Source: Sycon ciliatum (taxonomy: Eukaryota > Porifera > Calcarea > Leucosolenida > Sycettidae). From it: DNA of 64,000 nucleotides. A program made the position numbers and the translations under genes. Each line of letters starts with the position of its first letter. The first letter of the stretch is position 1. The stretch is from contig NC_088643.1 in NCBI RefSeq assembly GCF_964019385.1, positions 80,441,199-80,505,198 of the forward strand, given 5' to 3'. The notes beneath the pieces are model-generated. The model saw only the letters and a list, made by a program, of their open reading frames with translations. It had not been told where the DNA came from and made no database searches. Of the stretch, positions 1-64,000 are shown in pieces.

Positions 1-175
<175 letters not shown>

Positions 176-912
176 GGTGGTCCAGTGAAGATCGTTGGAA
201 GTACGACTCCCTGACCTCGACTTCCACTTCCAGAGTACACTGTAATTGCAAAAATACCAGCGTGGCCAATATGGCACACTTCTTTTATCCTCTTCACTGT
301 CACCATGGTCACTACAGTCTACATAACATAGGCAAATGCTGCAAGACGATGCCATGGCCGCCGGCCTGTGTTACGTGTAGACCTACGGTACTGTCTGTAG
401 CCTGTACTGTGCTGTAGCCTGTACATACTTAGCCTGTACTGTACTGTAGCCCAGGCAGTGACAGATATACAGTTCAATGATTGTCATGACAGTAATGTGA
501 ACGTTGTTTTGCATCGTGCAGGATGACAGCTGCACTCGCAATGACAGGCTGCGAATGTGCGGGCGCCATCGAGAGAACAAGACCTCTGCTGATCTGCATG
601 CACCAGCAAACCCTTGCAAAGGGCCTTGGGCTTCCGAGTTCAGTACAATGTCATGCAAATCGTCATGTACATCTGCCATTTACCGGTACATAATTGTAGG
701 TCTACAGGTATAATTATACAATGTACATAAGTCACTGTATGTAAATGTATGTAGTGTGGCGCCATTGCCAAGTCCTATAAATACGGAACATGCAATGACT
801 ATGTGAGTGTGTACGTGTGTGTCTGGCATATTATCAACCCGGACAGATGTCTGATCTGATAAACGTGCCAGTGACATGAACACGTCCTAGCAATGACACC
901 AGGTAGCAACGC
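176..912. other. No gene recognised
   Basis: Mixed-composition sequence with many overlapping CTGTACTGTAG and TACATGTAC words. I see no conserved protein, splice pattern or structured RNA here. Confidence 0.5.
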
Positions 913-1080
913 CTTCACTGAGAAACGACGGGGAGGGGGACGTTTGCTTGGCATGACTTCAACTCACCCGTCAGTGACAACGGCGTCAATCTGGTGCTTC
1001 ACTGAGAAACGACGAGGAGGGGGACGTTTGCTTGGCATGACTTCAACTCACCCGTCAGTGACAACGGCGTCAATCTGGTA
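913..1080. repeat. 84-bp tandem duplication
   Basis: Two head-to-tail copies of an 84-bp unit, starting at 913 and 997, differ at only a few positions. The unit length is a multiple of three, so a short plus-strand frame reads the same peptide twice. There is no other sign of coding. Confidence 0.9.
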
Positions 1081-1099
1081 CTGTAAGACTGTACCGTAG

Positions 1100-2780
1100 T
1101 CCTACACTACATGACTAATACTAGTAATAGTTTAGTGTAGGCAGGGCAAGTTAGTTGCCAACAATCCTTTGACTTCAGCCATCAGGATACGAATACTTGC
1201 AGTGTAGCGAGTAACGGCGTTACAATTGCTGATGATACCAAAAATATAAGTCTTCAAACCAAAACATTTACTCTTGAAAAACATTTCAGAACGTTCAATG
1301 GTGAAGAACCTTAAAAGTTGGTGCTACTACTGTCTTGGTAGGTTGCGTTTGGTTGGGTATGATAGCCGTTTTTGTCTCTGAGTAAACTTCAAACCAAATC
1401 GAAACAATTCGGCGCCTTGGTAAGGGTCAATGACTTTTCGAATGTACTACAGGTACTACATGTACTAGTAGCATGACATTACTTGTTTTAGCCAAAGCCC
1501 CACCTTAAAATAATAGCAAGAAGGTACAAGAGAAGAGCTAGAGAGAAAAGGGAAACCAAGGAGGAGTCCAGGTGGAAAAGGAAAGATACTAGTACTTCGA
1601 AGTAAGAACATTGAAAGGATCGGTCACGCAATACAGTTAATTCCCATCGTGGATAGTAGTCCGTGAGCCAAATCTCAGAATCGGCCGTTTTAGCATCGAC
1701 CGTTGCACCCAGAGAGGGACAAATCGTCCTTCAGCACACCGCTTCACGATGGTATCCTGAAGCGATTTCCACTTGTTGGACAGTTCGAAACTGATCCAGG
1801 GAGGTCACAGAAGACGCCAAACATCTTACTTTGCTCACTGACAGCAGCGGCCATTTTCGCCTTCTTCGCTTGATCTTTTTGCGCTTGTTCACGGATTCTC
1901 ATTTTTTGAAGCCATGAGCAGATACCACGAGTGCACATAACACGGAAACCAGTGCACAAAACTAGATTCGAATTTTTTTGCCGCTGAGAATTATGAATCG
2001 GGATGCAAACAGCAGCAAAGCAGGTATTTTACGACTCCCTGCAGCAAAGTCACTACTGTTTGTAGTTACAATGCAATCGTTCAGAACTGACTTCCAAGAA
2101 TGTCCTAAATATCTCTCGACATATTTGTTCACCACTTCCTAGGCCAATAGGCGTAGTAGACTGTAGTGAGTAACCTTCTGGAGCAAATGACGACTGCCCC
2201 GAGCATGAACTTCTTTTCATCCTGTTCAAGGTCAAATATTACTCAGTTTGCGTTGAAGAATAACAATTACATTCGTGAATGGCCGAACTGAGAAAACCCT
2301 CATGATTTCTCTTGGATTTCGTATCCCAAGTTCCTCTACTTGGCTGGATAAATCGCCTCTTGATTTCATCATACTGGACTGGAACTTGTAGATAATAGCG
2401 AGCAATGAATTGGTGAGTGAAGTATATTTCAAAAGTAATAACCACTCGATTACTGAATACGTAGAATACTCCAGTATTATAATGATATGAACACAAAAGC
2501 TAATGTGACATTACAGTAGTACAATAGGAAGTACGTCACCACTGTTGTAAATGCACGCGCTGATCCTATCCAACCTGACGGCCAATGCAAGAGGTTGGAA
2601 TTGGCTATTGATTTCCTAACACACTCATACAGCACCAAAAGCTATCTGTCATTGCTCATTTTCAACTCAACATAACACAGTTGCAAATCACCAGGTGCAC
2701 ATCTTGGCACATAATGTGTGCTGTCGCAGTCCACCGCAGAACATAGTAACAGATAACTACCGATATAAGATGATGTCACA
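1100..2780. other. Mostly featureless; one possible first exon near 1.84 kb
   Basis: No recognised gene. On the minus strand near 1830-1905 an ATG in a good Kozak context (AAAATGG) begins a short Lys/Ala-rich frame that runs into a consensus-like donor (GTAAGA). It could be the first exon of a gene running towards the window start, but no downstream exon was found. I treat it as unproven. Confidence 0.25.
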
Positions 2781-3197
2781 CACATACATGCATGCGCGCT
2801 CCCACACCCACACGCGTGCGCACACACACACACACACACATGAAGCAGCTGAAGAATCCGACTATGCAGTCTCCCAGGCACGCGCACACACACGAACCAG
2901 CTGCCGAATCCAACTATACAGTCTCCCAGGCATGCACGCTCGCACACACACACACATGAACCAGCTGCCGAATCCACACAAACACGCGCGCGCGTACGCA
3001 CACACATGAACCAGCTGCCGAATCCGACTATGCAGTCTCCCAGGCACGCGCGCACAAACACGCTTATGCGCACGCGTGTGTGCGCGCACACACATGAACC
3101 AGCTGCCGAATGCGACTATGCAGTCTCCCAGGCACGCGCGCGCGCGTGCGTGCGCACACACACACACATGAACCAGCTGCCGAATCCGACTATGTCA
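2780..3197. repeat. Composite minisatellite with six CA-spaced units
   Basis: A unit reading roughly CATGAACCAGCTGCCGAATC followed by CGACTATGCAGTCTCCCAGG recurs about six times (near 2839, 2893, 2955, 3006, 3093 and 3168). The units are separated by CA or CG dinucleotide tracts of variable length, and some copies are truncated. The long ORFs across this block on both strands arise from the repeat. Confidence 0.9.
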
Positions 3198-3654
3198 GTC
3201 TGCCATGACTGCGAAACCAACGAAGACATACGGTGCATTGGCTGCTGCCAGACTGGTCTGCTACAGGTTTGCGACGCTCTTGAGTACACTTGTGGCATGG
3301 CAGGCCTCTCTTCGAAAAGGAAATGTTACAAATACTATACTGAATCCGATCACGGGAGGCCGGCTGTGGTGGTGAAGCAATTCTGAATGCTGTACGCCAC
3401 TCTCCTCGCTGCTGTGCAGTGTCGAACCAATGTCCTTCAAGATGTAAGTGATGGATGTCTCTTCGGACAACATCACACCAATGCTGTCGGGTTTCACACA
3501 CACACACACACGGCGCACACCTTGTCGACAATTGCGGAATCTAAAACCCACCAACGGCCTGAAACACGGATCGCACTGGCCGCAGTGGCTGTGGCAACAC
3601 CGTGCCCCAACACCAGTAGTAACCTGGGGTGGTGTCACCAACAAAGGAAAACGC

Positions 3655-3945
3655 CTAGCACGCACATGCACGCGCACACACACATGCACGCGCGCGCACA
3701 CACACATGCACGCTCGCACACACACATGCACGTGTGCGCGCACACGCACACATGCACGCGCGCGCACACACACACATGCACGCGCATGCACACGCACGCG
3801 CACACACACACATGCACGCGCCCACACACACAAACACGCGCCCACATGCACGCTCGCACACATGCACGCGCGCGCACATACACAAACACACGCACACCCA
3901 GAAATGTGCACACAAACACGTGCACACACACACATACACAGCTAA
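3655..3945. repeat. Alternating purine-pyrimidine CA/CG tract
   Basis: About 290 bp consist almost entirely of CACACA, GCGCGC and ATGCACG words. This alternation of purines and pyrimidines is of the type known to favour left-handed Z-DNA. The overlapping His/Thr and Cys/Val ORFs are products of the repeat. Confidence 0.92.
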
Positions 3946-4034
3946 TGGTATACAGTAGTATGTTGCCCGCAAATCAGCCAGGTGCTCTGGCTTGGACCTC
4001 CAGCAGCGCTGGTTTCGCCCTCACTACTTGTCGT

Positions 4035-4621
4035 CTTGCCCTCTCCAGTGCTGCCTGCAACAAAACATTCCCTTCCGGAAACTCTGGGTGGACCAGTTCT
4101 CCGTGTTGTGTTTACGCCGTGCTCTGCTTTCATAATTACCGGTATGGCATTCGTTCTTCGTATCAACCACTAAGCTCCTGGTAGGTGGCCCCTTACTGGC
4201 CTTAGGATGTGGCTCTGGGTTCACTACTACATGCACATCACTGTCAGCAAGTATAGACAAAGCAAAATCAGAGGCACTGGTCTTCTCCAGGTTTGCAATT
4301 GCTATCACATGGGTGCAATTGGTGTAGCACTTTCCATGATACCAGCCACACCATTTACTCCTCCCTGAGCTCTTGTGCTGGCAGAGAAAAGCCCAGATAT
4401 GGTCGTCCTTCTCTCGAGCAGCGCTGACGATGCGACACCAACTTGTAGTCTCGATATTACTCACTGCAGGCTTCTCGTTTTTACTAAATTGGGCGCTGTG
4501 ACACAGACACAAAATTCCAGCAATATTACTCCGCTGGGCTGTCATTTGCCACTTCGTTGCCGTCAGCTGCCTCATCCAGCACCTCGCTACCACTAGAAAC
4601 GTCTTCCTCTTCTTCCATTGT
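4035..4621 (-). pseudogene. Decayed unrecognised ORF
   Basis: Reading leftward, an ATG near 4619 opens an acidic stretch that ends in a stop after about 30 codons. A second frame then continues with a Cys-rich, non-repetitive protein-like stretch containing HIWAFLCQHKSSG and a WCGWYHGKC motif. A third frame near 4040-4130 gives a helical stretch containing LLQAALERARRQVV before a stop. The pattern suggests one protein interrupted by at least two frameshifts. I do not recognise the family; an old transposon protein is possible. It could also be exons with unseen introns. Confidence 0.3.
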
Positions 4622-4719
4622 TGTCAAAACAACATCAATGTACACGAAAGGAATAAACTTCAATAAAGTGATCACAATATCCCAAGTCGATATTGTCGTC
4701 AACGTCGTCATCTTCTAAA

Positions 4720-6545
4720 AAATAAATTATTTTTCCTCACTCCACGCGAACTCGTGTTTTGCGCTTGCTCATACGACGCACACCTCACCACTCGCGTAAA
4801 AATATTTGTTCTCACGGTGGAATTTGGTCGAGAAAGAAGCCCTCGCGAAGGTCTCTGGATCGGTTCTGGAACGTCCAACAAGCGAAAACGTATCCTTTGT
4901 GATGTCCTTGACCAACACTGTAAGCGGCGATTTGTCCATCCGAGAGTGCAACGGCACTTGTGATTTTGAGTTTTGGCTCACGGACTATAGGATAATTATT
5001 CCACCCCTAGGCCCTACGCAAGATCGGCAGTAGGTCGTTATCATAATAATGAAAAAAAATAATATTTACCAAGCATGCCTGCAAAAGACTACAACTACTA
5101 ATGTGAGTTCCAGTGAAACTGGTGCTACAGTACCCAGTACCGGTAATCATACAGTACCGGTAATCATACAGTACCGGTAATCATACAGCACCGGTTACCG
5201 GTTATCATAAACAGCACAATCATTTTCTTCAAAAAGTATCTAAAAAAATGTGTCAGTACGCCCATGCCTGTAGCAGGTGGCAGCCGTCAGGAAGGAACAT
5301 ATCACCATCCAGGCATCCCAACGCAAGCATCCAGGCATAGGGCCCGGTAAGGCTAAGGTCTATGCTGACTCTGAACACAGGCTTGGCAACTCCGCACCCA
5401 GGACTTTACAACGGCTTCCTGTCTCATAAACAATGATAAGCGACTTCCAAAGTGGGTTCCGATACTTGCTACACTTTATTATCTGGTTTGATAGCAGAAC
5501 ACACTGTGCAGACTGTCCCTGGATCACTGCACACTGCACCAATGCGTGAACAATGACTTCACGTCAGACACAGCTAGCTGCCTCTGACTAACACTTCTGA
5601 TGATGTGATTATAATTATAATAAGCAACACTCATACTATATATATAGGCAAAGCAGAATGCAAAGATCAAAAATATCTCCTTTCACTGGATGCAAACCGC
5701 CTGGTCATGACGTACACCCACTGCACTAGCGGCATGCAGACTATCCCAAGATGACTGCTGCTTGTCACAGACCAAAGAACAGAAGGGCAAGTCGTATTGT
5801 CACCGTTGAATCTGATCATGCGCATGCCCAGACAATCCCAGCAAACACATGCATGGAGTTTGAGGTTCTTGCCGGCAATTTAATACCACTGGTAGCCGGT
5901 GTGCTAAGTAAAAGAGAGAATAGACGATGACCACTAAATGCCTGGTCAAATAGCACCAGCATGCCAATAGACTAGCAGTCCTGCAAAAATAAACTGGCAA
6001 TGCTGTGCATCGATATCAGCATGTAGAAAATATCATACCACCTCATCAGGCTGCTCAGTAAAGGTCTGGTCATTCTAGAGTGTTCTGGGGCTGTTTATCA
6101 AAAGCCGAAGTGTGAATCGTGTTTCTTCCTCTAAAGTTAGCTTGGCGCGATGTTTAGCACCATCATATCTATGTCCTAATGAAATATGACAAGTTTCACT
6201 CTCCAGCACAGAGATGTGGGCAAAGCTAATAGGTTGGCACTGCGATGACCTGCCAGCACTAAGCCCCATGCATGGCTCCATGCCTAGATGAATATACAGT
6301 ACATGTACACGGCATTGATACGCAAGCAAATCGATTATTCCACAAAATTGGCAAAGGAACGAAAGGATATCTAGTCTCATATTTGTTGCTTACTCTCAAG
6401 CACTGTTTTTGTTGCCAACATCTTACTCAGGACGACTGGATATCATAATAATTATGACATCATTCAATGCCATGCAAGCCACTGAGATCCACTCCAGCTA
6501 ACTTGCATGGCCCAATAGATGTGGGTGCTACACATATCATAATAC
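4720..6545. other. No gene recognised; 17-bp satellite at 5.14 kb
   Basis: This stretch holds a short tandem array at about 5140-5208, with 3-4 copies of a 17-bp unit CATACAGTACCGGTAAT. The remainder shows no recognisable coding, RNA or transposon termini. Confidence 0.5.
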
Positions 6546-6749
6546 TCATCTGGAGGAGTCTAATTCTTCAAGCATTGCGGCGACATCTAAATGCAGAGGG
6601 GCCTCCTCTGCATCCCTCTCAAAGTTGAGCAGTAACCGGCAGGTAGTGTGCAAGCTCGTCTCACATCGCACACAGCGAATATAGCAGTTCAGGTGGTGAG
6701 ATGAATCATAATCACAGGGTTTGCAGTGCATATACAATATACATACCAT
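6546..6749 (-). CDS. Possible terminal exon of an unrecognised gene
   Basis: An open minus-strand stretch encodes a Cys/His-containing segment with CYIRCVRCETSLHTTC followed by an acidic helical tail ending MLEELDSSR and a stop. Composition looks more protein-like than the surrounding ORFs, and the CxxC spacing could bind metal. No clear splice acceptor lies just upstream. It sits 3' of the serine-rich frame at 6.8-8.0 kb and could belong to the same gene. Function unknown. Confidence 0.25.
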   Translation of the reverse strand: MVCILYMHCKPCDYDSSHHLNCYIRCVRCETSLHTTCRLLLNFERDAEEAPLHLDVAAMLEELDSSR

Positions 6750-6840
6750 ACCTGTGCACTGATGTCAGGTTGTGTTCATGTTCCGATAGATCAAGTAATC
6801 TGTGCAATGCGACCACCACCGCCAGTGCCCAGTGGCGGCG

Positions 6841-7965
6841 TTACTGGACAGCGCGGACACTGCACTGCTGAAAGACGGTCGACTGGCTAAACGTGATGTT
6901 CACCTTGCTTTCGTCCGGCTCTTCTTTGGACAGATCTGGCACGGCAAACGCAAAACGGCCGTGTTCCGCCGGTTTGGCCACGGTGGCCAAGCAGAGCTGT
7001 GGCGGATTGCAATCAAATGCTTTTGGCGAGCCAGACATCAGACGCGTGAACGAGCCCGAGACAACCGGTACTATCGTCGGTAAAACCGGCGACTCAAACT
7101 CATTCGAACCACGCCGACTCAGGTGCATCTGTGGCGATGGACTGAAGCGTGGCGTGTCTGATACATTACCGATGGGTATGGCAACTGAACAAGTTGGCGA
7201 TGGACTGGCTTGACTGGATTTGCTGGTGACCGGGGAAATTGTCGATGTGCTCGTAAATACATTGGGATTTGACCCGTGCCGGGACACGAGATGAGCAAGC
7301 GGGGGGCGCCGGCCGTCTAATGTCGCCTCCAGCAGCTCCGCGTTTGGAGTCCCCAGCACGAGGGCATCTAGTTCTGAGCTCACGCTGCCCACACTAGCAC
7401 GGGAATTAGCTCTGGGCAGGCGGGTAAATGCATTGGGTGATCCTGCCACAATAAAGCCAGCATAGCTAGTTGAACTGCTAGAGCCTGCAGCACCAACACT
7501 GGCGCTGTTGGCATCTAAATTACACTCCGTAGCCATGTCAATACTGCTTGGTCGAGATGTTCTCCACGATCCCATTCCACCATCACCATCTATCTCCCTG
7601 TCTTGTCGCCCTAGCGGTACTGGACTTGCGCCAGGACTTCGGCGCATCTTTGCAGCACTACTTTTCCCCGCCGCTGACGCTGCTGGTGAACCAGGACTGC
7701 GACTTCGACTATTAGGATCAGGCGAGGATGCTACGCGAAACGAAAATGGTGATGAAGAAGGAGATGGTCTCTTCTTGCCTGCTGCTGCAGAGCTCCAGTC
7801 AGCAGAAGCACTGCTCGGCGCACTAGACGCAGGTAGAGCTGACTGCGACGCAGCTGAACCTCCATGCTGGCTGAAAGTTTGTGTGGCACGCAACGGTCGC
7901 TGATGCGCTGAACGAGACGATCCACCCGAGGAACCTGGACGGCGTGTGGAGCTGCCCTGCGACAT
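6841..7965 (-). CDS. Serine-rich predicted protein (unrecognised)
   Basis: A continuous frame of about 375 codons from an ATG near 7965 to a TAA at 6841-6843. It can be extended a few codons upstream, where a good splice acceptor (CCTGACAG) sits just before the ATG, so this may be an internal or last exon. The product is low-complexity, rich in Ser, Pro, Ala and Gly, with many basic-x-x-Ser sites (RRGSNEF, RANSRAS) typical of kinase or 14-3-3 targets. Two related motifs recur: AGSPNAFTRLP and SGSPKAF. After the stop the same frame stays open for about 30 helical codons up to a donor-like GTATGG. A faint resemblance of the tail to ULK/ATG1 linkers is not strong enough to name it. Confidence 0.45.
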   Translation of the reverse strand: MSQGSSTRRPGSSGGSSRSAHQRPLRATQTFSQHGGSAASQSALPASSAPSSASADWSSAAAGKKRPSPSSSPFSFRVASSPDPNSRSRSPGSPAASAAGKSSAAKMRRSPGASPVPLGRQDREIDGDGGMGSWRTSRPSSIDMATECNLDANSASVGAAGSSSSTSYAGFIVAGSPNAFTRLPRANSRASVGSVSSELDALVLGTPNAELLEATLDGRRPPLAHLVSRHGSNPNVFTSTSTISPVTSKSSQASPSPTCSVAIPIGNVSDTPRFSPSPQMHLSRRGSNEFESPVLPTIVPVVSGSFTRLMSGSPKAFDCNPPQLCLATVAKPAEHGRFAFAVPDLSKEEPDESKVNITFSQSTVFQQCSVRAVQ

Positions 7966-7986
7966 ATCCACGTCTCTGTCAGGCAA

Positions 7987-8450
7987 ACCGTAGGAAGGTT
8001 ATCGTACCCAACGATGGGCAGGCTCGCCAAACAGCCGTCGTGAAAACACAGGGTGAACTAACTTCACCCACGAACTGCCACTGTCCTCTCAAATAATTTT
8101 CGCTTCTACACCTTGCGCTAGCTATCACACAATGCATGCTACCGCATAAATCATGCACTCCCTCGTTGCAAGTCATTGGCTCTTTACTCCACTTCACTCG
8201 ATCTGGATCAGTGATGAGTAGGTCGCGCGAGTGGATCAGCCTAGCTCTACTCACACACATTTATTGATTCTTTTTTTTATTTGGCAGGCCAGACTCGCCT
8301 GCTCCATCACCCATCACTCTCTCACTTGTCTCAGCAACACTTGTTATGCAGCGAGTAGCGTCACTCCATGGTATCGGATATGTTGTTGTCAGTAGAGGTG
8401 CGCGCTAATCTAAGCTGCCATGAATGGCACGCACAGTACAGGGACTACAG

Positions 8451-8491
<41 letters not shown>

Positions 8492-9172
8492 GACGTACAC
8501 ACACACACACACACACATATACATGCACGACGTCGACGGGCTAGCAACACGCACACGTGCAAGCGCGCAGGGGAGGCATCCCGCGCGGCCTCTCCGGCGT
8601 CGAGAGCTTGATACTGCTCGCTGAGCCGGCTGACAATATTCTGCTTCTGCTAGTTTTGGCCTGAGGCTGAGCCAGTGAATCTAGAGTTGAGGAGTTGACC
8701 ATGGTTGACACAATGACAGAACCTTACTACATCCACACTAGTACAAGTACAACTACAGTGCAGGTGTGCTGGAGAAGGGTAATGCGTAGCAGCACATGTC
8801 ATCTGAATCATCTAACGTTATACTATAGGCTACTGCCACTAGCTGGAGGAGTAATGCCAATGGAACAGGATCAGTCAAGTAAGTTTGATACTGCACTGCA
8901 GATAGTAGTTGTCATTGTACCAGCAGTCAGCACCTTGAACATGATGATAACATGAATATTTTTGAACTCTTAATTTTCCTCTTTTTAGATACACCTGCAC
9001 CAAGCTCAAAAATAATATTGAAATAGTATAGGGAACCTCCTCCATAATGTGGCAAAACTCTTTGTGTGAAATGCAAAACTTGAGAGTTTGTGTCCCTCAG
9101 TTCAGCATTATTGTAGACTACGTGTTGTCGGCAAATGATATTATGGGGTGAGCTAGCGGAACCACTTATGGG
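7987..9172. other. No gene recognised; CA microsatellite at 8.45 kb
   Basis: A (CA)n tract occupies about 8451-8520. The flanks contain no recognised gene, RNA or transposon end. Confidence 0.5.
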
Positions 9173-9935
9173 TGCTAACAAGAGTGCATAAACCAGAGTA
9201 TGCATCTGTGGTTGTGGGTCAGTGCGCGGCGCGCTACCTTCATTACGTAATTTGCCTCCATCGCGCTCTGAAAGCATGCACTCAAACCCACAATTTCTTG
9301 TACGGAGCCCATCCGGTTTTGGTCGATTCGTTCCAGCACCTAAAAAAATCACGGTTTGCGTGAGACTCGGCCGAAGGCCCAGTTTTCCGCATCCGCAGGA
9401 ACGCCACCACCCTCTTGGATCAAGGCAGGAACACCACCACCCTCTTGGATCAAGGCAGGAACACCACCACCCTCTTGGATCAAGGCGCAGATGCAGCTCC
9501 TAAGCGGTGGGAGGTGAGTAGATCAGACCCACCACAAAGTGGTCAAAGACCGAAATCCCATTCACTGCATCCATGTTTCCCTCGTGCCAGGCCACGAGTT
9601 CCCGATTAACTGTGGGTCGCAGCACGGCTGGAAAAAATCCTTCCGCTTCCAAGCAGGACTTGAACCTGGTACTCTCTGTTTCTCAATCATGGTCTTAGAC
9701 CATCCCACTATGCCTGCCAGTGCCTGCACCTACACGATCTCTAAATTCTGGCACGTGAACTCCAGTTCCGTACGAAAGTTCATTTCAAACCAGAGGGAAA
9801 GTGCGGTGTTTGATTTTCCGCAGTGCCCACACTGCAGCTGAATGATGTAATGAAGGCAGCGCGCGCACCGCGCATCTGGCCCATAGAAAAGAGATCACAG
9901 TTGCATACTCTTGTTTATGCACTCTTGGCGCTAAG
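9173..9935. mobile_element. Inverted-repeat element, CAAGAGTGCATAAAC family
   Basis: Arms of about 38 bp at 9173-9212 and 9893-9932 are near-perfect reverse complements built on CAAGAGTGCATAAAC. A second copy of the family, with diverged internal sequence, lies at 41.58-41.98 kb. No transposase is encoded. A 3 x 30-bp minisatellite sits inside. Superfamily not assigned because the target-site duplication is unclear. Confidence 0.6.
9397..9486. repeat. 3 x 30-bp minisatellite
   Basis: Three head-to-tail copies (starting 9397, 9427, 9457) of a 30-bp unit beginning AGGAACACCACCACCCTCTT. A single-copy, inverted and diverged version of the flanking sequence lies at about 10613-10780. Confidence 0.92.
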
Positions 9936-9977
9936 TACACAGCGTGAGTCAGCAGACCGCTGCTGGGCGCTACAGTA

Positions 9978-10142
9978 CAGTACTGTCGGGTAGCGCCGAA
10001 GAACGGCCAGGCTAGAATTTCACCAAGCACAGCATACCAATGTATACAAAGTGACGGAACTGCGCATGGACTGCAGTACATGAAATAGGAACAGTCTAGG
10101 CTAGGAGACCGACCCCTAGTTCTTCGGCGACCGACAGTACGG
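9978..10142. mobile_element. Pogo-like MITE, CAGTACTG family
   Basis: Terminal inverted repeats start CAGTACTGTCGG and share a GCCGAAGAACGG block with the far end. The element is flanked by TA on both sides. A sister copy lies at 56544-56792. At 165 bp it is far too short to encode a transposase. CAGT ends with TA target duplications are typical of pogo/Tigger elements. Confidence 0.65.
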
Positions 10143-11097
10143 TATGTATGCAGCATGAGTCACCAACGCATCGCTGGTACCATGGTGCTGTGCTGTGACT
10201 TTGCCAAAGCATCTCAACTGATGATGGAATCACATAACCTCTGGAGGATTGAAAGAGATGACGTCGGGTGTCAAAATCTAACGACAAAATTTGTGTTCAA
10301 TAGCGACTTTCGAGGATCCACTCTGCCGAGCGAAATGCACACAGGTCAGGAGGGCCCAGTCCAGTCACTAGCGGCGGATATGTCACTATGCTGTGAAGGA
10401 AAACCACGAAACTGGATCCAACTGGATTCAAAAGTCAGCGTTCTCATGACTCCGGGCTGGCTGTGACGTAGCACTTTCAATCCATAGTATACTGTTTTCT
10501 AGCTTGAGGTTCTCATCGCTAAATTTGTCGTCGACAAGGGGAGGGGGGTTGCTAGATTTCGGCTGCAAAAATGCTTCCATGTTTATTTTTTATTATTACT
10601 TTTTTTACACAGGGATGCAGTGAATGGGATTTTTGTCTTTGACCACTTTGGTGGGTCTGATCTTCTCACCTCCCACTGCTTTAAAATCCATGAAGGGTGG
10701 CTGGGTGTTCCTACGGATGCGGAAAACTCGGCCTCTAGCCGAGTCTGACGCGAACCGTGAATTTTTTTCAATTTTTACACATCCCTACTGGGAAACATGT
10801 GGATGAGAGCATAAAACAAGACGAAGGGGATGTAGGACCGGCGTGCTAATGTACCCAGAGCAACTCGACCAAGCAGAGGCCTCGATGTTGGCGTTGCAAT
10901 CAAGCATCGTAAACTGATGGGGAAAGGGGGATGGGGTGTTGCAGAAGAACTTGGACAGCAGAACAAACAGAAGAGGGTATCACACTCTTTGCGCTAAACT
11001 TGCACCAACTAATAATTTGAATGATGACTACATGTAAACTAAATAAGAAACCAGGAAATCATAACAGACTACCTAATGATGCAAAGTGAATAAAAAT
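10143..11097. other. No gene recognised; inverted repeat remnant at 10.6 kb
   Basis: About 10613-10780 is the inverted, diverged counterpart of 9355-9575. Nothing else in the stretch resembles a gene or a defined element. Confidence 0.45.
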
Positions 11098-11560
11098 GGA
11101 ACAGGACCAAGGAACTACAAGTTACGCTACAATGTCCACCAACACCACCAGTTGCTTGACTATCAGCTCATGCGATAACATTGCACAAAACTGACCGACG
11201 GTACTCACGTTCTACAACTAACTGGCTAACAGCTCTAGCGCATCTTGGATGCGCACTCCAACAGCCTTCCAACTTGGAAGGTTCTATGTTATATGAAAAC
11301 ATAAGAGGGGAAGGTGAGCGCAACCAAGACAAGCGCAAGCTGAAAGTCTCAGCTGTGAAGGACGTTGGCAGATGAACATGCATGTCGATGACGATACTGG
11401 CAAGACCATTTGACAATATGGTCAAACCACGATTCATGAATAGAACGTCAGTACTATCGGTCAGTTTTGTGCAATTTTATCGCATGAGCTGATTGTCAAG
11501 TAACTGGTGGTGTTAGTGGACATTATAGCATAACTGTTACTTGTAGTTCCTTGGTCCTTT
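11098..11560. mobile_element. Inverted-repeat element with ~115-bp arms
   Basis: The first about 115 bp (including AAGGAACTACAAGTTAC) return as reverse complement at about 11440-11560. The middle, and one arm, recur in inverted orientation at 12530-12905. No protein is encoded; it behaves as a non-autonomous foldback-type element. Confidence 0.6.
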
Positions 11561-11576
11561 TCTTTACTATAAATTA

Positions 11577-11745
11577 TTCATCTATCGTCTATCCTGATGA
11601 GCCGTCCTTATATACGTCGAAACGATCGCCGTGTGAAACTGCTGCTTGTTACTGCTGCTTATTCATCTATCGTCTATCCTTCCACACCTGATGAGCCGTC
11701 CTTATATACGTCGAAACGATCGCCGTGTGAAACTGCTGCTTGTTA
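11577..11745 (+). repeat. ~85-bp duplication with hammerhead-like motif
   Basis: A segment containing CTGATGAGCCGTCC and CGTCGAAACGATCG occurs twice in tandem, and the second copy leads straight into the 13-bp minisatellite. In the second copy (11683-11729) the words can be folded as a type I hammerhead: CACAC pairs with GTGTG as stem I, and CTGATGA and GAAA are in place. Stem II has one mismatch and the cleavage triplet reads GCC where GUC would be expected. I read it as a degenerate ribozyme or a chance near-match. Confidence 0.4.
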
Positions 11746-12395
11746 CTGCTGCTTGTTACTGCTGCTTGTTACTGCTGCTTGTTACTGCTGCTTGTTACTG
11801 CTGCTTGTTACTGCTGCTTGTTACTGCTGCTTGTTACTGCTGCTTGTTACTGCTGCTTGTTACTGCTGCGTGTTACTGCTGCTTGTTACTGCTGCTTGTT
11901 ACTGCTGCTTGTTACTGCTGCGTGTTACTGCTGCGTGTTACTGCTGCGTGTTACTGCTGCTTGTTACTGCTGCTTGTTACTGCTGCTTGTTACTGCTGCT
12001 TGTTACTGCTGCTTGTTACTGCTGCTTGTTACTGCTGCTTGTTACTGCTGCTTGTTACTGCTGCTTGTTACTGCTGCTTGTTACTGCTGCTTGTTACTGC
12101 TGCTTGTTACTGCTGCTTGTTACTGCTGCTTGTTACTGCTGCTTGTTACTGCTGCTTGTTACTGCTGCTTGTTACTGCTGCTTGTTACTGCTGCTTGTTA
12201 CTGCTGTTTGTTACTGCTGCTTGTTACTGCTGCTTGTTACTGCTGCTTGTTACTGCTGCTTGTTACTGCTGCTTGTTACTGCTGCTTGTTACTGCTGCGT
12301 GTTACTGCTGCGTGTTACTGCCGCGTGTTACTGCCGCGTGTTACTGCTGCTTGTTACTGCTGCTTGTTACTGCTGCTTGTTACTGCTGCTTGTTA
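11732..12395. repeat. 13-bp minisatellite, about 51 units
   Basis: A 13-bp unit TTACTGCTGCTTG repeats without interruption for about 664 bp, with minor variants (GCGTG, GTTTG, CCGCGTG) clustered at a few places. Because 13 is not a multiple of three and the unit has no stop in any plus frame, all three frames are open and give the same Leu/Val/Thr/Ala/Cys/Tyr cycle. This accounts for three overlapping long ORFs that look like membrane proteins. Confidence 0.95.
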
Positions 12396-12529
12396 TCCAT
12401 CTAAATTGTCATAGTCTATGTACAGTTCTGTTTAACCGAGGCGTTCGGTTTTTCATGGTTCATGGTTCATGGTTCATGGTTCATGTTCGCTTAGCTTTCC
12501 CTCAATCTTTGAATCTTTAGAGCCACGCA

Positions 12530-12905
12530 AGTTGTGTCACGAGTATGTTGCTATGCGTCCTTGAATCATGGTTTGACCGTATTGTCAAATGGTCTTGCCA
12601 GTATCGTCATCAACATGCATGTACATCCGCCAACGTCCTTCACAGCTGAGACTTTCAGCTTGCGCTTGTCTTGGTTGCGCTCACCTTCCCCTCTTATGTT
12701 TTCATATAACTTAGAACCTTCCAAGTTGGAAGGCTGTTCGAGTGCGCACCCAAGATGTGCTAGAGCTGATAGCCAGTTAGTTGTTGAACGTCAGTACTGT
12801 CGGTCAGTTTTTGTGCAATGTTATCGCATGACTGTCAAGTAACTGGTGGTGTTAGTGGGCATTATAGCGTAGCTTGTAGTTCCTTGTTCCTTTTCTTTAC
12901 TATAA
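12530..12905. mobile_element. Inverted partial copy of the 11.1-kb element
   Basis: Reverse complement of the middle and one arm of the element at 11098-11560, about 90% similar by eye. Together the two copies bracket the 13-bp minisatellite. Confidence 0.6.
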
Positions 12906-14168
12906 ATTCGTCATTGGAAAACACTGCAGAAAAAACATGGCAGAGATTGCTAGTGGACCTTGGCCTTGAAAGTCTGTAGAGCCTTCAAGCTTGGTGGGAT
13001 GTTGAGTACCTCATGGGGCCCATGCATCGTTAGCTGCATAGGAGAATACCCGGTGAAGCAGGTCAGGGAGAAAATTTCGTCTGTCAATAATTTTGTCCAA
13101 CTCCAAAGAAAGGGAGTTCGTCCGGTTGTAAATTTCGTCCATGGATCATAAGAGTGTATTGAAAAGCTGGATAAATCGACATTAGTCCGGCCTTTAATTT
13201 AGTCCAAAAGCTCCTTGGACGAAAAAGACGAAATTAAATTCCAGACGAATATTTCTGCTTACCGTATACAGTAACCCCAAGAGTATGAAACTCTACATAA
13301 TTGTGGGGTCTCGTGTGGCGTGCTGCCTACATACATTGTCTGCTTACAAGTCCACTTTTCTTGGAGATTTTGTGTGGCTGTGTGACGTGTCACACACAGG
13401 CATTGCCTTTGAACTTACCGTATTACGCTTGAAACCGTTGTGGCTAAACCTTAGGAACTCTAATTCAGGCAGCTTGGTCATTATTTCACTTCGTGATGAA
13501 GCTGTCCCCACAGGATTCCGCGGACGCGCAATTTTCCGCGTTATTGGCTGTCATCCGCGTTTTCGAGAGATTTTGCATAAAACCCGCGTTATTCATGGAA
13601 ATGTACAAGAAAATAAATAGTACAGGATGTTGAAAATGTACTACAAAGTCGTACCGGTGCATGAGTTTGTACGACAAAGTTGTATACTGACATGAAACTG
13701 CATGCTAAAGTTGTACAAATGACAGAGAAATCGTGCATAATGATCGCATAATCCCGCATATTTGCCGCATAATGGCCTGTTTTCGCCCGCATAATTATAG
13801 GATTTCGTCCGCGTTATTCTGTGAGGACAAATGAAGGCAGCGCGCCGCGGAGAGCACCCATAGCTCGGAGATCAGGGGTTCTGGATATTTCAATTTCATT
13901 CGAGGGCTACTACTTTGTTTCCCGGAAAAATGTTGATATTTCCGGATAGTAGACACCCTTAGCAAACAATGGTGACGCTATATATTACGGTACTCGTACC
14001 TTGATCATCCAAATAGCGTTGAAGCTGCAGCGTAAAAACGTTATGGTGGCTGATTTATCGTTGTGACCAACGGTACGTGTTTTAGCCAAATATTGCATAG
14101 TCCGTACGCATTTCACCTTGTATCGCGTCTATGGTGACAAAAATGGTTGTACCGCGCGAAATCAAAGG
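12906..14168. other. No gene recognised; old repeat-like sequence
   Basis: Contains recurring words such as CCGCGTTATT and CGCATAAT at 13515-13830 that resemble sequence at 18.44-18.88 kb, suggesting a diverged interspersed repeat. No coding signal. Confidence 0.4.
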
Positions 14169-14170
14169 TA

Positions 14171-14358
14171 CAGTCAGACCTCGCATAACCGCACACATCC
14201 GTTTTCCACAAAAATATCCGGATAGGCGAGGGAACCGGATAATCGAACACACATACTGTATGTAAGCATGGCATATGCTGTACATTTGTAACCAACTATT
14301 TTCTTCCGGATGGCGAGGGATCCGGATAAAAGAGGACCGGATAAGCGAGGTCTGACTG
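14171..14358. mobile_element. Pogo-like MITE, CAGTCAGACCTCGC ends
   Basis: A 188-bp element flanked by TA. Both ends read CAGTCAGACCTCGC inward, followed by ATAACC or TTATCC. Interior has several TATCCGG-type words. CAGT ends with TA duplications fit pogo/Tigger. No coding capacity. Confidence 0.8.
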
Positions 14359-14684
14359 TATTCTCGTGGCAACAGCGTACTAAAAATAGCGTGCATCTTG
14401 CTAAAGGTCGAACCCAAATCACGGTATTTCCCCCCTTACGATAGTACCGTTACAACATAACGTTTTTTGCTAAGGGTGTCTAATGTCATCATCTGTCCGA
14501 ATTTTCAGGAGTGGAACGCACTGAATTGTGCATGTGAACATTGCACTGCCCCCCCCCCCCCCCTCCCTTGAACCAAGACTCCCACCACCATTCGATCCAG
14601 AAGACAAGTTCGAAATTTTCATCTGTGTGTATGGTCAAGACAAGTGCATAGAGCACATCAAGTGAGTACAAGTTAATAGCATAT

Positions 14685-16100
14685 CTAGTCCTCCCAGTCC
14701 TCGTCATCATCATCAAACTCATCATCTTCATTGTCGGAGTGAATGACCTTGCTACGATCAGCCAAGGCCTTGGCAAGGGCATTCGCCATACCACCTCCAC
14801 CGGCTGCTTCCGGCTCATCCTTCGTAGAGGCGACGCCTGAACCAGCTTCAACCTTCTTGAGTGATGCACCAGCGCGGATCGAGTCAAGCAGACCACCGCG
14901 GCTACCACCACCACCACCGCTTGGCGCAGCGGCTGGTGGGGGTCGTGGCCCTCCACCGGGCGGTGGCCCACCTCCTGACGGTGGAGGTGGTGGTGGTGTC
15001 GGTGCTGCTGGCGGCGGTGGAGGAGGTGGTGGTGCAGCTCCACCTCCGGACGATGGCGGAGGAGGTGGACCAGAACGGGAAGACGGCGGTGGCGGTGGAG
15101 CTCGTGCCCCACCACCATGTGATGGCGGCGGCGGTGGAGGCGGTGGACCTCCTCGCGAGCTGGGTGGTGGTGGAGGGGGGCCACCACGCTGTCCCCCTGC
15201 TGCTGGTGCTGGTGGAGGTGGTGCCATGGCGGCGCCCAGGCCCCCCAGACCACCATTGCTGTCCATCTCACGCACAGCCTGCTCTATGCCACCATGCTGC
15301 TCAATGTAGTTGAGAATGAACTCAGCCGTATCTCGGTCCTGCATCTGCTCCTCGGTAACACCAGCAGCGCTAAACAAACGCTTCCATTCTGGTGCAATGT
15401 TATTGGAGTCGAATCCGCTCACGGGATCCCAGCCGATATGTGACAGATGCTGAAAGTTACTCGGACCGGAAATGTCGATTTTCCTGATCTTGCCTTTGCC
15501 GTCCTTGTTTTTCTTTGATTTTTTATCATCTTTCTTGCCCCAGAATGAAGGTGAAGGGTCTTTCTTACTGGACTTCATTGTATTAGGGGCTGGTTCTGGT
15601 GTTGCTGCTGGAAGTGGTGGGGGCTTTGAAGGAGTAGGTGTAGGCGGCCCTGGCTTTGTGGCGACAGGCTTCTTATTCGTCTGCTTTGCCATACGCCTCT
15701 CCTGGCGTTGGGAAATCTTCCTCTCCAACTCCTGTGCAAAATTCATTGCCTCCCCCTCATCTGCAAAATTCAGACCGATCGTGCAGTTATCGCCTTGAAA
15801 CATGTGGAAATATGGCTTCGGTTTCTTGTAGGAAAATTGACTGAACAGTTCTTGATCCCAAACGACTTTGTAGTCCTCCATCTCTATCAAACGAATATAG
15901 TAGCTCTTCTTTGGGTTGTCCTTGACAAAGACAATAACACCAGTGTTCGTGTGCGTCCATTGTGTCGGCTGGGGCTGAGCTTTGTGCAATTGGCAAACTG
16001 TGATCGCCATTGCAACTCGGCGGTTTCCCAAAAGCGAGATGATCTTCTGATTCTCCTCATTACTAAGCAGGTTAGAGCGGGGAACTTCAGGGTTTGCCAT
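14685..16100 (-). CDS. WASL: WASP/N-WASP family actin nucleation-promoting factor
   Basis: A single uninterrupted 471-codon frame with every WASP domain in order. An N-terminal WH1/EVH1 domain spans residues 12-135 (VFVKDNPKKSYYIRL, GLNFADEGEA). A basic stretch at 178-206 leads into the GBD/CRIB at 206-278 (ISGPSNFQHLSHIGWDP), which binds Cdc42-GTP and holds the protein inhibited. A polyproline region at 293-395 would bind profilin and SH3 proteins. One WH2 motif at 400-418 (GLLDSIRAGASLKKV) binds G-actin, and a connector helix at 438-454 and acidic tail ending DEDWED contact Arp2/3. The role is Cdc42-triggered branched actin assembly in the cytoplasm. There is one WH2, as in WASP, rather than the two of N-WASP. 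The gene has no introns, unlike RPA1 nearby; a retrocopy origin is possible. Start chosen at the ATG just before the conserved WH1. Confidence 0.95.
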   Translation of the reverse strand: MANPEVPRSNLLSNEENQKIISLLGNRRVAMAITVCQLHKAQPQPTQWTHTNTGVIVFVKDNPKKSYYIRLIEMEDYKVVWDQELFSQFSYKKPKPYFHMFQGDNCTIGLNFADEGEAMNFAQELERKISQRQERRMAKQTNKKPVATKPGPPTPTPSKPPPLPAATPEPAPNTMKSSKKDPSPSFWGKKDDKKSKKNKDGKGKIRKIDISGPSNFQHLSHIGWDPVSGFDSNNIAPEWKRLFSAAGVTEEQMQDRDTAEFILNYIEQHGGIEQAVREMDSNGGLGGLGAAMAPPPPAPAAGGQRGGPPPPPPSSRGGPPPPPPPPSHGGGARAPPPPPSSRSGPPPPPSSGGGAAPPPPPPPPAAPTPPPPPPSGGGPPPGGGPRPPPAAAPSGGGGGSRGGLLDSIRAGASLKKVEAGSGVASTKDEPEAAGGGGMANALAKALADRSKVIHSDNEDDEFDDDDEDWED

Positions 16101-16515
16101 CTTCCAGGCCTAACGCCTAACGCCTACACTACGAATACACTGAAAATGCAAGACTGGCTTAGGATAGGGAGAAAGAAGACTAATTCCAAGGCATCTCCAG
16201 CAAGGAGAAACTGAACGAAATGGATAATACACAGCGCGGTTGGCCCAAAAGCTGCGATCTACAAATTGAAGTGCACCGTAGAGTCTATGAGCTTCACGTA
16301 CCGTGTGTGTACTGTGCGCCTGTAGCTGTGTCTTTTTTGACGAGTGTTTCCGGTTCTTCACTGACTTCAGTTCACAGTTTCACAGTGCACCGTAGTGTGG
16401 TTCAGCACTGGCAGCCTCACCTCATTCCGGAAGAGCTGCGTAGTGCGCATATAAATGCCCCATATACACACAGGCAAGACTCGGCAAGATCAAAGAGTAG
16501 ACTACGTAGATTATC
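16101..16515. other. WASP 5' flank, no further gene
   Basis: Upstream sequence of WASP; no clear TATA box or second reading frame of interest. Confidence 0.4.
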
Positions 16516-16535
16516 ATGATGGGGCACTATCCAAG

Positions 16536-16792
16536 AGAGAGAGAGAGAGAGAGACTCGGAGAGAGAGAGAGAGAGACTCGGAGAGAGAGAGACTCGGAGA
16601 GAGAGTAAGTTACATTTATAAAGACAGGTAAGTCTAACAAATGAGGACTGAGACCTCTACAACAGGGTTTTTACGCCTGAAAGCAGGTGCATGATTTAAC
16701 AAGCAGGTTGTCAGTCTAGATTTTATGCGCAGGAGAGAGACTCGGAGAGACTCGGAGAGACTCGGAGAGACTCGGAGAGACTCGGAGAGACT

Positions 16793-16883
<91 letters not shown>

Positions 16884-17020
16884 AGGGAGAGGGAGAGGGA
16901 GAGGGAGAGGGAGAGGGAGAGGGAGAGGGAGAGGGAGAGGGAGAGGGAGAGGGAGAGGGAGAGGGAGAGGGAGAGGGAGAGGGAGAGGGAGAGGGAGAGG
17001 GAGAGGGAGAGGGAGAGAGA
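16536..17020. repeat. (GA)n passing into (GAGAGG)n
   Basis: GA tracts interspersed with ACTCGG words (16536-16605, 16732-16800) become a pure GA run to about 16872, then about 24 copies of a 6-bp GAGAGG unit to about 17018. A purine-only strand of this length can adopt triplex structure. ORFs of Arg-Glu or Ser-Pro-Leu here are products of the repeat. Confidence 0.95.
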
Positions 17021-17117
17021 GCACGAGTGTACAAGTACGAGTGTACAAGTACGAGTACAGGGGAGGCACTATCTTTTTCAATGCTGGTAATCAAGTTTAC
17101 GTCCGACGATGATCCGG

Positions 17118-17545
17118 CAGTTGTAGTCTTTGGGGTGCTGAGTCGAATGGTCTTAGTCCGAGGAAGCTGAGACACTCCCTTCCTCCTTTATTCCCAACCG
17201 AAATAGCCACTTCCACCCAAACTGGGTGGCTGCGCCTTACTAGATGGGTATTGAGTATGCAAAATGTCACTAAAGGCGCCGTTTCGTTCTTATAAAAGCA
17301 CAGATCAATGCGATTGGCCCATATGTTGTAGTCTTTTGGACGCTAAGTCGACTGGTTTTGGTCCGAGAAGGCTGCGATGCAGTGTTCAGCCCTTATTCCC
17401 AATCGAACATGGTTGAATAAGCGTTCACGTGCTCATGCGTACACCAGTCACCTGGTCACCGTGCCTAGCGCCTGTGCAGGCCCAGTGCAGGGTCCACAGT
17501 TTTAAATTTTACTTTCACACCAAGGTTCAACTCGAGTGACAGAAA
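17118..17545. mobile_element. Single arm of the 43.8-kb foldback element
   Basis: Closely matches one arm of the TTAA-flanked foldback element at 43797-44657, including both internal TGTAGTCTT...CTGAGTCGA blocks and the terminal CAAGGTTCAACTCGAG. The second arm is missing, so this is a deleted copy. Confidence 0.75.
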
Positions 17546-19360
17546 CGCGCTCAAACAGGCTATACTTCCCCTCTAATGTTTACATGTAAACTATCACGAC
17601 TCAACAGAAACGGCAACAAGAGCTGTGATTTTGATCCTGGAACCACCAGTGCAATGACATGGACAAGAACATTAGAGAAAGAACACCAAACATGCACATG
17701 AGCTTGGTTACAAGCCCGGGGAGGGGGGGGGGGGGGGGGGCACTATTCAAGAGAGGGCTATATTTTTCACTGGCTCTTTGAGAGACTGGGGCACTATTCA
17801 AGAGGTCGCTAATCGCGCGAGTACAGTAGCCTCGTAGACCTACTAGCTACTACTCGTACTGGGCTACGAGTACTGTTGCGTGGGTGTATGGCCTATGGGG
17901 GAGACCTGTACTGCACTAGCACTGGAGCCAGTGGAGGTGGGCCGAGGCCTGTTTCGTTTTGAAAAATAGTGATATCTGGTACCAAGAGTATATAACCCCC
18001 CCCCCCCCCCCCCGGTTATATACACCCCGAAATTGGATATTTGGGGGATCTGTTGCTCAAGTTGCCCGCTATCATCCACCTGGAACTTAAAAGCGGGTTG
18101 TCGGGGTGGGAGAAAATTCGCACAGCGCTGCTGGTATTGCAAGCCACGATGCTCAAACAAATTCATTTGCATAGAAAGCTCTCGCTGCTGTTCTTTGCCG
18201 GCAAGGCCACGGGAGGTGTCATTTTCCCCACGCTCGCGAACTATCACACACAACCAGCAATGCGGACTGCCTTCGAGGTGCTGGGCGCAAGTGCGTTCGG
18301 TGGCGTGATAACTTCAAAATAATAGTCATGTATTCAGAAAGATACTCAACTCGAAGTTTGTACAAGCATGCGCCGCAGGGTCTATACAATGCCGGGATGC
18401 GCATACACAAGCACAATGCCCATCTGGCCAATTTTGCCGCACTGTCCGTCTTGGAAAAGCGCGATTCCGCGATTTTCGTGGGTTTCCGCGTACCTAGCAT
18501 TTTCCGTGGAAAACGTGCAAATTCCTTCATTTTGCCTCAATTTTCAGTGAATTCGTGAGCCCACCATGTACAAGTTTTCATGCATGGTGCGTTCTGTGCG
18601 CTGCTACGTGTACTTCATGATGTACATGAAGTGTGTGCTGTGAACTTTTGTCCCGAGGGCTGAACTTTGACATCGCACTGTTCTTCGCGCTTCAAAATTC
18701 CTTGCCAGGTCCTCCATTCACGTTTTACTATCGTTGCAAGATACTGCAGTTTCCGCAAATTTACTATGTCTGGCACACATTCCCACATTTTTCACTGTTT
18801 TCGCCCGCAATTTCTTGCGCATAATTCCGAATTTTCCCGCGCGATTTCCCAGGGGGACAGAAGGCCATGCAGCAGCCCAGCATTCAGAGTTGTCCAGCGG
18901 AGGATGTTAAAAACAAGACTTGCGAGCAATTGACGAGAACTGGCATCTTCCTAAGTTCAGGGTGGTGAATACATGGCACTGCCGTTCACAGCACTGCTGC
19001 ACAATATTCAGTCATGTATGCATAGTTTTAAATTGTAGCGATTTCTCGGATACATCGTAGGCTGTGAAGACAACATGGACATAAAAACACGGATTCTGCA
19101 AGAAGTCCATCGAAAAGTTATTTAAAAATTCAGCAAAATGGTAAAAATGCACCAATTACAGCTGTTCCTGGTAGCCTACACGCAACGCTGGCAGATTGCA
19201 TATTCACAAATATATTTAAAAACAGAAGGGATAGGAAAGAGATACATCATCATCAAAGAAGTAGTGTTTGTTGTGTTGTCATGCTACTGCAACGCGAGTG
19301 GAGACAAAAAAAACAAGATAAATGGCATACACCAGCTTCTCCTTTCTGATGACGCACACA
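17546..19360. other. No gene recognised; G and C homopolymer runs
   Basis: Contains a run of about 18 G near 17722 and about 17 C near 17997. The plus-strand ORF at 18041-18322 has no recognised relatives. 18440-18880 carries the CCGCG-rich diverged repeat also seen at 13.5 kb. Confidence 0.4.
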
Positions 19361-19553
<193 letters not shown>

Positions 19554-19647
19554 CAATACAAGAAAGCGAGCTAGTCAGTGCAGCAAAACACCAGTAGCCT
19601 CACCAGAGCCAATACAATCACAGGGATACGGAGAAAGGAGTTAACAT

Positions 19648-20894
19648 TTACTGGCTCTGCAACCGGTGGATTTCGTCGATGAGGCGTCGTGATGCTGCCT
19701 TAACGTCAACCGGAGTGGCACTCATGCATACACAGCGCACCCGCGTCTCATCCTGTTCGGCAAGAAAACCACCACAGAACAAGATAACAACTTAAGAGCA
19801 AATGATAGAGCACAGGTTGCTGTGATAGTAGCACTGCTACATCACAATGGCCGTATGTGTACATAGTCACCATGTCAATAGAACCGTCCCCAGGCAGGCA
19901 GGCAACGTAATAGCCAGCAAGCGCCAGCGACTCGGAGGAAAATACAGCACCCGCAACAGCAATGCAGCATAATGCTAACCTGGTATGTGTCGGTTTTGGC
20001 ACGCACTCGTACATCATAACGCTTCCAGGTAGCCTGAGCGAAGGCTTCATCGTACTCTTCTTCCATCTATGAACCACACATACCCACCCATACCGAACGG
20101 AGAACAGAAACAAGAATCAATTCCAATTGTACATGTCCAACTTTACATGCTGTGACCCAAGTGATCCTGTTCCACATGCACAGTCCATTATTGTAGGTGA
20201 CATTTTGGGGCTACATTCTGAAGTTTCAAGATTTACAGCCAAAAATCTTCGTATTTCACTAAAAAACTGTAAAAAAAAATAGGGTACCAGCGACGGTCAA
20301 TATAACCATAGCGTGACCGACGCCCCTGACCATGCCAGAGACCCCCCCCCCCCCCCCTCCATACCTACAACTGTTGACACTACGCTCTAGAACTCACAGA
20401 TTTCAGCTCTCCCAGCTCAGCCGCTGACTTGCCCAAGAACAGCTCTGCTTGTTCATTGAACGAAGTAACCCACTGGTTGCTGGAGAAGTCGCCAACGTTG
20501 CACTGAGGTCAAAACAGCAACATGAAAGTACATGTACAAGTAGGTTGCTTCAAACACAAGTACTTACAGTACGCGTCAAGCCACAGTACTACAGTGGAAA
20601 TCGCACATAACGAATTTGTATGTAACGCACAAACTGAACACTAATTTTCGTAGCAAGTCCATACCCAAGATTGGGTTTAGCGCCAAATCAAATGTAGTGA
20701 CTTTTTTAATCTCTCGATGGAGTGTCCTTTATCTCCATCGTCCCTCACAAAACACATCGGCATCATACATGACATGGCCTGAACCATGTCGATACTTGAC
20801 TGTGATGTTCAGCGAAACACAGTGTTCATATGCTAGCAGAACAACGTGAATGCACCCTTTGCACAACTGCATCTTTGCAAGCAAGCAAGCAAGC

Positions 20895-20938
<44 letters not shown>

Positions 20939-23900
20939 TTGGGAGGATGATTCAGTAAACTCCAAACCCCACCCTATGGGTGAACTCCAAATATATGAAC
21001 CCACTTATGGGCTCACCACACTGTAGAAAGGGGGTAAGGACAAAGAGTAATGAAAGGATCTACGGCATCAGGGTACTCGCCCGGGGCACCAACCGCATTT
21101 ACCCCTGCCTCCAGTGAAGGTACATGTAATACTTGATACCAGTGTGGCTTGCTAAATCAGAGTGGATCTGTTAAAGGCTTCATTCGCACCATTGATTACG
21201 CATACACATACACAAACACAGACGCACACAGTGCACCAGTCACGCTTCGCTAAGTCTTATTCATCGCAAGGAGCAGTACAGCAAGGAGCACAACGGCTTA
21301 CACTGAGAAGAAGGCGATACTTGAAATCCGGATAGGTCTTGTCACACTTCTCACACCGGTAGCCACCATTGTCTTCTAATACCTTCTTCTTACAGTCATC
21401 AGCAGGACATGCCTATCAGTAGAAACATGCAACAAAACATCAAGACAGGAAATGCAAATACTAGGAGACAAACCATTTGAAGTAAAGCAGGTATTGATGA
21501 GGTAGGTCTTTAGCAATGTCAGTTAAAATGAACCATTTTACAATGTAGACTAGCTCTGATACTGCAAAGGCAGGGCAGATGGGACATACATAGAACGTAG
21601 CGAAGGCACTCAGACTGCGCGGCCACAAGCGGTGACAGTGATCAGTGGCCACGCACATCCGTTTTGGTCAAGTGTCGTCCGATGAAACAGTAACTTGCTA
21701 CAATCACTAAAAGCTGACATATACACGCACCCACATACCTGATACAGACAGTTGTCTTTCTTCAAATAGAGAATAGTAGCCATGGTACTGAAGTAGTCAG
21801 GCTGCAACAAACACAAGGAAGAGAATAGTGTAGGCTTCCTTCCGTTAAAAAATATTCTGGTAGAAGTTTAAAAAGACGACCCCCCCCCCAAAAAAAACAC
21901 TCATGATGATGCCCAAGAGTGCGCAACTACAGTCTTTGAGGTCTGTGTTGGCAGAATTTCACATCACGTGACATACACGCACACAGTCACACACTGCCTT
22001 ATGCCATGTGCTTTGTGTAGTACTCAGTGGCAATTTGTTAAAAAATAACAATCGAGCGGAGACGAACAAAATCAGTAGTGTGTTCCCTCCCGGGTTTATA
22101 CAATTGCCTGGGTACAGCTCTCTGGTGGTCACTTTACACTGGCCGTCAGCGTAACCTATTGAACCATGTTATATTAAACTCTGCGGTTGAATTACCAGAA
22201 AGGTTCCCTTACCTTATCACTGTAACCGAGATTCTCGTCCTTAATCTGGGACAGGACTTTGAAGACGTTTGTATGGCCTGAAACGCACAAAGAGGAAACA
22301 TAACGAAGAAGAGTTTGAAACATTAGTTGTTTTAACCCTTTGAGGGTCCATCATTCGAATTCGAACGATATGTAGTGCGTACCGTAAAACTGTCGCAACT
22401 TCATTGTTTTTAGTCCTGTTGCAAATATCGAAACATGTAGATCAAAGAGGAAGCTCCAAGCTTTCCAATAGTGTAATCGCTTTTGCGATAGGAGAAACGA
22501 TGGTAAAGATATGGCGCTCGAAAGTTGGATCGCGGCACTAATTTGTTCAAACTGCTCAAAATCAATATTTTTGTCGCGTGCTTCGGGGATTTCCCGTGGA
22601 TGACGTGGTGTGCAGCCAGCTCATGACGTGCGGCCGTAATGACGTAGAATCTACTGATTGAGATGCAAAAAATCCAGAGCTGTGCGAGAAACGACTGCGA
22701 AATGGCCTCGGGACGAAATTTAGAAGTATTTCTTTCACCACGAGGCCCGACCTTTGGCGATTCGCTGCGCTCTGGAGCAGGCTTTGTGGCAACCATGGAA
22801 TTGAGCTTGGCCTCATTCGCTTGGCAGCGGAAAGAGCGTTTCAAAGAGCCCTAGATTGTCAAAATCAAGCAAACAGAACGTAAGTTATGGTGGAAATGGT
22901 GGAGTGAACCACAATAGGGCTTGAAAGTGCTACGTCACAGCATAGCAACAATTTCAAAAATTCAAAAACTGGATCCACTTGGATCCAGTTTTTGTATGGA
23001 TCCAAGCACATTTCAAGCGGTCTTACCCACAGCATGGTGATGTAGCCAGTGAAACTGACTGATTCGGCTACTGGGGGCGGGGTTACAACTGGTGGCGAAA
23101 TAAAAGTCACACCTGCATACGACATGAGTGGGTTGCTATGCACCTACATACTTAGGCAATAGCAAAGTCACACCTTAGGCTTAGTGGATCCAAAAATAGA
23201 AATCTGATGTCAACTTACTACTCCCTGGCCGTTTTGACGTCATCACTTTCAAGCCCTATTGTATATTTTCACCCGAATGATGGACCCTCAAAGGGTTAAA
23301 GACGCCAACAACAGCATCAGTTGAAATATGTGCACAGAACAGTAAGATTACTACAATGCATTTGGAAAAGTTTGCAAGAGAAAAGAGTGCACCACCACAA
23401 TGGTCCCATCCAGCCAGTAACATAGTTTACTGAACAGGGCTAAACAGAGTGCCAACATAGCAGCACAGCTACTAGTAGGCACTTCAGGCGATTTTTTCAA
23501 AACGAGAAATACGCGTATTTCTTTTTTGTATCCGATTCAGATAGGTTTAGGAAGACTCCACAGAAAATTTGAAGCAAAAAGAATAACTTGGCACAGAGAT
23601 ATAGCCACCCAAAGTCGGAGAATTGAATAACGGCATTTTCAGTATTTCGACGGCACCAGCAGCATATCAGAAATTGGCAGAACTTGCTTCAGTGTCTATA
23701 GTGGCAAAATACCACGCTCGCTGGAAGCAGGTCAAAATAACCAGATGAATGCAGAAACAGCATGGTTTGGAAAAACTTCGGATTTTTCATCCGTCCAGCA
23801 GCTCCGACGAAGATATCGGGTGTGGTCACCATGGCAACTCCATAGCAACAGCATAGCAACTCCATAGCAACAGCATAGCAACTCCATCGCAACAGCATGA

Positions 23901-25012
23901 AAACAGTGCAGAGAAGCCTTTGGAAAAGCATAAGATGAGACTTTGAGGTAAGATAGAGTAACTACAATAATTCAGTGGCAGAACACATTGTTGCTACATG
24001 TACAGTACTGACGTGGTGACGAGTACGGAAGAACAATGAGCCGAAGACTGAGCAAACTAGAATTTACCGGGTATTTGACGGAAAGAAATGACAAACTATT
24101 ACATGTAGAACATCGTCTGCAAATTTTTGGGACTGCTGAAACTTTAGCAACTCCAGCATGAGAGATTTTGTGCATAGAGTACAGAGTGTGTGCTGGATTC
24201 TTGGTATAATATCACCGTCAATGCTTTCCTTGGTCGCTGGAAGCCACCTGCTGATCAGCTGACGATTTGTTCCGAGCAGGCCGTTTTGATGTCAGCTCTC
24301 TTGGTCCAGTCGCCGAAGTATATACTGTCCTACTCGTCGCCTGCAGGAGAGGACGACTGCTCCGATGCGACTCCAATAACACCTGGCAATATTTCTTCTT
24401 GCGCAGCCATGCGCATGGGCTCCGACGAACAAGGACTATTGCCGGGAGGACGCCTGTCGCGGTTCGCTTCCAATAACACCTCGCATTATTTCTCCTTGCG
24501 CAGCAATGCGCAAAGTGTCGGACGAACGAGGACAACTGATTCCGAAAGGAAATACGACGCTGAAGACGATGAGCTACATGGCAAATGCGTGCAACCAAGT
24601 GAAATGCCCGAAAAATCCTTGCCGATTTTACTCGAACTGTACGTGAGTTCAAAAAATTGCCGCATCATGACGTATGTGGGCTCAAACGAAAGCTGAGGGC
24701 CTCAGCTACATGCTGCGCCGCACGAGAAGGCCCTGCGCAGCTTCCGTGCAGCTACAGATCGATCTATGCATGCGCCTTTCCTTGGTGCCACGCATGTACG
24801 CGATTCAGCGTTAGCACTTATTGACAGGTCATGTCACGTGACTGAAGTGCCTACTACTAGTATTACTGCCCAGTCAGTAAGAAATGATGTGCTACTCACC
24901 ACCACCGCCGCCACCACCAACACTGACCGAGTTGAACTGCATACTCTGACCTTCACTGGACCACCTGTGAGTGAGGAGTGAGGAGAGAGGAGAGAGAGAC
25001 ACACACACACAG

Positions 25013-25087
<75 letters not shown>

Positions 25088-28000
25088 GAGCAGAGTGTTC
25101 CTTAAAAGGCAGCTCCTGGGCACTAAACACTGTACCAGAACATCGTGCGTTGAGTCCATGCAGTGCAACCTAGAAAATAACTCACCAGCCGCGGAGTTGG
25201 TGTGCTTCTGGGATGTCCGGGTTTACGATTAATGCAGAGTTCATCGAAGATGACACTGAGCAGCCTAGGAAGAGACAGAGTAAGGTTGTGAAAAACAACA
25301 GCGGGTCAACACATCAGAAAACAACAGCAGGTCAACACATCAGCTCAAACACAGTATGGACCAATGGTGACACACACGCAGTCAAGAAATGCTTGCATGA
25401 CGTTGGAAACGAACCTGATGAAGATGGATGGTGCACAGGAAACAACAAACAGTGCATGTCCCTAGCACAGCAGCATAGTGAATATACATGTACTTCCCAC
25501 GCAAGCGACTATACCACCGCAGCATGCTGCTGTGATTGACTAAGTCATACTAGTACATGTATCAAGCATTCAGAACGCTCACCGTTGAAATCTGACTTCT
25601 TAGCACCCTTGATGACAATGATGGGATTACCGGTACCATCGAAATCTTCCGCCTACAACACAGACAAAAATCCAGTACAGGAAATATACACACAGTTGAA
25701 ACTTACCTATCCGGGCCTACTTTTATCCGGCTCCCTAACTGGTCGGCTTTAAATTGGCTGAAGCAGATTTACAGTAACACACACTGCAGTAGAATGCAAT
25801 ATGCTTTCGGTTATCCGGATTCCTCAGATTTTTAGTGAAACCAAATACATGTGCGTGAGGTTAAGCGGTTGAAGTGTACTTCCTCCTCGTCATTAAAATT
25901 GTCGCTTCCCGGAGCGATGTTTTCAAATTTATTTTTATCCGCTCAAAGCAAACTAAACAGCTCGAAATCCAGGCAGAGCATAGCACAGGGCATAAATTAC
26001 ATGTTACAAGTGTGAAACGACAGTTCCGTAACTATTCTTCAGCATCTGAAGCGGGAGAGTCGCTGCAACTTTCACCAACATTTCCGCCGAGCAAGCTTTC
26101 TTCCAGTTCGTCCACGTACTTTTCCGCGTCCTGAACGATGCTCAGCGGGACCGATGTATCGTGTGCGTCGCCTTCGGAGGACGATCGTCGGTGTGCCGTT
26201 CTGCTGCCCGTGTGATGGCTGTAGTTGTTGCCTCCGTCGTCGCTCAAAATCCCTTTGAACGAAGCGTACAAACATCACCAAACACCAGTCATGCGCTCTG
26301 CAGGGTACTGTTCCCAGCACGTGATCACTGCGTCTGATAAATCGAAAACATTGTCCTTGGCTGCGAGTTTCGTGTCACTTTGCAGGCTGGCGAAAAATGC
26401 CATTCAGATCGGGTGACTGGGCTGGCTGCGTTATCACACGGATATCAAAGCCCTTCTTGGCACCATGTGTAGCCCAGTGCTTTTGGTTGGCTTTTGCAGT
26501 GTGAGGTCTCGCACCATCATGTTGATACCAGAGTGTCGTGCCTGCTTCCTTCTCGCCGGAGTTCCTTTTGAACCACGACATTTTCTCTCGCATGCTGTCG
26601 AACACACCGTCTTTCCTGAGCATCACCTTGCGATATTCTTCAGCTGTGACAGTCACAAGTTCAAGAACATCAGTCTCTCCAGCCACCGTCCCAGTCCTTG
26701 CGTTGCTTTGTTTCGCCTTTCGAGTGATGGTGAAAGGCCAAATGCCAATTTTACCATCAAACTCATGGTCAGGACGCGGCTTCGCCGTGACTGCCAGGAA
26801 CATGATTCTGGGCATTCTGGACTTGTGGTAGATCTTCGGATCTGCGGGCATTGTTACGACTCGCTCAACCTCGCCGTTGGTCTCTGTGAAGCGAGGGAAA
26901 ACACGTGCCACGGTACCGTCACGCATTAGATAGAACCACTTCTCATCACCGTGGCAAGTGTTCTCATTGTTGCCAAACATTCCTGTGTCCTTGTCGTACT
27001 TGTCAATTACCCAGCGGATCCTGTTGCATCGATGTTGAGCTGTCAGCTTCGGCTTCACATATCTGCGGCGGCGAGTCGCTCCCAGCGCTTTGCACCACCT
27101 ACGCACTGATGCGGTGCTGCACTCATGGCCAGCTGCGATGAGTTTGCCGCTGAGTTTCTTTGTTGACAACTTGCCCCAGTACTTGTCGTTGGTCTCGATG
27201 AGAAATTTCGCTACGTCGACTGTGAGCTTGAGTTTGTGGCCTGCCACTTCACTGCGCTTGCGGCTGAGGTTGACATCTTCGTCAGAGTTTGAGGCCGACT
27301 CAGTCTGTTCACGATAGCTCTTGACAAGACGCTGAACAAGGCGCGGGTTCAAATTCAGCTCAGGAAACTTCTTTCTCAAGCGATCCATGCCTCCAGGTGG
27401 CAGGCGATTACGGCCACCTAGCATTTTGAAATACGCCGTAGCGACTTTCCAGCGAGATGGGGTAAGCAAGTCCCCACCTTCTTTCCTCGTCAAGCGCTTT
27501 ACAGATTTTGTGGGTGTTTGCAGGCCTGCTGCCTTCGCAGCAACACGCGCCACACGTGGCAGTTTTCTTGGAGTTTGTGGATGCTTTGTTCTTGCCATCG
27601 TCACCTTCAGCAGTTTGAAATTCAGGAGAGACACCAGGATTCTTATACCCAAGCTTGAAGTCACGACATATGCCCACGCGAACGATGTGGATCGGCATGA
27701 ACCGCAGAATATGATTCGGCGTTCTGGGGCGGAATCGTGCGGAAATGGATGCATTTATTTGTTGTGAACGGAAGCTCCGGCATTGCCACGGCTCGTATAA
27801 CTAGTAGACATTGCGTAGGAAGAGTCGGACCAACGTCGGAACATGGAAAAAGGTGATTCCGACAGCGACAAAGCGAAGTAAGTCACGAAAAGTTACGATT
27901 CGGGAAGCGACAATTTTAATGACGCGGAGGAAGTACTTATCAAAGAACCAGATAAGGAGCGTATAGCATTTCCAGATGATCACCACCTCTAATCAAAATC

Positions 28001-31000
28001 ATAAGGTCACACAGGAAAGGGAGACAGCAATGGGTTTTATTTTCAGCTGACCTCATTCTGCCATAGCGTGCAGCGCATAGACACACCCGTGTCATCAGCT
28101 ATCGTCAGGTCACGCTTCGTGATCTGCTGGCCGGACGACTTGGCTGTCACTGAGCTCAACTCCTCGGTGGAGATTACAACACCAAGGATATCTGGAATCA
28201 CAAGATAACAATACAGATTGGGCTCTTTCCGGAACAACCCGTGCAAACAATCATCAGCAGTAACACTAGATTGCAATAAAGCACACTGACAATAGATCGA
28301 GAAACAAACACGATGAGGAGGAGCTGAATCGACACGTGTTAATTGGTACTTAGGTGTTGCAGCACCAACAGGCGGAAACAGCGTTCAACAATAGAACAGG
28401 TGAAGGAGAAAATATTGAAAAAGAACAACATCTTAAAAAGGTTTGACCGTGATGTATAATTTAAAGTACCGGTACATATATGTCGACTCAGCTTGTCCTC
28501 CTCATTGCGATTTTGAAAGTGTCTCATCGCCACTTATTCAAACAAATATGACGCCATCTTACCGCACAAGGAATTGTTGTTCAGACCACTCAGATTGGAG
28601 AGCTTCATAAAGTTGTACTTCTGTCGGGGCATGTCAGATCCATCCTGACACTATAGCGATAAAAAAGATCATGAACATACACAGAAAAATGAGCTATCAA
28701 TACTGGCACCCGAGATGACTCCACCGACGCTATTTACAGTTTCACTGGTGAAGGCTACAAAACTAAGATACCCAGACAGCAAGATCTTGTCTTTGGCTAT
28801 GAGGAGCCAGGGGCAGATAAATGTAGTCGTGAAAGAGCCACTGGTGTTGGTTGATTGGGGCGGGGATTTTATCTTGTGAACATGGAGAACTATTATTCGA
28901 CTAACCAGCTCGATGTTTGTGTCTTGATTCAGGTACATTTCATACTCGTTCTTGATGGACGTGAACTCCTTGCGGGCAGGCTTCAGAGAGCCCTTGGACA
29001 CGTAGTACATCTGTACAAAGACACCAACCAGATGGACATATTGCGCCAGCCCTAGGACACTCGCAAACAAACCTACACTGCTTGAAGCATATGATTCATA
29101 GCATGCTTTTCTGCTTTTCCAAGCAAGTTCCAATCTGTATCATAAGCCATGCAGGCTAAATGCAAATCATGTCAATACAATCATATAGCATATAGCATAG
29201 AGCAGAGAGGCCACTCTAGTACACACTTGCCTTATCCACTTCCAGGAGGTCGTAGAACTTGTCGACAGCCTGATTGAAGGCAGTGGCACGGATTTCACCC
29301 TGCAACGAGGACAAAACAAAACACAGCAGCAATCAAACATGGTGCTTGTGCAGGAGAGACGGGGGCGGGCGTCCACTCTACAACATGACAGCTATCCAAT
29401 CAAAAGAAAATGGAAGAAAAGAGAATTTGCGATTGAGAAGTGTTTCCTGCATATAGCATGAACATCAAGACTCAGGAGACAATACCGGTATAGGAGGAGT
29501 GGAGGTCTGGATATAAAGATCAGGCTACATGAGGTGCATCGCTTACTTTTCTCAAGAGACAAACTTGCGTAATTCCAACCGCACTGAGCCTTCATACCGT
29601 TCCGTACATATTCATACTTCATACACATGTATTGTACATGACAGGAAAATCCACTCACAGAATCGTCCAAGAAGTCACAGCTGAACACGCGGCCATCACC
29701 ACGCGCATTAGACCATGTCTTGATCTTCGTTTTCTGCGTGAGACGTACGCGAATAGTCCACCTGCAAACAAAAGCACAAAAGAAACAGATGTCAAATCAA
29801 CAGTCGCCTAACTGAAGACTGTACACAGTACCAAAAACTTTAACAAAATATATAAATATAAATAAAAACTCAGGATCAATGCTATCCGCGCTTAGGCCCA
29901 GGCCACGCGTATTTCAGCACGAAAATGACTTCCCATAGCTATGGCAACTGAAACATGGCAACCAGGAATCGTGCGAAGTGTGCCCGCAGGCCTTTGTTCC
30001 ACGCCTTGGTGCGCTGGCAGCATGCGTTATCGTTTCCTTGATTTTCAACACAAAGATACAAAGATACTGTATCATACGTCAGCAATACGGTGCGCCACGG
30101 TGCCGCATGACGTGTTCCATTATGCAGGGTTATAGACAGAACAAAACTGAATGGGGGGGGGGGGGGGGGGGGGGGGGGATCATCGGACCCAACATTGTGA
30201 TTTTACCGCCATTTTGGCTGCTACTTTCACCAACACCAGTAAGCAACCGACCAACTATTGCACTTTCGTTCCATGTATTATTCACCGGTCAGTGGAACCC
30301 GCCATTGATATGGTATTTAGAGGTAAGTGATGAATATGATGCAATAACCCATGCAATGCTGTGCTCCTACATGGATAGGATGTGTCCTCATCATGCATAT
30401 ACATGTCAAAAGGTGACTCTCGTACTCTGAAGGGCGGTCAAAAAGTGAAGGAGGGCACAGCACCCCGCCATGTCGTTTTGGCGAGAACCTTGTTATGTGG
30501 TGTGCCCGATGTTGCCTGGCCATGCCACGGGAACGCAGTGCGACCTTAGAAAACAGCCTTATAAAACAGCAAAAGTTGAACCAACATGGTGTGTCTCATC
30601 AAAGAAACGACACCCTGCTGTAAAAACGTACCGAGCACACACATGGCGGCACAAGAGAATACAATGACAGTACCTGTTCTGGTAAGGTGTTAGACTGACA
30701 ATGGGGAAAACACGCATGTCTCCCTGGGTTGCTCTCTGGGCTGGCTGTTGGCTAGAAAACAAATCCACAATGAAAAAAAGATAGAACAGAAAGAGAACAC
30801 GATTGCCGATTTTGCTACTTTGAAATCTTTGGCAAACAACACACCTCTTTACATCTGGGAGGGTCAAGACCAAATGCTAACTTCAACATGCAATTGCAAC
30901 GTTAGAAAAATAGTTTCAGTCATTCTCCATCTCCCAATCTTAACCCCTCTCTCGTGACAACACTATGCTTCCCGAATTTCCGGTCAAAATGAACAGAAAA

Positions 31001-32944
31001 CTTCCGAAGTAACATTAACCCCTTTAGCGCGAGCGTCGTACTAGTACGACGCACATGAGTTGCATGCCCCACGACCGTCGTACTAGTACGACGCGCGCTG
31101 TACACTGTACAGTGAACCTGCATCTCATAGTCGTGGGGTCCGTGTTGAGTCCATAGTGACTTGCTCAAACTATCGTAACTCACTCAATACTTGGTCGATT
31201 CTCACAATCGAAACATGTACCTGGAAGGGTAAACTCTCAGCTGGCGATAGAAACAATCGCCGAAGCGATACGACTACCGGTTGTTGAGATATGCGACTCG
31301 ACACGGCAAATTTCAACTCGATTTTTTGGCGCAGTCTGCAGAACGCGTATTTTCCATCATGGATTATTTGTGCGCTGCCGGCTGCCATGGAAACAAGATT
31401 CAAATGATGGTAGTCGATCCCGTGAATCCTCACAAAAAATTTGAGCTCGATACGAGCAAGGAGACCGAAATGGCAGCTGAATATTTGAGCTCGGTTAGTC
31501 TTGGCCGTGCTCAAGTCTGTCGAGCGCGTGGATGAAGTTTGCCAGACTGTAGCACGGGGTTTTGGTTTCGCTCCGAGCTGGGTTTGACACCAGTTTGTCC
31601 CTCGTCTCAAGACCTTTCCAGGAAGCTCAAGATCATGGAATTCGTCCAAGGGAAGGTAAAGTTATCGATCCTTGAGCAGCTAGTACTTTCATGGGAAAAT
31701 GCGACTTTTACAGGTGTTGACGTGGGGCGCGTTCAGGTAGCGTCGTGCTAAAGAGGTTAAAGAAAGCGAAAGCTTCCCGTATAACTCACTCAAACTGACA
31801 AAAGTAAAGTAAATGTCCATTTGCGTCCCCGTTCCCAAGGGAACTCACGATGGCCACCAACACCCGAAAAATCCAACTGATAACAGTTTCTCAAACATAT
31901 GTTGGCACATACATGTACATGTCTCCCCAGAAAACCACAGTCTGACTGGGCATCAGATTGCTGTAAGGGATCAATTGAGGGCCATGCAAGGCCGCTTTCC
32001 AATGAAACTTCCAAGAAGAAGAAAAAGCTGATAGTGCAATTCAGAAGAATGCAGAGAGTCCCAATGGCCGACTTACTGACTGTACGGTGCGGGTGCACCA
32101 TTGCCGATAGGCGCCGCACGAACACCGCCTACACCTGCGCCTGCACAGAACAAGAACATACACAGTAGTAGCCGCAACAAGGTCATCAGTCGTGTTCTAG
32201 TCTACACCTGCATACACAATGCTCTATAAGGTGGCGAGTGGTAGCATTCGACCTCCATGGAGGAAAGGAGTAGAGGAATATTGAACCTGTAAACAAAGCT
32301 GTGGTGTGTTCCTAAACACGTCAGGTGACGCGGCCGCGGATCCGGCGAACTTTTTTAAATTTTTTATACAAAGCTGAACTTCTGCCAGTCTGACTCACCA
32401 TTGGACGGGGCACCGACTGAGCCCTGGGGTGCTGCCGGCATGGCACTAGCGGTGCCATTTCCTGTTGATGATGACGAAGCGTGGGGGTTGACGGGATTGC
32501 CCATGCGACCACCGACCTCACTCCCGGGCTTCACAACACGCATCTTGACCAGAATCAACAGCCTGCGAGGCAAGAGAATAACAAAAAAACAAAAAAATTC
32601 TACGGGTTCGTGTACCGGGCAGGTCAAGAACAAAGAGAATAACAGATAATAGATATTAGATATTGTGACAGGAATACTCCAGCAGACTGTATACATAAAC
32701 TGCCATACATTACACATGTACCTGCTAGTGACAGGCAGAACATAGAAGTACTAGTACACTGTATCTTACCGTTTTCCTTTGATTGCGTTGTTCAGATACT
32801 GTTCAGCGCAGATAACAGAATTTAGCAATTCGTCTGAAGCTGCAATATTGGCTCCCAACATGGCTGCATTGTAACAAAAATAAGAGAATAACAATGCACT
32901 GATAATTGCTCTACAACAAGCAGCAGGTATTGGTAACACAAACA

Positions 32945-32985
<41 letters not shown>

Positions 32986-35725
32986 CTTCTGTATCTTCCA
33001 CACCTTCAACACACCTTCACACGGCATGGCTTAGAACGACAGGAAACAATGAACAGCATACTTGGAAGTAGTCACTAGACATACCTGGCATTGTAACCTT
33101 CCCATCTGAAATCATTACTCTGCAATACGCATACATAACAAAAACACAGACACAATACCAAATTGGATATCAGTTTGATCTTGTTCTAATAAAAGGCCGA
33201 TTTGGGTTTTTGCACTTGTCATTATGGTTCATCTGAAGTCGGTAACCGTGACGGGCGCGTAATTTTGATTTCTACCAGACACAGCTACAAAGTCCTTAGC
33301 CGGGACATGTAACGCCTGAGTATTATCCCACTGCTGCTCCAGATGCAGGTCAGGTTCGGATACTAGTACAGTTAACCCTTTGTGTACCAGCCCCATCTCG
33401 AACCGTAACGTACGTTACGGTTCGACGCACCGCACTGCGCCGCGCCGTTCGGCGGCGTCCTTGTTCCGATCGACTCGCGGTTTTTTGTGCTGGGCAGCTG
33501 AGATCCCACTGCAAATTTTGATGTATGATGTGGGTAGGTTGCCATTTGAAAGTATGGAGAACGATCCCGGCGAAAAGTGCGCTTTGCAATTTCAGCGCTC
33601 TGCGATATATTTTAGCAATTTCGATCGTGTTTTCGTTCGGTTACGCTGCTTGTATCTGGAATATAGCTTGCTCTAGCTGTTGCCGATGTCTACTAGTGAT
33701 GGTGAACGCCAGGAGAGAGTTGTAGTGGCGATATAATCTCAGGATCTGAATCGAAAGTGAGAATTTCCATCGCTGAAGCCATTGCAGTATTCGCTCTCCA
33801 AGTAGCAGCGAGAGGGAGCGCAGCGATGGCCTGAAATAATCAAGGCAGGTGAATTTCCTCACCCATCGACTATTCCTGGTCTTCTCAATCGCCAATACCC
33901 TCGCTGGACGCAAGTAGATAAGTGAAAAGTACATATTCAAATCTGACACAATTTCAATAATTTGAAATTTTGATGCAATTGTTTGGCATCTGGTATTCAC
34001 GCAATATGGCTCTTTTCCGTCCATTTCGCTATTGTTGAAGCATGCAACTGGCGGCTATACACTAGTGCAGTGGTCTCCTGTTGCTCTGTGTGAAGAAGGG
34101 CAATGTCAGCAAGTATATTCACGATTCCAAGTACACGGATCTAAATTGTCAGGAATATGGACAATTGACTCAGAAATAGGTATTCCAGGTATGGCCTGTA
34201 TCTGTAGTTGTGTGCTCGGTCAAAATATTTTCTTACCTGGACACATTGATACCAACAGATTCAGAAAAACATAACTTGCACATACAAAATGTGTCTTAGT
34301 TTTATGCTATAGGTCCATCATTACCGATGAGTACCCCGCGCATACATTAGATGCCTGGTACACAAAGGGTTAAATCTGGATGATTCCAGCAGCTGGAGTC
34401 CAGGCATTTGAGGTTTCACCGCATTCCGATTGTCTTGCATTTTACAACTTGTAGTTTCTAGTGTAGTTTCTAGTGCCTTGAGCATTTCCCAAGACAGTAA
34501 ATTATGTAGGCAAAGTTTAAGTGCCTGGATACTGAATTGGCCCATGCTGACTGACATACAAGAGAAAACAAACCATAAAAGAGCACAACTGGGTCATTTG
34601 AAGTATGCGTGTGCGTGTGTTGCTCTAAATGATCACTAAGTACTAAAGCCAGCTTTACACTACGTACAAATCCACATCAACTTGGATGGTGAGCCAATTA
34701 AGTTACCGTAAAAGCCCGTGTATAGGCCCCCGGGCGTATAGAATAGCAGCCTCGATTTCCTGGGCGTATACAAGGGCACGGGCGTTATTTTGAAACCGGG
34801 CGTATACTTGGAATAGGGATAGCAGTAAGTATTGGGTGTCAGTACCTGTACATGTACTGGTGTTTCCGGCATACCTGGGCGTATACATGGGCATGGGCGC
34901 TATTTTGAAACAAAAGTGCCGTCTTCCCCTGACTGGGCGTGTACACGGAGGGTGGACGTTATTTCGAGTGGGCGTATACAGGGGCTTTTACGGTATGGTG
35001 AAAAAAGGAGAAGGACAACATGTTAGTCATAACTTGTAACATTTTGTCCTTCTCCTTTTTCACCATAAATCCACGTCAATGTGATGTTTCCGTACAGATC
35101 CGCATAAAACGACGTACATCAGGACAGAAACGGCAACTGCGAGTACGATAGAAAACACAATCTCAGCACCCATATAGACGGCACGTTTACGTTTTTTGGC
35201 TGGGGAGTATGCTTACTACGGCAAACGTGTCGAGAATGCACCTGCGCTCACGAAAACGGCGCTGACCGCAATGCAGCGTGAAAAGGAGGAACGTAAACGT
35301 CCCGTTTTCTCTGGCGGCGTTTATCGAGTACGTAGTGTGAAGCCAGCCTAAGTGGTGGATCAGGTATTTAAAATTGAAAATCATCCTGTCTCCAATAGCC
35401 TTCAGGCTTCTACAAGTGTACAGTCAATGCAATGAAGACAGAACTGCTGTTTTCAAATACATGTACTGTTAAAGAAACAAGCAGCACCTCATACCTGAAA
35501 CGATCCTGGTTGGTAGATGTTGTTATCCTCTTGACGTTCTAAAGCAAAGAATATTAATGTAGTGAAAGAAAAACTACTGTGCCAGCTATCTGTGTACACG
35601 TTCAGTACTTTTAAGCCCAATTGAGTAAATATTTGTTGAGGACCCACAAGGTAGCAACAACTACTTACCACGATCTGGAACACTGCATTTGGATAATCTT
35701 GCGGTAGAGCACCGTCAACAAGAGC
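19648..35725 (-). CDS. RPA1: Replication protein A 70 kDa DNA-binding subunit (5' exon missing)
   Basis: Large subunit of the RPA trimer that coats single-stranded DNA in replication, repair and recombination. I placed 21 exons with consistent phases (1785 nt, 594 codons plus TAA), 5' to 3': 35725-35669, 35538-35495, 33119-33085, 32863-32770, 32562-32399, 32140-32077, 30751-30674, 29761-29659, 29299-29231, 29010-28906, 28644-28563, 28191-28052, 25652-25583, 25264-25186, 24964-24900, 22277-22213, 21801-21739, 21412-21302, 20502-20398, 20066-19980, 19752-19648. The first five encode the N-terminal protein-interaction OB fold (DBD-F) and start of the linker; exon 6 is linker. DBD-A begins at [12 protein letters not shown], and DBD-B carries [11 protein letters not shown] and retains both aromatic stacking positions (the W of CTLWQNE, the F of KSDFNG). 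DBD-C has the zinc site (CPADDC and CEKC), followed by NQWVTSF and the C-terminal trimerisation helix. Human RPA1 has 616 residues; only the first dozen or so codons are unplaced. Introns hold many transposons. Confidence 0.95.
20341..20357. repeat. Poly-C run in RPA1 intron
   Basis: A run of about 16 C close to the RPA1 exon at 20398. Other GC homopolymers of 13 or more lie near 14551, 17722, 17997, 30152 and 54483; the one near 30152 is about 27 G long. Confidence 0.9.
20888..20934. repeat. (CA)n microsatellite in RPA1 intron
   Basis: GCAA repeats followed by about 36 bp of pure CA dinucleotide, inside an RPA1 intron. Confidence 0.9.
21905..22180. repeat. Diverged interspersed repeat, also at 38.8 kb
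   Basis: Shares blocks GCCCAAGAGTG, CACATCACGTGA and GTGGTCACTTT with 38820-39020, in the same order and orientation, with indels between them. Probably two old copies of one element; the ends are not defined. Confidence 0.5.
22336..23295. mobile_element. PiggyBac-like non-autonomous element 1
   Basis: A 960-bp element flanked on both sides by TTAA. Both ends start CCCTTTGAGGGTCCATCATT and are identical over 22 bp. The 12-bp palindrome TTCGAATTCGAA (22354-22365) sits just inside the left end, and a 32-bp hairpin with GGATCC in each arm lies at 22963-22994. TTAA duplication and CCC-initial ends are hallmarks of piggyBac. No transposase is encoded. It sits in the RPA1 intron between the exons at 24900 and 22277. 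Confidence 0.88.
23816..23896. repeat. Short tandem repeat CAACTCCATAGCAACAGCATAG
   Basis: Three to four imperfect units of about 22 bp alternating ACTCCATAGC and AACAGCATAGC. No coding significance evident. Confidence 0.8.
24355..24540. repeat. ~105-bp imperfect tandem duplication
   Basis: Two adjacent copies share CTCCAATAACACCT or TTCCAATAACACCT, then TTGCGCAGC, then GACGAAC blocks. They account for the repetitive look of the plus-strand ORF at 24190-24696, which I do not regard as a gene. Confidence 0.6.
25000..25083. repeat. (GA)n microsatellite in RPA1 intron
   Basis: About 70 bp of GA dinucleotides begin about 55 bp upstream of the acceptor of the 24964-24900 exon (minus strand). As a pyrimidine tract on the transcript it may contribute to acceptor recognition. 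Confidence 0.92.
25879..27933 (-). mobile_element. Mariner-type DNA transposon with complete ends
   Basis: A 2055-bp element with 33-bp terminal inverted repeats that differ at one base, each beginning CTTCCTCCTCGTCATTAAAA or its one-base variant. It is flanked by the TA duplication of Tc1/mariner elements and is inserted in an RPA1 intron on the same strand as the gene. The ends are well preserved while the transposase is broken, so the copy might still be moved by an enzyme supplied elsewhere. Confidence 0.92.
26032..27598 (-). pseudogene. Mariner transposase, broken at the third catalytic Asp
   Basis: Cut-and-paste transposase of the Tc1/mariner superfamily. The ATG near 27598 starts a basic N-terminus ([15 protein letters not shown]), followed by helix-turn-helix DNA-binding sequence. 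The catalytic domain shows the first Asp in HGDEKWFYL and the second in [11 protein letters not shown]. At SPDLN the frame breaks: the family motif continues PDLNxxDLxFF, but here about 11 bases are lost, removing the third acidic residue and shifting the frame (near 26405). The other frame then resumes with [13 protein letters not shown], meets a TGA near 26280, and continues to an acidic tail ending near 26032. The protein is therefore non-functional. Confidence 0.88.
29229..29231 (-). other. GC-AG splice donor in RPA1
   Basis: The exon ending GTGGATAAG is followed by GCAAGT instead of GT. The codon phase and protein alignment (EVDK then MYYVSKG) leave no nearby GT alternative, so this intron uses the minor GC-AG class. 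The exonic AAG and intronic AAGT otherwise match the strong consensus usual for GC donors. Confidence 0.85.
31019..31756. mobile_element. PiggyBac-like non-autonomous element 2
   Basis: 738 bp between two TTAA sites; ends read CCCCTTTAGCGCGA and CCTCTTTAGCACGA. A perfect 20-bp palindrome GCGTCGTACTAGTACGACGC lies at 31033-31052, and an 18-bp version of it at 31076-31093. Internal ORFs on both strands show no transposase motifs. Inserted in the RPA1 intron between the exons at 32077 and 30751. Confidence 0.75.
33376..34369. mobile_element. PiggyBac-like non-autonomous element 3
   Basis: 994 bp between two TTAA sites; both ends start CCCTTTGTGTACCAG (15 bp identical). A perfect 28-bp palindrome centred on GTAC at 33411 lies just inside the left end (33398-33425; arm TCGAACCGTAACGT). 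No transposase. Located in an RPA1 intron. Confidence 0.85.
34706..34993. mobile_element. Nested MITE, CCGTAAAAGCCC ends
   Basis: 288 bp flanked by TA, inserted inside the 34647-35348 element. Ends start CCGTAAAAGCCC and match over about 18 bp. The interior repeats a GGGCGTATAC ... GGGCGTTATTTTGAAA module about three times. Confidence 0.82.
34995..35066. repeat. Hairpin next to nested MITE
   Basis: An imperfect inverted repeat with about 22-bp arms (TGGTGAAAAAAGGAGAAGGA and its complement) around a loop of about 25 bp. Confidence 0.85.
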
Positions 35726-36530
35726 CTAGAGGATCACGTCATGACAAAGCAATTCTCCGTTACCACACCGTACTCAACAAACAGTAGAGAGACTTTAGAT
35801 AAATCCAGACCTGAACGGCCCCTTCTGTTAGAGACATCTTCAAGGCGTGGAAGTGAACTGAAGAGCAACCGACCCTATCCCGCTATGACCTCAAGCTCTC
35901 TCCACTACCAACCACGGAGCAACTTTGCAGATACTTGCAGTTCACAGGTGGGTCCGGGTAGAGTGTAAAATAACAAAATCAGTGTTCAAGCTTGAAGAAA
36001 GTCTCGTTTCGAATGTCTTCTTTTGCTTGTTTGGTTGAGGTTCGAAACGACGTTCCTCATCTCAGCTCATGTCTTTGCCAGTCTGACTCTTTCATACAAA
36101 ATTTGGCGGGAACTGGTTTCCACGCATGCATGCTCTCCGCACACTCGTGACGTGCTCAAAATCTGGGTTTGCAGAAGAGCGTAGATCTATGACTCTGACC
36201 ATGATGACCATGATGACTCAGCCGCTACTATTGCAGCCTAGGCGCTAGTACTCGTACATGACGATTGTAGTACAGTAGAATCTACCTGAGTGAGTACGAG
36301 CGTCTGGAGCTAGCTACAAGTACGAGCATGGTATATACAGAAGCCTTGCTTGGTAGTTAACATGTTTCTACGCGTCCTCGCCTTGTAACATGCTGTCAAA
36401 ATCGAAAGTACGAGCATGTGCGGAGCTAGCCTACATTTGTAGCCCAGCGCCAACATGTCGACAGTCAACTGGCAACTGGTCTTGTTATGTCTTGACTTGT
36501 CTCATAGACATACCGTAACTAGTATCACTA
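35726..36530. other. RPA1 5' side, no further exon confirmed
   Basis: No convincing RPA1 exon or promoter is visible immediately upstream of the exon ending at 35725. Confidence 0.35.
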
Positions 36531-36871
36531 GCGAGGTTCTGCTCTACGTTTTGGGAACGCGACGCAAAGAATCACGCGAACTTTCTTCGCGTTCCCGTAA
36601 CGTAAAGAAATGCTGTTCTGCTCTACGTTTCACCTAGAGAAGTCACGTGGAATGTGTACTGGGAATTTCCCCTTCCATATTTGGCAGTTTTCTGCATGCA
36701 GTTGATCGATACCCAGCAAATCCGTACGCATTTTCTCTGCGTGTGCCACAACGTAGAGAATCCCATCTCCGCGTAGAAATCTGGAGCCAAAACACGCGAA
36801 GCCGTAGACTCTAACCCAGACACCTGCTCTCTACGTGATTTCTCTACGTTTCACGTATAGCAGAACCTCCC
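36531..36871. mobile_element. MITE, GGGAGGTT family copy 1
   Basis: 341 bp; ends read GAGGTTCTGCTCTACG and GGGAGGTTCTGCTATACG inward, with TA beyond the right end and a near-TA on the left. The family also occurs at 38365 and 42351. Confidence 0.68.
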
Positions 36872-36959
36872 TACTATCTCTAAATAATTAGCACGGTCCT
36901 TTATTTTTTCAATGTACCTCCGCCCCGCGGCCCGTGCTTATATTACTTATTAGTATTAT

Positions 36960-36994
36960 CAAGATCAAGAGTACATAACCCATGGTTATGTACT
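36960..36994. repeat. Palindrome around CATGG
   Basis: A near-perfect inverted repeat of about 32 bp with arms AAGAGTACATAACC. A related loose hairpin with AAGAGTACATAG occurs at 37376-37424. Confidence 0.8.
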
Positions 36995-37739
36995 CTTGGT
37001 ATTATTGGAGACGTTCCTTTATTGGAGACTGTTCCATTATTTTCAACCTCATTTCAGAGGCTTGTTGCCATGCCAAATTCATGTCAGACACACACATTTC
37101 AGGGTTTTTTCGCCGGTACAGATAATGAATTATTTACACAGTGTGCTTATAATGGAGACTGAGCACTTTATTTTTTGAATGCCGCCCAAGGTGTTCTGGA
37201 GACGTGCTATTATTGGAGACTGTGCTTATATTAGAGATAATACGGTAGGAGGATCTGTGTTTTCCGCGATCCGGACCATGTAGATCTATCTACCAGTACC
37301 AAGCGGAATCCTCAGTGAGCGGATAAAATTAATTACATGCACCAGAGCAGAGATTGAGAGAGTAGAGCATGGTATCAAGAGTACATAGTCATAGGGGTTT
37401 ATCTGGTTATGAACTCTTGATGGTATGCTAGCATGCTGTGTATCGAACGTGCATCCCTGGATCAATACAAGCGGAATCTTGTCACATCAGGACAGTTTCC
37501 GCTGCACCGTCCAAGGGCGCACGGTTGGGGCAGGTTTACTGGTCTGCAATTGTCAGCCAAACAATATAAAGCCAATGCACTGCTGCTGTCTGGTCAGTTG
37601 ATCGATGCTGTGCTAAAAAATCTGACTAGCTATTGCAGACCACAATGTGGACCGCAACATGGCATGCTATGTATTGTAGGTGCGCCGTCATCGCTGTTGT
37701 GACACCCTCGTCCCCAACCCCATCCCGAGCTCCCAACTT

Positions 37740-38030
37740 AATTAGGGCTGAGTCGTCGGGTAGCATTTTCTTCGGGTATCGGCTCCGGGTAGTTTTCCAC
37801 GGGTAGCACGGGTACCCGATCGGGTAATGTTCCCATGGTAAGACCACAATGCACACCAGCCCCTTCCCTTGCGCATTGGGTAGACATGCGTGTGCACTGT
37901 GTCTCTCTCTACTCTCAGTTCTACATGTCATCTGCGACTTCGGGTTTTCGGGTACGATTCGGTACCCGTCTACCCCAGGTCCTCACGGGTAGCACGGGTA
38001 CCCGACTACCCGTGCACACCACTATTCTTA
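37740..38030. repeat. GGGTACCCG-rich repeat
   Basis: Many copies of CGGGTAG and GGGTACCCG, concentrated at both ends in inverted orientation. Resembles a hAT-type non-autonomous element, but no target duplication could be set. Confidence 0.4.
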
Positions 38031-38364
38031 ATCTTATGATAGTGAGTCCGACACCATGGACACTTGAAAAAATCAAAATCACCCCATGAAATGAGCGATG
38101 AGTGCAGTACACATGTACTGTAAAACTGGGAATTTTCCGTAGTGTAATATTCTCGGTATTTCCCAAAATCAATAGTGTGGGGAGCAAACCCTTTCCTAAC
38201 AAATGATCGCCGAAGTCGCAACCACTTGTTCAATGGTTCAGTAGCGCGAAAAGTTCGGTAAACCAATTATCCAGATCCGAACATTTTTGCACATTGTGTG
38301 ACACAGCATGGTTGAAATTTAGGTTGCGTTTTATTTTAGGTAAAAATCACCTGTACCGAAATTA

Positions 38365-38748
38365 GGGAGGTTTAGTTCCCACGTAACGGAAACGCGTACG
38401 TGGGTGATCCACGTAAAGTGGATGAAGGGCACCCACGTTGCAATGTTGTGTTTAGTCACACGAAACAACATGACGCGAAAGGCCCAAACCTGGTCAAAGA
38501 CGAAGCTACCCGGGCCTAAGAAGCTCATCCAATATTTTGATTTCGTGCTTCGGAAACTTCTTCAGCTGAGCACCCTCACAGCTCGCACAATGCGCTCCAA
38601 TCTGATTTTCACCCACGTTCTGGCGGAACGTGGGTGAGCCTCCATACACGGTATGCCGTGAATCAGAAAACGTCTGTACGTGGGTCACTGAGTATCACGT
38701 GGTACACACACGTAAAGTACCCACGGATTACGTGGGACTAAACCTCCC
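38365..38748. mobile_element. MITE, GGGAGGTT family copy 2
   Basis: 384 bp flanked by TA on both sides. Ends start GGGAGGTTTAGT, followed by CCCACGTAA at both termini. The interior repeats ACGTGGGTGA-like words in both orientations. Confidence 0.8.
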
Positions 38749-38819
38749 TAATAACACATGGGAACGACTTATGAAGCAGCTATCCACGACCGTAACAAGA
38801 TAATATCGTTCCCCCAACG

Positions 38820-39020
38820 GGCCCAAGAGTGTGCAATTTCAGCTATGGGGTCTGCGACGGCAGAACTTCACATCACATGATGAACCCGTACACATTATTT
38901 GCACCCTGTGCATGATAAATACAGGGTTGTGCGCAACCCAGCTTGGGGTTCAACTCTCTTGTGGTCACTTTGCATTGTTTGCCAGCGTAACCTTTTGAAC
39001 CATGTCACGTGATGTGAAGC
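38820..39020. repeat. Second copy of the 21.9-kb interspersed repeat
   Basis: Contains the same ordered blocks as 21905-22180 (GCCCAAGAGTG, CACATCACATGA, TTGTGGTCACTTT, GTAACCTTTTGAACC). Confidence 0.5.
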
Positions 39021-39473
39021 TTTGTTAAATACACTTGTGGAAGTACAAAGAGAGCGACTGGAGCAGGCATTCAGTTGCGACAACTATGACAAGCTGAAAA
39101 ATGAACATGAGGCAGTTGTGGAACATGCAGGTTAGCGGACGAGTATCCTCACGAAATAGCGCTAGCACAGCAACAATAAAATGTACAGGCCTACCCGCGA
39201 GAAACCAACGCAATCATGGAGAAAACACACAACTGGGCAGATACAAGCTGTCGCTAAGAATGAACTTTTGCCAATTTCGTTCAGCGAAAGGAGCGAAAGA
39301 AAGCAGGTTAATAAATCACGGCTGAGCAGGATTACTATCTTGCGCACTCATCATCCCTGTTGTGAAATTAATGAAAATAAGTGTCAGTCAAGTGTCAAGT
39401 CAAGTCGGCGGAAAAGCGTGAGCTCCAGTGTCGGCAAAACACTTTCCTAACAAGCCATCTCCGAAGTCACTAC

Positions 39474-40042
39474 TGTAGCGGGCCGCAGTCTCTCGGAAGT
39501 CCGAAGGAGAATGCCACCGCCAGAAGTAGTCCGCAGAGGCCGATCACTGCCGGTCTCCACACCACCAGGTGTGCATACCCCACGAACACCCGGTCGGCGA
39601 AATCGCGCAGCCGTTGGCGCGGGTCACGCATCCTGAAGGACGGTCGGCAGGTAGAGTCTTCTTACTGCGGCAATGCTATGCTATGTGCGCCACCAATTTT
39701 GTAGCGCCATTGCTACCAATGTAAAACAGGTGGGGTCGAATCTGACAAAGTTAATTGAACCACCGCTGCCACCAATTTTGTAGCGGGCCGCAGTCTCTCG
39801 GAGGCAAAAATACACAAGGGTCTCAATGAACACACTGTTATTTATTAAACACTGAACTGAACTGAAATGAAGGTAAACTAACTGGCAACGAAAAGAATCG
39901 TGAGCAGCAGCTTTTATACACAGGCAGACTCCTTACACTAACGTATGAGGATACGCTAACGTACGGGAATACGCTAACGTACGGGGATAAGCTAAAAATA
40001 TACGCTATACGCTGTGAAAGTCACCAGCGTGCCAACGCTACA
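39474..40042 (-). mobile_element. Rearranged LTR retroelement remnant
   Basis: Flanked by the 4-bp repeat CTAC. On the minus strand a 264-bp LTR (40042-39779, TGTAGCGTTGG ... GGCCCGCTACA) is followed by a primer-binding-like TTGGTGGCAGCGGTGG, about 280 bp of internal sequence, and then only the last 24 bp of the second LTR (39497-39474). No coding domain remains. Confidence 0.65.
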
Positions 40043-40200
40043 CTACCACTAATTCGTAAGAAAGTAGACGTCCAACAAAAGGTATAATGTTACTGACAAA
40101 GGTTGGTGCTTCCACAGTTTGCAAGTAATTCCAGTTAAGGGTGCTTGTCAGATATGACCCAAGATCATGTATAATCGATCAAGAAACAGCATCACTTTAC

Positions 40201-40236
40201 CAGAGCTTGATAGATGGTCGCAGAAATGGCACACAT
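40201..40236 (-). CDS. RPA1: Candidate first coding exon of RPA1
   Basis: A minus-strand ATG opens 12 codons (MCAISATIYQAL) ending at a GTAAAG donor in phase 0, exactly the phase needed by the first placed RPA1 exon (35725). The peptide loosely matches the GAIxxI helix that opens other RPA70 N-terminal domains, but it lacks the usual Gly and is 4.5 kb upstream across several MITEs. A TGCAG acceptor further upstream means it could also be an internal exon of another gene. Confidence 0.25.
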
Positions 40237-41032
40237 GTGTAGAACAGGATATGCAGTGTCGAATTCTGCACAAAACAAAGTCGCGGAAGAGATCGGGGAG
40301 CAACAACCATGGTATGTTCAGGTGAATGGAAGAAAGCAGACAGTGCTCAGGTAACCAAAGAAAAGCCTAATGCCAGCACACGATCAAGGCTTATAAACAT
40401 GCTTCCCCCACACACAGTACATACCATTATTATAAGTTTATGTGCGTCAACCTGGGTTTGAGTCGGTACCCAAGCCGTACCAAAAATTATGAAAATTTGC
40501 CTCTTTCCAGACAATTGAGGTGTCGGCAAATACAGCATGAATTTATCAAAGAGGACACTACTGGTGCTGAAGCCATTGTCATCAAAGCAAATACACACAT
40601 CACGTTACGTTACGAAATTGCCTGATCATCCAAAAAAGCCAATGAAAGTTGAAACTGAGCATCAACAATGTTTGACACATTGGGAGAAAAGATAGATTCA
40701 CAGTGGCTTACATGCATCATCTGACCAGCACATATGTCCTTGACAATGGAGTCATCATAATTATGAACCCCAGTCACTGTCAAACACGCTCAGACTAACG
40801 TGCCTATACTATAGTATATAGAGCAGGAAAGAAGCAGACATGCACCAATGCAAAGAGAAGAGGATGTAAGAAATACACCATGGTCCAGCCTTCAAGTTCA
40901 AAGAAAACACAGCAGCACTGGGAATCTAGCAAACAGCCGGCTGCACATGCACAAACCCATCCACACTCACACAATACTTACAGTGGCCATGGCTCATTGT
41001 TCTGCAATAATTCTACAGAAAACAAGATATCC

Positions 41033-41035
<3 letters not shown>

Positions 41036-41066
<31 letters not shown>

Positions 41067-41206
41067 CAACAGCATTGCCAAAGACACAACCCAAAGATCA
41101 GACAGAGCAAAGTGTTACACACACAAAATTAATGACGAACCAGAAGAAGAAGAAGAAGAAGAAGAAGAAGAAGAAGAAGAAGAAGAAGAAGAAGAAGAAG
41201 AAGAAC
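41036..41206. repeat. (CAG)n and (GAA)n trinucleotide tracts
   Basis: A CAG tract of about nine units at 41036-41062 is followed, 80 bp on, by about 21 units of AGA/GAA at 41143-41206. Both are classes of triplet repeat known to be unstable, and GAA tracts can form triplexes. Confidence 0.95.
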
Positions 41207-41577
41207 TCAAAGCACGAGCAACATAGATAGACAAAACTGGTAACAACAAGAGTACATACTAGTAAACCAGAGTGTGCAGGTCTGCATCTATGCTGCAAAA
41301 ACCGATCACACGGCGAAGTTTTTTGTTTAGGTCATCATGAGTCATTGAAAACCGGTCATACCGTTGGTGCTAAAAGGCGATATTGGAGAAATTCGCTTGC
41401 ATTTGTTCACCTTTTGTACAACAAACAGCAGTGCACAACAGAAATTACCTTGGTGACGGTAAAATGACCATGTGAACCGTGCAAGATGCAGCAAAGGTGA
41501 GTCGCTATGACCTAAGCAAAAACACTTTGCCATGGGACGATTCTCCCAGAGCTGCACACTCTGGTTTATGTACTCAC

Positions 41578-41981
41578 AGCAAGAGTAGATAAACAAGAGT
41601 GTCCCTACATCCCCTGTGTCTTGTCTTGTGTTTGTCTCCACATGTCTCTTTGTAGGGCTGTGTTCCCAATATTAAAATTAAAAAAAAAAGAAAAAGTGTG
41701 CAGCTCCGGGATGGGTTGGCCCGCGGCGGAATTTTTTGTTGACGTAATCTTTTCGATGATGCACGCGCTGCGAGTTTTTTGGAAAGTTTTGCCTCGTGCA
41801 CTTGGCCGGGCTTTACATGACAAAGTCGGTGCCCAACACGTGCTCTCACACTGCTCTGGGGCAAAATGCGCGTTCTTCTGAAAAAAGGTGACGCTAACAA
41901 AAATTCCGCCGCGGGCCGGGGTATCTGCAGATTGTGCAGAAGAGATCTGGAGTTGCACACTCTTGTTTATCTATTCTTGGT
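41578..41981. mobile_element. Inverted-repeat element, second copy of the CAAGAGT family
   Basis: Ends share CAAGAGTAGATAAACAAGAG in inverted orientation. A second internal inverted repeat (GGCCCGCGGCGGAATTTTT, about 41710 and 41905) makes the whole unit fold back. Related ends occur at 9173-9935. Confidence 0.65.
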
Positions 41982-42083
41982 AACAGTTGGATTGGGGTCT
42001 ACAGCTATACAGGAATTCTGTACAATATAATATAAAAGGATGAACAGGACAAGTAGATTGGAACGAAGAAAAAAATAAATGGC

Positions 42084-42157
<74 letters not shown>
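42084..42157 (-). tRNA. tRNA-Asn(GTT)
   Basis: 74-nt cloverleaf on the minus strand. The acceptor stem pairs GTCTCCG with CGGGGAC. The A box TGGCGCAATCGG, anticodon loop CTGTTAA (anticodon GTT) and B box GGTTCAAGCCC are all in place and match the standard metazoan tRNA-Asn. A T-rich run just downstream (42068-42078 read as TTTATTTTTTT) is the expected RNA polymerase III terminator. There is no intron, and CCA is not encoded, as usual in eukaryotes. Confidence 0.97.
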
Positions 42158-42350
42158 TGGACATACCAAACACGGGCATCTATACCGCTACTATGGTCAT
42201 AGTCCATTCATTGGAAACTGGTATCATAACTTGCCCGTTTCGTTCGTTTTCGAAATTCGCGCTCCGAGCTAGCTCTTCATACGATAATCTCCATTGAACA
42301 TTTCATTCACACCACATCTCAGAAACGTCTCTTTGTGTAAGAAATCATTA

Positions 42351-42775
42351 GGGAGGTTTCGCTCTACGGAATTACGTACTTCGAGTATGAAAATAACATA
42401 GGAACTGCGCATAATTTTCATACGTAAAAAAACAGAGCTGTTGGGTTTCGCTCCACATGATTTCTCCGCGACTGCTAAACATGCCTTGTTCAAGTTGTTG
42501 CTTTGGAGACGCGTTGGCTGCATGCGCCCACCGCATGCAGCCCGAAACCGCATTTTCCAAGTGGTGTGTATACATATACCTTGTGTTTCGCGCGGCTCGA
42601 ACGCTGCCATGGCCAGGAAAATGCGAAAAATATTTCAAAAAGTCTTACGGAGGACCCAACGTAGGGAAGAGCGTTCGTACGGAAATCCGTAGAGAGATTT
42701 ACGTATGAAACTTGCCCTCGCTCCCCGGCGAGTACGACATACGGATTTTCATAATTACGTAGAGCGAAACTTCCT
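42351..42775. mobile_element. MITE, GGGAGGTT family copy 3
   Basis: 425 bp flanked by TA. Ends read GGGAGGTTTCGCTCTACG and AGGAAGTTTCGCTCTACG inward. Same family as 36531 and 38365. Confidence 0.78.
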
Positions 42776-42789
42776 TATTTAGCGCTACT

Positions 42790-43730
42790 TTCCTTCATGG
42801 TAAATGCAGTGTGAAACATGGTACTTCATTTGTACAACCGTGTAGTTTTTCTCTTTTTTTCAGGCTCAACGTTTCTTTCTTGACTTTTCAAGCTTAAAAT
42901 TTGGTAAAAAATTCACCGTGTAAAGAGTGGTTTTCACTATTTTAGCATTCAGTACACTATTTTCCCCTTTCAACACCCTCAACTGATGAATATCTGACAC
43001 ATTGGGGCTCCCCAATTGTGCTCTGCTGACCCCGTCCCACCCACCCACCCTGTTCCCGCTTGCACTGTGCTCCGCTCATCCACTTTCCCGTTCAACCTTT
43101 CCCTGCCACCAGTCCCCGCATATTGTTTAGTATGTACTCATCCCCGTTCTCTCCCTAGTCTTTCTACTAAGTTTCTAGTCAAGTTTCTGTCTTGCTCTGA
43201 AGTGACGGACCTCACGTCCCCTTTACTCTTGTCCTGCAATCTGGATAGCTGACTGTTGGGTTGTGTTTTTCTTTCTTTCTCTCGTCTAGTTCTCCTCTCT
43301 GGTCTTTGACCCTCAGACCTTTCCTGTGCCCATGTAAGGCTGCCAGATACTAGAATACAGTACCACTGTTAAGTTCTTGTGGCCTTCTGGTTATTGGTGT
43401 ACGCATGGGATAATTCCGTATACGCATACAAGTCCTGAACTGACGAACCTGAATCGACCACATTGGCGCCCAACAATTGGTTCACCGAACCCATGATCCT
43501 CTGCCAACCCTGACTAGCCTGATTAAAATGCCCAAACCGGTCATATCTACTTGAACGACATTGACACGATCTTTTCAAAGTAGACTTGAAAAGTAAGATG
43601 GCGCAATCACGTTTGCACAGTGATTTGCCTAGGATCGTGTAGATTCTAGTCGAATCACTGCAGTAGGAGAGTACCAAAATGCACGAAAGAGGAGCTGAAA
43701 GGGCACATTTCTGCTGAACAACAAACTTGC
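42790..43730. other. No gene recognised
   Basis: AT-rich then CT-rich sequence without recognisable coding, RNA or element termini. Confidence 0.45.
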
Positions 43731-43796
43731 CACTCACTCATCACTGGAGGCATGGCACTGCCAAAGAGCTGGCGGAAATCCTTGTCTTGTTGTTAA

Positions 43797-44657
43797 AGGG
43801 GAAGTTAAGGCAAAAAATAAAATTTCACCAGTTGTAGTCTTCGGGGTGCTGAGTCGAATGGTCATGGTCCGAGGAAGCTGAGACGCTCCCTTCCTACTTG
43901 AATCCCAATCGAACTCGCGCACTTCCACCGAAACTGGGTGACTGCGCCCTACTAGATGGGGATTTGTATGCAAAATGTCACTAAAAGCGCCATTTCGTTC
44001 TTATAAAAGCACGAATGACCGCGATTGGCCCATCTGTTGTAGTCTTTTGGACGCTGAGTCGACTGGTTTTGGTCCGAAAAGGCTGCGATGCAGCGTTCCC
44101 CCTTTATTCCCAATCGAACATGGTTGAACAAGCGGTCACGTGCTCCTGCGTACGCCAGTCACCTGGTCACCGTGCCTGCAGGGTACAACTTACTAGCCTG
44201 TTTGACCTTTTTTGGGTGCAGTCCTGTCACTCGAGTTGAACTCGAGTTGAACCTTGGTGTGAAAGTTGTCGCCTGCTGGCATGGTGACCAGGTGATTTGG
44301 GCACCCAGGAGCACGTGACCGCTTGTTCAACCATGTTCGATTGGGAATAAAGGAGGAACGCTGCATCGCAGCCTTTTCGGACCAAAACCAGTCGACTCAG
44401 CGTCCAAAAGACTACAACATATGGGCCAATCGCGGTCATCCGTGCTTTTATAAGAACGAAATGGCGCTTTTAGTGACATTTTGCATACAAATCCCTATCT
44501 AGTAGGGCGCAGTCACCCAGTTTCGGTGGAAGTGCGCGAGTTCGATTGGGATTCAAGTAGGAAGGGAGCGTCTCAGCTTTCTCGGACCAAAACCATTCGA
44601 CTCAGCACCCCGAAGACTACAACTGGTGAAATTTTAATTTTTGCTTTAACTTCCCCT
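43797..44657. mobile_element. Foldback element with TTAA duplication
   Basis: 861 bp made of two arms of about 420 bp in inverted orientation meeting at 44230-44245. The termini AGGGGAAGTT are flanked by TTAA on both sides, as in piggyBac-like elements. Each arm itself contains two diverged copies of a TGTAGTCTT ... GCTGAGTCGA module. A one-arm copy lies at 17118-17545. No protein is encoded. Confidence 0.88.
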
Positions 44658-45007
44658 TTAACGTAAGAGAATGCTGGTTGATTTTATCGCCACATTCAGC
44701 CTGTTCAAGTCCCTGCACTTTTCTCTGGCAATCACATCAAGCCTTTGGGGCAGGAGGCGGCTTGGATGGGGAACTCACTGGCAAGGTACTTGAGACGATG
44801 TGCGGTGATCCAGTGGTGAAATGTCTGGATGTGTATGCGTCCAGTGCATACTCTGGCATTGTGCGGCAGCACATTACCCAGTAGTCGTGTATAGTCCAGA
44901 GACAAGCCCGTACCACGCCGGCCTATCTGGACAGGAAGTGGCAGACAGGAGCATTGCTGTACACCTGGACATGCCTGGTGCATCGGAATGGACGCTTTTG
45001 TTGCTAA

Positions 45008-45510
45008 GGCCAAAACAAAAAATAGGCTTGTTTCCGGTCGGCAACCCCTCAAAAAGGAGACTCGGTCGGCCGGAATGAAACTTTTTTTGGTTCCTCAATC
45101 GTTGTGGTATTGATGGACAAGATCACCTACACATGTACATTGTACATATATCATGGCAAGGATCAATGTCAGAGTTGACTGGCTCACTGTTCTTGTACAG
45201 CATGTGGTGTATTCCTATTTTCGTACATCCTGAGAAAACAAGCAAACAATTCGAGTCCTTCCAGCTCCGTTATTCTAGCTCGTATCGACCCCGGAGGTTT
45301 TCGAGCCGACAGCTGAGAATCTCTGCTACCTTGTAGGTGTTTCGTTTGTGGAATTTGGTTGAGATTTGACTGAGTTATGACTCGTTGAGTGCACTTGCAC
45401 ACATGGCATTGCCACCGTTTGTATACATTTGGGACCAAAAAAAGTTTCAGAATTTGGGAAAAAGTGGCCTGGTCGGCCGACCGGAAACAAGGTCATTACT
45501 TGTTTGGGCC
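45008..45510. mobile_element. PIF/Harbinger-like MITE
   Basis: 503 bp flanked by TAA. Ends read GGCCAAAACAA and GGCCCAAACAA, with a further shared block CTTGTTTCCGGTCGGC. A 3-bp TAA duplication with GG-initial ends fits PIF/Harbinger. Confidence 0.78.
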
Positions 45511-45624
45511 TAAGCAAATTGGCCAAGGCAATCAATGGCGATCCTGACTTGGCTAAGGTGCCCTCTGATAGTCGTCTCATGATGCTTCAAACACTTTTCG
45601 CTGTGATCGGGTTACTCTTTCAAG

Positions 45625-46150
45625 TCCAAGCATTTTGGAATGTACGACAAATTCTTTATACTCTTTGCTCTTAATCACTAGATCCGTTACACATAATACG
45701 TGTTGCCTGTGAATGAGATGATACAGATCTAGAGAGAGAGAGAGAGAGTGATACTGGACCCTAATATTTTTTTGCTTTGGGCGTGTTGTGTGGGCCATGG
45801 GGCAAGCACCTTAGGCTTAGTCCCACTCTGCTTTCTTTTGTTATTTTGAAAACTAGAGTGTTGCGGCAACCTACCCAACAGGTGGCTTGAGTGCCAGGTG
45901 TACAGACTCAGTTTTGACTTACCGACCAGTTCTTTCCAGCCCAATGATCGATGAATGCGAAATGACGGAGTGTCCAACAAACATCAGCCGTGTGATTGCT
46001 GTTCGCGCAGCAAAACCTCAAACTAATATCAGGTTAGGGTAGAAGGTGTCCCTAGGGAACAGAAAACACCCTGCTATTGCCCTCGACCGACATCTGAGAC
46101 TACGAGGGCCAAGTAGAGTCCACCGCAAGTTTCGGAAATAATTCGGCCAT
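45625..46150. repeat. Interspersed repeat shared with 63.24-63.89 kb
   Basis: Collinear with 63235-63890 over about 520 bp (shared AACTAGAGTGTTGCGG, CCAACAAACATCAGCCGTGT, TTCGGCCATTCCTG). Each copy also holds a few private indels. Both copies stop at the same base on the right. Superfamily unknown. Confidence 0.7.
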
Positions 46151-46196
46151 TCCTGGTAGATCTACGGCTGGGTACTTCACTCAGTTCACTATTCAG

Positions 46197-49100
46197 GTGA
46201 GTGCGGAAGAGTCTAACATCGTGTACCTCGGCGTTATTAATGAGCCAGCAGACTCCAAGACAACAATGAAGTCTGTGTTAGATAAGCTGCATGGCATCTA
46301 CGGCGTTGGCAAAGTTACAAAATGGCTTTGCGTGGTTGGAGACGGCAAAACTGATGACCATTTGCTAAACCTGCAGTCAGAGCACGGCAGTGAGCTCGAT
46401 TGGGTTGTGCCATTCATTGGCGATTGGCACACGCTCAAAGCTCTGCAACCCGTACTGATGAGGGTGTACTGGGACGCGGGCCTGAAGCAACTTGCGAGAG
46501 CAAAGGGATTTAAAGGTGAAGCTCTCACCAGCCTTGAGAAATGTGGCAATTTCCGGAAGACACACAACTTCATTCTGTCTGCATACCAAGTCATAACAAT
46601 GTCCTTGGACGCATGCTCGGCAACGTACAGCGATGCACAATGCAAGTACGATGAGGTGTGGGAATTTTGGAGTGCGTTCGCCAGCAGAGATTGCATCATT
46701 TACATTGCTCTTTGGGTAGCCATTCGGTCACGCAACTGGCAACTGCGTATTGCAGCACTGAAAATGGCTGCCCCACTGTTTCATGCTTTGGACAGACCGT
46801 TCTATTTGTGGTTGGCGCCAAGACATCTAAGCCACATGGGCGCTTTGCCACAAGAGATCCAGCAGCATTTCCAGAATGGAGGGTTTGCGGTTGGCCTCTC
46901 GAAGACGTCATTCAAGACAGTTGGAATTGACGAGGCACACGAAATGTGCATTAATCGCAACTTGAAAAAGCGCTAGTGACACCTGATGCGGATTACTTCG
47001 ACCGTCAAGTGCACTACTTGCCACAAAGAGCGCACATGATGTCCAATCTTTCAAGACAGCTCTTTCCTACAATTAACCCAAGCAAAGAGAAGAGTACATC
47101 CGAAGCCACAAACGGGACCACTCCAAGTGAAGCTGTGTTTAAAGGCAACTGCCAAGCCATGGAGAAGCTCCTAACAGATGCAGGCCTGTTCCACAACAAT
47201 GGCCCACGGGTACTGCACAACGTGTTCACTGGTGAAGTGGCTACGCAAGAAATGAGAGCAGATTTGTTAAGTTTTTACAGTACTGGCACACGGACATACC
47301 TTGCGTATGTTGAGAGTCGGATCCTCCGCATCCCAAGCGCTAGCCCTCCTCAACGACAGCATTGATTGCGTACCTTTGCAAAGGCAAGCGAGAGGAAGAA
47401 AGCCCACAGCCAGAAAAACAAAGACAACAAACTGGTTACAACGTGCCTCAAACGCCGCCTTGCTTTCTCGCAGACACATGGCACAACTGCAAATGGCATT
47501 GGCGAACAGCTGATTGTGACACCACGGGCTCTTACAGACGATGGCAGGCTGCCAAGGAAAGGTGCTAAATCGACTGTCACTAAATTCTTTGAAGGCCGGT
47601 ATGATAGTATCATCACAGCAAAACTTCCTTCACAGATGCTAACAGCTACGACAGCCATTATCTATGATGCTATGTTCGTGATTATCACCTCACCAATCGG
47701 TACTCACCGGACATTCGCGGATTATGCCACGTTCCTCATCCAACGGTGGATAACGCCGTGGTATAGGTTGGGCATACAGTCGGTTCACCTGGTCTTCGAC
47801 CACCCAAACGTAGCTGGTGTCAGCCCGAAGGATCTTCTTCGGGAGCAAAGTGATGCCGTGGGCGATGCGTCTACCCTGTGCACATCAGAGCTGTGCTGCA
47901 ACCATGAGTCAATCACCGGAGACATGGCACTGCCAAAGAGCTGGAGGAAGTTCTTGTCTTGTCGGAAATGCAAGAGAATGTTAGTTAATTTTATTACCAC
48001 GTTTAGCCTCTTCAATTCCCTGCACTTTCTCCGGCAACCGCATCAAGCCTTTGTGACCGGAGGTGGCTTGGACGGGGACTTCACTGGCAAGGCACTTGGG
48101 ACAGCGTACGGTGATCCAGTGGTAAAACAGCTAGACGTGTATGCGTCCGATGCAGAAGAGGCCGACTTTCGAGTGTGGCGTCACGCGGCAGCAAACGACC
48201 CAGTAGTCGTGTACAGTCCAGACACGGACACCTATCATGTCGCCCTATCTGGACGGGAAGTTGCAGACAGAAGTATTGCTGTACAACTGGATATGCCTGG
48301 TGCACTGGAACAGAGGTTTTTGCTCCTAAGCAAATTGGCCAAGGCCATCAATGGCGATCCAGATTTGGCCAAGGTGCCCAGCGATAGTCGTCTGATGCTA
48401 CTGCAAGCACTATTCGTTCTGACTGGGTGCGACTACTTGTCCTACTTCTCTGGCATCAGCAAATTAACATTCTACAAGATCATGTTCCAATAATATGCTT
48501 CATTCATCACGAGCGGCGTGGATGCATTGGGACTGCTGAGTGACACACACAGGCAGAACGGACAGCGTGGATACTTGGCATTCCTACGACTCGTGGGCAC
48601 AGCATACTATCAAAAGCATGTTGCAGCTTTTGAAGCCAACAGCCCGCACCCATTGTTCAAACAACAAGCTACAGAGACACCAGTGGACCAGCACAATACC
48701 TGGCTGTCAAAGATCAGGGATGCTGTTTGGCAACGAGTTGATTCGGAAGATGATTGTGTACCATCAGCGTCTGCCCTGCTTCTTCACTGGAAACGTGCTT
48801 GCTGGGTATTGGATATGTGGCGCCAGGCTGAGCGACCCACAGTACAGTGCCCACCATTGAATGGAAATGGGTGGCTTTTGTGTGGCAATGCACTTTCTAT
48901 TCATTGGGAGCTAGAGGAGCATGCAGAGGTGGTGAGGCAACGGGTCTTGGCTTTGACCAAGGGTTGCAGCTGCAAGAAGGGTAGCTGCGAGTCAAAGCGA
49001 TGCAAATGCCGGAAATCTGGCAAAATCTGTAGTCCTGGGTGCAAATGTCGCCACTGCACCAACACCGGCGGGCTTGTAGTGTCCCTGGAACACAGCAGCA

Positions 49101-49240
49101 GCAGCAGTGAATCCTCCAGTGACGATGAATCTGAACAAACCCAACAACAGCAAATCACAGTGGGTGATAATGAGAGAGGCACAATGGCCATGGACAGCCT
49201 AAATGGTGACATGGACAGTGACAATGATATCACTTGCTGA
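46197..49240 (+). pseudogene. DUF6589 / PIN-like nuclease / CXC element protein
   Basis: About 1010 codons, nearly one frame. The N-terminal third carries VVGDGKTDDHLLNLQSEHG and VPFIGDWHTLKALQPVLM, the pattern of DUF6589. The middle has a PIN/FEN1-like set: VHLVFDHPN, VVVYSPDTDTYH and LTGCDYLSYFSGISK, with acidic residues spaced as in metal-dependent nucleases. The C-terminus has a CXC (tesmin/CRC-type) metal-binding motif at 48964-49056 (CSCKKGSCESKRCKC, CSPGCKCRHC), then an acidic Ser-rich tail. Damage is light: a one-base loss in an A run near 46968, TGA at 47363 and TAA at 48491. Family knowledge: DUF6589 and CXC are found together in multicopy animal genes of presumed transposon origin; the enzymatic role is inference. 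The true start may lie upstream, as a splice acceptor-like CTATTCAG precedes 46197. Confidence 0.72.
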
Positions 49241-49598
49241 CGTACAAGGTATGTTGATATATTACGGTAGCGGTACAGTAGCAGTAATGAGATATGAGAT
49301 GTTGATCTACGTTCACTTTCCGAGCTGCGGATCCATTGGGATAACCAGTTAACACCACAGCTGGTGATACAACTCCTTATTTTAATGTCAGTCAGTGGCC
49401 TCACGCGGACGTGCGACTAGTTGTTGGAGGTGACAGCGTTGTGAATAGCTATACTGGCTCTCAACGTCTGTTTAGCACAACTCCATGAGCGACTCTGACT
49501 CACGCTGCTACCTGGGGCTTCACGAGGTGTTTGTCGTGCTGGAAACAAAGCGTCTCTGTAAGTTGGTATCCCTGGTGATGGTTTGGCCTGGAGAGCAG

Positions 49599-49606
49599 TA
49601 TATAAG
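49599..49606 (+). promoter_or_regulatory. TATA-like box upstream of the hammerhead
   Basis: TATATAAG lies 45 bp before the ribozyme. If used, transcription would start about 30 bp downstream, placing the self-cleavage site near the 5' end of the transcript. Inference from spacing only. Confidence 0.3.
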
Positions 49607-49644
49607 TGGTGCTTTTCAGGCACAATCTTCCTCAGCCTACTCAA

Positions 49645-49690
49645 GCTCAACTGATGAGGGGTGAATTCCCCGAAACACTGTGTATTGAGC
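49645..49690 (+). ncRNA. Type I hammerhead self-cleaving ribozyme
   Basis: All invariant parts are present in order. Stem I is GCTCAA (49645-49650) paired with TTGAGC (49685-49690), 6 of 6 pairs. The core CTGATGA is followed by stem II, GGGG/CCCC around the loop TGAATT. The core GAAA is followed by a 3-bp stem III (ACA/TGT around CTG). The cleavage triplet is GUA, so the cut falls after A49684. The open end is at stem I (type I), and the very short stem III is typical of metazoan hammerheads carried by retrozymes and Penelope-like elements. No reverse transcriptase of that class is visible nearby. Activity is inferred from structure only. Confidence 0.85.
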
Positions 49691-50080
49691 AGGGAGTGGT
49701 GCTTTCTGACAGGTTTGCCGAGCGGAAGGTGCGACGTGCTCCTCGTGTGCTCCGGATGGCAGTCGTGAGTCAGTCAAGTGTCAAGTTCGGCAAGAAGCGT
49801 GTGCTCCTCGTTGGAGCAACCAACTTCATTCAGTGGCATGATAGGAATTATCAGTGTAAAATTAATCTTGGCCATAACACACATTTCATTTCATGAAGAG
49901 GTTTCACTACTTAGAATGTTAGATGTGTTGGCTACAGTACATGTTCCACTCTACATCTCTTCCATATCATCCATTCAAATAATCCTGACAAAGGATTCGA
50001 CGTTGTATCTTTTCTGTGCCCTACACAGCTTTATACGCACGTCCTTCTGACTAACACATCACAGTAAAAATGAAGCAGAT

Positions 50081-50518
50081 TGTAAACTAATCACTCCCTC
50101 CGACGGACACACGCGACAAGCCAGAGAGCCAGAGAGTAATGGTTCACATTGTATTTTGGGAGAGCAACAAAACTAAGACTAAAGTCGAGTGCAAAGAAGA
50201 AAGAAGACGGAAGACCCGGTCCCAAACGAAGGACCAAGTCCAAAGGAGAAAATATGGCGGAGTATCAAAATGACCAGCACGTGTCACGCACCAGCTCCAC
50301 ACGCGCGACACCACAATCACTGCATGCATGCACTGCGCTGCCTTGATACATGATCGGGCCGCGGGCGCCAGGAGAACAAAGCGCTAGCACGGACAACACT
50401 AGCGGAACTAGCTGGAACAACAGTGTTACATGCATCATGACAAGAGAACAAGATATTGCATGAAGGTCGACACACATGCACAGTTAGGTGTGATAGTTAC
50501 AGGTACAGTTCCATTTCA
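50081..50518 (-). repeat. 3' LTR of the gypsy-like element
   Basis: 438 bp, TG...CA on the plus strand, preceded by the target duplicate AGAT (50077-50080). I found no differences from the 5' LTR when comparing the two by eye, and the same three small ORFs occur in both. Confidence 0.95.
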
Positions 50519-50561
50519 CCCCATCACCTGGCGACAAGAATGCAAAAAACTCTTGGCCGTT

Positions 50562-53500
50562 TTAGCTGTAACGGACCGGGGGCTGGATTGCGTTTCGATC
50601 TCGCAAGCTGTAGCGATTACCATCCGGAGCGTCTGCTTGGGCTGGCATTAATTCCATGCCGAGCAGGTCTGGTTCTTCGTTAGCATCGGCTGCCGCGCCG
50701 TCATCTGCCTGACTCTCAGCGGCCGTCGTGCGCATCACAGGGTTGTCGGGTGAATCAGGCTTCAGCAGATCGACGTTCACGGTCTTTGGGTGCTGGCGCT
50801 CATCTTGTCTGGCTATGACCACAGTCGATGGCGAGACGATAGCCGCAACACTCCATCCAGGCTCATACGGGGACAGCCGCTTCTGCCTTCGTCCAGGCCG
50901 CAGTAACAGGACAGGATCACCCACAGAGTATGCGCAGGGCTCGTTCGGTGAGTCAATGAAATCCCGGGCTGAGAGCTCCGTCTCAATGATATCCCGCACA
51001 CGAGCTACGCGCGACGACAACTCTGACGCCCACTGGGTCATATCGCACGCTTCCTTCACGTCGTCAATGATGATATGGCGAGGCTGCCATCCGCTCATTG
51101 CCACCATGGGTGACAAATGGGTCGAGCCGTGCGGACGATTGCGGTAATAAAACAGCAGCACATCGAGGTCAGCACGCCAGTTCGGTGACTCTTCGAGGGT
51201 CTTGCGGATGAGGGTGAGGAGCGTTCGATTGAACCTCTCTGCTGTCCCTTGGGACTGGGGGTGACGGACTGCTCCGGTTCGCACACGCACACCCATCAGG
51301 CGAAACAAAGACTCCACTATGGCGTTGCGGAACTCCACGCCGTTGTCCAGCCGCACGACCTCGGGAGCACCCCATCGAAAACACATGGCCGAGAAGGCTG
51401 CAGCAACACTAACAGCGTCATGTCGGCGGAGCGGGCACACCTCCACCCACTTGGTGAAATTGTCCACACAGACGAGGACACAGCCGTATTTGCCGCTTCC
51501 ATCACCACCGAGTTCCAGCGTGTCAATCGTGACTTCGCTCCATGGGGACCCAGGTATGTCGGCGCGGGTCGGCGCAGCTCTGGCACCCTTCCGTCCACTA
51601 GCAGACTTGCATTGCGTGCAGTTATCAACATGTTGGTGACAAGCCGAAGCAATGCCAGGGAAGAAGCAACGGCTTCGGATCATGCGATACATGACCTCCC
51701 AGCTCGCATGTCCCGAGATCTGGTGTGCATTAGAGACAACATCGGCAACGAGCGATTGCGGCACGACAGGAACACGAACGAGGCCCTCGACAGGTAGCTT
51801 GATGCTTCTGACAAGGACACCATCATCAATCTCCAGTTGGGACGCCGCTGCTGCATAGGGTGCAGTAACCGTTGCACCGGACTCCAACTGCGCCACTGCT
51901 GCCAGTATCTGGTCGTCAGTACCTTGCTTCGCCACAATCTTCGCGAGAGGGATTGGTCCGGGCAGGACTACAGCTGCACCTGCGACATCACTTTCGCTGT
52001 CGCCCAGTAGCGCCTTGCAGAACTTCACCCACGTAGGAGGAACTCGAGTCAGCACGTCTGCACGATTTTGGTCAGTCGGCACCCACTCGATCGTGACAAC
52101 GAGCCCTGCCGTGGCAATCAGGTCGGCGAGAATCTGGAGTCGACGCTGGACTAGTACACCGTGCAGTCCTTTCGTCCTCGTCCGGCGCACGTCGCCAGTG
52201 ACATCTCTGAGCCAACTCGCAACCGTCTTGGAGTCGGTCATCAACCGCACATGTTTCATCTCCCAGCTCACGGCCAGCGAAAGACCTCGGATAGCGGCCT
52301 CCAGCTCCATGATGTTGATGTGACGCGCATCACCGTGGGGTCTCAGCCAAGAACGATCCTCCATGACAGAGCCATCGATCTCCAGGACGACGCCAAGACC
52401 GATGTTGGACGCGTCAGCCCAAACTACGCAGCGACGAGGCTCGGGAGAGTTGGCACGCCATTGGCCCTGTGCAGGATCACCATCACCAGCTAGCCGCGCG
52501 TCCACTTCACCACACAGCTTCAAGAGTGAGGCTGGGACCTGTTCATCCCATGCCGCGCTAGCGTTGGCCATGCGCTTCAAGTAGCTGCATGCGGGTCTCA
52601 GCCAACCACAGACAGGCACGTGCCCCGTCAGGCGGCCACACCAGCTGAAGATATCGCGCTTGGTCACCGGCTGCTCGAGCTTCAGGCGAATGTCGGTACG
52701 GCGCGACCACTGCACTTGGCCATCGTCGCCTTTCGTCAACTGAAGGCCCAACACACGGGACTCAGCAAACGCCTCTGCAGGCTTCGTTGGCAAACTGTAC
52801 TCAGCCATGTGGGCGGCCACTGCGTCAGCCTCGGCAGCGGGAGTCATCAGGTCGTCGACGTAGTTGTCGACAGCAGGAAACTCTCTAGTGACCCACCGGA
52901 CGATGATATCCATGAACTTGGGCGCTACGTTGAGGCCGAAGCCCATCCGCGTCATCACAAACGCTTGGCCCTGCCAGACCACCATCTGAAAACGTTGCAG
53001 CTCGGGTGCAACGTGCACCTGGAGATAGGCCTTCTTGATATCGAGTAGTTGAAACTCCCGAGGGTCACCGGCCAGTCGCCATTTGCGCAGCGTCTCCTCA
53101 CAGACGGGTGCTGAGCGGCCAGGCTGCGACATCAGCAGCTGGTTGAGGAGCCGATAATCTAGACATGGTCTAACCGGCGTTGATGCTTTGTGCTCCTGCA
53201 ACTGAGCAATCAGCGGTAACACAGCACCAGGGCTTCCGTGAACATCCTTGTCGTGAGGAACGAGCCAACCCACATCGATCCATTTCTGCACCTCCTCTGC
53301 AAACAGCTGCTCCTGGTCAGAAGTGAGCTTAGAGCGAGAGTACTCACTCACGCCAGGTCCCACCGGATGAGTCGGAGGACTGCCTGATTTCCAGCGCCAA
53401 GAGAGGACCCACCGACGGGCGCTGCTGTCCCAGGTGACATCCCCGTCATCCGTGGACAGGGTGACATCATCACCATCACGCTGCACGCGTACATTGGGAA

Positions 53501-54236
53501 ATGGATGGCGATCGCCGCTCGAAGACGCACCACAGACTCCCATGCTGTCCCCTGGATCGACTCGGTCGTAGCCAAATTCCACGCCGATCAAGGCACCATC
53601 ACCGGAGTACTTCAGTCGAAGCCCGCCACTGCCAATGACCACATCATTGCCGACGAGCACATCAGCGTTGACCACGCTCAGATTGTCGACCACATACGCT
53701 TGCACTTCCAGGCCGGGCAGAGAGACCGCACCGTCAGAACGGGCCAACCGAACGGCAGCTGACCCCACTAGCTCTAGGGGACTACCATCCAAGGCAAGTA
53801 TGGGTGGAGCAGCCGTGGGTGAAAGACTGATGCCATGCTGAGTGGCGAAGGACCGCGAGATGAGCGTACGAGTTGAACCGGTGTCTACGACAGCCCGCGC
53901 ACGAACACTCGATTTCGCCGCTCCAGCAGACACATCCACGTACATACGAGGCAGCTTTCCAGGAGAGGCCAGGGAGACTAGGCATGGGTCGTTCTCCTGC
54001 TCAGCTGGTTGTGGGCGAGCACTTTCCACGGCAGCTGCAGTCCTGTCCTTCCTTGCCAGCCAATCTCTCCTCTCAGGGCAGTCAGCCTTTACATGGCCAG
54101 CACCGTCGCAGAACAAACAGGTAATCGGCTGGCTCCTTCCACCTCCGCCTGCTCTTCTGCTGGGACAATTCCTGCGGATGTGCCCAGGCTCGCCACACTT
54201 GAAACAGAGGCCCGAGGGCTTCGCGCTAGATCCAGC
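50562..54236 (-). CDS. pol: Gypsy-type Pol polyprotein with zinc knuckles
   Basis: An intact frame that enters from the non-element side at an acceptor-like TTACAG (54237) and runs about 1225 codons to a stop at 50562. Domains in order: two CCHC zinc knuckles (CFKCGEPGHIRRNC, CLFCDGAGHVKADC); aspartic protease (VVDTGSTRTLIS); reverse transcriptase with its catalytic YVDD; RNase H (WADASN, E in IMELEAA, LMTDSK); integrase with an H-H-C-C zinc motif and the D-D-E core (TIDTLE, RLDNGVEF, GTAERFNR). It makes cDNA from element RNA and inserts it. The zinc knuckles normally end Gag, so here the gag/pol join falls just before them. The frame nominally opens further upstream to 54506, but that part is translated pyrimidine-rich DNA. 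Confidence 0.93.
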   Translation of the reverse strand, partial: AGSSAKPSGLCFKCGEPGHIRRNCPSRRAGGGGRSQPITCLFCDGAGHVKADCPERRDWLARKDRTAAAVESARPQPAEQENDPCLVSLASPGKLPRMYVDVSAGAAKSSVRARAVVDTGSTRTLISRSFATQHGISLSPTAAPPILALDGSPLELVGSAAVRLARSDGAVSLPGLEVQAYVVDNLSVVNADVLVGNDVVIGSGGLRLKYSGDGALIGVEFGYDRVDPGDSMGVCGASSSGDRHPFPNVRVQRDGDDVTLSTDDGDVTWDSSARRWVLSWRWKSGSPPTHPVGPGVSEYSRSKLTSDQEQLFAEEVQKWIDVGWLVPHDKDVHGSPGAVLPLIAQLQEHKASTPVRPCLDYRLLNQLLMSQPGRSAPVCEETLRKWRLAGDPREFQLLDIKKAYLQVHVAPELQRFQMVVWQGQAFVMTRMGFGLNVAPKFMDIIVRWVTREFPAVDNYVDDLMTPAAEADAVAAHMAEYSLPTKPAEAFAESRVLGLQLTKGDDGQVQWSRRTDIRLKLEQPVTKRDIFSWCGRLTGHVPVCGWLRPACSYLKRMANASAAWDEQVPASLLKLCGEVDARLAGDGDPAQGQWRANSPEPRRCVVWADASNIGLGVVLEIDGSVMEDRSWLRPHGDARHINIMELEAAIRGLSLAVSWEMKHVRLMTDSKTVASWLRDVTGDVRRTRTKGLHGVLVQRRLQILADLIATAGLVVTIEWVPTDQNRADVLTRVPPTWVKFCKALLGDSESDVAGAAVVLPGPIPLAKIVAKQGTDDQILAAVAQLESGATVTAPYAAAASQLEIDDGVLVRSIKLPVEGLVRVPVVPQSLVADVVSNAHQISGHASWEVMYRMIRSRCFFPGIASACHQHVDNCTQCKSASGRKGARAAPTRADIPGSPWSEVTIDTLELGGDGSGKYGCVLVCVDNFTKWVEVCPLRRHDAVSVAAAFSAMCFRWGAPEVVRLDNGVEFRNAIVESLFRLMGVRVRTGAVRHPQSQGTAERFNRTLLTLIRKTLEESPNWRADLDVLLFYYRNRPHGSTHLSPMVAMSGWQPRHIIIDDVKEACDMTQWASELSSRVARVRDIIETELSARDFIDSPNEPCAYSVGDPVLLLRPGRRQKRLSPYEPGWSVAAIVSPSTVVIARQDERQHPKTVNVDLLKPDSPDNPVMRTTAAESQADDGAAADANEEPDLLGMELMPAQADAPDGNRYSLRDRNAIQPPVRYS

Positions 54237-54995
54237 CTGTAAGGAGGGGGCTAATCTTCTCGCAGAAAAGGGGGAAAAGGGGAGAAAAAGAGGGGGAAAA
54301 GAAGAGCGGGAAATTGAAAAAGAGGGGGTAAAGAATGGCGGGAAAAGGAAAAAGAGGGGGAAAAGGATGGCGGGAAGCATCCACCGTTTGAATGTGCATA
54401 CATCTAAAGTGAGGCTATTTCCAGGCTGTGCACAAGCCGGTACACGTCCACCACGGCCTCTCGCAGCCTCCTCCTCTTCCTCCCCCCCCCCCCCCATCAC
54501 ACACAATGTGCCGATTATCCTAATGTCAACTATCCAAATGATTAATTATCCAAAATAATTGCTTGAGGGGTAGAAGATGAGTTTCAAAGTTAGTGATTTT
54601 CGTCGCTCGGGGCACCATTGAAGCGATTCACAAGATGTATTAAAACAGGTTTGAGTCAAAATGTGTAATAATAGTGTCATTAATTTAGAGGAGCATGAGT
54701 GCACCTAGTTCCTGTTTCACTGCTGAAGAGAACGAAAATGATGAAAACATGCTGGAATATGCATGATTTAGATAGATGTGTGACTGCTCTCTTATCCGAA
54801 CATTCTTCTCATCTGAACCCTCTGGAGACAGCCCGCGTCCCGAGGGGTGGGGATAATTGGCACTCTCCTGTACATCAAATTCTATTCTTAAATTATATAC
54901 ATATTGTAGAGCTCTTTCTGCTGCCGGGAATGAGAAAACACATCCCAGGTAAGGATACGCCCCTCAAGGAAACACAGCTGGTGGATTCCAACAGT

Positions 54996-55191
54996 CAGGG
55001 GCGTCGCACACGGTACGGTCACTACGGTATTGACCGTACCACTTTTTGCCCCAGATACCCGTGAGTCAACAAAATACACTGATCTGGGATCTAAAATTCA
55101 AAAAATTTCGGCTCAGCCACCACTCCCCCACGAGTCAATTGTACTTCAGATGGCTGACCGTACCACACTAAAATACCTTCCGACGCCCCTG
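54996..55191. mobile_element. hAT-like MITE, CAGGGGCGTCG ends
   Basis: 196 bp; both ends start CAGGGGCGTCG and the element is flanked by ACAGT. CAGGG-type ends are common in hAT elements, though an 8-bp duplication would be expected. A fragment with GACGCCCCTGAC near 20320 may be related. Confidence 0.68.
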
Positions 55192-55417
55192 ACAGTAGTA
55201 TGAAACTCATACACAATCAATTAGAAATACTTTGGAGAATAAACCTTTGTTGGTGAAACAAAGTTGGGCGAGAGTATGATGTTCAAGTAAAACGATACTA
55301 AAGTGCCGTAACGTGAAGAAAGGAACGTAGTGCACAAGTTAATGAAGATAAATTCACATGCAGAACACAATATGCCCAGATGTGGAAATTTAAGTCAAGA
55401 TTAGCAGAATATACACA

Positions 55418-55571
55418 CATGCAAACACACACACACACAAGCGTGTGCACACAGACGCAAACACACGCAAACACACACACACATATGCACACATATGCAC
55501 ACATATGCACACATACGCACGCGCACGCACGCACGCACGCGCGCGCGCACGCACACACACACACACACACT
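55418..55571. repeat. CA/CG dinucleotide microsatellite
   Basis: About 150 bp of CACACA, ATGCACACAT and GCGCGC words; accounts for the His/Thr and Cys/Val ORFs here. Confidence 0.93.
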
Positions 55572-56116
55572 GTTGGCTGCTATAATGCGATGGCAGCCTA
55601 GACAGAGGAAACAAAGTTTACACAAGCAAATTCCTACTCTTTTTCTTTCTTTGTCTTCTTCTTCTTCCTCATATTCAATTCAAGGCAGGCTCTTCTATTT
55701 TTTTTTGCTTCGGCCAACCTCGTTTTGGGATCTGACCCAATTTATTGGGGCAGTACAGGTACCCTGAACCTGAGAGTGTCCTTCTGATGTCATCGCTCTC
55801 CTACATTTTCTGCACGTCTATATTATTCTTTCTACGAGGACAGCAGAAGGACAGAAACAAAGACATCCACACCATTTTTAAGACTGCATCTTCCAAAGAA
55901 CACATCAAAAAGCAAATTCTACACGCCAAGCATCGGTTCACGCCGTAACAAATCTCCACGCCATGAAAAATTCGATCGAATGCCTGGTGGGAGATGCTTT
56001 TTAAAAGGCTTGCATACATTTTTCACAAAAGACATTGTTGTGGCTGCCACCGGATTCGTACAAGAATATGTCAACTTCTAATCAAGGACTGTAATGAGTT
56101 CTGCCTTACGTATTAG

Positions 56117-56440
56117 AGGGGAAGTCTGCTGAATTTTTTAATTTCAGGACCCGTAGAGTTTGGGGCGCTGAGTCGAATGTTCTTTTCCGAGGAGGCTGCG
56201 GTCCATGGTTCGTCAGATACGCCCAATCGAAAATGAGCGAAAGCGAGCACGCAGTCTACCTGATCCAGGTGATAAGGTCACAGTGTGCAGCCAGGTAGCC
56301 ACACCATCTATTTGTGTGCAAAATGGCCAATATTCGAAACGCGTTCGATTTGAGAACCATCTGTCGCAGCTTCTTCGGACCAAGAGCATTCGACTCACTG
56401 TTACAAGCCCTACGTACCCTGTGATTTTCAGCTCGGCAAA
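56117..56440. mobile_element. Diverged relative of the foldback element
   Basis: Opens with GGGGAAGT and contains GGGCGCTGAGTCGAATGTTC. The complementary block (GACCAAGAGCATTCGACTCA) is near 56379. The arms are much shorter and more diverged than at 43797-44657, so this is a tentative family member. Confidence 0.45.
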
Positions 56441-56543
56441 ATTTGAGGATACCCCGTTTTTAGCCGTTTCCGAGTTGGACTTTTTACATCCGCTGGCTTC
56501 TGCGTGCATGCCATAGTCCACAAACATACGGAACACTACACTA

Positions 56544-56792
56544 CAGTACTGCCGCGCACCGAAGAACGGGGTCAGGGTTCTAGCCTAGCCCGTTCTTATT
56601 TTGGCGAACACAGCAGTTTCGTTCATATTCGATGGTACAGTCTTACATGTACATTTAAGCAGAGTTATACGTCTGAGTGTACATCATATTCATATTGTAC
56701 ATTACGTTTCTACTTAGACCGTTCTTAAAAAATAGCGAAATCATAGCCTGGCCGTTCATCGGCGGTCCGTTCTTCGGCGCCCGGCAGTACTG
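56544..56792. mobile_element. Pogo-like MITE, CAGTACTG family copy 2
   Basis: 249 bp flanked by TA; ends start CAGTACTGCCG and share a CGAAGAACGG block. Sister of 9978-10142. Confidence 0.8.
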
Positions 56793-57998
56793 TAGTAGTA
56801 GTAGTACATGACTACACCCGCACTGCTGTGCTAGCGCTACGCGAGTCGTGTGGTAGATCTAAATGTACAAGAGACTAGTCAATACACGGACGTGTCATGT
56901 ACTGCACCCGGTATGTAGTTAGAGAAGGTGTGCTCCTCCGGGCCGGTGATTGTGCTTTGAGAAAGAAATATTTTAGTTTTCCGCTTGGAATAGTCCAGCC
57001 TCATTTATGCTACAACGATGAGTCCACAACCGTGACAAGCGACAAAACCGCGAACAGCTCCCGGACCTAAAACGTTCAGATCCCGAAGTGTTGTGATCTT
57101 TGAATCGAAGAGTCGTGTCCGTGGTTCCAAGAACCTGCATTGTATATCCAATCGAGCAGCGTCCGAGCTATGTTTGCACCAAAAATCGTGAAATTTTCCA
57201 CTGTATCATGGAAATGCCACACCCTACAGTCCCGCTGTTACCATATTTTACCGGTATAAGTCGACTTATTGAATTGAATTCAGTGCAAACAGGAATTTCG
57301 GATAATTGACCGTTTGGACAGTTGACATTCGGATAATCGGCATTCTACTGTAATCCTAGTGCATGCAATGAAACATACTTGACTGTTGGGAGTCTTGCTG
57401 CGTCAGTGCAAATTGGCAGTTAATGCTAGAAGCTGCAGTGAACAACATCACAAATAGAAAATAAAGAAAAACAAATACAACTGAACTTTGATACTGGAAA
57501 TTACAGATCTGCTGCCCGCATCCACATGTCCATATTCTACATGTGCGATTGATCCTGCAAGATCTTCACTGCCCGTCTAATTGAGGATGGCACCCCAAAT
57601 AGAGCGGACCGCTTCTAAACCAATCAAAGACCCAGGTTGTTATACTCCAGCAACCGGGCAAAGACCTGTCACCCACCCATGACCCATCAGCCCATCTCCT
57701 TATGCTCACATTTTGGTGTAGTAGTTGAGCACCTGTCCTTCCTTCATCAAGTGGATATCCTAAGCATGTGACTTACCGCTGGTATATCTCTGCACATCCA
57801 TCTTGACTGGTTGTCAAGTCCCTTTCCGGAGAGGTAGAGTGGATGGTAGGGTCAGTGCAGTCCTGGCCACGCCATGAGAAAGAAGACATTTTCCCATCAG
57901 GAGAAGGCCAACATCCTCCCTCTGGGTAGTGCCTTGATACCTGCAGTGCAGTGCAGTAACATTAAACTGCAATTGAAACTGTCTCCATGCCATTGTTA

Positions 57999-58235
57999 AG
58001 CCCAGTTCACATTCGACGGGGCGCAACGGGACGCGACATAAGGATCGACGGGAAACGCCGGGACGGTCACCCCGGCACGGACTGTGCCTTATGACTCGCA
58101 CCATTCGCTGTTGAACATCGCAAAGACTGGAGCATGTCGTGTCGTACGAATTGTACAAGATTTTACAGCTCACCCCAGCCGTCACAGGCCCTTACGTCCC
58201 GTACCGTCAGCGTTGCGTCGAAAGAGAACTAGGCT
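57999..58235. mobile_element. MITE, AGCC(C/T)AGTTC family copy 1
   Basis: 237 bp flanked by TTA. Ends read AGCCCAGTTCACATTCGACG and AGCCTAGTTCTCTTTCGACG inward. Large parts of its interior (GACTGTGCCTTATGACTCGC, TTTTACAGCTCACCCCAGCC) recur at 60750-60923. Confidence 0.78.
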
Positions 58236-60193
58236 TTAGAAAGATTACGTGTTGGTATGTGCTCCTAATTACACACAAATATACAAAAGGTATATAAAGA
58301 GAAAGCATGATCCACCCCATCATTGACACCAACAGCCCGGCACAAGAGCAGCAGCACCTGCATTCTATTAACCCAAAGTTCATCTGCGAATATACTCACA
58401 GAGTCGTCTCCTTTACTGTGCCCGACCTTGGAAGAAAACAACACAGCAACGTAGTGTTGGTTTCGGTGAGGGCTTCTACGTTCACATGAACACACAGAAA
58501 AGTACAATATATTTCCAAACAGACGCCAACTAGTATAACCAAACAGCAACGACAACACCACAAAGACCTAACAGTCTCTTGAGCACAAAGTGTCTGGGAT
58601 AAAAAAAAGAGCAGAAGTTCACCATCGACACTGGTATTATAAAACTTTCTACAACTGCTGCAGAGGCAGCAGCAGGGTTCTAGTGCCCAGACCCAAAGCT
58701 CATCTGAGAATTTTCGCCATTGATACAAAGCAACGACCATGGTAGCAGCAGAGAGTAACAGCAGCAGCCGTTTGAGCAGCAGTATCAGCAGTCTCCAGCT
58801 TCAAGGGATTGACCTAGCAAATTTTACAGTAACATGAAAAGTGCAACTGCACTCTTTCCGGCACCAAATATGCCATGCTGTCCCCCGCTGCAAAATAGAG
58901 GACAACTCTCAACTGTCGCCAACACCTTGGCCCAGAGGGAGTCTTTCCTTCGACATTCGCCCCGGCCAAAGAAGGTCAAAACCCAAGTGGTGTAATCATG
59001 TATCTGCTTCTCCTATCGCGACACTGGCAAGGCTTGTATAGGCACGATAAATTGATAATACTGTATGCATATAACAAAGGCAAACGCACAAACTCACGTC
59101 CATGCACATGTGCACGGACGGTGTCGTTGGCGTACACACACACACACACACACGCGCGCCCACGCCCACGCATGCACAGGACAAAGGCATGTGCAAAGGA
59201 GCATGCTCATAAAAGCACAGGACAGGCACACGACTGATCTACGGATGTATCACGACATTGAAGGGACGGAGCTTGCAGCAAGCCTTCACGCTCTGGAGAT
59301 TCCTGAAATACATAAATACATGTCAGCAGTAAATAGTTGCAGCATAAACATTTCCACGGGGACTGTGCAGCTTCACTAACCTTAACTTCAGTCTCCCCAG
59401 AATGCAGCAATCAGACAACGGCTACGAAGAGGTGCAGGAAATTTGAACAACTGTTTCAAAAGCAGTCCTCCAAGCCTTCTGCACCAACAGGTGATTCAGT
59501 TCGTGCTCTTATACCATCCTGGCAGGTAGAGACATTTTCTAATAACACGAAGAGCACAATCATCAAGGTGGGCAAATCCTCAAGAGAGAGTGCACCCTAA
59601 CTTACACTACAAATCATTTACTGGACACTACTGGACAGAGCGTCCAGTCCATTCAGTCCAGGGGAGAAGAGGCAAAGGCATAGGGCTCCTGAGAAGATGA
59701 AAGGGCAACACATTATCATTACTACATTAATTTTATTATTGGGGGCAGACGTCTTCTCTGTAAAATATGAGGACGAAAGGCACATCAGTACTCACATCCC
59801 TGCTCATATCACTGCTCATCCCTGTCCTCTACGAGGGCAATGCATTTAGGGCTGAAACAAGTATACAGATAACTCGCAAACCGATCGTTTTAAGAGCGCA
59901 ATCGATAATCGTTAGGGTTCAAAGCGAATGCAAACGATTTTTTATGCATGCATACCAGTGGCAGTATTCTAGCCCTTGCACTCCATCCAATTGTGGATAC
60001 GAGTGCAATCGTGTACTTTCAAGCGCAGTAATATTGATGCGTGGCTATGAAAGAGATCGGGAGTCAAGACGGTATCTTTTCGATTGATTCGTTGCGGAAG
60101 TTGGTGATAAGAGCTTCAAGCCAAAGGGTGACGACAAGCCTGATTCTTCGTTCTAGAAACAACAACATGAACTCCTCTAGTTCATATTGATAA
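58236..60193. other. No gene recognised; CA tract at 59.14 kb
   Basis: A short (CA)n tract near 59137-59155. Nothing else identifiable on either strand. Confidence 0.45.
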
Positions 60194-60923
60194 AGCCTAG
60201 TTCAAATTCGACGGGACGCGGCGTAAGGATCGATGGGAAGCGACAGGACGGTCTGACGGCGTCCAATGTGAACATCAGGAACGGGAACGCAACCATACTA
60301 CCGTACGGATCGGGAAGCGACGGGAAGTGTTGGATCAGTTCAACTTTTCATACCGTAGACGGGCATAGACGGAGACACAAGCGTACAAAACGGCTGCATT
60401 TTGAGTGAGAACAGGAGGCGGCGTCGTGCGCCATCCACTCCCGATTCGTACTGGGAAATTTTTAGGATTTCGAACACTGCGCTTCCCATGATAACTCGCA
60501 GAATGGCTAACACGACTTGAGTTGAATTTTAGCAAGATAAGATCTCATGTCACTTATGGTATTTAGGGATAGTTTAGGAGAATGACAGATGAACTGTTTT
60601 ATCATTTCCTAGGGCTACTATTCGAATGGCACAACTTTCAGGGCTACTTTTTTGTCTCCATGAAAAACTGGTATTGTGAATTTGATTTCGCTTCATTCAA
60701 GGAGAAATAATTGAAAAGAAGTCCCGAAAAACAAGAAATTAGGTCCGAAAGTCACCCCGTCACGGACTGTGCCTTATGACTCGCGCCGTTCGCTGGAGAA
60801 CATCGCAACGACTGCAGCATGTCGTGTCGTACGAATCGTAAAAGATTTTACAGCTCACCCCAGCCGTCCCGACAGGCCCTTACGTCCTGTACCGTCAGTG
60901 TTACGTCGAATGTGAACTAGGCT
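60194..60923. mobile_element. MITE, AGCCTAGTTC family copy 2
   Basis: 730 bp; ends AGCCTAGTTCAAATTCGACG and AGCCTAGTTCACATTCGACG inward. Flanking triplets are TAA on the left and TTA on the right, so the duplication is imperfect. The longer interior suggests an insertion relative to the 237-bp copy. Confidence 0.7.
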
Positions 60924-61784
60924 TTAGACCAGTCAGATGTCTACAGGTGTCGACACAATTGCCTGAAATGTTTACAGAATACCAAACACTGAGCGGTAGC
61001 CTGGGTATATTTAGAGTGTTTGACTGGTGGCCACAGCTAATGTAGCAAAGGCATCATGGAATTTCTTCATAGTCTTGTGTTCGAGGTGCACGACTACAGC
61101 CGGAAAGAATCTATAATAATTATGAACCAACAATTATAATTGATCTCAATGTCTCAGTACTCATACTCCTTGTCAGTTTTGTGCTAGATTGTGCACGTCT
61201 GACTATTCGAAATCTGGTTTAGTTGGTGGACTCGATTGCATAACTTGTGCCCACATTTTTCTATGTTACAATGATATTCATCGCTAAAGAGATTGGTTGA
61301 TCGCTTGGAGTTATTGAATGATCGTTTCAGCCCTAATTTATTTTCACCCTGGCCACAGCACTAGGCGAAATTCTCTGACACGGCCTTTACCTGCATCCAC
61401 TGCTCTTTCGCATCACGACGAAGGACATGCAGGGGTTCTCTCTGAGCAGAGGAAAGTAGCCATCGCCACCACCACCATCACCATTCACCGACAATACTAG
61501 AGAGACTATTTTCCCCGTCGTGGGTACTTCCAATAAAGTAATTCCACTTACATAGGTACCGTCAGCGGCGCCACCATGTTCCCAACAGTGTATTCCTATC
61601 GTGGGTACTTCCACGGGCAATAAATTCGGCTCGTGCTGTCACGCGCAAGCCATCAAATTCCTATACCTCCGTTGCGCCAATTGCCTCTGCAAACAAAATT
61701 ATTTCAATGATTGGATTAATTCAGTTCTTTTCGCTCGTGCACGTCACGCCGGGTGCACTGCGCGCGGCCCATCTCCGCCCGTAC

Positions 61785-62002
61785 ATTGTTCATCTTGTTT
61801 CATCTTGTTTCATTCGCGGCCTATCTACGCCCGTACTTCGAGTTTCATTTGGTTTCATCTTGTTTCATCTTGTTTCATCTTGTTTCATTTTGTTTCATTT
61901 CGTTTCATCTCGGCCCCATCTGCGCCCGTACATTGGCGTTTCATCTTGTTTCATCTTGTTTCATCTCGTTTCATCTCGTTTCATCTTGTTTCATGTGTTT
62001 CA
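61785..62002. repeat. TTTCATCTTG minisatellite abutting gag
   Basis: About 18 copies of a 10-bp unit GTTTCATCTT, arranged in three blocks separated by a GGCC(C/T)ATCT.CGCCCGTAC spacer. The last units overlap the final codons of the gag frame, marking the junction with the block between gag and pol. Confidence 0.88.
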
Positions 62003-62634
62003 TCTGGGGGGAAGACGGGCCCGTCAACCTTGCCCTGTGAGTGTGACTTGGTACTGGTAGGACCACTCCTGGTCGCTGCACCACCCGACGAGGCGGCAGC
62101 TGACACACTGTCACCTCCGCTGGCATCTGAAATTCTCAGAGCTCGAACAATAGACACACAGTCGCTTATCGACATGTCCTTTCCCACGAGACTGAGCCGT
62201 ACTTGCCGGTTGTAGTCGGCAGGGAGGCCTTTCAACAACTGCTGCACTACCACAGGATCTTTGTCGTCTGTCACTTTGTGACCGGATAACTCCGCGAGGC
62301 GCTTCAGATCTGCAACAAATGCATCGGTGGACTCGTCGCACTTCATTTTCCGCACCACAAACGCCTCGTACGCAGCAGACTTCGTCATACTGAAGGACGA
62401 TAGCATCAATTTGACCACCTCGTCCTGCTTCTTTCGGTCCGCATCCGCCATTCCCTGAAATACCAGGAACGCGTCATCCGCAAGAAACAGAGGGAAATGC
62501 TTCATGCGCTTAGCCTCATCATCCCAGCCCTGGATCTCCGCAAGAACGAGGAACTTTGCCCAAAACTGTTGCCAGCTCTCATTGCTCTTGCCCCGAAAGG
62601 GCTTGACAAAACCGTCGACTTTCAGACTCGACAT
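61981..62634 (-). CDS. gag: Retrotransposon Gag
   Basis: 217-codon frame starting at an ATG 37 bp inside the primer-binding site. The helical capsid-like pattern (WQQFWAKFLVLAEIQGW, LLKGLPADYNRQVRLSL) is that of the retrotransposon Gag domain, which packages element RNA into particles. The expected C-terminal zinc knuckles are absent here and are found 7.7 kb away at the start of pol. The last few codons (DETHETR) come from the minisatellite, not from gag. Confidence 0.85.
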   Translation of the reverse strand: MSSLKVDGFVKPFRGKSNESWQQFWAKFLVLAEIQGWDDEAKRMKHFPLFLADDAFLVFQGMADADRKKQDEVVKLMLSSFSMTKSAAYEAFVVRKMKCDESTDAFVADLKRLAELSGHKVTDDKDPVVVQQLLKGLPADYNRQVRLSLVGKDMSISDCVSIVRALRISDASGGDSVSAAASSGGAATRSGPTSTKSHSQGKVDGPVFPPDETHETR

Positions 62635-62669
62635 CCTGAACTCCGCAGTCGCAACTCACGACGGCCCTA

Positions 62670-62693
62670 GTTCAATCCCGGGTTTCGGCACCA
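62670..62693 (-). other. Primer-binding site for tRNA-Phe
   Basis: Three bases inside the 5' LTR, a 24-nt stretch on the minus strand (TGGTGCCGAAACCCGGGATT onward) is complementary to the 3' end, including CCA, of metazoan tRNA-Phe, whose 5' end reads GCCGAAA. It fixes the direction of the element. Confidence 0.88.
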
Positions 62694-62696
62694 CGT

Positions 62697-63134
62697 TGTA
62701 AACTAATCACTCCCTCCGACGGACACACGCGACAAGCCAGAGAGCCAGAGAGTAATGGTTCACATTGTATTTTGGGAGAGCAACAAAACTAAGACTAAAG
62801 TCGAGTGCAAAGAAGAAAGAAGACGGAAGACCCGGTCCCAAACGAAGGACCAAGTCCAAAGGAGAAAATATGGCGGAGTATCAAAATGACCAGCACGTGT
62901 CACGCACCAGCTCCACACGCGCGACACCACAATCACTGCATGCATGCACTGCGCTGCCTTGATACATGATCGGGCCGCGGGCGCCAGGAGAACAAAGCGC
63001 TAGCACGGACAACACTAGCGGAACTAGCTGGAACAACAGTGTTACATGCATCATGACAAGAGAACAAGATATTGCATGAAGGTCGACACACATGCACAGT
63101 TAGGTGTGATAGTTACAGGTACAGTTCCATTTCA
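62697..63134 (-). repeat. 5' LTR of the gypsy-like element
   Basis: 438 bp, apparently identical to 50081-50518, followed on the right by the target duplicate AGAT (63135-63138). Confidence 0.95.
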
Positions 63135-63234
63135 AGATAATGACGTCAATACTATCAATGTGGCAAGAATCTTAATGGATCAAGCAAGATCGTTGCTGCC
63201 AAACAGATCAGGGCACCACTGATTGAAACTTACT

Positions 63235-63890
63235 ATTTCAGGTCGAAGCATTATGGAATACACGGTAAGTACCGTATACCCTTTGCTCTTAGTCACCAGA
63301 TACATTACATATGCATATCCACCTTCATTAATTTAGTGGTGTACATATTATTTTAGCAAAACAAATTCATCAGCATTATGGAATGCACGACTTTATACCC
63401 TTCGCTCCTTGTCAATAGATGCGGCAGACATGCATTGTCCATGATTGCTATGCTAAACAGAGACATATTGCCCCTGATTATGCGAAAATATTAGTCGTGA
63501 TTTTTCACATAATAGCAACACACCTCTGGGAATTTCGTGCCGCGTTGTGTGGCAAGCACGTACACTGCTTTCTTTTGCTGATTGATAAACTAGAGTGTTG
63601 CGGTAACCTACCCACCAAGTGGCTTTAGTGCCAGTTATACAGTTTTCACTTACCAGCCAGTTCTTTCGAGCCCAATGATTGATGAATGCAAATGAAATGA
63701 CGAGTGTCCAACAAACATCAGCCGTGTAACTGCGCTTCATGCAGCCCATCCTCAAACTAATATCATATTGGGGTGGAAGGTATCCGTACGGAGTCGAAAA
63801 CACCCTTTGATTGCCCTTGACCGGCCTCTGAAACGACGAGGGCCAGGTAGAGTCCACCACAAATTTTGGAATTTCGGCCATTCCTGAAGG
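63235..63890. repeat. Second copy of the 45.6-kb interspersed repeat
   Basis: Collinear with 45625-46150 with additional short insertions. It lies just outside the retrotransposon, in the DNA that was contiguous with 50080 before insertion. The minus-strand 148-codon frame through it has no recognised relatives. Confidence 0.7.
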
Positions 63891-64000
63891 CCTGAACATG
63901 AAAAGACGGCGTCAGCGGGCTTTGTTTCCCGCGGTTGCAAATAATCCTACTGAGTACTGTGAAAAAGTAACAGCCATAGTTACTTCATACTTGAGTGAAA

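Follow-up and report, generated by a model that had tools for sequence, protein, structure and literature searches.

The window, a 64-kb stretch (C1:80441199-80505198) of a 538.4-Mb genome, contains a 46-nt motif at positions 49645-49690 that was originally predicted to be a complete type I hammerhead ribozyme in a metazoan repeat landscape. The question was to which kind of element this motif belongs, and how such an element is moved. The metazoan setting fits the genome size (538 Mb) and the WASP-like gene of the window (14688-16109, minus strand; WH1, PBD and WH2 in a single open frame). The interpretation as a whole was partly supported by the analyses described below.

Structure and detection of the hammerhead

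The type I hammerhead was confirmed at 49645-49690 on the plus strand, with the core, the three stems including the predicted 3-bp stem III, and the GUA triplet intact. The following features were read from the sequence.

49599-49606, plus strand: TATA-like box TATATAAG, 45 nt upstream of the hammerhead, as originally predicted
49639-49644, plus strand: 5' side of outer stem I (ACTC, 49639-49642) and interior loop AA
49645-49650 and 49685-49690, plus strand: stem I, 6 bp (GCTCAA/TTGAGC)
49651-49657, plus strand: core CTGATGA
49658-49661 and 49668-49671, plus strand: stem II (GGGG/CCCC), loop TGAATT
49672-49674, plus strand: core GAA
49675-49677 and 49681-49683, plus strand: stem III, 3 bp (ACA/TGT), loop CTG
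49682-49684, plus strand: cleavage triplet G49682-U49683-A49684, predicted cut 3' of A49684
49691-49697, plus strand: interior loop AGG and 3' side of outer stem I (GAGT, 49694-49697)

Stem I is extended past the AA/AGG interior loop by a 4-bp outer helix, which was also paired in two computed folds. A structural scan for the core and three stems returned this one site across the two strands of the 64-kb window; Markov sequence (first order, same dinucleotide make-up) gave no match in 20.48 million strand-bases. Minimum-energy folding did not set the hammerhead apart (z -0.1 to -1.3 at four lengths).

The covariance-model search that had been proposed as a check gave a negative result: Rfam Hammerhead_1 did not match the motif at the thresholds tried, including E<=10 on 141 bases. 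In six loci of the genome, the same model matched three other places, all below its gathering score of 34. These are another type I hammerhead family at L101:68-113 (minus strand; CTGACGA, GUC triplet by eye; 30.1 bits), L021:7300-7350 (minus strand, 26 bits) and L008:1905-1952 (20.8 bits). As these loci were scored, the Hammerhead_1 model is present in the library, and the variant in the window escapes it. Two further hammerhead-like cores (CTGATGAGCCGTCC...GTCGAAACG), 94 bp apart and by eye without stem II, were noted at window positions 11573-11754, where they adjoin a 51-copy array of 13 bp.

The retrozyme copy and its family

The motif was found to lie inside a retrozyme copy of 430 bp that is flanked by an 8-bp target duplication, contrary to the earlier statement that no such element is recognisable around it. 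The features of this insertion are as follows.

49392-49399: left target-site duplication TCAGTGGC; the C at 49399 may instead be the element's
49400-49829, plus strand: retrozyme insertion, 0.91 unit (unit positions 46-476), one-armed, 5' truncated
49606-49615 and 49696-49705: GTGGTGCTTT words, both within one repeat unit
49802-49818, plus strand: hairpin TGCTCC-TCGTT-GGAGCA, about 10 nt before S1
49829, plus strand: site S1 (after ..CCAACTTCAT), putative start of reverse transcription, 145 nt 3' of the ribozyme cut
49830-49837: right target-site duplication TCAGTGGC

Sequence common to other copies spans 49399-49829, and with the 8-bp duplication on either side of it the insertion was delimited as 49400-49829. 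The copy is 96.3% identical to the unit of locus L021 and 97-99% identical to the best matches among those listed. In L016 and L021 the hairpin near S1 carries a double change to TGTTCC/GGAACA. A second site, S2, lies about 36 nt beyond S1 in the unit and is absent from the window copy, which would represent a one-armed outcome primed at S1. Frames with DUF6589 and Tesmin CXC are located just left of the insertion (46098-49237, plus strand). To its right, an LTR retrotransposon occupies 50080-63134, with 439-bp LTRs that are 100% identical (50080-50518 and 62696-63134) and a pol frame at 50565-54545 (minus strand), in which CCHC and integrase scored above cut-off and protease, RT and RNase H more weakly. 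A tRNA gene is present at 42084-42157 (minus strand, 67.7 bits; anticodon GTT by eye).

Other genomic copies, the lack of which had been named beforehand as a sign of a chance match, were recovered by a DNA search with the window region: 148 matches came from the best 40 scored of 2352 first-look candidates. In the whole genome, the hammerhead core pattern occurred 7185 times on one strand and 7051 times on the other vs 1221 and 1178 times for a reversed control, counts that pool all hammerhead-like families. The full retrozyme unit comprises 476 bp in subfamily A (L021) and 480 bp in subfamily B (L012), and units occur singly or in tandem, up to about 12, so that the suggested check for tandem copies was positive. 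The GTGGTGCTTT words flank the motif as described in the original prediction; they are internal to each 476-480-bp unit, and are neither remnants nor boundaries of a monomer of about 90 bp.

The ribozyme stretch (unit positions 281-360) was 95-100% identical per 20-nt step when one A unit was compared with one B unit, and the step around the TATA-like box was 95% identical between the subfamilies. The remaining steps were 35-100% identical, with two others at 100% and the lowest at 35-60%. The 46-mer of the ribozyme was identical in 75 of 85 same-family core-pattern matches in merged loci, a count in which tandem units are entered singly and copies with a broken core cannot match the pattern.

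The family is an abundant metazoan-type non-LTR retrozyme, in agreement with the predicted relationship of the motif to the hammerheads of animal retrozymes and Penelope-like elements (PLEs). As in the metazoan non-LTR retrozymes described in PMC7229834, an intact type I hammerhead resides in a short non-coding repeat that is present as single to tandem units, target duplications exceed 4 bp, and PLEs are found in the same genome. The unit of 476-480 bp exceeds both the units of about 170-400 nt reported there and the 150-450 bp given as usual, and falls within the range of 'from 150 to >1000 nt' given for retrozyme circles. The GC content (0.511, 0.521 and 0.528) differs from the values below 50% reported in the same source, a trait that is descriptive and non-defining. 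The retrozyme is not a PLE: in place of a frame encoding RT and a GIY-YIG endonuclease, the longest ATG-initiated ORFs comprise 80 (A), 48 (B) and 59 aa (window copy). Plant LTR retrozymes are likewise non-autonomous, hammerhead-bearing retroelements (PMC4918200); they differ by type III hammerheads, LTRs and 4-bp duplications (PMC7229834).

Insertion ends and target sites

Many retrozyme insertions have two arms arranged head to head, with the minus arm preceding the plus arm. The outer ends of these arms are mainly at S1 (..CCAACTTCAT in subfamily A, 145 nt downstream of the cut) or at S2 (..GAAGTCGCAACTTCTAAGTTCGTA). Ends were assigned to S1 within 13 nt and to S2 within 12 nt, windows that together cover about 11% of the unit. 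Three sets were evaluated; their ranking followed sequence similarity and took no account of the ends, and they cover the best-scoring candidates. Set 1 contained 35 groups (29 of 34 merged loci), from which one group cut by the locus end and 13 groups without the minus-plus order were left out. Set 2 contained 26 clusters from the DNA search with the window region, of which six one-armed clusters and one complex cluster were left out; in two of the six, inspection by eye revealed an S2 arm of 11 nt, which was not counted. Set 3 consisted of 39 subfamily B clusters evaluated from match coordinates alone, and 15 without the minus-plus order and four minus-plus clusters with an unclassified end were left out.

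One arm ended at S1 and the other at S2 in 18 of 21 uncut two-armed groups of set 1 (three had another end), in all 19 simple two-armed clusters of set 2, and in 20 of 24 two-armed clusters of set 3 (four had an unclassified end). One case of set 3 repeats a case of set 1, which leaves 56 different two-armed insertions whose ends could both be classified. All 56 are reciprocal; S1/S1 or S2/S2 did not occur among them, and seven further insertions have an end elsewhere or unclassified. If ends were independent and equally likely, this result would have a chance of 2^-56. S1 and S2 are roughly balanced on the left side. The exceptional ends of set 1 are at unit positions 418 (twice, a segmental duplication), 431, 448, 351 and 321. 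A plain plus-then-minus order was not encountered in any cluster of the three sets, and the five complex clusters show the orders '-+-' (three), '+-+' and '-+-+' (one each). At L011:7621-8306, a minus arm has its outer end at the ribozyme cut (..ACACTGTGT) instead of at S1 or S2.

This reciprocal footprint is the new part of the finding. Metazoan retrozymes as described in PMC7229834 differ in this respect, and the terms 'inverted' and 'head-to-head' have no occurrence in the main text of that paper. A literature search by title and abstract, with most subscription papers and all preprints outside it, returned no paper on inverted retrozyme insertions or on PLE-type tails of such insertions.

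The target-site analysis covered 59 insertions, of which set 1 supplied 34 and set 2, minus its complex cluster, 25. At least 8 nt are shared at the ends of 46 of these, vs 6.3% of 2000 mismatched-flank controls; for insertions outside microsatellites the values are 35 of 48 vs 2.3%, and duplications there are mostly 12-13 nt. The flanks are 70% AT. Targets of (AAT)n type were found for 21 of 59 retrozyme insertions and (TA)n targets for none, with a background of 1 in 695 stretches of the 64-kb window for either type. One target sequence (TAATAAACAAGAAG) is common to three insertions (L019:5503, C7:32207965 and C11:2316620), and is either a hot spot or the result of copies of one insertion.

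Penelope-like elements and the mode of integration

Two families of the same genome were labelled as PLEs, partly by motifs typical of this group; for PLE-A, these motifs stand beside a match to RVT_1. For PLE-A, 97 matches were scored of 8073 candidates, and ten of the 97 fall within an 843-aa open frame, with a stop inside one of these ten matches; a GIY-YIG match to Pfam was not obtained. PLE-B has a 467-aa C-terminal frame with GIY-YIG at 19.7 bits, below the Pfam cut-off of 22.6, and carries a hammerhead-like core.

The reciprocal rule was found in both families. Eight head-to-head pairs of PLE-A were viewed and their ends read by eye; C9 was left out, as its ends could not be assigned. 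Six of the seven classifiable pairs are reciprocal, with sites about 31 nt apart; in three of the seven, a further PLE-A copy is present directly past (TA)n, and the pairing of arms is less certain there. The exception, C8b, is concordant (S2/S2) with arms of different sequence variants, and perhaps represents two insertions; the distance between its arms is no argument for this, since other PLE-A pairs are equally far apart. For PLE-B, all eight pairs are reciprocal by eye, one of them assigned via its target duplication. The targets are of (AAT)n type in 6 of 7 PLE-B and 0 of 7 PLE-A cases, and of (TA)n type in 0 of 7 and 6 of 7 cases, respectively. At two places, a retrozyme copy and the end of a PLE-B copy lie on either side of the same (AAT)n. 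These shared targets make PLE-B, or a similar PLE, the best candidate for the helper of the retrozyme. No clear homology of the retrozyme tail to the tail of PLE-A or PLE-B was apparent by eye, and such homology is not claimed from the short CGCCGA that they have in common.

Animal retrozymes were described in 2020, and PLEs were put forward as their helpers from shared traits and rated, also from co-occurrence, as strong or likely candidates (PMC7229834, PMC7761336). The insertion ends support this proposal, and the following reading is preferred, with a probability of about 0.76 for the whole: the retrozyme would be moved by a PLE-type enzyme with priming at two sites, and the hammerhead would act as processing ribozyme of a non-autonomous non-LTR retrozyme. 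Transcription would begin at the TATA-like box just upstream of the ribozyme. The multimeric RNA would cut itself at the hammerheads, and the monomers would circularise. A PLE reverse transcriptase/endonuclease may then bind the tail region 3' of the ribozyme and cut AT-rich DNA, often (AAT)n, with the stagger that yields mostly 12-13-bp duplications. Both target strands would prime reverse transcription at internal sites of the RNA, one at S1 and the other at S2, and each cDNA would be extended towards the 5' end of the RNA, in many cases for more than one full turn of the unit. Two cDNAs of the same polarity, one per target strand, would finally be joined head to head at their inner ends, and exactly the observed product is expected from such joining.

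The genomic footprint of the retrozyme corresponds to the integration mode of PLEs, with two internal start sites, a tail on one end and a duplicated AT-rich target. With a purified PLE, reverse transcription begins inside the RNA at two neighbouring sites, both strands are cut and extended, and ATT and AT-rich targets are preferred (PMC11167929). The PLEs of a rotifer are mostly arranged head to head, optionally carry a 31-bp tail on one inverted end, and show 8-10-bp duplications in the cases given (PMC3846280). The retrozyme resembles endonuclease-containing PLEs in the two adjacent internal starts, the head-to-head order, the duplications and the AT-rich targets described in these two papers, and also in the hammerhead upstream of the start sites and the tail on one inverted end, which is about 31 bp in PLEs. 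The distance between S1 and the cut is 145 nt vs about 85-92 nt in PAc, as computed from positions in PMC11167929. In the in vitro experiments of Frangieh et al., the two strands showed no difference in start site and ribozyme mutants were still inserted (PMC11167929); both results were counted against the preferred reading. The insertion ends can be counted and are direct evidence of a PLE-type reaction; they also suggest a helper candidate from this genome.

Target duplications, 5' truncation and 5' inversions are known from LINEs and would all be in line with a LINE-type enzyme as the mobilising agent, the inverted arms being formed by ordinary twin priming. Twin priming leaves an inverted segment with a variable internal outer end that does not overlap the other arm. 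In the retrozyme, both outer ends are at fixed 3' sites, with 56 of 56 classifiable insertions reciprocal, and the two arms of an insertion often cover the same unit positions, in some cases over more than one unit; mobilization by a LINE is therefore improbable, even with LINEs among the possible helpers named by Cervera and de la Pena in 2020 (PMC7229834). For L021, twin priming was rejected because both outer ends are S1/S2. A LINE-like RT frame near L009, L014 and L021 was also rejected as part of the element, since among the matches listed these loci have only the unit in common; the orientation of the unit relative to this frame varies, and L014 and L015 are a segmental duplication. The head-to-head order of palindromic copies would, without priming of both target strands, be given by self-priming on antisense RNA, which was favoured in 2013 for the PLEs of the rotifer Adineta (PMC3846280). 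No reason was seen why it should produce the alternation of S1 and S2 in 56 of 56 insertions, the outside duplication and the unequal arms, and it is regarded as an unlikely explanation, if a little less so than a LINE.

Homogeneous arrays of up to 12 units, with a mean divergence of 0.4% within vs 6.4% between loci (median 1.2%), would also be expected of satellite DNA spread by unequal crossing-over and gene conversion, in which the ribozyme is incidental. This origin is made very unlikely by copies that are dispersed, single or two-armed, and that have target duplications and fixed ends; growth of arrays after insertion is possible. That Rfam does not recognise the motif might suggest a chance match without function, an explanation that is scarcely credible for a dispersed and conserved family, given 0 matches in the 20.48 Mb of null sequence.

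With mobilization by a PLE-type enzyme as the preferred reading, the arms bear on the template. S1 is 145 nt 3' of the cut, so copying would start inside the unit and not at the 3' end made by the ribozyme. Arms are longer than one unit in 26 of 59, up to 12 units, and the template there would be a circle or an uncut multimer. Neither start site is used twice in a classified insertion, which suggests one RNA (or one RNP) per insertion. The reciprocal rule thereby constrains PLE integration, as two sites on one RNA seem to serve as starts for the two strands. A wider reading goes further and is put forward tentatively, at somewhat less than even odds: every two-armed insertion would derive from a single (circular) RNA in a two-subunit PLE RT, in which one subunit copies from S1 on one target strand and its partner from S2 on the other, the two following each other round the circle; the rule would be a general PLE signature, and the retrozyme a passenger of a PLE-B-like (AAT)n helper.

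Where a distinction could be made, opposite arms of an insertion were closer to one another than to other clusters: they differed by 0.24% vs 0.47% at C1:48865206, and by 0% vs 0.97% in the first group of C1:2636000. Of the 13 loci that contain at least two units, seven have an identical nearest copy at another locus, and arm identity is uninformative there for this reason. At C8:27941362, opposite arms are 0.24-0.49% apart although an identical copy exists elsewhere. A cluster of inner 5' ends near S2 (unit position 46 in the window copy, 31-42 in others) is not claimed, because the clusters of set 2 were selected for their resemblance to the window copy, a choice that favours ends of this kind. 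Inner ends near the ribozyme cut were not clearly enriched (3 vs 1.4 expected), and the ends therefore do not support a role of the ribozyme in insertion itself. In a single case, at L017:4462-4606, a 145-bp retrozyme piece begins with the first base past the ribozyme cut and ends at S1, as though reverse transcription had run off a cleaved 5' end.
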